From a virus, in IMG/VR virus record IMGVR_UViG_3300028283_000324, positions 1 through 38,237 of that record: DNA of 38,237 nucleotides; one strand, given 5' to 3'. Below are positions 1-38,237 of this stretch, piece after piece; the stretch's first letter is position 1; each line of letters starts with the position of its first letter. The notes below the pieces were generated by a model. That model searched no databases. It saw only the letters and a program-made list of their open reading frames with translations, and had not been told where the DNA came from. Made by a program: the position numbers and the translations under genes.

Positions 1-109
1 TGCTTGATTGCAGGTTTGTGCCCATCGGTCTGCTTTATCTGGAAGTACCTAACCTGGGGGTAGGCTGCGCCTTAGCCATAGGATTCAACGCCCCATATAC
101 CACGTTCAT
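1..109 (-). CDS. Small ORF at the left edge, partial or frameshifted
   Basis: An ATG at 109 overlaps the TGA of the DUF5131 gene (ATGA), the coupling used throughout this genome. As written the frame gives 24 residues (MNVVYGALNPMAK...) and stops at 35. If the G5 run at 56-60 (C5 on the coding strand) held one more base, the frame would continue through residues such as QVRYFQIKQTDGHKPAIK to the window edge. If the two ends are joined by collapsing their shared 8 bp, that frame ends in TAA two bases before the terminase ATG. This is either a small gene with a homopolymer frameshift or a short leader peptide. Function unknown. Confidence 0.35.
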
Positions 110-918
110 TGAATCATCCCTCTTGGATACTCCCGTCTTCTCAAACTATTCGGCGTTTTAAAGTGCCAAGGCTCCTTAAAGAAGAATGGTACGCCAGCAT
201 CGTCGCATTGGTTCGCAATGTTCACCGCCCATTCCCATTTCATCAACCTTGCCCCGGAACCAGTCTCGGCGCCGCAGGCTATCCAGCCTATTTTCCTTGA
301 TGGACAAGTATCATTGTCGCAACCATGATTTCCCCAACCGCTTCCCCAGTCATTACAGGCCTCGCGAGTACACAGCTTCTTACTGAAATCTATATTCCCC
401 AGTAGCGGTTCTAGCGACACCCAGCGGTTTATTCCTTCAGTATTCAACAGGAAAGAAACACGTTGATCCCAGGTCTCCTGATTTTCGGCAGATACTCCAA
501 ACCAAAAATTATTATAAAAGTCTTTTACACGCTGACGATATTTTAAAATTATCTGGCGCATTCTTGCGGGACGCTTGGTTAGGAATAGGAACTGATGATT
601 ATTGGCAAGCATACATCTGTTAAATACATTTATTATCATGTAATCAGGTATATTGTCATGAAACAAATCACCCATTAATTGGACTCCTATGCGTGATTTC
701 TTTTTTAGTTTTAGGGGTTTCTCAAGTTCCTCACAATCAAGAGTAGGATTGCCTCCAGTATATGATGCTCGTTTCTCTAAACCTAATATTAGATTTGCCT
801 TCATTTGGTTCGCCATTCTCAGGTGCCAGCAGTTATCACAGCCGGCAGACACTGGCGTACAACGCATTGCGATGGGGTTCCATGTGTGGGTTAGATACTG
901 GATTCCTGTCTTTTGCAT
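106..918 (-). CDS. DUF5131 (phage Gp37/Gp68 family) protein
   Basis: 270 aa. The N-terminus has the family hallmark TWNP...CTPVSAGCDNCW (about residues 12-31), with three cysteines placed as in Gp37/Gp68 proteins. Later come LMGDLFHD, FLTKRPARM, FGVSAENQETWDQRV, SLEPLLG and ACGAETG...GVPFFFKEPW, all typical of the family and suggesting a complete domain. The family is common in phage accessory regions; a radical-SAM-like fold has been proposed from the cysteine cluster, but I know of no established activity. An extra cysteine-rich insert (CTREACNDWGSGWGNHGCDN) follows the SLEP motif. An AAGGAGATATAGCC site precedes the ATG. It is the last large gene of the early operon. Confidence 0.88.
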   Translation of the reverse strand: MQKTGIQYLTHTWNPIAMRCTPVSAGCDNCWHLRMANQMKANLILGLEKRASYTGGNPTLDCEELEKPLKLKKKSRIGVQLMGDLFHDNIPDYMIINVFNRCMLANNHQFLFLTKRPARMRQIILKYRQRVKDFYNNFWFGVSAENQETWDQRVSFLLNTEGINRWVSLEPLLGNIDFSKKLCTREACNDWGSGWGNHGCDNDTCPSRKIGWIACGAETGSGARLMKWEWAVNIANQCDDAGVPFFFKEPWHFKTPNSLRRREYPRGMIQ

Positions 919-920
919 GG

Positions 921-1460
921 CTATATCTCCTTTCTCTTGTTATTCGCATAACTCACTGCATTTCCTTTCTTCTCTTTGGCCAGTTGAATGAACTTTTCCC
1001 GGCAGATGAAATACCATTCCCTGTGTGATGTAAGAATGCTCACAAAACCGCAATTGGCGGCAATCCTGCGATATTCGGTCAATTCCCCACTAAGCCATGC
1101 GCGGGGAAGATAAAGCCACCATGGATCGTAAAGAATGCTCTGTTTGTCGGCCCAGCACAATAAAGAGGGCTCTTTACCGGCGGTTCTGGCATAATGTCGG
1201 GAATGATACAAGCATAAATCATGATATGAGGGCCCAAATAGTTTTCCGGCTATCTTTGCAGCTGTCTCGGGATGTTTTTCACCATCTTCGTCATCCATAT
1301 TGGCTTTGCCCCAATAACCCCAGTCATGAATGATAATGCAAATAAGTTCTTTCCAAGCCGGCAACTTCCTGTAAAGAACAATCCACGCGATGAACACAAC
1401 AAGCGGATGAAATATGAATTGATGCACTCCGAACAATAGGCTTTTAGTTCCAGTTTTCAT
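921..1460 (-). CDS. HD-type hydrolase-like protein
   Basis: 179 aa. The centre contains IIIHDWGYWGKANMDDEDGEKHPE, then YHDLCLYHSRHYARTAGKEP and a WADKQSI segment. The spaced H...HD...H...D pattern resembles HD-domain metal phosphohydrolases. A hydrophobic stretch near residues 16-30 precedes the motif and may be a buried helix or a membrane contact. The ATG follows the upstream TGA directly (TGAAATG), so translation is probably coupled. The domain call rests on motif reading only; substrate unknown. Confidence 0.55.
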   Translation of the reverse strand: MKTGTKSLLFGVHQFIFHPLVVFIAWIVLYRKLPAWKELICIIIHDWGYWGKANMDDEDGEKHPETAAKIAGKLFGPSYHDLCLYHSRHYARTAGKEPSLLCWADKQSILYDPWWLYLPRAWLSGELTEYRRIAANCGFVSILTSHREWYFICREKFIQLAKEKKGNAVSYANNKRKEI

Positions 1461-1461
1461 T

Positions 1462-2073
1462 TCAAAACCCCTTCGCTTTACAATCTTTACAGGATTCGCA
1501 GTCGCATTTAGAAAGTTCCTGACTTTTTAAAATCTCAAACTTGCGGATTCGTTCACCATAAAGATATATTCTGGCTTCTTTTGCCAGGAGTTTTTCCTTT
1601 ATTTCCTCAAGTGATTCCAAAGCCCATTTCAACCCGAGGTGATTATCATTTATTCCATATTCAATGGCTTCCATTATTGTCTTGAAATGAGTATTATTGT
1701 ATATCTGATCTCCTGAGTGTGTCATATTCGGCCATTCGCATGCTTCGGAATATTCTTTGATTACTTCCCCGTCTTCTACGTAGAATACCGGGATCATTTC
1801 GGGCGTTATTTCATCATTTCCATTGATTATGTCCTGAATTTCACCGGACTTGATTAATTCTTCCAACTTATCCCAGATGAATTCTAACTCTTCGTGTGAT
1901 ATGGCTTCTCTGCCTTTATGAAAAGTGTCCAACGCGTATTTAAGTTTTAAAGTTTTCTTGTCAACTGAAATAAGATTGTGACACATGGATGAACCTATGC
2001 AGATACAATCCGATCTGTGGGATACCGTGTAACCCGTATCATTTAGGAGTTTTTTAAGTTTTCTTGCTTTCAT
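1462..2073 (-). CDS. Hypothetical early protein, Cys-rich C-terminus
   Basis: 203 aa, family not recognised. The N-terminus is basic (MKARKLKKLLNDTGY) followed by SDCICIG and a cysteine in SSMCHN. The middle is acidic and predicted helical. The protein ends CDCESCKDCKAKGF, a dense cysteine cluster that could bind a metal. It overlaps the stop of the upstream gene by ATGA (2070-2073), so it belongs to the same operon. Intact, with good start context. Confidence 0.7.
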   Translation of the reverse strand: MKARKLKKLLNDTGYTVSHRSDCICIGSSMCHNLISVDKKTLKLKYALDTFHKGREAISHEELEFIWDKLEELIKSGEIQDIINGNDEITPEMIPVFYVEDGEVIKEYSEACEWPNMTHSGDQIYNNTHFKTIMEAIEYGINDNHLGLKWALESLEEIKEKLLAKEARIYLYGERIRKFEILKSQELSKCDCESCKDCKAKGF

Positions 2074-2297
2074 TTCCCGCCCTTTCTTTCATTATCTTCA
2101 CTTATTTTTTTTATTCTTCTATCTATTTCAGTAGTTATAAGATTTACCGTAAAACGACTCATATTATATTCCTCATGCTCTAAAATCCATAACTTTAAAT
2201 CTTCAAGAGCCTCTATTTTTGCGCTGTTTGTTTCACAGGTATAACAAGTAAATTCATAAACGTCGATACCATGTTTACAGTCGGTAGTTTTTCCCAT
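2070..2297 (-). CDS. Small hypothetical protein with CxxC
   Basis: 75 aa. The N-terminal part carries C7, C18 and C21 (DCKHGIDVYEFTCYTCET), a possible small zinc site; the rest is helical and charged. AAAGGCG precedes the ATG and the stop overlaps the next gene by 4 bp. No family recognised. Confidence 0.6.
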   Translation of the reverse strand: MGKTTDCKHGIDVYEFTCYTCETNSAKIEALEDLKLWILEHEEYNMSRFTVNLITTEIDRRIKKISEDNERKGGK

Positions 2298-2318
2298 AAT
2301 TCACGCCTTTCTTACCGC

Positions 2319-2546
2319 CTAAAGCAAAGACGGTTCATTTAGTTTTTCTTTTATCGCCAGCACTTCCAACTTCAGGAAGTACGGATAACACCCACTCTCA
2401 ATCGCCAGATTCGCGCTTTCCTTGACGAACGAATTACCTCCGCATGCAGTTAAGGCTTTCAGGCATTTATGCAGCTGCTCTGCGGTTAATTCGCTGAATT
2501 CCTTTTCAACCTTCTCTTCCTCAGCATGCTTCCGCCAATCTTTCAT
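2319..2546 (-). CDS. Small hypothetical helical protein
   Basis: 75 aa (MKDWRKHAEEEKVEKEF...), mostly charged helix with two cysteines. Its ATG overlaps the stop of the replication-type gene (2543-2546), so it is translationally coupled to it. Phage replication genes are often followed by small accessory partners, but nothing here identifies a function. Confidence 0.55.
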   Translation of the reverse strand: MKDWRKHAEEEKVEKEFSELTAEQLHKCLKALTACGGNSFVKESANLAIESGCYPYFLKLEVLAIKEKLNEPSLL

Positions 2547-3469
2547 TTCGACACCGCCTGTTTGAGTTTGAAATTAAATCGCGCCGATTCGTTCAGTTTG
2601 GCTGCAACCCCTTCCTGGCGGAGATTCTTCACCTCATGGCAAATCATGGAAAATGAGCCCTCTCCAATCAATGCCTTCACCCGGCGGTAATAGTTCAGGC
2701 TCTTCCTGTCCATGTCCACTCTGGCCAGTTCCAGGCAGTGCATGTCATCCTCATTCAATTCAGGCAGTGGGGGAGCCGTCCTTTTTTCGAATTCGTCCGC
2801 TGATTTACCGCTGGCAATCCAGACCCGGTAAAGCTTGCTTTCCTTGTATTTTCCCTCTGTTTTTCCAGTATTTCCCCTTTCTTTCCCCTCATAGGAACTT
2901 TTCAAGTTCTCCGACAGAACCGATGGATTCGGAGGCGTATTCGAAGGTTCCGAGACGTAAGCCGATTGTGGCGGAAGCCGGCAATTCCCGGATTCGTGCT
3001 CGGGGGGCTTTTCTTTTTCCTCTCGTTTTTCTTTCGGAGAGTTCTTACTCTCTTCTTTCGTCTTCGTCTTCGCCTCCGCCTCCGTGCGCGGTTGTCTGAC
3101 AGATGTCTGACACACGCCGGGCAACTGTCCGACATCTGCCTGTACTTTGCCTGGCGGTTCTGGATACTTGCTTTTCTCCGCCCTGATGCGCTGGTTGAAG
3201 TCATCGATCACAATGAAAGGCTTGTCCGTTGCTTGGTAGACGCGGATCAGTCCGGCTTTCTCGCACATGGCGATCCAGCGGGAAATGTCGGTGTCACGGA
3301 TGCCGTACTTCAGCGGAAACAACGCAGCGCGCAGCAGGCGCGTATCGCCTGTAAACCTCCCGTAATCGTCAGCCTTCATTATAAGACGTCCCAAAAAGAC
3401 CTCAGCCGGAAAGTCCAGCTTATTCACCTTATATGAAGCAGTCCAATCCCTTGAAACCCTTGTAGGCAT
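2543..3469 (-). CDS. Phage replication-initiation-like protein (winged helix, DnaD-like layout)
   Basis: 308 aa. Residues 1-100 match the layout of phage replication proteins: conserved start of the MPTRVSRDWTASYKVNKLDF type, then RLIMKADDYGRFTGDTRLLRAALFP, a winged-helix segment with ISRWIAMCEKAGLIRVY, then PFIVIDDFNQRIRAEKSKYP. A long low-complexity linker rich in K, E, P and S follows (about 105-210). The C-terminal 90 residues are helical, a possible DnaD- or loader-contact region. Probable role: binding the phage origin and recruiting host helicase. No helicase gene is seen in the window, so host replication proteins are presumably used. Confidence 0.65.
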   Translation of the reverse strand: MPTRVSRDWTASYKVNKLDFPAEVFLGRLIMKADDYGRFTGDTRLLRAALFPLKYGIRDTDISRWIAMCEKAGLIRVYQATDKPFIVIDDFNQRIRAEKSKYPEPPGKVQADVGQLPGVCQTSVRQPRTEAEAKTKTKEESKNSPKEKREEKEKPPEHESGNCRLPPQSAYVSEPSNTPPNPSVLSENLKSSYEGKERGNTGKTEGKYKESKLYRVWIASGKSADEFEKRTAPPLPELNEDDMHCLELARVDMDRKSLNYYRRVKALIGEGSFSMICHEVKNLRQEGVAAKLNESARFNFKLKQAVSK

Positions 3470-3820
3470 TTAGACATCCTCCTGATGGAACACGGCCAGA
3501 TCCAGTGCTTTCGCCACGCTTAATTCTGCGACGGCTCCTTTACTGCACTGCCAGCCGTGCAGCATCACAATGGCCGTTGCACTGAAAATGAGGGCTATGT
3601 CGTGCCTGATGTATTCCCGGTACAGTTCTTGTTTGTCTTTGAGTTTTCCGTGGTATTTGGATATGTGCCTGTCAGTTACATGCGCTGGATTAAGGACGGT
3701 GCACCTGTGGTTTTCCAACAATCTTTTCTCCATCTCGAAAAATGCGGAATGATTGTAATTGGGAATATTGGACATAGGCCCCGATACGTATATCCGGTGG
3801 CCTGCAAACTTCTTATTCAT
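3470..3820 (-). CDS. DUF4406 protein (nucleoside 2-deoxyribosyltransferase-like fold)
   Basis: 116 aa from the ATG at 3820, chosen because GGAGG lies 8 bases upstream; a GTG two codons earlier is possible. Family signature: IYVSGPMSNIPNYNHSAFF, then NPAH, a YIRHDIALIFSATAIVMLHGW segment, and KGAVAELSVAKALDLAVF. The SGPMS glycine loop and the GW...GA.AE.A.A motif are those of DUF4406 and related deoxyribosyltransferase-like enzymes. The fold suggests nucleoside or NAD-like ligand chemistry, but the phage role is unknown. Overlaps the operon neighbours closely. Confidence 0.85.
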   Translation of the reverse strand: MNKKFAGHRIYVSGPMSNIPNYNHSAFFEMEKRLLENHRCTVLNPAHVTDRHISKYHGKLKDKQELYREYIRHDIALIFSATAIVMLHGWQCSKGAVAELSVAKALDLAVFHQEDV

Positions 3821-3822
3821 TG

Positions 3823-4989
3823 TCACGCCTCCAGATATGTGGAATCTTTGCGGTAGCCGGCAAGAGCCTCGTTGTACTGCTCCAGATTAGAAAATTTCTG
3901 ATGTTTGCCCCAGCCTTTCATTCCCGGCCTGATGAAACGGAGCTGCTTCTGGTCATATACCGCGCCGTGGTAATCGCCCTGGAATAGGATGAATTGATCA
4001 AGTCCGGGCTTTGCCGTCCATGTGGTGATCCTGTCAATATCGAGAAAGCCGGCCTTATTCTCCTGAAGGTGTTTAAATTCCCTGAGTGTTGCGGCCTTGC
4101 TTATGCAGTTGCCATCAAGGATAAACTTATTTTTCCCTGAATCATAGCTGAAAATCTTCTTATTCTCCAAGTCCAGCTTGTAGACAGTGAAAATCATCAG
4201 TGGCGCTTTTGCGGCATTCGCAAGATCCTTGTCATAAGTAGCACAGACATTCTTGTCTGTGGCCTTCTTTTCTTCAAGCGTCTTATACTTTTCATAGATA
4301 ATCCTATCGTAAAGCCTAGTGGTCAAGTCTCGGCTGCAATTCAGGTGCTTCATCAAGTCTGACACAGTTAATTGCTGGACTATCGGCCTGCCTGAGCTGG
4401 TTGACACTTGCTTCAATGGAGTGTTCCCGTACCATTCCTGCGCCTTATGGAATAGCGCCTCTTCAGACTTGTCTTCTATATCCTCTTTCCGGATCGCCTT
4501 AGGACAATCCTTCGAGCAGGCGACAGTGGAAGAGCAGGCGGCGGCATTTCCAAAACCGGTGATCTTTTCTGAACATAAAGCATCGCATTGGCAGCAACCT
4601 ATGAACTCTCCATTTTTAACTTCGTCGCACACCGGAAACACAGTAATCAATGTCCTCTCCACAGCCATAGTGTCTTTCTTGGTCTTTCCTGTCTTCTTAG
4701 ATGTCTTGCGGTTGATTTCATCTGCCAGTCTCTGTTCTTCAGTATCCGGAGATGCCGATTCTCCGTTTCGCCCATTCTCCGTTTCATTCCCAGCAGCCAG
4801 CGGCAGCTCTGGAGTCTCCGCCGGACTTGCTATTTCCTTCTTGACTGCCGATATATTGTCCAGGATGGCATTCCTGTCAGCCCTGAACTTGCTCTTTACT
4901 TTTGCGAACTCCGCAGTAAGCGTCTCTATATCCCTTTCCAGTCCGTATATCCGCCCGAGCCTCTCATAATCCGATTGTTTCAATTCCAT
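3823..4989 (-). CDS. Hypothetical early protein with coiled coil and Cys cluster
   Basis: 388 aa, not recognised. Residues 1-55 are a heptad-like charged helix (likely coiled coil). A disordered acidic/Lys linker follows to about residue 108. A central domain begins RTLITVFPVCDEVKNGEF and contains about nine cysteines in 40 residues (CCQCDALC...CSSTVACSKDC), which could hold zinc or an Fe-S cluster. The C-terminal domain is rich in aromatic residues (WTAKPGLDQFILFQGDYHGAVYD). An AAGGGGG site precedes the ATG. Position between DUF2303 and DUF4406 suggests an early DNA-metabolism or host-takeover role; this is inference from context only. Confidence 0.65.
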   Translation of the reverse strand: MELKQSDYERLGRIYGLERDIETLTAEFAKVKSKFRADRNAILDNISAVKKEIASPAETPELPLAAGNETENGRNGESASPDTEEQRLADEINRKTSKKTGKTKKDTMAVERTLITVFPVCDEVKNGEFIGCCQCDALCSEKITGFGNAAACSSTVACSKDCPKAIRKEDIEDKSEEALFHKAQEWYGNTPLKQVSTSSGRPIVQQLTVSDLMKHLNCSRDLTTRLYDRIIYEKYKTLEEKKATDKNVCATYDKDLANAAKAPLMIFTVYKLDLENKKIFSYDSGKNKFILDGNCISKAATLREFKHLQENKAGFLDIDRITTWTAKPGLDQFILFQGDYHGAVYDQKQLRFIRPGMKGWGKHQKFSNLEQYNEALAGYRKDSTYLEA

Positions 4990-4993
4990 GATC

Positions 4994-5251
4994 TTAGTCC
5001 CCCTTGTCCCGGCATAGCTTCCCAGCGACGCCGGATTGTTTCTTGATTAATTCACTCTCAAACCTTCTTTTCTGCCCTTCCAGAAACTCAACTACAGTCT
5101 TCAAATCCTCAATTGAGCGGCCATGGTCTCTTTCCCGATGTAGATTTCTCCGATTTCCATTTAACTTTGTTCCTTTGAGGATAAGCCCGGTTTTGTAGGC
5201 TGACCGGAAACCTTGGGACGGGGTGGCTAAACTATTTTCCCGATGAAACAC
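4994..5251 (-). CDS. Small hypothetical protein overlapping the DUF2303 gene
   Basis: 85 aa as the longest frame. The first half overlaps the end of the upstream gene and looks poorly protein-like. The second half (RSIEDLKTVVEFLEGQKRRFESELIKKQ) is a convincing charged helix, so the true start may lie further in. A second frame from an ATG near 5162 begins MEIGEIYIGKET and stops after 19 codons. The start and possibly the frame are therefore uncertain. Function unknown. Confidence 0.4.
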   Translation of the reverse strand: MFHRENSLATPSQGFRSAYKTGLILKGTKLNGNRRNLHRERDHGRSIEDLKTVVEFLEGQKRRFESELIKKQSGVAGKLCRDKGD

Positions 5252-6132
5252 GGAAGATTGGTGTTTTCACGGATTAGGGCCTGTGTAGATTTGACTGCGT
5301 TCTGAATGATCGTGTCAATCTCAATCAGCCTGTAGGCGAAAATAAGAGTCCCGGAATTGATACGGAATATGAATTCGGCATTAAGCGGAATACAGGGCAT
5401 CCCCTGGAAGATGGGAATATTCAACTGTATTTCCTCCGGAATGTCCAGGGAACTGTTGATGCCGGCCTTGGCGTTAACATCTTCCTTGAATTCAATGTGT
5501 ATCCCGGTATTCGTGCGAACCTTCGATGTGACGCGGCTCTGGGTTGTGGCCTCAAGAGTCAGCGCAATCTCCATCAGGGTTGCACCACTGGGCGTAAAGA
5601 TGTCACGGCGACGATCTTTGAGGAATTCGACAAACCCGGCCTGTTCAAAACTCTTTTTGTTCATTCCCTTCCAGGCGGAGAACTCATCGGAGGCGCGGAG
5701 TATGAGACTTGCCCTGTGCGTCATCCAGTTCGCCATGCCGGCGGCTCCGGGCTCGTGATAGTCTATGATTGCCGTGAATTTATAGGGTGCCTGCTGGTTC
5801 TCGACGAATATCCTGGTTGAGTCGCTCTTGTGCTCATTCACGTATTCGACAAATGAAGACACGTCGAAGAATTCCAAGTTGATGCGCTTCCGGTCGGGAT
5901 TGGCTTTTTTGAGTTCCTCGGAAAGGTTTACCACCTTGAGACCGTCAGCCCCCGGGACGATGATGAAAGGAACGCTGCCGTCCTCATTGTATTTCTGAAC
6001 CGATGAAAAGGTTGACTGCCTCTCGCCAAGCTGGAACATGTATTCCAATGCGTCTTTATTGACCTCTGTCACATTGATTGAAGATTTCTGCACGTTCACG
6101 CCTGTACCTGTCTTTTCTGCTGGATTCGCCAT
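5227..6132 (-). CDS. DUF2303 (YfdQ-like) phage protein
   Basis: 301 aa, a usual length for DUF2303. Recognisable segments include VPGADGLKVVNLSEEL near the N-terminus, FVEYVNEHKSDSTRIFVEN, the AIIDYHEPGAAGMANWMTHRASL core, FVEFLKDRRRDIFTPSGATLMEIA, and a C-terminal beta-rich part with IPIFQGMPCIPLNAEFIFRI. The family is widespread next to phage recombination and replication genes; its biochemical role is not established. SD is CAGGAG 11 bases upstream. The gene ends in TAG, one of several amber stops used normally in this genome. Confidence 0.85.
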   Translation of the reverse strand: MANPAEKTGTGVNVQKSSINVTEVNKDALEYMFQLGERQSTFSSVQKYNEDGSVPFIIVPGADGLKVVNLSEELKKANPDRKRINLEFFDVSSFVEYVNEHKSDSTRIFVENQQAPYKFTAIIDYHEPGAAGMANWMTHRASLILRASDEFSAWKGMNKKSFEQAGFVEFLKDRRRDIFTPSGATLMEIALTLEATTQSRVTSKVRTNTGIHIEFKEDVNAKAGINSSLDIPEEIQLNIPIFQGMPCIPLNAEFIFRINSGTLIFAYRLIEIDTIIQNAVKSTQALIRENTNLPCFIGKIV

Positions 6133-6221
6133 TTTGATATTACTCCTGTGATTTTTACTTGTTTTTGATTAGTGCCGGTTTTTCAGGACAGCCGGCAAAC
6201 CTACTCTGGGGGTTTAAATCC

Positions 6222-6548
6222 TTATGCTTTCATGTTGAATTTGAGTTGACGCGGATCATCGCGAAGCAGGCGATTATCGTCAGACGTGAAGAATATTGAA
6301 ATCTTCTTGTCCGGCTTGGGTATCTTGGTAACCGAATCATCAACGATCCGGACCGATGAGACATCCCCTTTACTCAGAGGCTCAATCTTAAGTGTCAATA
6401 CGAGTTTTCCCGGCTTGCATGTCTCGCGGACTCCGGCGATCACCTTTTCCAAATCCCCGGACGCTTCGAAAAGAAAATCACCGCCTCTGATTTCCTTGAG
6501 CACGTCCACCAGATTCACTTTTGCACTGTCTGTCGTTTCTTTTACCAT
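6222..6548 (-). CDS. Hypothetical early protein
   Basis: 108 aa from the ATG at 6548, which has AGGGGATAAGAAG in front; an ATG six codons upstream lacks a separate SD. The product (MVKETTDSAKVNLVDVLKE...) has mixed alpha/beta character with a GGDFLFEASGDLEKVIAGV segment. It lies directly upstream of DUF2303 and is transcribed with it, so it may be its partner. No family recognised. Confidence 0.6.
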   Translation of the reverse strand: MVKETTDSAKVNLVDVLKEIRGGDFLFEASGDLEKVIAGVRETCKPGKLVLTLKIEPLSKGDVSSVRIVDDSVTKIPKPDKKISIFFTSDDNRLLRDDPRQLKFNMKA

Positions 6549-6552
6549 CTTC

Positions 6553-6696
6553 TTATCCCCTTTCATTTGATTTATTCTGTAACGCTTCTAAAACCTTCAT
6601 TAATAATTCCGACAATTCCGCATCTTCAGGCTTTTAAACCGAAGCCTGAAAAAGCACATCAAATAATTTCGCCAGTTCCTTTTTATTCAGTTCCAT
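6553..6696 (-). pseudogene. 47-codon small gene split by an in-frame TAA
   Basis: The ATG at 6696 has AGGTGA in front and sits 4 bases after the upstream stop. Twenty codons (MELNKKELAKLFDVLFQASV) end in TAA at 6634-6636. The same frame then continues with KPEDAELSELLMKVLEALQ to a second TAA at 6553. Both halves are helical and acidic/basic in balance, and spacing to the neighbours fits one gene across the whole interval. Either a nonsense mutation, two peptides, or stop read-through. See the hairpin placed exactly on the stop. Confidence 0.45.
6625..6650 (-). other. 9-bp perfect hairpin with the in-frame TAA in its loop
   Basis: TTCAGGCTT (6625-6633) pairs with AAGCCTGAA (6642-6650) around an 8-base loop. 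The first three loop bases on the plus strand (6634-6636) are the complement of the in-frame stop. There is no U-run, so it is not a normal intrinsic terminator. It may be an mRNA structure affecting translation of the split small gene, or the trace of a small rearrangement. Confidence 0.55.
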
Positions 6697-6699
6697 TTT

Positions 6700-6855
6700 T
6701 CACCTGCTGACCATAGCCCAGAGGAAAAGTATCCAGCCGGCAACCGCTATGACATTCCTGATACTCCAGAATCCCTGACCATGCTTTCCGTCATGTATCA
6801 TCCTGAGTACTCTGTTCACCCTGATGATTTCCGAACTCGATTGTTGCTTGAACAT
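6700..6855 (-). CDS. Small single-pass membrane protein
   Basis: 51 aa, not previously obvious because of its size. The ATG at 6855 follows AAGGGGGATCAG, a strong SD. An amphipathic basic N-terminal half (MFKQQSSSEIIRVNRVLRMI) is followed by a hydrophobic segment (NVIAVAGWILFLWAMV) near the C-terminus. This suggests an inner-membrane protein with its N-terminus cytoplasmic. Early phage membrane peptides often act in superinfection exclusion or host modulation, but nothing identifies the role here. Confidence 0.65.
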   Translation of the reverse strand: MFKQQSSSEIIRVNRVLRMIHDGKHGQGFWSIRNVIAVAGWILFLWAMVSR

Positions 6856-6865
6856 CTGATCCCCC

Positions 6866-7024
6866 TTATTGTTTTATCCCTAATTTCTTCAAAACCTTTT
6901 GTTTGGCCGTAACTCGACACTTCTGTATCTCGACGGCATTCAACCCATCTTTGCCTGTAGTATTGTCAAGAATCGCCGCCACTTCCTCCGCACACGCCTT
7001 CTGAATCATCTCCTTAACTTTCAC
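6866..7024 (-). CDS. Small hypothetical protein, GTG start
   Basis: 52 aa beginning at GTG 7024, with AAGGGGACGG immediately upstream. An in-frame ATG five codons later has a weaker SD (GTTAAGGAG is itself coding). Sequence is VKVKEMIQKACAEEV..., helical, with two cysteines. Stop TAA precedes the next SD by a few bases. Function unknown. Confidence 0.55.
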   Translation of the reverse strand: MKVKEMIQKACAEEVAAILDNTTGKDGLNAVEIQKCRVTAKQKVLKKLGIKQ

Positions 7025-7065
7025 ACCCGTCCCCTTCCTTTTTGTATTGTCTGTGCCGTCTGTGG

Positions 7066-7212
7066 CTAAAATCCGAATCTTCCCGGCTTCATCCCCAGTT
7101 CCTCCAGATGCACCCTTGCCGGCGGCGCATAACGCAGATACCTGACCAGCATCGGCGTGTTTGTCCTGACTTTCATCCCGTTCACAACCTTCACAAACCG
7201 TCTGCTTTTCAT
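7066..7212 (-). CDS. Small basic hypothetical protein
   Basis: 48 aa from the ATG at 7212, which has GAGGAGG in front. The product (MKSRRFVKVVNGMKVRTNTP...) is strongly basic and could contact nucleic acid. Ends in TAG. It belongs to the run of five small genes between 7212 and 6222 that share strong SD sites and tight spacing. Confidence 0.6.
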   Translation of the reverse strand: MKSRRFVKVVNGMKVRTNTPMLVRYLRYAPPARVHLEELGMKPGRFGF

Positions 7213-7272
7213 ATTTCAGCCTCCTCTCTTAAAACTTTAGAACTTACGCACTTCAGAACTTTCTAACTTCTT

Positions 7273-7564
7273 CTATCCTTCTCTTGCCGTTCTCATCATT
7301 TCTTTATGCAATGGCATCACCAGCTTCCGGCGGTACTTCTTTTCCAGAACAACATACGGTTTTGTCCGTTTACTTTCCCAAACGTCGTCAATGAACCTGT
7401 CGAGCTCCCGGATGTCCCATAAATCCTTTTTTTGTGCCAAAACCGAGACTTGTAAGTTTCAGGGGAATCCCGAGATCAAGCCACAGCATTTTTCCAATTC
7501 CGAGATAGCACATGGCCTCCTTAGTGCTTAAGAGTCTGCGCGGACATGTTGACATATTTGACAT
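7273..7564 (-). pseudogene. Excisionase-type HTH gene, frameshifted at an A7 run
   Basis: From the ATG at 7564 (AAGGGGAAATA in front) the frame reads a typical HTH_17-like start: LLSTKEAMCYLGIGK, then LGFGTKK. At the T7 run 7427-7433 (A7 on the coding strand) the frame is lost and ends soon after (GFMGHPGARQVH). With one A fewer it would continue DLWDIRELDRFIDDVWESKR..., exactly the expected end of this DNA-binding family, through to a TAG at 7273-7275, about 52 residues more. So the intact gene is about 96 aa and resembles AlpA/Xis-type regulators. Real mutation, programmed shift or sequencing error cannot be separated from the sequence. Confidence 0.65.
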
Positions 7565-7610
7565 TATTTCCCCTTTTTCTTTCTGGCGACTATCGACCGG
7601 CGACCAGCGT

Positions 7611-7748
7611 TTATTCATCCACCCTGATTAATAACGGCCTTGCAAAACTGCGTTTTATCCTGATCATGACCTTGGCTATATTGATATCCTCCGCCTCCAC
7701 GGTCCAAAGTTTTTCAGACCGACCGTCCTTGAATGTGTACTTCTTCAT
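7611..7748 (-). CDS. Small hypothetical protein
   Basis: 45 aa from the ATG at 7748, placed 6 bases after AAAGGTG plus an extra in-frame ATG at 7754. The product (MKKYTFKDGRSEKLWTVEAEDINIAKV...) looks like a compact beta-alpha domain. The upstream 40 bases contain repeated ATCAGT units, with TAATCAGT twice 13 bases apart. Function unknown. Confidence 0.55.
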   Translation of the reverse strand: MKKYTFKDGRSEKLWTVEAEDINIAKVMIRIKRSFARPLLIRVDE

Positions 7749-7800
7749 CTTCATCACCTTTCTTCACTGATAACTGATTACCGATCACTGATTACTGGTT

Positions 7801-8322
7801 TCAGGCCTGCAGCCAGTTTATGCACTCATCGTAGCGGTCAACAGTGATTTCCTTGTAGTTTTTGAAACCCAGACTGGCCAGAAACGCGGTAATCTCCGAT
7901 GGCCGTTTGCCGGATTTCTTTCCGATTGCATAAAACCGTCCGGACTGCTTGTCGGATATACGGCCTCTCCCGGAACTGGAATTACTTGTAGCCGGTGGCG
8001 GTGTGGATGGGGGAGGCTGTGGCTGATAAGTGTTTAAAGGCGGAAGAGTCGGCTTGTATGGTGTTTGTTGCTGTGGCGGCTTTACCGTTTCCTGTCCTCT
8101 GATGTCCTCTAATGTCCTCTGGTTTTCAGACTGCCTGTCCGGCGTAGCCGAGGCGAAGACGGATGGCTGGCTTTCTAACTCTGGATAAAGAAGCAGGCGG
8201 AGTGATTCGACACGCTCCAATAACCGCTGATCGTTTTGTTTCCTGGCCTCGCCTCCAAGCAGGCAAAGCCCGTGATGCAGTATTGCCCTCTCCAATTCCC
8301 CGATTTCAAAATTCCTTTTCAT
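7801..8322 (-). CDS. Early protein with recombination-type C-terminal domain
   Basis: 173 aa. Residues 1-50 are helical. A proline/glutamine-rich disordered linker spans about 52-118. The C-terminal 50 residues (RISDKQSGRFYAIGKKSGKRPSEITAFLASLGFKNYKEIT...) resemble the small helical domain found at the end of phage single-strand-annealing and related recombination proteins (pattern ISxxQxxRLYAIAxxxG...YDxIIxWL). I infer a DNA-recombination or replication accessory role; no annealase core is present. SD AAGGGGGACAGGG precedes the ATG. Confidence 0.55.
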   Translation of the reverse strand: MKRNFEIGELERAILHHGLCLLGGEARKQNDQRLLERVESLRLLLYPELESQPSVFASATPDRQSENQRTLEDIRGQETVKPPQQQTPYKPTLPPLNTYQPQPPPSTPPPATSNSSSGRGRISDKQSGRFYAIGKKSGKRPSEITAFLASLGFKNYKEITVDRYDECINWLQA

Positions 8323-8406
8323 CCCTGTCCCCCTTATTGAAATTTTGTTATTCCCTGCGAACCCCGCAGATTTGATTTCTTATTTTCCCGTTATATCTTT
8401 TCCCTT

Positions 8407-8634
8407 ATGGAATCGCCCCAAATCGTAAATATTGCCTATGACAAGGCCAGCGGTGTCACCTACCGCGTGAAGGCCTACAGGAACCTTTCGCCGGAAGAGT
8501 TCCATTGGGTTGTCCGCACGAAACTTTCTCTAATGAAAAAAAGTGAACGACCACACCGAGGCGGCTCTTTGACTTTTGACTATTACGGACAGGATGCATC
8601 AGGCTTTCTGCAAGGAGGCGACCTGTTTTTCTAG
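8407..8634 (+). CDS. Possible small protein opposite to the operon
   Basis: 75 aa (MESPQIVNIAYDKASGVTYRVKAYRN...FDYYGQDASGFLQGGDLFF). Composition is protein-like over its full length, and better than the reverse-strand frame it overlaps at 8456-8634. Against it: no Shine-Dalgarno before the ATG, opposite direction to the whole early operon. No promoter recognised. Kept as possible. Confidence 0.38.
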   Translation: MESPQIVNIAYDKASGVTYRVKAYRNLSPEEFHWVVRTKLSLMKKSERPHRGGSLTFDYYGQDASGFLQGGDLFF

Positions 8635-8767
8635 TGAGGTGCATTTCAATCCGGGGATGCGGCGAAGCTGAAAGGGTAATACGTATTCCTTTCTTTGTGT
8701 GCTCTAGCACCAATATCCTTTTTAAATAACTCCTCATGTCTATGTCTTTTCCCGTAAGTTTTTCCAT
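8456..8767 (-). CDS. Small hypothetical protein downstream of the RHH gene
   Basis: 103 aa from the ATG at 8767, with AAAGGGG 8 bases upstream and 28 bases after the RHH stop, consistent with the second gene of the operon. The first 60 residues (MEKLTGKDIDMRSYLKRILVLE...) look like a real beta-rich protein. The last 40 are poor and overlap the plus-strand ORF. The true end may be lost or altered by a frameshift. Confidence 0.45.
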   Translation of the reverse strand: MEKLTGKDIDMRSYLKRILVLEHTKKGIRITLSASPHPRIEMHLTRKTGRLLAESLMHPVRNSQKSKSRLGVVVHFFSLEKVSCGQPNGTLPAKGSCRPSRGR

Positions 8768-8795
8768 CGCCGTCCCCTTTCATCCCTTGGTTCGG

Positions 8796-8978
8796 TTATT
8801 TGTCCTGTGATTTGGATTTTCTTAACTGCAACTTATATTTGCTTGACTTTGCGGATAAAAAAAGGGCAACCGCTTGACGAAGCAAGACATTCTTATTTGA
8901 AAATTCTTTTTTCGCAATTTCCTCTAGTTGAAAAACCAGCTCCGGAGGAAGCATTGTTGTTACTCTAACGCCTTCCAT
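8796..8978 (-). CDS. Ribbon-helix-helix DNA-binding regulator
   Basis: 60 aa from the ATG at 8978, preceded by AAGGAGATTGATAAA; longer frames into the promoter are rejected. The N-terminal strand MEGVRVTTMLPPEL and following helices (VFQLEEIAKKEF...NVLLRQAVALFLSA) fit a CopG/Arc-type RHH fold. The tail is basic. It is the first gene of the minus-strand operon and diverges from the methyltransferase-integrase operon, with inverted ACTTGCA sites between. Most likely it represses one or both promoters and acts as the lysis-lysogeny or operon switch. Confidence 0.7.
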   Translation of the reverse strand: MEGVRVTTMLPPELVFQLEEIAKKEFSNKNVLLRQAVALFLSAKSSKYKLQLRKSKSQDK

Positions 8979-9009
8979 TTTATCAATCTCCTTTATTTTA
9001 ATTTGATAT

Positions 9010-9038
9010 ATTATACATGAGTAAATGTAAGTTTGCAA
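9010..9038 (-). promoter_or_regulatory. Sigma-70-type promoter for the RHH/early operon
   Basis: On the minus strand: TTGCAA at 9038-9033, a 17-base spacer, and a consensus TATAAT at 9015-9010. Transcription would start about 9003 and reach the RHH ATG at 8978. It is the best consensus promoter I see in the window. Confidence 0.8.
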
Positions 9039-9061
9039 GTGTTTTATTAAAAAAACTTGCA
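9034..9061. promoter_or_regulatory. Inverted ACTTGCA operator between divergent promoters
   Basis: TGCAAGT (9034-9040) and ACTTGCA (9055-9061) form a 7-bp perfect inverted repeat with 21 bp between centres. Each half overlaps the -35 element of one of the two divergent promoters. A dimeric or tetrameric RHH protein bound here could shut both. The binding is inferred. Confidence 0.55.
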
Positions 9062-9084
9062 TTTTTTTTAATCATGTGTATGTT
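9057..9084 (+). promoter_or_regulatory. Probable promoter for the methyltransferase-integrase operon
   Basis: TTGCAT (9057-9062), a 16-base spacer and TATGTT (9079-9084). It is weaker than its divergent partner, as expected for a regulated promoter. The first start codon downstream is the leader ORF at 9105. Confidence 0.5.
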
Positions 9085-9104
9085 CACTATAGCGAAAGGA
9101 ATTT

Positions 9105-9218
9105 ATGAAATACAAATTTTACAATGACCAGTTTGCTATTTATAGGTCATCTAAAAAAATCCTTGGATTATCTTACCGAATAGAGCTTGAAAGCTATCAT
9201 GATAAAAGTGAAGAATAA
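9105..9218 (+). CDS. Leader ORF overlapping the methyltransferase start
   Basis: 37 codons beginning at ATG 9105 with AAAGGA spaced 5-6 bases, the best SD in this region. The peptide ([20 protein letters not shown]...) is basic. It ends at 9218, 17 bases inside the methyltransferase frame, whose own ATG at 9199 has no SD. The layout suggests translational coupling or a regulatory leader peptide. Too short for family assignment. Confidence 0.5.
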
Positions 9219-10590
9219 AATTATAGAATTCTTGCAAAGAACTTCTCCTGAATTTGTTTCACACCCAGAATACGAAGCTGCCTTATCTCATTTCCTGCAG
9301 AATCCGAATGTTTGTCCACCTTGCATGAATCACAATCTCTTTCTTGAGTGTAAAGATTTATTAATAGCAAAATCAAAGCGGTCTTCCAATTCTCTCCGGA
9401 AGATTGCTGAATCTTCAACAGAATATCAACCGGAATTTTATGCTCTTGAAGAAAAGATACCTTTCCCGGAACCAAAAAACTCGAGATTTAATTTTATTGA
9501 TTTATTCTGCGGTATTGGTGGTTTTAGAATAGCAATGCAAAACGCTGGGGGAAAATGTCTCTTCTCTTCGGATTGGGATAAATATTCGAAAATAACTTAT
9601 AAGACAAATTTTGGAGAAAAACCCTATGGGGACATTCATAAAATTGCTGTTGCTGATATACCTAAACATGATATCCTTTGCGCTGGTTTTCCCTGCCAGC
9701 CTTTTAGCATAGCAGGTGTCTCTAAAAAAAATAGTTTAGGCAGAAAACACGGATTTGAGGATGAAAAGCAAGGCAACCTATTTTTTACAATTGCAGAGAT
9801 TCTTGATTATCACAAACCGTCAGCCTTTATTCTCGAGAATGTTAAAAACTTAAAAAGTCATGATGGCGGTCATACTTTTGAAGTTATTTACCGTACCCTT
9901 ACTGAAGCACTAGGCTATCAAGTTTATTATCAAATTATTGATGCCAAATGTTTTGTCCCACAGCATCGTGAACGCATCTTTTTAGTTGGTTTTAAGCCAA
10001 AGCGAGAGTTCAAATTCCCTGAATTCCCTATTTTGGGGCCAAAGCTTAACGCTATACTTGATTCTGACGTTCCAGATAAATATACACTTACGGATCACCT
10101 ATGGCAGTATTTGCAAAACTATGCAAAAAAACACAAAGAAGCGGGAAATGGTTTTGGCTTCGGACTTGTTGAAAGTAAAGATATTGCAAGAACTTTAAGT
10201 GCCCGGTATTACAAGGATGGTTCAGAAATTCTTATTTCACAAGGTATGCATAAGAACCCACGTCGTCTTACACCAAGAGAGTGTTCTCGTCTAATGGGAT
10301 ATCCTTCCAATTTTATAATCCCTGTTTCTGATACACAAGCTTATAGACAATTTGGAAACTCAGTTGTTGTCCCAGTAATTGAGAAAGTCGCCAATAGCGT
10401 TATTGAAAGTCTTCAAGCTGTGCCTAATAACAATCAAGTTGCAAAGTGTGCTGAGACAAGAGGAATTTATGCTATAAAAACTCTTGAAGAGATTGCGGAT
10501 AAGATGAATATAACTAGGCAGGCTGTAGCTCTATGGGAAGATAAGCCAAATAAACCGCGCCCGCCCATGGTACAACAGGCCGCCCAATGA
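9199..10590 (+). CDS. DNA (cytosine-5) methyltransferase with C-terminal HTH-like segment
   Basis: 463 aa from ATG 9199 (TTG at 9187 possible). It transfers methyl from SAM to C5 of cytosine in a specific site. Motif [11 protein letters not shown] (101-110), motif [10 protein letters not shown] with catalytic Cys166, motif VI ENV (213-215), motif VIII QHRERIF (255-261), motif [17 protein letters not shown], motif [13 protein letters not shown] (383-394) are all present in order, so the enzyme should be active. The N-terminal 95 residues are an extension. After motif X, about residues 425-452 ([20 protein letters not shown]) look like a helix-turn-helix. No restriction gene is adjacent, so it is an orphan, possibly protective against host restriction or regulatory. 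The gene is visibly AT-richer than the integrase behind it, suggesting transfer. Confidence 0.93.
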
Positions 10591-10730
10591 AAACACTCCG
10601 GATAATATTCATTCTGAAAGGACTCGACAGTTTTTGTCCGCCGGAAAGAACATCCTGCCCGTTTTGCGCCGAAATGATTATGCGTACCGCCAAGAAATGT
10701 CCCTTCTGTAAATCGGATATTTTAAAATGA
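10587..10730 (+). CDS. Zinc-ribbon peptide between methyltransferase and integrase
   Basis: 47 aa. Its ATG overlaps the methyltransferase TGA and its own TGA overlaps the integrase ATG, so the three genes are a tightly coupled operon. C24-x2-C27 and C38-x2-C41 ([18 protein letters not shown]) form a standard zinc-ribbon pair. The N-terminus is hydrophobic/basic ([16 protein letters not shown]). A DNA- or protein-binding cofactor for the integrase or methyltransferase is plausible, possibly a directionality factor; this is inferred from position. Confidence 0.65.
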
Positions 10731-11782
10731 TCAAACTACGTCCAGAAAGCAAGAACTACTATATCCGCCTCTATAACGGGGGCAAGGAAAAAAAGATTTC
10801 CCTGCGGACATCTAGCAGAAAGATAGCCATGCAACGTGCCGGCCGCATCAAATACCAGCTTTATCCTGCAATCCTCAAACAGTCCATGGAACTGCCTGAA
10901 ATGGAGATTGCCGAGGTATGGGATGAATATGTTGATACCGCCCAGGGCGAACAGCTTCAGCAAACTTCGAAGGAATCCAAACTCCTGATCTGGAAAGCCT
11001 TCATCAAGTGGCTGAATCGCAACCGCCCATCAATCAAAACCATCAATGCCATAGACCGCTATGTCGCATCCGATTACCTGTCCGGACTGGCCAAGGGTCA
11101 CGCTTCCGGCACCCATAACCGGCATAAATCAAATCTGTCGAGCATCTGGCAGTCACTTATGGTCCCAGCTGGCCTTGCGGAAAACCCCTGGCGGTTCATA
11201 CAGTCCCGCAGTTCCAAAGTCGACCATTACCGGGCCTTTACTGACGATGAAGTCAAACGGCTGCTGGATTATCTGGCGGACAAGGAGCCTTTCTGGACAA
11301 AATTCACAAGGATCGGCCTCTACACCGGATTGAGGCTTAAAGACATAGTTTTCCTTCAAAGAAGCAAGATTCAGGATGATGTAATACGTACCGGCCTGTT
11401 TAAGACCGTCAGAACGGAAAAAAAGGTTTATATTCCAATCCACAGGGAGATCCAATCCATTTTGAATGAAGAGGGCAGGGGTGACTATTATTTCCCGGAT
11501 GAAGTTGCGGTATATCTGGCTGATCGTACGGAACACAGCCACAAATTTACACAGATCCTTAAAAAAGCCCGGATATTCCGCTGCGACAAGGGCAAAGTTG
11601 GTTTCCACAGCCTCCGCGCCACATTTATTACGAACTGCGACCGTAAGGGGATCAGCCGCAGAATCATTCAAGGGATTGTGGGGCATGGATCCCCGTTATT
11701 GACAGAACAGTATTCGGATGATGAGGAATCGGCGCATGAAATCAAGAAACTGCCGCCGCCTGTTAAAAAACTGTCGGCCTGA
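10727..11782 (+). CDS. int: Tyrosine recombinase, phage integrase
   Basis: 351 aa, normal length. Residues 1-45 form an arm-binding-type N-terminal domain (YYIRLYNGGKEKKISLRTSS). Residues about 62-165 are the core-binding SAM-like domain and 170-340 the catalytic domain. Catalytic residues: R203 (YTGLRLKDI), a lysine in the K226-K233 beta-hairpin, H294 and R297 (HSLRATF), H320 (VGHGS) and nucleophile Y329 (LTEQYS). It catalyses site-specific integration and excision. The gene ends 14 bp before the tRNA-derived core, the classic int-attP arrangement, and is expressed from the methyltransferase promoter. Confidence 0.95.
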   Translation: MIKLRPESKNYYIRLYNGGKEKKISLRTSSRKIAMQRAGRIKYQLYPAILKQSMELPEMEIAEVWDEYVDTAQGEQLQQTSKESKLLIWKAFIKWLNRNRPSIKTINAIDRYVASDYLSGLAKGHASGTHNRHKSNLSSIWQSLMVPAGLAENPWRFIQSRSSKVDHYRAFTDDEVKRLLDYLADKEPFWTKFTRIGLYTGLRLKDIVFLQRSKIQDDVIRTGLFKTVRTEKKVYIPIHREIQSILNEEGRGDYYFPDEVAVYLADRTEHSHKFTQILKKARIFRCDKGKVGFHSLRATFITNCDRKGISRRIIQGIVGHGSPLLTEQYSDDEESAHEIKKLPPPVKKLSA

Positions 11783-11796
11783 AATTGATTTTTCCG

Positions 11797-11843
11797 GCAA
11801 CGGATTTTAAATCCGTTGCTCTATCCAGCTGAGCTACCGAAAC
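11797..11843 (-). other. attP core: 5' half of a tRNA gene
   Basis: Read on the minus strand, 11843-11797 is the 5' half of a tRNA: acceptor strand GTTTCGG, TA, D-arm GCTC-AGCTGGATA-GAGC, and an anticodon arm ACGGA-TTTAAAA-TCCGT with UAA in the anticodon position. No T-arm or 3' acceptor follows. The anticodon stem extends into a near-perfect palindrome (11797-11819, two 11-bp arms around one base). Integrases of this family commonly cross over in the anticodon arm, so this is the probable identity block shared with a host tRNA gene. Confidence 0.7.
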
Positions 11844-11889
11844 GTTTGAGGCTAATTTTATGGGTTTTACACCCTTTCGAGGCCGTCAG

Positions 11890-11911
11890 ACTGGTACGGT
11901 ACTGGTACGGT
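11890..11911 (+). repeat. Tandem 11-bp repeats, probable integrase arm sites
   Basis: Two perfect abutting copies of ACTGGTACGGT (11890-11900, 11901-11911). The 11-bp period puts both on one face of the helix. They lie about 50 bp from the tRNA-half core. Together with the inverted pair at 12008 they resemble P/P' arm sites. Confidence 0.65.
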
Positions 11912-12007
11912 CTCGCTATTTCACTTACATTATATGCGAGAAAACGGATTAAAAAAGACCATTTAAACTCATTTCGGATTTTTAAAACATTACCCGAATT
12001 CAATTCT

Positions 12008-12029
12008 ACCGTAACAGTCCCGTACCAGT
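12008..12029 (-). repeat. Inverted pair of the same 11-bp arm-site repeat
   Basis: ACCGTAACAGT (12008-12018) and CCCGTACCAGT (12019-12029) each match the reverse complement of the upstream repeat at 10 of 11 positions. They are tandem, abutting and opposite in orientation to the pair at 11890. The 96 bp between the pairs is AT-rich and would be easy to bend. Confidence 0.6.
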
Positions 12030-12054
12030 TTCAGAGCTATCGGGTTTCTTCTTT

Positions 12055-12288
12055 TTAGGCCTTCCGCCCAGACGGCCATTCTTTCGTGACGAAGATGCCT
12101 TTTTTATCCAAATCAAAATATTTTGTGTTCTTAAAGCGTTCCTGCTGGCCTTTGTTCCAATTTTTCACCGGACGATGATAACCGCAGACGCGGCTGAAGA
12201 TTTCGGTTTTCATGCCGCATTTATTTGTTGGCCGCGTTATACAGATGTCACAAGCCTGGGCTTTGCAGGTTTCGCAGATGGTGGGCAT
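12055..12288 (-). CDS. Stand-alone NrdD C-terminal-like (glycyl-radical motif) protein
   Basis: 77 aa. The N-terminus has C5, C8, C13, C16 and C24 (CETCKAQACDIC...KCG), a metal-binding pattern. Then comes EIFSRVCGYHRPVKNWNKGQQERFKN, which matches the end of class III anaerobic ribonucleotide reductases: RVCGY (33-37) holds the radical glycine (G36), followed by the WN-GQQE-F segment. The rest of NrdD (about 600 residues) is absent, so it cannot be an enzyme by itself. By analogy with YfiD it may replace a damaged glycyl-radical segment of host NrdD; that function is inferred. Last gene of the late series, next to attP. Confidence 0.68.
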   Translation of the reverse strand: MPTICETCKAQACDICITRPTNKCGMKTEIFSRVCGYHRPVKNWNKGQQERFKNTKYFDLDKKGIFVTKEWPSGRKA

Positions 12289-12297
12289 AGGGCTCCG

Positions 12298-12789
12298 TTA
12301 TTTCTTAATTACCGTGCCTGTCAATTTGCGCTTCTCGATCACGGTCACAAATTTCCTTGCATGCTCGATCTCTGCGTCCGTCTTGCTGTTGTAGGCGATA
12401 TGGCCGAACCATCTCAAGTTTTGATATATCAACTGCCTTTGGATCCAATTAGGGGACGGCGGTATGCATAGGATGTTATTCAGGATTACATCTGAGTCAT
12501 ACTGAGGGAGTAAGTGACTTCGATATAATCCATCATGGATAAAGCCGCCAAACGCCGTTCTACGGTCGAATGGGGATATGCGGATGATGCTCCAGCTTAG
12601 GACGGGAAGACTCATTCCGTCAGAGGTGAAACCCTCCTTGATTCCAATGATGCGTTTATCATCCTCATAAATTAAACAGAATTCAGGGAGCCAGTCTTTT
12701 GGAGCGTGAGTGTCCATTTGCAGTTCGACCTCATAGTCATTGTCGGGATTCGGACGGTAACCGCAGGTTTTAATGAGCGTCGGTTTCAT
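12298..12789 (-). CDS. DUF1353 phage protein
   Basis: 163 aa. Central signature EGFTSDGMSLPVLSW..., then RRTAFGGFIHDGLYRSHLLPQYDSDVILNNIL and a C-terminal RWFGHIAYNS, matching DUF1353 (GFxTDxxSxP...HDxLY...R..aD..). The conserved H-D and D residues look catalytic or metal-binding. The family is common in phage lysis/late regions and no other lysis enzyme is recognisable in the window, so a role in lysis is possible but unproven. Overlaps its upstream gene by ATGA. Confidence 0.8.
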   Translation of the reverse strand: MKPTLIKTCGYRPNPDNDYEVELQMDTHAPKDWLPEFCLIYEDDKRIIGIKEGFTSDGMSLPVLSWSIIRISPFDRRTAFGGFIHDGLYRSHLLPQYDSDVILNNILCIPPSPNWIQRQLIYQNLRWFGHIAYNSKTDAEIEHARKFVTVIEKRKLTGTVIKK

Positions 12790-13004
12790 GGTTGATCTTC
12801 CATAAATGATTCACAGAATTTATGCTTTTTATTCGGCTTGTGGTCCCGGAACTTCCTTCGCTCATTCTTGGCGCTTTCGGATTGTACCGCCAAGGCGGTC
12901 AAGTCCGGAGTGATCTTCTTTGCGGCCACCAGCGCCGGGGTTGCGGCCTTGCCGGCCTGATGCGCCTGGAGCTGCTCTATTGTCCAGCGTTTGCCCCAGC
13001 TCAT
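12786..13004 (-). CDS. Small basic hypothetical late protein
   Basis: 72 aa (MSWGKRWTIEQLQAHQAGKAATPALVAAKK...), basic C-terminal half (NERRKFRDHKPNKKHKF). ATGA overlap with both neighbours. No family recognised; could be a small nucleic-acid-binding or lysis-regulating protein. Confidence 0.55.
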   Translation of the reverse strand: MSWGKRWTIEQLQAHQAGKAATPALVAAKKITPDLTALAVQSESAKNERRKFRDHKPNKKHKFCESFMEDQP

Positions 13005-13129
13005 AAGTGTCTCCAGAGGTACAGCGCGAGCACGATCCCGAGATCTATGGCCACAATCACGCTTGTCTAGTTGGTCTGCCCGTCAGTGTCAATCTCAAGT
13101 CCGTCTTTCCATGTGGCTTTGATTTTCAT
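13001..13129 (-). pseudogene. 41-residue membrane protein gene split by an in-frame TAG
   Basis: ATG at 13129 overlaps the lipoprotein stop (ATGA). Twenty codons (MKIKATWKDGLEIDTDGQTN) end at TAG 13069-13067. The same frame continues TSVIVAIDLGIVLALYLWRHL, a clear transmembrane segment, and its TGA overlaps the next ATG (ATGA). Both ends coupling to neighbours argues for one original gene of 42 codons. A GTG at 13060 could start the second half separately. TAG is a normal stop elsewhere in the genome, so amber reassignment is unlikely. Confidence 0.5.
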
Positions 13130-13551
13130 AATGCTTGCGCCCCGTCAATATTGGTTGTCGGAACTATTGGAAAAGGATTATACATTTTGAAAATTGGCAG
13201 GTCTATGATTTTTCCAGTCTCCATCTCAATTTTGATATGTCCTTTAATTGCCCCATTGCCAGACTTCAAATACATGAAAGTTTTTCGTGAAACTGTGGAA
13301 GGTGTGAACAGTCCATACTCCTCACGATAGTAGCAAGCCTCTGACCCATCCTGCATCGGCAAATCAAGCAATACTGATTGACCATTGCCAATAATTGCTT
13401 GCGGAATAAAGTATGTTTGAGCGTCACCAAAAGTGAACTTTAAGGCAGTAACGGAATTGTCCAATCCTACCGCCTTGTGCATCATGTTCTGGCATCCGCA
13501 TACCGCAATCACTACCCCAACTGTCAATGCTATCACCGCTATTGTCCTCAT
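13126..13551 (-). CDS. Putative phage lipoprotein
   Basis: 141 aa. Residues 1-20 (MRTIAVIALTVGVVIAVCGC) are a signal peptide with a lipoprotein-like V-C-G-C box and Gln next, so export and lipid attachment are likely. The mature part has a beta-rich core (SVTALKFTFGDAQTYFIPQ...) without known motifs. It follows a small TM protein with ATGA overlap. Outer-membrane lipoproteins in late clusters can be spanins or superinfection-exclusion factors; this one is longer than typical o-spanins, so either is possible. Confidence 0.62.
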   Translation of the reverse strand: MRTIAVIALTVGVVIAVCGCQNMMHKAVGLDNSVTALKFTFGDAQTYFIPQAIIGNGQSVLLDLPMQDGSEACYYREEYGLFTPSTVSRKTFMYLKSGNGAIKGHIKIEMETGKIIDLPIFKMYNPFPIVPTTNIDGAQAL

Positions 13552-13694
13552 TTCATCTCCTCGTAGTTATATACTCGTATTTGATTATCCCTGTATTCCA
13601 TGACCGCCCAGAGCATAAAAAGGGCGAAGGCTATGAGGATAAGCAGTCCGAGCGTATCCTCCTTAAAAACTGCCATCCTCTTGCTTATTTCCAT
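13548..13694 (-). CDS. Small single-pass membrane protein
   Basis: 48 aa from ATG 13694, overlapping the end of the upstream gene by 10 bases and the next ATG by 4. After MEISKRMAVFKEDT comes LGLLILIAFALFMLWAVM, a strong transmembrane segment, then a charged tail (EYRDNQIRVYNYEEMK). Paired with the following lipoprotein it could form an i-spanin/o-spanin-like set, or be a holin/pinholin. SD is weak, so translation probably depends on coupling. Confidence 0.6.
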   Translation of the reverse strand: MEISKRMAVFKEDTLGLLILIAFALFMLWAVMEYRDNQIRVYNYEEMK

Positions 13695-14224
13695 GTTTTA
13701 TGCACTTGCTCTATCGCGGCAATCCAGCCCGCTTTGAATTCTGGATAACCCCATACGATAAGAGTCCATATGGAGCTGACTGCAGCCATGGTTATCCCTA
13801 TCACTAACCCGATGTATAGTTTAACTTTTCTTGAGAGTTCACTATACTTGTAACTTAGTGCTTCATTTCGTTTGTAAAGCTCAATCAGATGTTTGTCAAA
13901 ATTCTTTTTCCGCTCCTCGTCTAAATGCCTGTTTTCCGCCGCCGCGTCCATGATTGCAGTCTGTAATTCCTTGAGGTCTGCTTTTATTTCCAATCTGTGA
14001 GCTTCGGATAATCCCTTGATTGCATTCACGGAATCTTGGAAGATGTCTATATTTTTAATAAGGATATTTATAATGTCGTCTTTTGCACATATATGCCCTT
14101 TTGCAATGAGTTTTAACGATACTGACTCCGCAACACGTTCTATGGTCTGTGTCAACGCCAGATGTTCAGCATAGGTCAATCTCCGCATTTCCTCAAGGTT
14201 GCTTTGTTCAATATTCTTTTCCAT
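13685..14224 (-). CDS. Coiled-coil protein with C-terminal transmembrane segment
   Basis: 179 aa. Residues 1-130 are long charged helices with heptad character (LKELQTAIMDAAAENRHLDEERKKNFDKHL). A hydrophobic span near 137-158 (LYIGLVIGITMAAVSSIWTLIVW) follows, then a short tail. The layout resembles XhlA/haemolysin-type and other holin-associated membrane proteins, but it is longer. Position at the head of the lysis-like cluster supports a membrane role in lysis. Preceded by a structured intercistronic region. Confidence 0.5.
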   Translation of the reverse strand: MEKNIEQSNLEEMRRLTYAEHLALTQTIERVAESVSLKLIAKGHICAKDDIINILIKNIDIFQDSVNAIKGLSEAHRLEIKADLKELQTAIMDAAAENRHLDEERKKNFDKHLIELYKRNEALSYKYSELSRKVKLYIGLVIGITMAAVSSIWTLIVWGYPEFKAGWIAAIEQVHKTWK

Positions 14225-14247
14225 GATAATCGCTTTCAGTTATATTT

Positions 14248-14300
14248 AACATTCCTCAATGCAACCTCCCTCCGAAGAGGGAAGCTGTGTGAAGAATGTT
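14248..14300 (-). other. Nested intercistronic hairpin with C(UUCG)G loop
   Basis: AACATTC (14248-14254) pairs with GAATGTT (14294-14300). Inside, TCCCTC (14267-14272) pairs with GAGGGA (14277-14282) around CGAA, which in the transcript is a C(UUCG)G tetraloop. It lies exactly between the stop of the secreted-protein gene and the next SD and has no U-run. It may stabilise or process the mRNA between exported and membrane genes. Confidence 0.55.
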
Positions 14301-14961
14301 ATTTTACTCCATAGCCTTCAAGCGTAGTACGGATATTTGCTATGACAGGTTCCCATGTTGCCTTGTCTGTAATTAAGAAACGTGAATACTTGGCGTTGAC
14401 AGACTGAAGGAAATCAATCTGCATTGCCTTCGTAACTGTAGTATCACTGAAATCCATATCTGCCAAGTTTGCAAGAACTTCAATTACCTGTGGGGCCGTT
14501 GTGGGTTTGCCAAGTAATGCTTTCTTTGCATAAGTAAAACAAGCAACATTGTCTTTCAGTTCAACGGAAGCCTGACACGCCGCCGCATAATCTTCATTTT
14601 TAACAGATATTTTTAAGACATCTGCCCATAATTTAGAGGCACGACAACCAGCCATAATATTCCAATCAATAGAAGGCTTGCGTGTAACGCCAATTTGTAC
14701 GGCAATAGCATTTACCCTGCTTTGTGCATCATCTAGGCTTATCACTGGTTTTACACCGAATTCTGCCCAGCAGTATTTCCCCAAATCAGGCTTACCTTGC
14801 CAGTCAATTGTGTCCAGCAGTGCCTTTGCCCCTTTGAAATCTTTTGCCTTTAGCAGAGTTACAACAGCGGCATCCTGAGTTGCATCCCATTTAACCGACC
14901 CTGCACCGAATACCAGTACAGCCATCATCAACACTCCGACCATCAACATCATCTTCTTCAT
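14299..14961 (-). CDS. Secreted protein, paralogue of the next gene upstream
   Basis: 220 aa from ATG 14961, chosen because AAGGAGAAGAGAAA precedes it and a Sec signal peptide starts there (MKKMMLMVGVLMMAVLVFGAG). The mature part is helical and looks TPR-like (KDFKGAKALLDTIDW, EDYAAACQASVELKD). The last 75 residues are almost identical to those of the neighbour (NAKYSRFLITDKATWEPVIA...TLEGYGVK) while the N-terminal part differs. No family recognised. Exported products in a late phage cluster suggest alteration of the host envelope or lysogenic conversion. Confidence 0.72.
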   Translation of the reverse strand: MKKMMLMVGVLMMAVLVFGAGSVKWDATQDAAVVTLLKAKDFKGAKALLDTIDWQGKPDLGKYCWAEFGVKPVISLDDAQSRVNAIAVQIGVTRKPSIDWNIMAGCRASKLWADVLKISVKNEDYAAACQASVELKDNVACFTYAKKALLGKPTTAPQVIEVLANLADMDFSDTTVTKAMQIDFLQSVNAKYSRFLITDKATWEPVIANIRTTLEGYGVK

Positions 14962-15054
14962 TTTCTCTTCTCCTTGGGCATTGCCCGTTAATTTAAAACA
15001 CTTCAACAGAACTCCATGTAGTTCACCATTGCTGATGAACTATTGGAATCATGT

Positions 15055-15849
15055 TTATTTAACTCCGTATCCTTCAAGCGTAGTACGAACATTAGCAATT
15101 ACTGGTTCCCAAGTGGCTTTGTCTGTGATTAGGAAACGGCTGTACTTGGCATTAACATCTTGCAAGAACTTAATCTGCATTTCCCTTGTAACAGTTGTAT
15201 CGCTGAAATCTAGTTCAGCTAATACATTAAGTATTTCAACAACCACAGTAGCCGTAGCTGGCTTTCCAAGCAGTGCCTTCCTGCTGTACTCGAAACACTT
15301 TACAGGCAGACCTTTCGTGGATTTTGCCATATAAAAATATGGCGGATTCGCCAGTGCTTCCCCTAAGATTACTGCATTTGCAATATCGTCGTTGCGAGAA
15401 GCAAGATACATACCATACATTTTTTGCTCTAGTGTAGGCGCAACTATGGATTTATAGAAAGCATATGCATCGGAGGCTGTAATACCAGCATTCTGGGAAA
15501 TTGGGGATGCATAGTACATACCCTTTAAAGTCAAATCCTGTATGGCAGAAGCATCCGTAAGTCCGTACTGGGACGCATACTTTGCAACACTTGCCTTTAC
15601 CTCGCCAAGATTTGCCAATTTAGTTCCAGTCTGCAAATCCAGAATCATCAAATTCTGAATTGACCAGCTCTTAGCACTTACATCAGATGTGTCTACTGTT
15701 GCGATAACAGCACGTGCTTCCGCATAGTTTTTAGCATCACTTAATTTTTGCACCTGATTCCTTACAACACCGTCAAATACAACCGAACCCGCCGCCATTA
15801 CAGCAACAGCCATCATTACAACCGCAGTCATCAACATCAACTTCTTCAT
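15055..15849 (-). CDS. Secreted protein, paralogue
   Basis: 264 aa from ATG 15849 with AAGGAGAAGAAAAA upstream; longer in-frame extensions run into the upstream gene and are rejected. Signal peptide MKKLMLMTAVVMMAVAVMA, cleavage likely after VMA. The body is helical repeat-like with DAYAFYKSIVAPTLEQKMYGMYLASRND. Compared with its partner it has about 45 extra residues in the middle; the C-terminal 75 residues are shared. The pair arose by tandem duplication followed by divergence of the N-terminal halves. Confidence 0.72.
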   Translation of the reverse strand: MKKLMLMTAVVMMAVAVMAAGSVVFDGVVRNQVQKLSDAKNYAEARAVIATVDTSDVSAKSWSIQNLMILDLQTGTKLANLGEVKASVAKYASQYGLTDASAIQDLTLKGMYYASPISQNAGITASDAYAFYKSIVAPTLEQKMYGMYLASRNDDIANAVILGEALANPPYFYMAKSTKGLPVKCFEYSRKALLGKPATATVVVEILNVLAELDFSDTTVTREMQIKFLQDVNAKYSRFLITDKATWEPVIANVRTTLEGYGVK

Positions 15850-15883
15850 TTTTTCTTCTCCTTGCTGGGGTTTCCAGCGTTTA

Positions 15884-17488
15884 TTATTTAGACCACTGCG
15901 ATTTGCAAAGGTCGTCTGAGACATCTTTTCTATAGATTTCATTGCTCCCGTCCCCTGCGAGTGTCGCAGTTCCAAAATCAAACTTTTTAAAACGTTTTTC
16001 AATACCGTCAATAATTGTACGGTTTTCAACTTTGGATTTATGATTGTCATAAGTCGTCATGTAGTAGGGGCGTTCGCCAACTATTAAGGCAATTAGAGGC
16101 ACGTCTGTGGAAGCTCTGGCGAGTTTTAACACGCCATCAGGTCTAACTCCCTGATAACCAAAATTAATCACGAATGCACCTGACGCATTGGCAGGAATAT
16201 TTACACAAAGCTCATTCATGTTTTCGGAGCCGTCTTTATTTTTGCTTCCTGCATATCCACGGTATATCTCGCCGAAAACTGGAATTGTGGAATTGCCCTG
16301 GCGGACTGCATTTACAGAGTAGGCGATAAACTTAGAATCTGCTTTGAACAGATGGAGGCTTGTGCGTCTCCAGCCTACCAGATAGCCGTCGCATTGCCCT
16401 GCGAGTGTCGCAAGTCCGCTTGCGTATTTCGCAGGTTCAATAAAGATTTTGTCCTCAAGGCGTTCACGTGTGCCATATGTAAAAAACACTTTAAAGCCCA
16501 TAGCCTTTACAATGGCAATTTGCTCTGATAGTCCGTAGGTGTTTTCACCCTCCCAGACTGCCAAGACCGTGTTGTATCCCAAACCCTTGAAATATGCGAG
16601 CTCCGCAAGGAGGTTGTCACGTTCAGCCTGTGTCTGAGTAGCTTTCATTTCACAAATCATTTTTATTTGTGTCACATCCGGGACTCTGACATATTCCATG
16701 GGTGGGTAATCCTGTGAGTACACCTGTTTCCAGGCTTTCCAGATTAGGTTGCTTGATGCGATGTCTTTGGTGTATGCCAATGTGCGTTTGTCTGTGATGT
16801 AATTACGGGGATGGTCGGTTTTTTGGAACACACTTTCCTTGGCAATGCCGTCCTTCATCTTTGCGAGGTTCTCAGCAACACCTTTACCGGCATCTTCAAT
16901 GGATGGCAATATTATTTTGGTTATCAGGTCTGGGGCGCTCAGGGGCTTCTGGGTGTAGCCGTATGATACTACTGTCGGGATATTGGTAACTGGCAGGGTT
17001 AGTCCTTTGATGTCTGCCGTACTGTACTGAAAAACCGAGCCGTATGATACTACTGTCGGGATATTGGTAACTGGCAGGGTTAGTCCTTTGATGTCTGCCG
17101 TACTGTACTGAAAAACCGAGCCGTATGCCGAGACTGCGGGTATGTTAGTACTTGGTATCACAATCTTGTTGAGCAGGATTGCCGGGTTATCAACTATCAT
17201 TGCGAGTTGTGCAGAGGTTATCGTGGTGATGACAGTAACCTGTGGAATGATAATTTCAGGGATAATCACCTTAGGTGTGATTATAACAGGAATTTGTACC
17301 ACGGGGATGGTTATTGTCGGGATCGGCACGGGGATGTCTGCGCCCGCCTGTTCCAGGACCTCGGTTTCTAACGGGGTGAGTTCCTCTGATCTGACAGACA
17401 TTGCCGCCAGCATTATGGAGGCGATAATTGCTATTATCGCAATTATCAGTGACCATTCACGTTTCAAAAAGTCAATTATATTTTTCAT
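15884..17488 (-). CDS. Membrane-anchored protein with Ile/Pro stalk and barrel-like domain
   Basis: 534 aa from ATG 17488 (AAAGGAGACCGCAATA), sharing one base with the previous stop (TAATG). Residues about 9-29 are a transmembrane anchor (EWSLIIAIIAIIASIMLAAM). Next is a striking stalk of alternating Ile/Val and Pro (IPVPIPTITIPVVQIPV...), then two identical 27-residue repeats (SVFQYSTADIKGLTLPVTN...). From about residue 260 a globular domain shows a beta/alpha alternation (IKMICEMK, YNTVLAVW, GFKVFFTYG, CDGYLVGW, PVFGEIYRG, GAFVINFGYQG, VPLIALIVGERPYY) that suggests a TIM-barrel, perhaps a glycosidase-like fold. No catalytic residues assigned. It may be displayed on the host membrane or lie in the virion. 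Confidence 0.55.
   Translation of the reverse strand: MKNIIDFLKREWSLIIAIIAIIASIMLAAMSVRSEELTPLETEVLEQAGADIPVPIPTITIPVVQIPVIITPKVIIPEIIIPQVTVITTITSAQLAMIVDNPAILLNKIVIPSTNIPAVSAYGSVFQYSTADIKGLTLPVTNIPTVVSYGSVFQYSTADIKGLTLPVTNIPTVVSYGYTQKPLSAPDLITKIILPSIEDAGKGVAENLAKMKDGIAKESVFQKTDHPRNYITDKRTLAYTKDIASSNLIWKAWKQVYSQDYPPMEYVRVPDVTQIKMICEMKATQTQAERDNLLAELAYFKGLGYNTVLAVWEGENTYGLSEQIAIVKAMGFKVFFTYGTRERLEDKIFIEPAKYASGLATLAGQCDGYLVGWRRTSLHLFKADSKFIAYSVNAVRQGNSTIPVFGEIYRGYAGSKNKDGSENMNELCVNIPANASGAFVINFGYQGVRPDGVLKLARASTDVPLIALIVGERPYYMTTYDNHKSKVENRTIIDGIEKRFKKFDFGTATLAGDGSNEIYRKDVSDDLCKSQWSK
16958..17119 (-). repeat. 81-bp perfect tandem repeat, two copies
   Basis: Copies at 16958-17038 and 17039-17119 are identical, followed by 8 more matching bases. 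They encode the duplicated 27-residue unit of the anchored protein. Perfect identity at silent sites implies recent duplication or gene conversion, so copy number may vary between relatives. Confidence 0.9.
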
Positions 17489-18027
17489 TATTGCGGTCTC
17501 CTTTTGCCGGAAATTGTTATTTTTGTGACCCACTGATTGCGCCAGGTGGTATCGCCACCCTCTGGGGCATTTGCTCCAAGGTCTGCGTTTTCGTAAATGC
17601 CGTCCGTGAAATACAAGCGGACAAGATATTTATCGTTCGCAGCCGCCCCCGGGGGGTCGAAGATATTCGGGCCGAAGAGTTGGACAGGTTTTGAGAAATC
17701 AACTGTCCAGTTAAGCTGACGCAGGGTTTTGAAAGTAGTCCAGGCACCTGATGGCAGCTTCTTATACTGAAGCAGGGCTTCTGTAATCTCCGGGGCCCCC
17801 GATTCGCTTCTGGGCTGAAGCTTGATCCATATCTGTGCCGGCATATCCTGGATGCCCGCAGGTGGGCAGGCTATATTGCCGCCGGTCCACACTGAATCCG
17901 AATAAAACGTAATTGCCGTGTTAACCTTGGCTATGTAATGCCGGGCGAAATTAAGCTCCGTGAACCAACAGGCAGAGGCAGACAAGCCAGCCGTTAAAAC
18001 TATTAATGCTAAAATTTTCTTAATCAT
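17488..18027 (-). CDS. Exported hypothetical protein
   Basis: 179 aa. Residues 1-20 (MIKKILALIVLTAGLSASAC) form a signal peptide ending in Cys20, so either Sec cleavage or lipoprotein processing is possible. The mature part is beta-rich with WTGGNIACPPAGIQDMPAQIWIKLQP and ends basic (ISGKRRPQ). It is followed by the anchored barrel-like protein with TAATG coupling. Family not recognised. Confidence 0.6.
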   Translation of the reverse strand: MIKKILALIVLTAGLSASACWFTELNFARHYIAKVNTAITFYSDSVWTGGNIACPPAGIQDMPAQIWIKLQPRSESGAPEITEALLQYKKLPSGAWTTFKTLRQLNWTVDFSKPVQLFGPNIFDPPGAAANDKYLVRLYFTDGIYENADLGANAPEGGDTTWRNQWVTKITISGKRRPQ

Positions 18028-18030
18028 CTT

Positions 18031-18330
18031 TTATTCTCCTGTTTTAAAAGTAATCCAATATGGTGTATATATTCTATTTTCTGCAACAGGTTCATTGAAG
18101 CTTAAACCTCCACCCCAATAAGTAAAAAAAAATCCTTTTTCATAATCAACTAATATGGGTAGGTCTTCTATCATTTCACCATATCTTAATCGCTGTATCA
18201 ACTGCCCACCGACAAACCATGTGCCGCGAACATGCTGATTATTATTCCCATATACACCATCCAGTAAAAACTGAATGGTGTATCTGGGAATAATGCTTAC
18301 ATTGAAATATGGCTGGAATTTTCTGTTCAT
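18031..18330 (-). CDS. Small protein downstream of the tail fibre
   Basis: 99 aa from ATG 18330, which overlaps the fibre TGA (ATATGA); an upstream in-frame ATG inside the fibre gene is rejected. Beta-rich and aromatic (FNVSIIPRYTIQFLLDGVYGN, GFFFTYWGGGLSFNEP). Coupled to the fibre, so it could be a fibre assembly chaperone or a minor tail/receptor-contact protein. No family recognised. Confidence 0.55.
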   Translation of the reverse strand: MNRKFQPYFNVSIIPRYTIQFLLDGVYGNNNQHVRGTWFVGGQLIQRLRYGEMIEDLPILVDYEKGFFFTYWGGGLSFNEPVAENRIYTPYWITFKTGE

Positions 18331-21128
18331 ATTTCTGCCCCCAATACTATCCAGCAATCTTCAGCGGTCTGCATAATCATAGCCCCTGCATATTGCCCGG
18401 CAATAGTAAATGTTCCTCCCGTAGTTCCATTTAGACTAACACCAGTACCGGCAGTGATAGTAGTTGCACCAAGTCCAATCTGAATTACTGGGATTATTGC
18501 ACCAACAGGACAATGGGATGACGGATAAATATTCAAAATATTTGCTGTTGCCTTATTCATTAAAACCGTGACATTTGCCCCATAGTCAGCAAGGTTTAAA
18601 TTATGGGCATCCGTATATGTGTTGAACACTTCAGGGACTGGAGCAACTGATTTGCTCTCAGGGTTATTAATTTCCAAGGCAGGATACTGCGACAAGAACC
18701 AAGGTATTTCAGTAGGGTCTGTTTCTGCAATGAACCATTTGTATCTTATGTAGTATTGAGTATTCGTAACTACAGACTGCAAAACAACAGACAGTTTTTC
18801 CGAGTAGTACGGATTGCCAACGCCATCACTTGGAAATGCAAGCCACTCTTCACCGTCTGAAATTTTAAGATTTGTCTGAGCAGTAGCAGAATTGAAAGTC
18901 TCAACGGCAGTCCCGGAATAATCGGCAGTACTGAAAACCTCGAGGGTGAAGTGCAGCGCGGAATCGTCTGCCATTGTCGGGACACGGAAAAGAAGCGTTT
19001 CAATTGTTGTGCCGCCGCCGATTCCCAGGCATTGCACCCATGTTGCGGATGCGAAGTCGGAAGCTATCGGAGTGAGTGCGGTTGCTGAATGTATTTCGGC
19101 TCTGAACGGCAAAGACACTGAGGGAGTCAGGCTCCAGCCGGTACCCTGGGCGTCTGAAGCCCAGGCGACATAGACGAAAGCGTCAACACCATTGGTACCG
19201 TCTATTGCATCTGTTCCGTTCTGACCGTCGTCCCCTATATATTTAACCCATGTAGAGCCGGAGAAATCCGATGATACAGGAGTCAGTGCGGTTGCAGACT
19301 GTTTGACAGCCATGTATGGCAGGGATACGGACGGGGTAAGACTCCAACCTGTGCCTGTGTTGTCAGAGGCATAAGCTATGTAAACAAAGGAACTGGTGCC
19401 ATTTGTGCCATTACTGCCGTTGCTTCCGTCTTCCCCGATGAATTTTACCCATAATCCGGCGAAATCCCCAACCTTTGGGGAGCTTATGGCTGTTGCCGAG
19501 TGCAAGATCGCAATGTATTTAAGACTGGAGGAAGGGGTTGCCGTGAAGCCTGTACCAGAATTGTCAGAGGCATACCGGATATAAAGGAATGCGTCAACAC
19601 CATTGGTACCGTCTATTGCATCTGTTCCGTTCTGACCGTCGTCCCCTATATATTTAACCCATGTAGAGCCGGAGAAATCCGATAGTACAGGTGTGGAGAT
19701 TGCCGTGACACTGTGTTTTTCGGCACGGTATTTGAGGGAATTTGACGGGGTCAAGCTGAACCCAGCACCGGCATTGTCCGAGGCGTAAGCGACATATACA
19801 AATGCGTCAACGCCATCCTCTCCATCATCACCATCAGTTCCGGCCGGGCCCCGTATGGCACCGGCATTGTCCCACTGCGCACCGCTCCACACATATCCGT
19901 TGCCGCTTGCGACAACCACGTATAAATCACCGGCAGTATTCCCGTTTGCAGGCAAATCGCCGATTGTTGCTACAGAGCCTTTAAGGGAAACCGATGTGCC
20001 GTCAGCGCCATCACTGCCGTCCGAGCCGTTATCCCCGATGTATTTCACCCATATAGCAGCACTGAAATCAGAGGATGCGGGAGAGGTTATTTCCGTTACA
20101 CTGTGAATTTCCGCACGGTATTTGAGACTATTTGACGGAGTAAGGCTCCAGCCGGTACCGGCATTATCGGATGCGTAGGCAACATAAACAAAAACATCGA
20201 CACCGGCTATCCCCTGTAATCCCTGGTCGCCTTTGAGTTCTCCGCAGTCAACCCAGGCGGTGCCGTTCCAAGCCCAGCCGTGCAGGGTGTCAAGCAATGT
20301 CCACAAATCCCCGTCGGCGAGGTTTGTGGATGAATCCCCGTCGGCGAGGTTTGTGGATGGGAGGCTTGCGTAATCCGCAACAGAGCCCTTTATGGTCAAA
20401 GATGCGCCTATTACACCTTGAACTCCCTGCACACCCTGAATCCCCTGAGGTCCTTGGATGCCTTGAATCCCTTGAATCCCTTGGATACCCTGTGCGCCGA
20501 CAACCAACGCGATTGCGTCGCTCCATTCGCCTTCAGGGTAGCGTTCGCGCCAGTAGAGATCGGCGGGGACTTGCGTGTCATGCCAGAGAGTTAAGCCGTC
20601 GATACTGAATTGGAGTTCACGGCCGGCACGGAGAAGGGCATCAACCCAGGACTGGGAAGCCCAGACGGTATCAACGACCGGCGGCGTACCTACTGTCGGA
20701 TCGGGATCGTTTTCAGCGTCTATTTGAATTAATATTCGGACAACCACATATCCGTCAGCATCAAGTCCCTTAAGCCTTAGCCAAGCCTGAATTTTTTGTG
20801 ATGTTCCCACCGCCGCCAAAAAAGAAGCATAAGCGGTGGACATATTTACCTTGACTTTACCCATGTTTTTTTGACTGTCATCAATATCCGCATCTAAAAC
20901 ACGGGACATGGGTGTTCCATGGCTGAAATCTTTTGCAATACAGCATTCCCACGCCACGGCTGCCGACATATTTTTCATAGTCAGATCGGCATTGGTTGCA
21001 TTCGCAAACACATTAAAAGACAACAGTGGATGTTCCTGATAGCCGATGGAAAACGTATTTTGATTAAACGTGTTATCGGCATTAGCCGGTTTTCGAGTCG
21101 CATAATTGTAAAATATTTCGCGTTCCAT
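18327..21128 (-). CDS. Collagen-like modular tail fibre
   Basis: 933 aa. Residues 1-200 form a beta-rich base (phage fibre N-terminus, probably tail-attached). Residues about 211-241 are a Gly-x-Gln-type collagen-like run (GIQGIQGIQGPQGIQGVQG), which should trimerise. Then five ~60-residue modules follow of the form (V/A)FVYVAYASDNxGTGWSLTPSxSLKYRAxxHSxTxIxxPxxSDFxxxxWVKYIGDDG, separated by short G-S-D-G/G-T-N-G spacers. The C-terminal 200 residues are a distinct domain, likely the tip. Expected role: trimeric fibre for host-surface recognition. Near-identical modules make it prone to recombination. Confidence 0.85.
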   Translation of the reverse strand: MEREIFYNYATRKPANADNTFNQNTFSIGYQEHPLLSFNVFANATNADLTMKNMSAAVAWECCIAKDFSHGTPMSRVLDADIDDSQKNMGKVKVNMSTAYASFLAAVGTSQKIQAWLRLKGLDADGYVVVRILIQIDAENDPDPTVGTPPVVDTVWASQSWVDALLRAGRELQFSIDGLTLWHDTQVPADLYWRERYPEGEWSDAIALVVGAQGIQGIQGIQGIQGPQGIQGVQGVQGVIGASLTIKGSVADYASLPSTNLADGDSSTNLADGDLWTLLDTLHGWAWNGTAWVDCGELKGDQGLQGIAGVDVFVYVAYASDNAGTGWSLTPSNSLKYRAEIHSVTEITSPASSDFSAAIWVKYIGDNGSDGSDGADGTSVSLKGSVATIGDLPANGNTAGDLYVVVASGNGYVWSGAQWDNAGAIRGPAGTDGDDGEDGVDAFVYVAYASDNAGAGFSLTPSNSLKYRAEKHSVTAISTPVLSDFSGSTWVKYIGDDGQNGTDAIDGTNGVDAFLYIRYASDNSGTGFTATPSSSLKYIAILHSATAISSPKVGDFAGLWVKFIGEDGSNGSNGTNGTSSFVYIAYASDNTGTGWSLTPSVSLPYMAVKQSATALTPVSSDFSGSTWVKYIGDDGQNGTDAIDGTNGVDAFVYVAWASDAQGTGWSLTPSVSLPFRAEIHSATALTPIASDFASATWVQCLGIGGGTTIETLLFRVPTMADDSALHFTLEVFSTADYSGTAVETFNSATAQTNLKISDGEEWLAFPSDGVGNPYYSEKLSVVLQSVVTNTQYYIRYKWFIAETDPTEIPWFLSQYPALEINNPESKSVAPVPEVFNTYTDAHNLNLADYGANVTVLMNKATANILNIYPSSHCPVGAIIPVIQIGLGATTITAGTGVSLNGTTGGTFTIAGQYAGAMIMQTAEDCWIVLGAEI
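19180..19272. repeat. 93-bp direct repeat in the fibre gene, copy 1
   Basis: Identical over 93 bp to 19591-19683. It covers the end of one fibre module and the spacer TDAIDGTNGVDAF. The rest of the modules differ at many silent positions, so the identity is recent. Confidence 0.9.
19591..19683. repeat. 93-bp direct repeat in the fibre gene, copy 2
   Basis: Second copy of the 93-bp block at 19180-19272, 411 bp away, in the same frame. Recombination between them would delete or add two modules without breaking the frame (411 = 3 x 137). Confidence 0.9.
20306..20357. repeat. 27-bp tandem duplication in the fibre gene
   Basis: Two nearly complete copies with a 27-bp period (starting 20306 and 20333), encoding the duplicated STNLADGDS just after the collagen-like run. 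In frame, near-perfect at DNA level, so probably a recent slippage event. Confidence 0.85.
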
Positions 21129-21141
21129 TGTTCACCTATTT

Positions 21142-22416
21142 TTAAGAAGTTGCTATCGTTATCCATTTTTCAGGTACATCAAGGGCGGTTATTGCCCAGC
21201 CGGTGCCGCCGTCTGTCGGCGCAGGCAGCGGTGGAGCTGGTGTCCCGAACCAATACGGGTTTGTCCCCTCATAGACTCCAGGTGGATCGCCTAGAGGGAA
21301 TACCGGGGTTGGCGATTGCGTGTTTGGCCCGTATAATTGGGATTGCGATCCTGACTCCGTGAAATCAAAAGAGAATACCGGGACATATCCAAAGGAATCC
21401 GGTCCGGTGTAATCACACCAGATTTCCAGATTTCCGCCCGGTCCAATTTGTCCGGCCTTGCTTGTTTTAAATATGGTTCCTTTTATGTGATATGGTTTCT
21501 TAGCATAGATACCTGTCGCCGTAAGCGTACAAGTGACATGCAACTGCCCGGAATAATTTTGACCTTCAGCGTAAGCATCCTCAAAAACGGGTTTTGGCGG
21601 GTCTCCATCCTGCGCTTTCCAGAAGTGGTGAGATCTCCTATAAAACGCCATGCCCCATGTGTAGTAATGCATATATGCATCCGGACCATATGTTTGCCAA
21701 CCATCTGTCCAGTAAGATAATTCATAGGACAGCGTACTGCTTTTTGCATAATCAGTCACCTTGCCGTCATCTGACTTCAAGATGTAAACCAGAGACATGG
21801 CGATCTTATACATCTGCTTCAGCCAGTTTGAGGAGTTCACCGGAATGGAAGGCGTCTCGCATAAAGTCGCCTCTATGTTCACGCCTATGTCATTGTGTTC
21901 CCAGGCAAGCACCGTAACTGAATACAGAAAAATTTCCGGCAGTAATATGTCTACTGATGTGCTTATGGTTCGTGCGGCTAAATCAATAGTAAATGTGATT
22001 CCGGATACAGTGACAACAGCTTTTTCATTAATTATTGGCACGTCGCATGATATAAGCCTGTAAAGGTAAACATATGCTCCAGAAACATACGCGGTGTATT
22101 GCTCGTAGTTAGCGTTAATTGCATCTGATTCTAAAATGGAATCAGTCTTGGTATATCTGCCTCCGACATAACTGAAAAGCACCTTCACACACCCTTTGAA
22201 CCCGTTGGGGCAAGTAGACACATAATACGGATATAGTTGTACAAGTTTTGCATAAAGCGAATCCCGCAGGGCACTGCTCCATTTCAGATAATTATTAAGG
22301 AGTGTGATATTCACTCCGGCAACGCCCACATCCTCGGCTTTACCGTTAATGATTTTAATGATCTCCTCCATCGTCGCAGTGTCGCGGAAATCAGGATTGT
22401 TCCAGTCTATAGCCAT
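21142..22416 (-). CDS. Tail/baseplate-associated hypothetical protein
   Basis: 424 aa. ATG 22416 has CAGGAGG in front and overlaps the previous gene by 10 bases. The N-terminus (MAIDWNNPDFRDTATMEEIIK) is followed by aromatic, beta-rich sequence and a proline/glycine-rich C-terminus (TPAPPLPAPTDGGTGWAI). It precedes the fibre, so it is likely a fibre-attachment or minor tail protein. Family not recognised. Confidence 0.6.
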   Translation of the reverse strand: MAIDWNNPDFRDTATMEEIIKIINGKAEDVGVAGVNITLLNNYLKWSSALRDSLYAKLVQLYPYYVSTCPNGFKGCVKVLFSYVGGRYTKTDSILESDAINANYEQYTAYVSGAYVYLYRLISCDVPIINEKAVVTVSGITFTIDLAARTISTSVDILLPEIFLYSVTVLAWEHNDIGVNIEATLCETPSIPVNSSNWLKQMYKIAMSLVYILKSDDGKVTDYAKSSTLSYELSYWTDGWQTYGPDAYMHYYTWGMAFYRRSHHFWKAQDGDPPKPVFEDAYAEGQNYSGQLHVTCTLTATGIYAKKPYHIKGTIFKTSKAGQIGPGGNLEIWCDYTGPDSFGYVPVFSFDFTESGSQSQLYGPNTQSPTPVFPLGDPPGVYEGTNPYWFGTPAPPLPAPTDGGTGWAITALDVPEKWITIATS

Positions 22417-23231
22417 ACAGCCTCCTGTGCCATGTAGATGTCGGCGGTATTTGTGCCAGCTATAAAAGAGGCGAATGTCAGCGTATATGATTCCGGTTCC
22501 GGAGGGATTGCTTCAGGGTCTGTTTCAGGGGCGGTGAACTGTCTGGAATACGTTCCCGAGATTGTGCTTGACTGCCAGTATCCTGCGTTCATATCCTTGG
22601 TCTCGGCGGCGGCGCTGATTATATACGCGCTCCCGTCGAACCACATCTTCTTTGCGGCACTCGCATATATCGGTTTCCCATTCAATTTTTCAAGCGTCTG
22701 TGTGAACGTTCCACCGATATAAGAATAAGTTGCAAGTCCGACTATTTTCTTCAGAACGTTTCCGGAAGGAGGCGTAGAAGTCCGTAAATATTCTCCGAAC
22801 ATTGTCGCGCATGTCCAACCGATAGGGGTTGCCATGGCAATGGTTATATTTTGCCGTGTTGTCTTATCTTTGCCCCTTGGGATGTATGTCCCTGCCAACG
22901 GTCCGCAACTCCACCAGGTATCGCCTAAATACGAGACAACGCCCGTGTCGCTTGTCTCTGTATATTTTTTGAAATTGAATCCCACACATGGGGTAATAAC
23001 CCATCCGACACTGGAACAATACCAGAGAGTTCCAACGCCTAAAAAATAATAATCATATTCATTATAGGTAAATCCGCTGGGATAGATCCTTGAATTATTG
23101 TACAGGACAGGAATGCCGACATTTGCGCTGATATAATACGGGTTGCTTCCCCACAGCCATAACCGGGCGACAGGATCATAGTAATAAACTGCGGCAATTC
23201 CCCTTGTAGTATTGAGGCATTTATACCACAT
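22407..23231 (-). CDS. Tail tip-region hypothetical protein
   Basis: 274 aa from ATG 23231, placed behind GGAGGGG; the longer frame to 23378 reads through the previous gene out of frame and is rejected. Sequence MWYKCLNTTRGIAAVYYYDP... is rich in Tyr, Trp, Gly and Thr, as in receptor-contact or beta-sandwich tail proteins. Ends in TAG. Family not recognised. Confidence 0.6.
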   Translation of the reverse strand: MWYKCLNTTRGIAAVYYYDPVARLWLWGSNPYYISANVGIPVLYNNSRIYPSGFTYNEYDYYFLGVGTLWYCSSVGWVITPCVGFNFKKYTETSDTGVVSYLGDTWWSCGPLAGTYIPRGKDKTTRQNITIAMATPIGWTCATMFGEYLRTSTPPSGNVLKKIVGLATYSYIGGTFTQTLEKLNGKPIYASAAKKMWFDGSAYIISAAAETKDMNAGYWQSSTISGTYSRQFTAPETDPEAIPPEPESYTLTFASFIAGTNTADIYMAQEAVWL

Positions 23232-23628
23232 CTTCCCCTCCGGTGACATTCGTCTTTGCAAGCAGTGCCAGAACCTTGGTTCCCGCCGTGAGGGTTGCGG
23301 CGTAGTTGAGCATAAGTACCTCGGCTGTAGCTCTTGTCGAGGTTGCGGCCTGATCGTAGCCGTTGGCATAGACATCAACAGTATAGGGCGAGGTTCCGGA
23401 TACTATTTTGGCGGGGACACTGGATACAGCCGAGCCGCCGCCCGGATTATTTACGGACTCCTGTGATGTGAAGGGTTTTGCACTGAGGGTGATTCCGTCA
23501 CCCATCTTCTTTACGAATATGGTTTTCCCATCGCCGAAAATGGTCATGGACTTTATCCAGTCCCAAAGTTGGGCATCCCAGCCTTTGGGTTTTTTCTGTC
23601 CGCTGATTGGTCTTTGTGGAATAATCAT
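23221..23628 (-). CDS. Small tail-region protein
   Basis: 135 aa from ATG 23628, which overlaps the upstream TGA (ATATGA). N-terminus MIIPQRPISGQKKPKGWDAQLWDWIK, then a Gly/Ser hinge (NPGGGSAVSSVP) and a C-terminal beta part (SPYTVDVYANGYDQAATSTRATAEVLML). The layout resembles small phage fibre-connector proteins. No family recognised. Confidence 0.55.
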   Translation of the reverse strand: MIIPQRPISGQKKPKGWDAQLWDWIKSMTIFGDGKTIFVKKMGDGITLSAKPFTSQESVNNPGGGSAVSSVPAKIVSGTSPYTVDVYANGYDQAATSTRATAEVLMLNYAATLTAGTKVLALLAKTNVTGGEDVV

Positions 23629-24491
23629 ATTGCCCAGTATCCGTCCGTATCCCATTTATCGCTGTATAAATATTTGTTCACACCTATCCAGTATTTACCG
23701 TCATTCTCCAGTCCGACCGGATAAGCGAGCCAACGGTAAACGCCACCAGAACTGGCCGGCCATCTGAACCGTTGGGCAGGATCCCGTAAACCCGTCCCCG
23801 GTATCAAGAAATTTTCGGCATCTTGTATGTGCTTGCAGTATTTTTTCTCGGAGATTTCAGCCTGAGGCCGCAGGAAAACTTCCTGCCCCGGTTTGGTCAT
23901 GCCCATACTCTTTTTCCAGAAATATTCACCGGTATCGTCCTTTTCCCTGGCCGGAATAGATTTCGACCATACCCATTTTATCCCGTCAGCCTCATTATAA
24001 GCCTCAACTGATTTGGAAGTTGCCCACCATGAAGGAAATGTAAGTATGGGATAATTGGAATCAATGTTGGTGGGTTTGGCCGGGTCAACTTTAAATTTTT
24101 CAAACAGATTGTAATTCCAGTTTGTGCGGTAAACCAGAACCCCGGCGGTGTTGTAGGTTTCCTCAAGCATTTTATCAATCATATTGATATTCAGGCTGTA
24201 TTTCACGTCAAGATTATTTGCAACCAAGGAACTGCCGGGGCTGTTAAGATCATTGGTGTATTGCAACTTAAGCGTTCCGTATCCTATGCCCGACGAAATA
24301 TTATAGTCGATAAAAAATCCGTCGCGGTCAGTGGAATCGTCAAACACCCCGGTCCCTGGAATAAGCGTAAGGATATCGTCCATAAGGGAGGAATTGAAAG
24401 AATAAATCCGGGTTATGAATTTTTCCGTCATACTGCCGGAAAGTTCTGGACTTTCGGGTTTTTCTGTTAAAAGGTAGCTGGTTACGCCCAT
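23625..24491 (-). CDS. Distal-tail-position hypothetical protein
   Basis: 288 aa. ATG 24491 follows GGAGGAG and overlaps the tape-measure stop. Sequence has KFITRIYSFNSSLMDDILTLIPGTG and an aromatic C-terminus (PVGLENDGKYWIGVNKYLY). Directly after the tape measure, siphophages normally encode the distal tail protein (Dit) and then the tail tip; this position is the basis for the tentative role. Sequence alone does not identify Dit. Confidence 0.55.
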   Translation of the reverse strand: MGVTSYLLTEKPESPELSGSMTEKFITRIYSFNSSLMDDILTLIPGTGVFDDSTDRDGFFIDYNISSGIGYGTLKLQYTNDLNSPGSSLVANNLDVKYSLNINMIDKMLEETYNTAGVLVYRTNWNYNLFEKFKVDPAKPTNIDSNYPILTFPSWWATSKSVEAYNEADGIKWVWSKSIPAREKDDTGEYFWKKSMGMTKPGQEVFLRPQAEISEKKYCKHIQDAENFLIPGTGLRDPAQRFRWPASSGGVYRWLAYPVGLENDGKYWIGVNKYLYSDKWDTDGYWAI

Positions 24492-26029
24492 TTGGTTTCT
24501 CCTCCGGACATGGCGATCTTGTCTTTTACCTCTTTAAGGACTGTGGCAATCTCTTTTTGCACTGTGAGCTGATTGTTCTGCACCGCGTCGGAAGCCCCGC
24601 CAATCGAACCGCCGATCCGCTTGACTGAATCGCTGATTACAGGAGCTTCCATCTGCAGCGGTTTGATTTCCGATTTTTGGGTAAGATCATAAAGTGCGCC
24701 GGTGGATTCTTTAAGTTTCTCTATTTTTTTAGGATCGGTTTTCTGATCCGCGTCCCGTGCCTCTTTTTCTGCGGCATTCACCGCCTCCTGTATTGCCGCC
24801 TCTCTGCCTTTCCCCTCATTAACAAGTTTCTGCACTGCTATTTTCTCATTCAGAAGACGGATGGATTCAGATGCCGAACTATTGTAGCCATATTCTTTTT
24901 GGTCACGGTCTGCCTGCCATTTGGAGGCTTCCTTGGACAAGGTGTCTATTTCTTTCTGGGCGGCGGCGTTCTCTGCGAATTTCGCGGCGGCATCCTCACG
25001 GGAAATTTTTTCCAGTCTGGCTTTTTCATCGGCGGCTTTTTTAGCATTCAGATCTTTTTCAGTTACTGGCTGTGTAATACTTTCGACGCCCCCCCCTTTA
25101 AAAATTTCATTATATTTTTTATAATCTTCCGAAGATATAATTTGCATGCGCGACCCTGCGATATTATCATAAGTGACCTCTACAGACTCATTAAATATCT
25201 TCCTGCGTTCGTCATTATTTTTAGTGTTCTCAATCTTATCCCTGTATCTTGCCCCGGCCTCTTTTAAAAAGCCCTCCTTTGTAATAATTCCTTCTTTTTT
25301 TGCGCTTTCCAACGTTCTCTTATTGTTTATAATGGCGGTCATTTCCTCAACAATTTTTTTTAAATATTCAACAAGTCCGGAATTTATAAAAAGCGCCTTT
25401 ATGGCTCCCGCCAGTTTAGACATCGCCTTTTCAAGTTCATGCGCCGCTTCAACCGCCTCCCCGGACATTATAGCCCCTACGTCCTGAGCTTCCCTGCCGA
25501 GCTCTTTAAAATTATCCAGCATCGGAATGAGTGCCATTCCGCCTTTACCGAATATATCCACCGCATACGCTGACCGCTTTGTAGCGTCTGTAATCTGATT
25601 CAGAGCCCCGGCGATCAGTTCAAAGAGCTGCTGGGGGGATTTGTTTTGGACTTCATCCAGGGAAATACCGAGTTTATTCAAGGTTGTTTCGGCTTCCTTG
25701 CTGCCGTTTATCGCATCAGTGACCACGCCTGACATTTTTTTAAATGCGCCCGTGACAGCGTCCATATCCGTGCCAGTCTGCTTTGCGGCATAGGCGAGTT
25801 TCTGGTATTCTTCGGCAGATAATCCGAGTTTTTTAGATCCTTCAGCAACCTGAGCGGCGGATACTATTGCTTCTTTACCAAAATCAAATAAAGCGCGTGC
25901 GCCAAACATACCGGTAAGCTGACCTGCAATACTTTTACCAAAACCATTGACTAAATTTCTGGCTTTATTGAGTCCAGCCTGCAGGCCACTTATTTCCGCG
26001 CCGATTTCAAGTTTCATTTTACCCGACAT
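24482..26029 (-). CDS. Tail tape measure protein
   Basis: 515 aa, short for the class. The N-terminus (MKLEIGAEISGLQAGLNKARNLVNGFGKS) and the SKKLGLSAEEYQKLAYAAKQTGTDMDAVTGAFKKM segment are typical of phage tail-length proteins. DATKRSAYAVDIFGKGGMALIPML is the conserved tape-measure GKxG motif. The C-terminal 300 residues are highly helical, Lys/Glu/Ala rich coiled coil. It sets tail length; at about 0.15 nm per residue the tail would be roughly 75-80 nm. Overlaps the upstream gene by 11 bp. Confidence 0.85.
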   Translation of the reverse strand: MSGKMKLEIGAEISGLQAGLNKARNLVNGFGKSIAGQLTGMFGARALFDFGKEAIVSAAQVAEGSKKLGLSAEEYQKLAYAAKQTGTDMDAVTGAFKKMSGVVTDAINGSKEAETTLNKLGISLDEVQNKSPQQLFELIAGALNQITDATKRSAYAVDIFGKGGMALIPMLDNFKELGREAQDVGAIMSGEAVEAAHELEKAMSKLAGAIKALFINSGLVEYLKKIVEEMTAIINNKRTLESAKKEGIITKEGFLKEAGARYRDKIENTKNNDERRKIFNESVEVTYDNIAGSRMQIISSEDYKKYNEIFKGGGVESITQPVTEKDLNAKKAADEKARLEKISREDAAAKFAENAAAQKEIDTLSKEASKWQADRDQKEYGYNSSASESIRLLNEKIAVQKLVNEGKGREAAIQEAVNAAEKEARDADQKTDPKKIEKLKESTGALYDLTQKSEIKPLQMEAPVISDSVKRIGGSIGGASDAVQNNQLTVQKEIATVLKEVKDKIAMSGGETKWA

Positions 26030-26948
26030 TGACAGCCCCCTTGTTTTCAGGGGTTGGGATTTCCTTGTCGGAAATCAGATCAACCGGTTTTTCTTTTTCC
26101 TTCAGAAATGATTTAAAGGCATCCGCGTATTCTTTTTTTATTTCCGGCCTGGCTTTTTCCTGTTTTGCGGTAAGCGGATAAATATCAGGACGGGAGATCT
26201 GCCACGGATGCAGTTCCCCTTTCGCCTCCCGTTCATTTGCCAGTTTCAGCTGGAGCCTTATATCATCTTCATCTTTCGGCCTGGTCACACCTTTGACCCC
26301 GTTCCTTCTGGTTTCACATGCGGCAATGTGACCTATCAGGCAAAGCGGAACATCCCAGATGACATCATCATACCGGATATTAAGCTTTTCGCTTACCATG
26401 GCAACCCCGGCGATTGTTTCAGCGCCGAAAAGATAAGGCATCCATGCGCCGCCCCCCATATTGGGAATCATCTCGTATCCCGAGAACGTATCAACAGTCA
26501 GAAAATTCCGGAACGCAATCAAATCCTTAAGGGTCAATCTTTCGGCATGTATCTTTTCGGCGAATTTCGCAATCTTGAAATCCCAGAACAGCCATGTTTT
26601 CACATCATCGGCCTTAAATCTGGACTTGCCTCCGGACTGCACCCATTCCTTGACTTCCAAGGCCGCGTCTTTACGGTAATATGAGATATACAGGGCACGG
26701 CAGAAATCCATTGCATCAGAATTTGAGAAGTCCTTGATGAATAGGGAATCAATTACTTCGAGGAGCGAAAACACGCCGATTGACGGCGGCTGGATTTCCA
26801 GAGGGAGCGGTTTGCAGTTTTTAAAAATACGGTAGAAGAGTCCGCCGTCATATCCGGCAACGGTAAAAGGCAGATTCAGACAGGAGAATATCTCCGAGTC
26901 GAAATCTATCTTTTTGTTCTTGATGAACCTTGCCGGAACTTCCGCCAT
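26019..26948 (-). CDS. Hypothetical protein in the tail-chaperone position
   Basis: 309 aa, SD AAGGGTC. The N-terminal half (FIKNKKIDFDSEIFSCLNLPFTVAGYDGG...) has a helical tail-chaperone-like look. The C-terminal 90 residues are charged and disordered (RPEIKKEYADAFKSFLKEKEKP). It lies between the tail-tube region and the tape measure, where siphophages encode gpG/gpGT-type tail assembly chaperones. I see no slippery frameshift pair, so this single protein may replace them. Tentative. Confidence 0.55.
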   Translation of the reverse strand: MAEVPARFIKNKKIDFDSEIFSCLNLPFTVAGYDGGLFYRIFKNCKPLPLEIQPPSIGVFSLLEVIDSLFIKDFSNSDAMDFCRALYISYYRKDAALEVKEWVQSGGKSRFKADDVKTWLFWDFKIAKFAEKIHAERLTLKDLIAFRNFLTVDTFSGYEMIPNMGGGAWMPYLFGAETIAGVAMVSEKLNIRYDDVIWDVPLCLIGHIAACETRRNGVKGVTRPKDEDDIRLQLKLANEREAKGELHPWQISRPDIYPLTAKQEKARPEIKKEYADAFKSFLKEKEKPVDLISDKEIPTPENKGAVNVG

Positions 26949-26973
26949 GGATTGACCCTTTCACGCTTATAAA

Positions 26974-27282
26974 TTACGCGCCGGTCGTTGTCGTGGTGGT
27001 AGCGCCGGTGCCAGCACCTAATGCGGTGACTCTTGTCTTTGTGGCTTTGGAATAGTCGGAATTTGACTTGTCTATGCCATGCTCGGTAACCGCAGTTGTG
27101 CCGGTCTGGCCGTTTACAGCTTCATTGGTAATCGCATCGGCGTAAACTTCCTCGGTGACAGTCTTTTCACCGCCATGAGTGGTGTAATTAAGGATCTCGC
27201 CCTTGCCGTTGACTTTTTTTGCAATGTCAACTTTGTTTGATTCTTTTACGCTGATTTCGTCGCTTGGTGTTCCAAATGCCAT
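26974..27282 (-). CDS. Small virion-region protein with poly-Thr tail
   Basis: 102 aa from ATG 27282, with AAGGAG 8 bases upstream; an upstream in-frame ATG in the previous gene is rejected. MAFGTPSDEISVKESNKVDIAKKVNGKGE... then GTTAVTEHGIDKSNS, ending GAGTGATTTTTTGA. It sits in the tail-tube position but is short for a tube protein, so it may be a small tube, decoration or minor tail protein. The Thr run uses ACC, ACG and ACA mixed. Confidence 0.65.
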   Translation of the reverse strand: MAFGTPSDEISVKESNKVDIAKKVNGKGEILNYTTHGGEKTVTEEVYADAITNEAVNGQTGTTAVTEHGIDKSNSDYSKATKTRVTALGAGTGATTTTTTGA

Positions 27283-27299
27283 TGTGTGATCTCCTTTAT

Positions 27300-27776
27300 T
27301 TAAGTTTCTGTTATGAAAATATCGCATGCCGCGAGCATCATCTGATAATCCTTGACCGGTTCAAAAGTTTCATCTCCGCCCTGGCGGACTATGCCATCAA
27401 TAGTCAATCCAGCCGCCGTTCCAAGCGTGGATTTCGTCATTGTGCGGATCAGATCAAAACACTCCCTGTAAAGGGTATTGCAGATCGCCCGGTCCTTGTC
27501 TGCCGGAATATGTGTAAGGCAAACCAGTTTCACCGGAATCTTAGAATGCGGGAATCCGGGGGCTATCGGCTCGCATGGGGCGCAGTGAATGACAATGTAT
27601 TTGGCCGGGCGATCCTCGGTTTTATTGTCCATAAAATGAAACATGGCTGTGCCGTGCCCGGCGCCGCCGGATGAAAAATAGGGCCTCTGTCCGAGCAGGG
27701 AAATAAATCCCGCCTGTAGTTTATGCTCGTAACTCTGTCCCGTTGTGGTAGTAGTGGTTGTTGTGGTGTCAGGCAT
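27300..27776 (-). CDS. Tail terminator-like protein with poly-Thr N-terminus
   Basis: 158 aa, starting MPD followed by nine threonines in mixed codons (ACC, ACA, ACT, ACG), then GQSYEHKLQAGFISLLGQRPYF. The remaining part has the alpha/beta character of head-tail or tail-terminator proteins (KYIVIHCAPCEPIAP, VKLVCLTHIPAD, IRTMTKSTLG). Position between tail completion and tube fits the terminator. The Thr run is the unusual part; see findings. Confidence 0.6.
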   Translation of the reverse strand: MPDTTTTTTTTTGQSYEHKLQAGFISLLGQRPYFSSGGAGHGTAMFHFMDNKTEDRPAKYIVIHCAPCEPIAPGFPHSKIPVKLVCLTHIPADKDRAICNTLYRECFDLIRTMTKSTLGTAAGLTIDGIVRQGGDETFEPVKDYQMMLAACDIFITET

Positions 27777-27777
27777 A

Positions 27778-28473
27778 TCAATATCCCTCTATTGCCTTCA
27801 TTTTTAACTCATATGAATGGACAAGTCTTTTTTCGGCATTCGCCAATCCCACGGCGGCGGAATTCGGTGAAGTTTTCCCGATATAGTCAACCAAGTTAGT
27901 CACTGAAATACCGGCTTTAGTAGGCGTGTAGCGTTCCTGCAAAACCGAAAGACTGCGGCGGTTATCCCCTGTATCCTCAAACGCAGATCCTCTCAATGCG
28001 CCGTACCAGCCCACTTTCCCGGCTCCGGCGTGGGGAATTCTGCCAACCTTTGAAGATTTATCATATCCATGAGGATTGCCGCTACCAAAATAAGGCGACC
28101 AATCCCAATGATTTTTCTTTTTGCTCCATAATTCATAAAATGAGGTGATCCGGTTTATACCGCGCCTCATCGCCTTTTCGCCAAAATCATTTTTATTGCG
28201 GAAAATCTTGCCTCTTGCGGATATGTACCAGAACCAGCCGTCTATTGCATTTGTGATTTCAACAATTGGCCGGTACCTGTATTTATCGGTCAACCCCTTA
28301 ACCGTGCCGGATGTTCCGGGTTTCGTTGCCTTGCTTGCGCTCTGCAAGCCGAAAATCATGGCCTGACGGCAAAGATCTTTCATCGGCTTGCCAAGAGTAT
28401 TTGATATTTTCGCAAGTATCTTCGAAAACCTCTCAATATCAGCAGGATTAACATGGACTGTCGGTGTTATCAT
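27778..28473 (-). CDS. Tail completion protein (HK97-gp10-like)
   Basis: 231 aa. Starts MITPTVHVNPADIERFSKILAKISNTLGKPMKDLCRQAM..., typical of gp10/minor-tail-Z-type neck proteins, and later VGRIPHAGAGKVGWYG and a C-terminal YIGKTSPNSAAVGLANAEKRLVHSYELKMK. Overlaps its upstream partner by ATGA. Role: joins tail to head. Confidence 0.65.
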   Translation of the reverse strand: MITPTVHVNPADIERFSKILAKISNTLGKPMKDLCRQAMIFGLQSASKATKPGTSGTVKGLTDKYRYRPIVEITNAIDGWFWYISARGKIFRNKNDFGEKAMRRGINRITSFYELWSKKKNHWDWSPYFGSGNPHGYDKSSKVGRIPHAGAGKVGWYGALRGSAFEDTGDNRRSLSVLQERYTPTKAGISVTNLVDYIGKTSPNSAAVGLANAEKRLVHSYELKMKAIEGY

Positions 28474-28784
28474 GTTATTGCGTCTCCCAGATGAAGGAAA
28501 AGGGCGATATCCGCGCTGTCGGATTCGTCATTTAAAACTTGATAATCAACATTATCAACTTTCACCGTATCTCCTTTGCCCGGAATGGCGGACACAAGGG
28601 CTTTCCTTGCGGTCACAGAGAGTTTGTAATTATCCCCGTATCCGTATTCGGAATACTGCTGTTCTCGCGACAGTTTTGATTTGGAACACGGAATAGCCGC
28701 TGCACTGCCGATGACCAGATCATGAGGATCATCGGCGATCATGCAATCCAAATCATTTCCAAGCTGTTCTTTGTCAATTGCCAT
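28470..28784 (-). CDS. Head completion / head-tail connector
   Basis: 104 aa. MAIDKEQLGNDLDCMIADDPHDLVIGS... then KLSREQQYSEYGYGDNYKLSVTARKALVSAIPGKGDTVKVDNVDYQVL; beta-rich with the GDxVxVDxxxYxV signature of gpFII/connector-type small head-tail proteins. Lies directly after the capsid gene in transcription order. Confidence 0.65.
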   Translation of the reverse strand: MAIDKEQLGNDLDCMIADDPHDLVIGSAAAIPCSKSKLSREQQYSEYGYGDNYKLSVTARKALVSAIPGKGDTVKVDNVDYQVLNDESDSADIALFLHLGDAIT

Positions 28785-28849
28785 TGTAAATATCCGTAAA
28801 AGGATAGGGAGCCGGGTGAAAGGGAACCCGGCCCCCTACTGGACTGAGG

Positions 28850-29878
28850 TTATCCAGCGGTTGTGGTTGTGGTTGTGGTCGCAGCCGTAGTCGTTGTCGT
28901 AGTTGCGGCGGTTGTGGTAGTGGTAGTCGTCACGGTGGACTCGTTGTCATCAACCGCATCGCTCACTACAATCTGAATCGCACGGCCTGCGGCATCCCAT
29001 GAAGCCGGGAACGGAGCCGGGGCACCAGTAGGATTCGTTGCAGTCCTGGAAGCCTGGAGCTGGCCGAGCCCCTTCATGCTCATCAGAATGCAGTTGATGA
29101 AGGGGAGGCGGTCGCTCGGGAACTTCGCGAAGAGCTGGGAAAGGAGCGCGTCCGTCACACCTTTTCCGGTCGCGCCGTCAATATTGTAGGCAAATGCCAC
29201 AGAATATTTTCCGGCGACCTGTAAGCCAAGGTATCCGCCTGCAGCAACGTTGTAATCGTTGCGGGTTGCGCCCGTGTTGATGTTAGTGATGAACGGGGAA
29301 ATGGCAGGTTCGGAATAGGTCATATTGCCGTTGTTGCCTATGATTCCGGCGACATCTTCCACGCCGACAATCATCATATATACGCGCGTTCCGCCGGAGC
29401 CGCCGACGTTGATGCTGTTGCCATCATAAAGATTTGCAAGCTGTTGGAGGCCGTCGAAACCCTTGGAGGTGTCCGTGCCTTTGATTACCTGGGCTTCGAC
29501 AGCGGCCAGACCGGCATTCAGGGAGCGCATGGTTTTCTTTTCCATGTATGCGCCCTTGTTGACCTTTCCGTCGACGGAGGCGACATCCTCATGCCATGAG
29601 AAGTCGATGTATTTGAGATCAAGCGAGCGTGTGAGCTCCTGGGCGGATGCGTTGACCACGCCTTCGCCGATAGCCCTGAATGCTACTCCGGCTGCGGTTT
29701 TCACAACCGTGAATTTGTGCTGTGTGCCGTTGGAGGCTACAATCCATGGGAGGCGTTTGAAAAACTGTGTGGGCTGGACAATCTCCGAATGTTCGAATTC
29801 GGCAAGATTCCTGTCATTCATCCGGATAATACCGTTGAGGGTATCCGGTGCGTACTGTGTTCCATTCGTGTGAGGCAT
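28850..29878 (-). CDS. Major capsid protein with Thr-rich C-terminal tail
   Basis: 342 aa, SD AGGAGATT. N-terminus MPHTNGTQYAPDTLNGIIRMNDRNLAEF..., then SLDLKYIDFSWHEDVASVDGKVNKGAYMEKKTMRSLNAGLAAVEAQVIKG and GVEDVAGIIGNNGNM, typical of HK97-fold shells; it follows the protease/scaffold as in lambda-like phages. The last 30 residues form three threonine blocks (7, 6 and 7) separated by Ala-Ala and ending AG. Codons ACC, ACA, ACG and ACT alternate, so selection acts on Thr. Such a tail would be flexible and probably exposed; see findings. Confidence 0.85.
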   Translation of the reverse strand: MPHTNGTQYAPDTLNGIIRMNDRNLAEFEHSEIVQPTQFFKRLPWIVASNGTQHKFTVVKTAAGVAFRAIGEGVVNASAQELTRSLDLKYIDFSWHEDVASVDGKVNKGAYMEKKTMRSLNAGLAAVEAQVIKGTDTSKGFDGLQQLANLYDGNSINVGGSGGTRVYMMIVGVEDVAGIIGNNGNMTYSEPAISPFITNINTGATRNDYNVAAGGYLGLQVAGKYSVAFAYNIDGATGKGVTDALLSQLFAKFPSDRLPFINCILMSMKGLGQLQASRTATNPTGAPAPFPASWDAAGRAIQIVVSDAVDDNESTVTTTTTTTAATTTTTTAATTTTTTTAG

Positions 29879-29923
29879 TTTGATAATCTCCTGTGATTAT
29901 TTGATTTTTTGGATTGCTTACGG

Positions 29924-30352
29924 TTAAACTGTCTTGAACATCTTCTGGAAGGGTTTGGATTCCTCCCTAGGGACTTTCACCGGTTCCGTACCGCTTAATT
30001 TCTCAAGGGACTGAACCCGGTCCTTAAGTTCTTTGTTTTCGGCTTCGAGTTTTGCAGTATGCTTTTTCTGGGCATCTGCAAAATTTCCACCGGCGGCAAA
30101 GACTTCCGATGCGATTTCAGCTCCGAACACATCAAGCATCTGCTTGAACATCGTCTTGCTGTCATCGTCTTTTTTGGCAAGCTCGGGAACTGCGACGGGC
30201 TCCGCCTTCACGGGTTCCACGGGCTTGACTACTATCGGCGCAACTGCTGGGGGCGGTTGCGCGGATAATGCTGTTTTCACTGGTTCCGGCGTACTTTCCG
30301 CCTGAACCTTGGTGGTCGATTCAGGAGAAACGGGCGTTACTGCATCTGCCAT
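29924..30352 (-). CDS. Nested scaffold protein, internal start
   Basis: 142 aa, in frame with the protease gene. The internal ATG at 30352 has AAGGAGA at 30367-30361 with 8 bases between, an ideal SD inside coding sequence. The product is exactly the scaffold part (MADAVTPVSPESTTKVQ..., coiled coil, KPFQKMFKTV). This is the lambda C/Nu3 arrangement, giving excess scaffold over protease. Confidence 0.7.
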   Translation of the reverse strand: MADAVTPVSPESTTKVQAESTPEPVKTALSAQPPPAVAPIVVKPVEPVKAEPVAVPELAKKDDDSKTMFKQMLDVFGAEIASEVFAAGGNFADAQKKHTAKLEAENKELKDRVQSLEKLSGTEPVKVPREESKPFQKMFKTV

Positions 30353-31162
30353 TTGCTTGTTCTCCTTGTTGGATTTTTTATAAATCTCGTAACGATCAAA
30401 AAAAGTATTGATTAATTCGGGACGTTTCTGGGCGAGTCCGAATACCTGGGGATGCAGATCGAGAAACTCGGAGACCTGGCCGGCAATAGTGGAATCGTTG
30501 AAGGCGCTGAAAATGCCGTTGGGATTGGCGGCGGGATCGTCAACCAGGTCAGAAGCGAGAAGGGATTTCTGTTCGACAAAAAGCTGTTCTGTCAGTTTTT
30601 CCCTGTCCACATCCAATTCATTGCCATCCTTGTCGGTATAGTACACTTCGAAACTCCGCCTGGTTTCGCGCCAATGCTCGTAATATTTTTTACCATCCGA
30701 ATCCTTCCTGTAAACACCGAAACGTTCAAAGACTATGGACATTCCGAAAGCCTTGGAATCTTCCGAGGCGAGAGAAAGCACGTAATTGTAAAGGTCTCCT
30801 TGCGGAGCGTCTTTTGCGGAATTGGAGAGAAACACGTCGGCGATTGCGACGCATTTACCGTCCGGAGTAGTTCCGGCTGTGAAATTCTTAGCGCGGCCAA
30901 GAAAGGTGCCAAGGGCTGTAGATGACATGTTTGGATGACCGAAACGGACTTTCAATCCCTGTTTTTTCTCGTTGCCGTTCTTGATTGTGTCGGCAATGAA
31001 ATCAGCGTCAAGACTCACGCCATGTCCTTTTGCTTCCCCTTCAGTAACTATGTAAACGCCGGACAATACTCCAGCTTCCTTGTCGATCTTTTCGGGTTTC
31101 TGTCCAAAAACAAAAGAGCTCATCAGCCATTTTTCATCGGTCTTTATATTGCTGTCCGGCAT
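29924..31162 (-). CDS. Prohead protease fused to scaffold
   Basis: 412 aa. Residues 1-260 are a protease-like domain: GVYIVTEGEAKGHGVSLDADFIADTI, the GLKVRFGHPNMSSTALGTFLGRAKNF block (candidate His/Ser), SLASEDSKAFGMSIVFERF, and LVDDPAANPNGIFSAF. Residues 270-412 are a Pro/Val linker and a helical coiled coil (FADAQKKHTAKLEAENKELKDRVQSLEKL) typical of scaffolds. SD GGAGGAAAATAATT. Expected to mature the shell and cleave itself. I cannot assign the catalytic residues with certainty. Confidence 0.72.
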   Translation of the reverse strand: MPDSNIKTDEKWLMSSFVFGQKPEKIDKEAGVLSGVYIVTEGEAKGHGVSLDADFIADTIKNGNEKKQGLKVRFGHPNMSSTALGTFLGRAKNFTAGTTPDGKCVAIADVFLSNSAKDAPQGDLYNYVLSLASEDSKAFGMSIVFERFGVYRKDSDGKKYYEHWRETRRSFEVYYTDKDGNELDVDREKLTEQLFVEQKSLLASDLVDDPAANPNGIFSAFNDSTIAGQVSEFLDLHPQVFGLAQKRPELINTFFDRYEIYKKSNKENKQMADAVTPVSPESTTKVQAESTPEPVKTALSAQPPPAVAPIVVKPVEPVKAEPVAVPELAKKDDDSKTMFKQMLDVFGAEIASEVFAAGGNFADAQKKHTAKLEAENKELKDRVQSLEKLSGTEPVKVPREESKPFQKMFKTV

Positions 31163-31164
31163 AA

Positions 31165-32682
31165 TTATTTTCCTCCTGAAGGTTGTTTGTCATCCGGATT
31201 GACCGGATCGGGATTGTCGGGGTCATCGGGATTCGGATCCTGCGAGTTGACCGGGTTTTGTCCGGGCTGGCCTGTATAGATCTGAACGCCTTTTAATTTT
31301 GCGTATTCAAGGAATTCAGCCTGCTCATCAATAAGCACAAACGCATCCAGTCCGCGCCGTTTGCAGATTCTGGGAATGGAATCGGCTCCAATGGCGAGGG
31401 CGCGGGTGTCGCCGTCAACTTCCTTTGTCTTATCGAGCCAGGGAGTGCCAGCGGCAATCCATTCCAATTCGTATTTGATATCGTCGGCGGTCATGCCGTA
31501 TTTTTTTGCGAGTTTGCCGAGTTTGTCGGGTTCACTTATCCAGCGGTCTATCTTCCAGTCGGAATACTGGCGCAAGACATCCTGATTTTTTTCACGTTTG
31601 TATCTGGCGGCTTCCTCGTACTCCACGCGGTCTGCGATTCTCGCGGAAAAACTGGAGGCCATCGAATTGAAGGCGGTGTATGGAATATCCAAAGCCAGTA
31701 AAGTAACGCGGATCATGAGTTCGGAATATGACTGCATCTCATTGGACGGGGTTTTGCTTTCAAAAGTTTCAACGCCATCGTCAGGTTTGAGATCTAGGGA
31801 CATGATGCCCAGGACGGGCTTGATCTGGTTCGGAACGGTATTAGTGTTTGCTGTGGGGTTGGATGCAGGGGAATAACCGGCCTTGTTATAGTTGGTTCCG
31901 TCCGCCGTACCGCGTTTTATCGCAATTCCGAAAAGGGAATGCACTTTAATTTTAAGGAGAGTCCATTCCCATGATTCGGCGAGATCCTGGCATCCGTTGA
32001 TTGCAGTGGAAAGCGGGGAAACGCCCCGCCACTGGTTGAAGCGGAAGAAATACCCGTCATAAATAGCATCCTCGACTTTCACCATCTTGTCAAAAAAATG
32101 ACCGATACCAAGATCCCCCATCCGGGCAATGCAGAACTGCTTGACCCTGCCATAATCATCAAGCATCAATCCCTGAGTATTCACGGACTTCTGATATTTC
32201 GCCGGGATGTCGTTGGGTCTGGTTATGCAATCGGATTCCACGCCCTGCATGTGGCCGGACAGGAGTTTCAGGAATGCCGAATCACCGGCAAGAACTTTAC
32301 AGGCTTCAAAAATCAGCATTGCGGAATTCCTGTCATGCCGACCTGCAATGTCAAAATTTTCCTTGCGGGAATGCCAGGCGAACAAATCCATGACACGGCG
32401 ATCCAGATCCTGATTGCCGGTACGGAAATGCGGTTCGAAACGGGTGACATAGGAAAGATGTTTGCGCACCATCCAGGCGAGAAGGGCATGGTTCCGGAAC
32501 TGCTCCTGGGCAGTGGCTTGCATTCTCTCGCGCTTTAACGCGGTGAGTATGATATCCTCTGTCCTGGTGTAAGTCTGGGGGGATTGCCTGCGGCCTATGT
32601 CCTCGATGGCGTTGTATCCGAGGGATACTGTATTCGAGTTTGCAAACTGGAGATTTTTATATTTATCGTCCATATCCACCAT
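31165..32682 (-). CDS. Portal protein (lambda type)
   Basis: 505 aa, usual length. Signature segments: RNHALLAWMVRKHLSYVTRFEPHF, WHSRKENFDIAGRHDRNSAMLIFEACKVLAGDSAFLKLL, YDGYFFRFNQWRGVSPLSTAINGCQDLAESWEWTLLKIK, and PYTAFNSMASSFSARIADRVEYEEAARYKRE. The C-terminal tail is Pro/Asp/Asn rich. It forms the dodecameric vertex ring. The frame overlaps the gpW-like gene by 20 bp; Met4 has its own GGTGG and is the likelier start. Confidence 0.9.
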   Translation of the reverse strand: MVDMDDKYKNLQFANSNTVSLGYNAIEDIGRRQSPQTYTRTEDIILTALKRERMQATAQEQFRNHALLAWMVRKHLSYVTRFEPHFRTGNQDLDRRVMDLFAWHSRKENFDIAGRHDRNSAMLIFEACKVLAGDSAFLKLLSGHMQGVESDCITRPNDIPAKYQKSVNTQGLMLDDYGRVKQFCIARMGDLGIGHFFDKMVKVEDAIYDGYFFRFNQWRGVSPLSTAINGCQDLAESWEWTLLKIKVHSLFGIAIKRGTADGTNYNKAGYSPASNPTANTNTVPNQIKPVLGIMSLDLKPDDGVETFESKTPSNEMQSYSELMIRVTLLALDIPYTAFNSMASSFSARIADRVEYEEAARYKREKNQDVLRQYSDWKIDRWISEPDKLGKLAKKYGMTADDIKYELEWIAAGTPWLDKTKEVDGDTRALAIGADSIPRICKRRGLDAFVLIDEQAEFLEYAKLKGVQIYTGQPGQNPVNSQDPNPDDPDNPDPVNPDDKQPSGGK

Positions 32683-32878
32683 ATCCCATTCCTGATAAAT
32701 CGAAGGTTTGAACGATGGGGCTTAATTGCCCCTGGAGATCCCGGATAATGCGCTGGACTGTGGCGAGATCGGCGCGGCTGTAGCTGCGTCCGTCAAGAGT
32801 ATAGGACTGATTTCCAGAAATGGCCTTTTCACACTGAAGCCACATTGAAAGCCGTTCTTGAGTCGTCGGATCTGCCAT
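32663..32878 (-). CDS. gpW/DUF6148-like head-tail joining protein
   Basis: 71 aa. MADPTTQERLSMWLQCEKAISGNQSYTLDGRSYSRADLATVQRIIRDLQGQL has the two-helix plus beta-hairpin pattern of small joining proteins of this type, normally next to the portal. AAAGGTGAAAT precedes the ATG. The Gly/Tyr end (GMGYGGYGR) is unusual. Confidence 0.7.
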   Translation of the reverse strand: MADPTTQERLSMWLQCEKAISGNQSYTLDGRSYSRADLATVQRIIRDLQGQLSPIVQTFDLSGMGYGGYGR

Positions 32879-32899
32879 ATTTCACCTTTGGAAAACTTT

Positions 32900-32983
32900 T
32901 TCCCGGCAATAAAAAAGGCGGATGAACCCTTGTACAAGTTCACCCGCCTTATCGTTCGGCAAAACTATTTTCCTTGCCGGGAA
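32900..32983. promoter_or_regulatory. Outer inverted repeat enclosing the terminator
   Basis: TTCCCGGCAA (32900-32909) and TTGCCGGGAA (32974-32983) are perfect 10-bp inverted arms around the terminator hairpin, ending 22 bases before the gpW-like gene start. Outer and inner stems can coexist or compete, so the element may be a conditional (anti)terminator or a structured leader. Confidence 0.6.
32911..32950 (-). terminator. Intrinsic terminator upstream of the portal operon
   Basis: On the minus strand a 13-bp stem (AAGGCGGGTGAAC...GTTCATCCGCCTT, one A-C mismatch) with a 10-base loop is followed at once by T6 (32916-32911). It ends transcription coming from terminase and glycosyltransferases, leaving only about 33 bp before the next start codon. 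Confidence 0.8.
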
Positions 32984-33051
32984 TTAAGTTTTTTATTTTA
33001 AATCTGAAACTATAATTGATTAGATTTCTATTAAAAACAAGTATTTTTAAA

Positions 33052-33080
33052 ACTTAATTTATAGATTCTATAAATTAAGT
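33052..33080. promoter_or_regulatory. 13-bp perfect palindrome at the end of the glycosyltransferase gene
   Basis: ACTTAATTTATAG (33052-33064) and CTATAAATTAAGT (33068-33080) around ATT, overlapping the stop codon at 33075-33077. AT-only stems are weak as RNA, so an operator for a dimeric protein or a weak terminator are both possible. The AT-rich 32960-33070 stretch could hold a promoter; none is convincing. Confidence 0.55.
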
Positions 33081-33311
33081 TCGGTCTGAAATAAAATGGC
33101 CTTTGCATTTTGCGCATTCAAAACGCCGTCTATTGTTCGGATAAGTGTTTGTCACCTTGTGATCGTGGCGATGACCACAATGCGGACAGGGGATTCCGCC
33201 GTCTTTGACGATGGAGGCGACTGTGTACGTCCGTTTTTCAACTACCGGTACCGGGGTTTCCCTGTTTTCAACTTTCCCTGCCTGATTCTTTGATGCTCTG
33301 CCTCTTTTCAT
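33075..33311 (-). CDS. Nested zinc-ribbon protein, internal start
   Basis: 78 aa in frame with the glycosyltransferase. ATG 33311 (Met289) has AAGGAGATGAGGAC in front, an ideal SD. The product MKRGRASKNQAGKVENR... plus the CPHCGHRHDH...CAKC ribbon resembles small phage Com-like zinc-finger proteins. Possibly an independent gene fused by loss of a stop, still translated on its own. Confidence 0.55.
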   Translation of the reverse strand: MKRGRASKNQAGKVENRETPVPVVEKRTYTVASIVKDGGIPCPHCGHRHDHKVTNTYPNNRRRFECAKCKGHFISDRT

Positions 33312-34175
33312 GTCCTCATCTCCTTCTGTTATGAATATTTCTTTCCACTGTGAAAAACTGCGTTCCTGAATTTCAAAGTATCTTTTCTGCTTATTTATGT
33401 CGGATTCCGAAATAATTCCAGTAATACGCTCCAGATTGTTGATGAAATCATTGTTTTTTTCAAGCCATGCGGTCAACTCTGAAAAATCAGGTTTCGAGAG
33501 CGGGAGCATTTGAAGCAAACTTAAGCGATTTGCCCACACGCCCAAGATATTCTCATGTGTGAGATTGTACGGGATATCCTTCTGTAGGCGGTACAAATGA
33601 GCACACTCCAAATCCAAGAGAACTGTCTTTCCGCCGCATAGCCAGTTGGTAATGCAAAGCATTTCCTCATCCATGCCCCAGCCTTTGCCGAAGCGCAGCG
33701 GGCTTTTCAGTTTCTCGACATAATTTGACTTTGACAGGCCGTAACATGCCCCCATCACGCAGGGTATTTCCCCGGTTGTCTTCTGCTTGCGCCATTTACC
33801 GTGCAGAATCCAGTGCTGATCCCGCTCTTTTGATTTCCATATGAATCTTGCACCCATATAGGGATTGTCGTTGAATGTCATCTTTGCATTGTGGTGACAC
33901 TTAAGGCATGATATGTGGTTGAGATTAGCCGCCGTGTATTCTGCCTGGGTGTCCAATGCTCCGGGTTTGAACCGCATATGCGCATCCGTGATGATGACGA
34001 TATCGTTTTTAGCGCGGTTTATCCCTTCGTTGCGGCAGTAGGCGCATCCTTTGCCAGACTGGTCGGATATTGCGATAATTTCAAACTCGCCGCGCTGCGT
34101 CTCCTGAATGTTGGCGATGGTCTGTTTAAGGTTTTCCGATTCATTTCGTTCCGAAATAATAATTGAGTATTTCAT
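33075..34175 (-). CDS. GT-A glycosyltransferase (GalNAc-transferase-like motifs) with C-terminal zinc ribbon
   Basis: 366 aa from ATG 34175, overlapping the upstream stop (ATATGA). N-terminal GT-A fold: MKYSIIISERNESENLKQTI..., metal-binding DAH at 64-66 (VIITDAHM), and GWGMDEEMLCI at 165-175, the acceptor-loop pattern of family-2/27 N-acetylgalactosaminyl-type enzymes. After residue 288 comes a different domain with C330-x2-C333 and C354-x2-C357 (CPHCG...CAKC), a zinc ribbon. Likely transfers a sugar from a nucleotide donor to protein or another phage product. Placed between terminase and portal, with the other glycosyltransferase immediately upstream. Confidence 0.78.
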   Translation of the reverse strand: MKYSIIISERNESENLKQTIANIQETQRGEFEIIAISDQSGKGCAYCRNEGINRAKNDIVIITDAHMRFKPGALDTQAEYTAANLNHISCLKCHHNAKMTFNDNPYMGARFIWKSKERDQHWILHGKWRKQKTTGEIPCVMGACYGLSKSNYVEKLKSPLRFGKGWGMDEEMLCITNWLCGGKTVLLDLECAHLYRLQKDIPYNLTHENILGVWANRLSLLQMLPLSKPDFSELTAWLEKNNDFINNLERITGIISESDINKQKRYFEIQERSFSQWKEIFITEGDEDMKRGRASKNQAGKVENRETPVPVVEKRTYTVASIVKDGGIPCPHCGHRHDHKVTNTYPNNRRRFECAKCKGHFISDRT

Positions 34176-34909
34176 ATTCCGTTTTCCCTTCTGAATTTTG
34201 CGCAAAGTTCCACATAATCTGTTTCCCAGTGCGGTCGGAGTTCTATTAAGCCAGTACGCATATTGGCAGCATTCAATTCTTGGAACCTAACCATGTTCTC
34301 AGGACTCTCTGGGATGCCTGAAATATGGGTTCTTATTCCACCCCAACGGTAGATGTAGTATGCCAAGGACTTCTTCCGGGGATCATTGTCAACGGTAAAA
34401 CTGTCGGAATTTGCGGAAATCCTGTTCTCAATGCTCTGATCTGCGGCGGCGTTCGCCTGATTGGAGCATCCGCCCAACTTTTTGAGCAGCCTTTTTGTAT
34501 AAAAGGCCGCACACCAGAAAAGATTATTCGATATCTCATCAATGCGGCCATAATTCCAAAAGTAGGCAAATGGCATCTTGTAATAATCAAGGCCGCCAGA
34601 TTGCATGGCGTTAATACCGTGGCTTATTTTGTGGGGCAGGAAGATGTCATTATCTTCCCATGGGGTGATAATGTCGCCGGCGGCCATATTAAAAAAGGCA
34701 TCATTGTATTTCTGGCCAAGGGTCAAATATTTCTTTTTCAGGTTTACGATTCTAACCTCCGGATGGTTGTAAATCAGTTCCCGATCCGGACAGTCGTTAA
34801 TCACAATCAATTCTTTCTCCCCCTGATAATCTTGCCGGTGGAATGATTCTATACACTCCTCCAGCCAGCCGGGACGGTTCCAAGTCGGACAGATGCATGA
34901 TACTTTCAT
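34172..34909 (-). CDS. Family 2-like GT-A glycosyltransferase
   Basis: 245 aa, SD AAAGGAGAAAA. MKVSCICPTWNRPGWLEECIESFHRQDYQGEKELIVINDCPD is the classic GT2 nucleotide-binding start. The metal motif is EDND (85-88, ITPWEDNDIFLP). Later LFWCAAFYTKRLLKKLGG and DPRKKSLAYYIYRWGG. Intact. Its first 17 codons lie inside the 156-bp repeat and are duplicated at 36171-36120 in front of the cassette gene. Confidence 0.85.
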   Translation of the reverse strand: MKVSCICPTWNRPGWLEECIESFHRQDYQGEKELIVINDCPDRELIYNHPEVRIVNLKKKYLTLGQKYNDAFFNMAAGDIITPWEDNDIFLPHKISHGINAMQSGGLDYYKMPFAYFWNYGRIDEISNNLFWCAAFYTKRLLKKLGGCSNQANAAADQSIENRISANSDSFTVDNDPRKKSLAYYIYRWGGIRTHISGIPESPENMVRFQELNAANMRTGLIELRPHWETDYVELCAKFRRENGI

Positions 34910-35087
34910 TTTTCTCCTTTATATTTGAATGAAACTTATACTTGTATTTCTTACGACTTCGTTCTTTGGTGCAACCTCCATCTCCTTGCCTTTCACTTCC
35001 GCTCCGAATACCGTAACGGCTTAAAATGTCTATGCAATCCGTCCGGCTCTTAATATCTGAAATGCTGGTTCCTGTCGCTGTACTCAT
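34797..35087 (-). pseudogene. 5' fragment of a primase-like gene running into the repeat
   Basis: ATG 35087, SD AAGGGGCGG, 10 bases after the HTH gene. The first 25 residues (MSTATGTSISDIKSRTDCIDILSRYG) resemble the first helix of DnaG/CHC2-type primases (xxIKxRxDIxDVIxRY). At 35013 the phage repeat begins and the frame continues as unrelated residues to 34797. So the gene was cut at the repeat edge. Assignment from 25 residues is tentative. Confidence 0.42.
34858..35013. repeat. 156-bp direct repeat, copy 1 (glycosyltransferase side)
   Basis: Identical over all 156 bp to 36120-36275. It contains the last ~31 codons of the terminase frame (without the rest), the intergenic SD and the first 17 codons of the glycosyltransferase. 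The unit period is 1262 bp. Confidence 0.97.
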
Positions 35088-35097
35088 TGGCCGCCCC

Positions 35098-35313
35098 TTA
35101 AATTATCGGATTGACGGCCTGTTGCTCAATCCACTTGGTCAAATCAGATTCACGATAAAACACGCGTTTTCCTAATTTATGGCAAGGGATTTTCATTCTC
35201 TGTGTGCTGTGCCAGTTCGCTAGCGTTGCCGGTGATAGGCGAAGGAAAGCCGCCGCCTCTACTCGGTCGAGAAGCTCGGATTTTCTTTCGGTCGGGGTCG
35301 TCTGCGTAGTCAT
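35098..35313 (-). CDS. AlpA/excisionase-type helix-turn-helix protein
   Basis: 71 aa, SD TGGAGG. LLDRVEAAAFLRLSPATLANWHSTQRMKIPCHKLGKRVFYRESDLTKWIEQQ is a textbook HTH_17 domain of the AlpA/Xis class. It could act as an excision factor or transcription activator. Lies in the repeat-flanked cassette with a primase-like start right behind, the gene pair common in phage satellites. Confidence 0.8.
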   Translation of the reverse strand: MTTQTTPTERKSELLDRVEAAAFLRLSPATLANWHSTQRMKIPCHKLGKRVFYRESDLTKWIEQQAVNPII

Positions 35314-35347
35314 TTGATTGCCTCCATTTTGATTAACAAATTAAATC

Positions 35348-36112
35348 TTAATGGAAGCAATTATAAGGGAAGATTATTCTATCGGCAATAGGGTAAATAA
35401 TAGTAAAAAAGACATATCTAGGAATGTCCGTTTTATTTTCACAGCCCGGCGGATTTACGCCATCTGCTAAGCGTTCTCGTGTCTGGTTGCTTAGTATTTT
35501 ATTTTGCCAGCACCAATCACGAAACATTTTATTTATGGAAGGTGTCTTTAAGTTTTTTTGTATTCCCTCTCTGTAAATAGATAAATATTTATTTCGTAAA
35601 GGTTCTGATTTTTTTAATTTTGCTTCGCGTGAATTTACTTCACTTTCATATCTGACTTCAGCGGCCTTAACGTGATCTCCATACTTCATTATCATTAATT
35701 CCTGTCCAAGGATAAACGCGGTATGTACTGCATAATGGTTAGATAAGTGTAGCTTGCTTGCGCCTTCAATTTTAAGTGTTTTGATTTCATTGAAATTATC
35801 TTGGCATTGCCTTATAAGTGTATTGAATAAACCTTGAGCAAATTTAATATCTTCCGGCTTGCAGTTAAAATCATCCAGTTCGTCAATTTGACTTTTTATC
35901 CTGAATAAATCATCTTTCAAATTTTCTGTTTCGCCTTTATCAACATAGGAAAAGATTTTTCCGTCTGGAGCCGTGATTTTCTTTACAAACTTTCTGTCTA
36001 TATCCTCTTTTCGTGTCTCTATTGCATGGATACAATTTTTACTCTTTGCCTCTGCCCTGTTTAAAATCTTCGTGTTTGTTTCTTCATACTTTACTGTTTT
36101 ATTTTTTCTCAT
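35348..36112 (-). CDS. Hypothetical cassette protein
   Basis: 254 aa from ATG 36112. Its SD (GGAGG) is the very edge of the 156-bp repeat, so the fusion supplied its translation signal. Charged helical protein (KKITAPDGKIFSYVDKGETENLKDDLFRIKSQIDELDDF...), with YLSIYREGIQKNLKTPSINKMFRDWCWQNK near the C-terminus and an odd hydrophobic end (YVFFTIIYPIADRIIFPYNCFH). AT-richer than terminase on either side. Family not recognised. Confidence 0.65.
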   Translation of the reverse strand: MRKNKTVKYEETNTKILNRAEAKSKNCIHAIETRKEDIDRKFVKKITAPDGKIFSYVDKGETENLKDDLFRIKSQIDELDDFNCKPEDIKFAQGLFNTLIRQCQDNFNEIKTLKIEGASKLHLSNHYAVHTAFILGQELMIMKYGDHVKAAEVRYESEVNSREAKLKKSEPLRNKYLSIYREGIQKNLKTPSINKMFRDWCWQNKILSNQTRERLADGVNPPGCENKTDIPRYVFFTIIYPIADRIIFPYNCFH

Positions 36113-36119
36113 TGTTCCG

Positions 36120-36275
36120 CCTCCAGCCAGCCGGGACGGTTCCAAGTCGGACAGATGCATGATACTTTCATTTTTCTCCTTTATATTTGAATGAAACTTA
36201 TACTTGTATTTCTTACGACTTCGTTCTTTGGTGCAACCTCCATCTCCTTGCCTTTCACTTCCGCTCCGAATACCG
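36120..36275. repeat. 156-bp direct repeat, copy 2 (terminase side)
   Basis: Contains the true terminase 3' end (stop at 36181) plus a 17-codon copy of the glycosyltransferase start that runs on into the cassette and stops. Partner of 34858-35013. Confidence 0.97.
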
Positions 36276-38208
36276 ATGCGCCCACTACTGTTATCTTGAC
36301 CGCGTCCGCAAGATCGTTTCTCGCGCCCGGCCTTTTTGTCCATTTCATCAGCTCCTTTCCGTTTTTATATTCGAGTTCAATCAGTTTATCGGCAATGATA
36401 TGATCCGCAATTGTCCGATGGTCGGTGTTGTTGTCGCCCCAGAAAGAATAACTGCCGGGAAATCCCGGATTCAGAAGAAATGATTTCTGGAGCCACATGT
36501 GCCAGTAGTGGGAATTGAAAATCACATGCTCTCCGCGCTTTTCCTTCTTTTCCCAGTGGCATTCGTGACCTTTGCGGATAACGGTTTTGCTGTTTTGCGG
36601 CAGATTGTATTTTTCGGAACCAAATCCACGGAAAACTAAAAAACGCACATTGGAATATTTGCGGTTGAGGAAATCAACTACCCTGTAAATGGTATCAGTG
36701 GCATAATTGCCGTCAATTCCAACAAGCTTAATGGCCGGTTGCCTAACCAGAAGCGCGTCCGATAATTCAATCACCCCGTCATAGATTGCCTGTTCGGTGG
36801 TTTTTTCGCTGTCCGGATTCCAAATGTCCCCGCCCTTCGGGTATCGGCCATAATCTATCCCGAAACTTGTCATGTCATTTTGCATGGCGGACACTGCCCA
36901 GTTAAGTGCGTAATGGTTCACATCGATGCCGGCATTGACGTAATGGCAATCTTTCGGGACGGTATTTCTTTCGAAACCATTGAGCCTGGACAGAACCATG
37001 CTGCTTGAGATAGAATAAAATTTGGCTCCAGTGCCCTGTGGTTCGTTCTGAAGTTCCGAATAAAATGAATTTTCACCATTGTCAGAAATGTAATTGTAGA
37101 TATTCTGGAGGGCGGACAGTTCATTCTTGCTTTTGCGATTTGGGTTGCCTATCACCGCCCCTTTGTTCATCTCTTTTCGGTTCTTGCGGTAAAAATCATT
37201 ACAGACCTTCTTTTCCGTTCCTTCCTTGCGCGCCTGCCTGCGCAGATCAATATATTCCTGCCATAGGCCGCGCCGATCCTTTGGATTATGTTCGTCAGGG
37301 AACTCATATAGCGCCTTCGCCCGGACCGACCGCCATTTCGAACAGATTCTTTCAATCAAATCGTTTTGCCCGATGGCTGTACCGGCCATCAATATCGCCA
37401 GCTCCACATCTACCCCGGCAAGCCCCATGACATCAGACAAGATAAGATTCTCCCGCTCTTCGCATTGCGCCATACTTGTAGCTGATTCCCGTGTTTGCGG
37501 ATCGTCCGAGAATACGAAATCAGGACGGATCACGCTCCCATTGGGAAGGGTTATCTGTAAACCCCTTAATCTTCCAGTCAATCCTCTGGCTTCTATTGCG
37601 AACCCGGCCCCGACTTCCAGATAAGCCGGATCCATTTCGACATATGCAAATCTGACACCGTCGGCTCTCCACTCAATATGCGTCGGCCTGTTATTTGACA
37701 ACTGACCCGCCGCCCTCTGGCTAAGACCGTCAAGCGCTTTGATATAAAAACAGACTTCCGGAAACAGTTCCATCATCCTATTGCTCGTTTCAAGTGTTGT
37801 TTTAACCCCATCAAGCACTTTTTCAGCCGCCGCCTGGTCGCTGCCTATGATAACCACGTAACCCCGATGACCATAACAGGCAGCCCAGACAATTGCACCA
37901 ATGATTATAGTTGTCTTACCCTCACCTCTGGGCATAGCAATACAGTATTGTCCGCCATTTAAAATTGTCTCTTGAATTTCCTTGATGAATTTTTTTTGAT
38001 CCGCTGAAAACGGCCTGGTAAACTTTTCTGAAAATTCCCGCTTCAAAAAAAGCTCAAGTTTAAACTTATATTTTTTTTTATCTTTGAGCCTTGCCGTGTG
38101 GGGATGGGTGCCCACATCGCGCCCGGCAGTACGGCGTTGGCTCATGTACTGCTGGAAATAGGCGTTTAGCTGTTTTTTCTTAACCTTATCTGTTTTTTTG
38201 TTTTGCAT
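36181..38208 (-). CDS. terL: Terminase large subunit
   Basis: 675 aa. ATPase: Walker A AMPRGEGKTT (91-100), Walker B FVFSDD (231-236), preceded by an adenine-region segment at about 70-88. Nuclease domain: acidic residues D429 (AGIDVNHYA), D499 (VGIDGNYATDT) and NDLADA (631-636), the RNase-H-like set. It packages DNA into the prohead and cuts it. The N-terminus is Lys-rich. The start has no good SD but probably couples to a preceding small ORF across the window ends. I recognise no small terminase gene. Confidence 0.92.
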   Translation of the reverse strand: MQNKKTDKVKKKQLNAYFQQYMSQRRTAGRDVGTHPHTARLKDKKKYKFKLELFLKREFSEKFTRPFSADQKKFIKEIQETILNGGQYCIAMPRGEGKTTIIIGAIVWAACYGHRGYVVIIGSDQAAAEKVLDGVKTTLETSNRMMELFPEVCFYIKALDGLSQRAAGQLSNNRPTHIEWRADGVRFAYVEMDPAYLEVGAGFAIEARGLTGRLRGLQITLPNGSVIRPDFVFSDDPQTRESATSMAQCEERENLILSDVMGLAGVDVELAILMAGTAIGQNDLIERICSKWRSVRAKALYEFPDEHNPKDRRGLWQEYIDLRRQARKEGTEKKVCNDFYRKNRKEMNKGAVIGNPNRKSKNELSALQNIYNYISDNGENSFYSELQNEPQGTGAKFYSISSSMVLSRLNGFERNTVPKDCHYVNAGIDVNHYALNWAVSAMQNDMTSFGIDYGRYPKGGDIWNPDSEKTTEQAIYDGVIELSDALLVRQPAIKLVGIDGNYATDTIYRVVDFLNRKYSNVRFLVFRGFGSEKYNLPQNSKTVIRKGHECHWEKKEKRGEHVIFNSHYWHMWLQKSFLLNPGFPGSYSFWGDNNTDHRTIADHIIADKLIELEYKNGKELMKWTKRPGARNDLADAVKITVVGASVFGAEVKGKEMEVAPKNEVVRNTSISFIQI

Positions 38209-38237
38209 TATTATTTAACGCAGTGCTTTTGCTTGAT

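Follow-up and report, generated by a model that had tools for sequence, protein, structure and literature searches.

A foreign cassette was identified in the late operon of a phage genome, between two perfect 156-bp copies of the junction of the genes for the terminase large subunit (TerL) and a family 2 glycosyltransferase (GT2). The cassette is a fragment: next to a 254-aa gene and a gene of the AlpA/HTH_17 type it contains 24 codons from the start of a DnaG-like primase gene. Relatives of these genes support an origin outside the phage, in an element of the integrase-alpA-primase type from the same host class. On balance, it was probably a two-step replication template switch that copied this piece of a Lentisphaeria integrative element into the late operon. 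The locus does not look like a functional satellite virus but like a copying accident in which foreign genes were acquired. The DNA analyzed here (the window) spans all 38,237 bp of IMG/VR record IMGVR_UViG_3300028283_000324, which is classed as 'linear'.

The two repeat copies, at 34858-35013 (copy A) and 36120-36275 (copy B), are 100% identical over 156 bp, with zero additional matching bases on either side. A perfect repeat of this length is far beyond chance, and a chance repeat was rejected as a reading. An earlier reading made from the sequence only had described two identical copies of the terminase/glycosyltransferase junction, and every coordinate it gave was exact. As it had also reported, the copies enclose a block that is 1106 bp long and AT-rich (35014-36119; G+C 37.8% versus 46.0% for the window). 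Each copy contains the last ~31 codons of TerL and the first ~17 codons of GT2, i.e., coding sequence. Copy B holds the 3′ end of TerL followed by an orphan set of the first ~17 GT2 codons (36120-36171), and copy A holds an orphan TerL 3′ end (34919-35013) followed by the genuine GT2 start. In the direction of transcription, the order on the minus strand is TerL, the 254-aa gene, the AlpA-like gene, the cut primase frame and GT2. When one repeat copy and the cassette were deleted, TerL and GT2 were rejoined with a 9-bp spacer in a normal junction. The current structure is thus an ordinary TerL/GT2 junction into which DNA was inserted, with duplication of 156 bp.

Both flanking phage genes are intact. 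TerL (36181-38208, minus strand, 675 aa) was recognized by Pfam GpA_nuclease (E 3e-8) and PHROG terminase (E 3e-27) models; its last ~31 codons and its stop are located within copy B, and it is 50% identical over its length to TerL of the nearest relative phage (L002). GT2 (34172-34909, minus strand, 245 aa; Pfam Glycos_transf_2, E 2e-10) starts within copy A and shows 38% identity to the L002 gene of the same neighbourhood. Further GT2 relatives were found in other viral contigs (L161-L164), mostly longer than 100 kb, and the 5 kb around them contained none of the remaining genes of this phage. The suggestion that the 156-bp segment is a captured packaging or control site found no support: the segment encodes the end of TerL and the beginning of GT2 and lies downstream in TerL. 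A search for it in viral contigs gave no match. Any cos or pac site would more likely be located ahead of TerL, near the end of the record, which falls ~30 bp before the TerL start. The same 8 bases, TGCTTGAT, occur at both ends of the record (1-8 and 38230-38237), just upstream of TerL, and possibly represent filled-in cohesive ends or a closed genome. Among eight relatives checked for a comparable end match, no end repeats were found at the contig ends.

Several additional features were observed in the phage genome. Perfect tandem duplications of 81 bp (16957-17118) and 27 bp (20306-20359), both multiples of three, are present within tail genes, showing that short duplications do occur in this genome. 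A 54-nt sequence at 11790-11843, scored by Rfam as a shortened tRNA-like sequence (31.1 bits), directly follows the phage integrase gene and is possibly an attachment site. Threonine codons form runs at the ends of the genes for the major capsid protein and neighbouring proteins (26974-27776 and 28850-29878), and likewise at the end of the capsid protein gene of L002 (9283-10242).

All three reading frames of the cassette are on the minus strand, and their earlier description as an unknown gene, an AlpA-like HTH and a primase-type 5′ end agreed with our results. The AlpA-like protein (35098-35313, 71 aa) is an HTH_17 protein of the excisionase/activator type, matching Pfam HTH_17 (E 4e-10) and PHROG excisionase (E 5e-9). 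The 254-aa protein (35348-36112) had no significant Pfam or PHROG family, and its predicted structure was mostly helical and too poor for use (pLDDT 47.5). Ribosome-binding sites are kept by both genes; that of the 254-aa gene, GGAGG, is contributed by the end of copy B and lies at the proper distance from the ATG. The third frame (35014-35087) begins like a DnaG primase, resembling Lentisphaeria DnaG N-termini. It is cut at the repeat after 24 codons and continues through copy A to a stop at 34797. Its 26-aa N-terminus aligned to the DnaG start of a Lentisphaeria genome (G055) with a score of 44, exceeding all 5000 shuffles, and among 19,946 ATG-started 26-mers in the fetched loci no other one matched this score. 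The 24-residue start, too short a query, had no match in Pfam or PDB, and the DnaG zinc-ribbon model had none within the window. No integrase was present at 35014-36119, nor any att-like pair in the cassette region besides the 156-bp repeat. The 3-mer profile of the cassette is moderately odd, 14 of 178 same-size phage stretches being equally extreme, and composition alone is therefore weak evidence of foreign origin.

Prophages resembling this phage are present in Lentisphaeria. A TerL profile detected 80 loci from viral contigs as well as relatives in 40 of 198 genomes in the class of a Lentisphaerae bin, and one prophage in a Lentisphaeria genome (G005) is collinear with the window. These prophage relatives, together with one binned contig, suggest a phage of Lentisphaeria-type bacteria, an assignment made at the class level. 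TerL and portal genes were both located in 38 relatives, and in 33 of these the gap between them was 0.37-0.78 kb; neither the cassette nor a duplicated TerL end was present in any of the 38. An AlpA profile also found nothing in 16 relative phage records. The TerL-portal interval does vary in the nearest relatives: in G005, TerL is directly followed by the second glycosyltransferase gene and GT2 is absent, and in L002 TerL is separated from GT2 by a radical-SAM/SPASM gene and a glycosyltransferase (2073-4003).

Relatives of the cassette genes were found in integrative elements of Lentisphaeria. In a scan of species genomes, one AlpA relative was present among the matches listed, in a Lentisphaerae bin (L090 of G003; 57% identity over 60 aa). 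Within the 198 genomes of that class, AlpA relatives occurred in 4, compared with 40 for TerL, and the AlpA of one of these genomes (G329) is closer than that of L090, at 59-63% identity to the cassette protein. The G329 element (locus L118, 5604-11852) has the gene order integrase, 235-aa gene and alpA, with the integrase directly preceding the 235-aa gene, and also carries a maturase-domain reverse transcriptase and a ParB-like gene. Its 235-aa protein, which was found via the neighbouring AlpA, aligned locally to the cassette 254-aa protein with a score of 82, compared to a mean of 36 and a maximum of 64 in 1000 shuffles. This is the one confirmed relative of the 254-aa protein, whose extra C-terminal part has none. 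Used as a single query, the 254-aa protein had no relatives in phages, plasmids, viral contigs or 388 genomes of the phylum, and a two-sequence profile detected no further convincing one.

Besides its integrase and AlpA, the L090 element (720-8837) has HTH regulators, a gene possibly for replication and a tape-measure gene similar to the one in the phage; it may represent a prophage in decay or a satellite with tail genes. Its integrase is 55% identical to that of G329, and both have an arm DNA-binding domain. The tape-measure relatives share 37% identity over 261 aa (E 2e-52), a sign that these phages and elements of this sort may have exchanged genes. Because the close relatives found for AlpA, and those of the 254-aa protein and of the DnaG start, are located in Lentisphaeria, we view the cassette as a piece of an integrase-alpA-primase type element. 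The donor would, judging from these homologies, be an integrative element and possibly a satellite. The primase is cut at codon 24 and the integrase is missing, although it is adjacent to the corresponding gene in G329; the cassette therefore reads as a raw fragment.

The template switch that we favour would have proceeded as follows. DNA synthesis would pass through TerL, enter the start of GT2 and jump from there to the element just ahead of its 254-aa gene. After copying 1106 bp of this element, in which the order would be integrase, 254-aa gene, alpA and primase, it would return to the phage 156 bp upstream of the exit point, repeating the TerL/GT2 junction and leaving both genes whole. 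The joining points would be short matches, namely GGAGG, shared by the ribosome site of the 254-aa gene and GT2 codons, and CGGTATT, shared by the primase codons for R-Y-G-I and TerL codons. The start of copy A extends the primase frame as R-Y-G-I. A random phage join would end exactly in GGAGG with p of about 0.001 and would read Y-G-[I/V] with p of about 0.004, both values being post hoc. The donor sequence itself was not found in our searches, and the matches are suggestive. Two features looked for in events of this type (MMBIR), a foreign fragment and a direct duplication of the flank, are both present. We infer template switching, microhomology at the joins, an occurrence inside a cell and a recent date.

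The joins could also have been made outside the cell. The sequence-only reading had named an assembly join of phage and satellite reads as the main alternative. A pure join of two intact genomes was judged unlikely and rejected because the cut primase and the phage have no long common sequence that an assembler could use; the joins must therefore have been present in actual DNA molecules. What survives of that proposal, as the main rival, is an in-vitro chimera, in which a piece of a mobile element was fused to phage DNA during amplification or library preparation and the path across the repeat was then retained in the assembly. The perfect repeat is about one short-read length, so that short reads probably could not span it; the donor fragment is arbitrarily cut, and the structure was found in no other record searched. 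However, both joins are oriented such that the genes stay co-directional and the flanking genes stay whole, two independent joins would need to become consensus, and a single bacterial class is indicated for both the donor and the phage, an unlikely outcome if chimeras form at random among the DNA of a mixed community. We consider such a chimera a real but lesser possibility.

A small circle composed of the cassette and 156 bp of phage DNA could also have integrated by a single Campbell-type crossover, and repeat-cassette-repeat is the exact product of such an event. However, the insertion of a circular satellite in this way, as had been proposed, implies a circle of 1262 bp without integrase and with 24 primase codons, which is not a self-sustaining satellite, and no such circle or satellite was found in searches. 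Making the circle would, moreover, need the same two illegitimate joins beforehand, and for this reason the template switch is preferred as the simplest explanation. We regard the crossover as unlikely.

Somewhat less likely still is ordinary accessory cargo, brought in by phage-phage recombination at the variable TerL-portal site with the duplication as a by-product. The nearest relatives do vary there, with the additional genes of L002 and the lack of GT2 in G005, but no phage with this cassette was found, and the cut primase and missing integrase indicate a raw fragment rather than selected cargo. An integrase-made insertion of a helper-embedded satellite at the TerL 3′ end, followed by erosion and with the 156-bp repeat as a long att identity block that rebuilds the target gene, is improbable to a similar or slightly greater degree. 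Helper-embedded phage-inducible chromosomal islands (HE-PICIs) are known from late genes including TerL, their att identity blocks reach about 250 bp (PMC10111431), and the orientation of the cassette fits. Nevertheless, no integrase is present, the 156-bp block extends past the TerL stop into GT2, and the cassette meets the repeats at the first codons of the 254-aa gene and at primase codon 24, so that deletions would have had to end exactly at both att blocks. A stripped-down form of such a satellite, a minimal passenger without integrase that enters and leaves the late operon through homologous recombination between the 156-bp repeats and whose AlpA acts on a resident element or the phage, is highly improbable. 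Other insertion mechanisms were rejected: for a typical transposon, already judged incompatible with a 156-bp duplication, there are no terminal inverted repeats, no transposase and no short target duplication, and for a self-splicing intron or homing element there is no Rfam intron in the window and no endonuclease domain.

The AlpA-like gene and the 254-aa gene would be read along with the late operon. The effect of the cassette on the phage is most likely none or slight. PICI AlpA proteins activate genes of their own element (PMC6092414); with the own element absent here, any action of AlpA would presumably fall on an element resident in the host. The template switch, one clear instance of a process already known, would, if real, represent phage mosaicism caught just after the event, with the insert and the flanking duplication visible before decay. 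It would also illustrate a way for pieces of integrative elements to be taken into the late operon of a phage while every gene there stays unbroken. In addition, it would tie a little-known phage group to Lentisphaeria and reveal the module of integrase, 254-aa-type gene and AlpA there.

Known systems resemble the locus in different ways. The Lentisphaeria integrase elements L118 (G329) and L090 (G003) have AlpA proteins 59-63% and 52-59% identical to that of the cassette, respectively, and in G329 a relative of the 254-aa gene adjoins alpA, as in the cassette. They differ in that the integrase is kept, other genes are present (reverse transcriptase, ParB-like, tape measure) and neither has a DnaG-type start after alpA. 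The nearest relatives thus sit in integrase elements with a reverse transcriptase and ParB-like gene or with a tape-measure gene, which gives no support to the view that an HTH-primase pair marks a satellite.

Gram-negative PICIs have three conserved genes, which encode integrase, AlpA and primase (PMC10111431; PMC6092414). One of them, the alpA-type regulator, is complete in the cassette; it has no integrase or att sites of its own, and its replication primase is limited to 24 codons followed by phage repeat. The order integrase, uncharacterised gene and alpA in Gram-negative PICIs and capsid-forming-PICI (cf-PICI)-like elements (PMC6092414; Salmonella L085) does resemble that of the inferred donor, whereas the cassette is a fragment only. 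The AlpA of L085, a capsid-forming-PICI-like element, is 50% identical over 52 aa to the cassette AlpA, but the protein encoded next to it is not detectably related to the 254-aa protein (305 of 1000 shuffles scored as high). HE-PICIs occupy phage late genes including TerL and have int-alpA-primase in late-gene orientation (PMC10111431). The cassette likewise has an AlpA and primase module in phage late genes near TerL; it is flanked by TerL and GT2, and the whole set is transcribed in one direction, from the minus strand. However, it lacks an integrase, and hence one of the HE-PICI clade, a complete primase and an att core, and is 1.1 kb rather than about 10 kb in size. Finally, MMBIR/FoSTeS events (e.g., PMC2621351) have been described mostly in cellular genomes, whereas the recipient here is a phage. 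The likeness to these events lies in the templated insertion of a fragment and the short flanking duplication, to which 5-7 nt of microhomology would probably be added.
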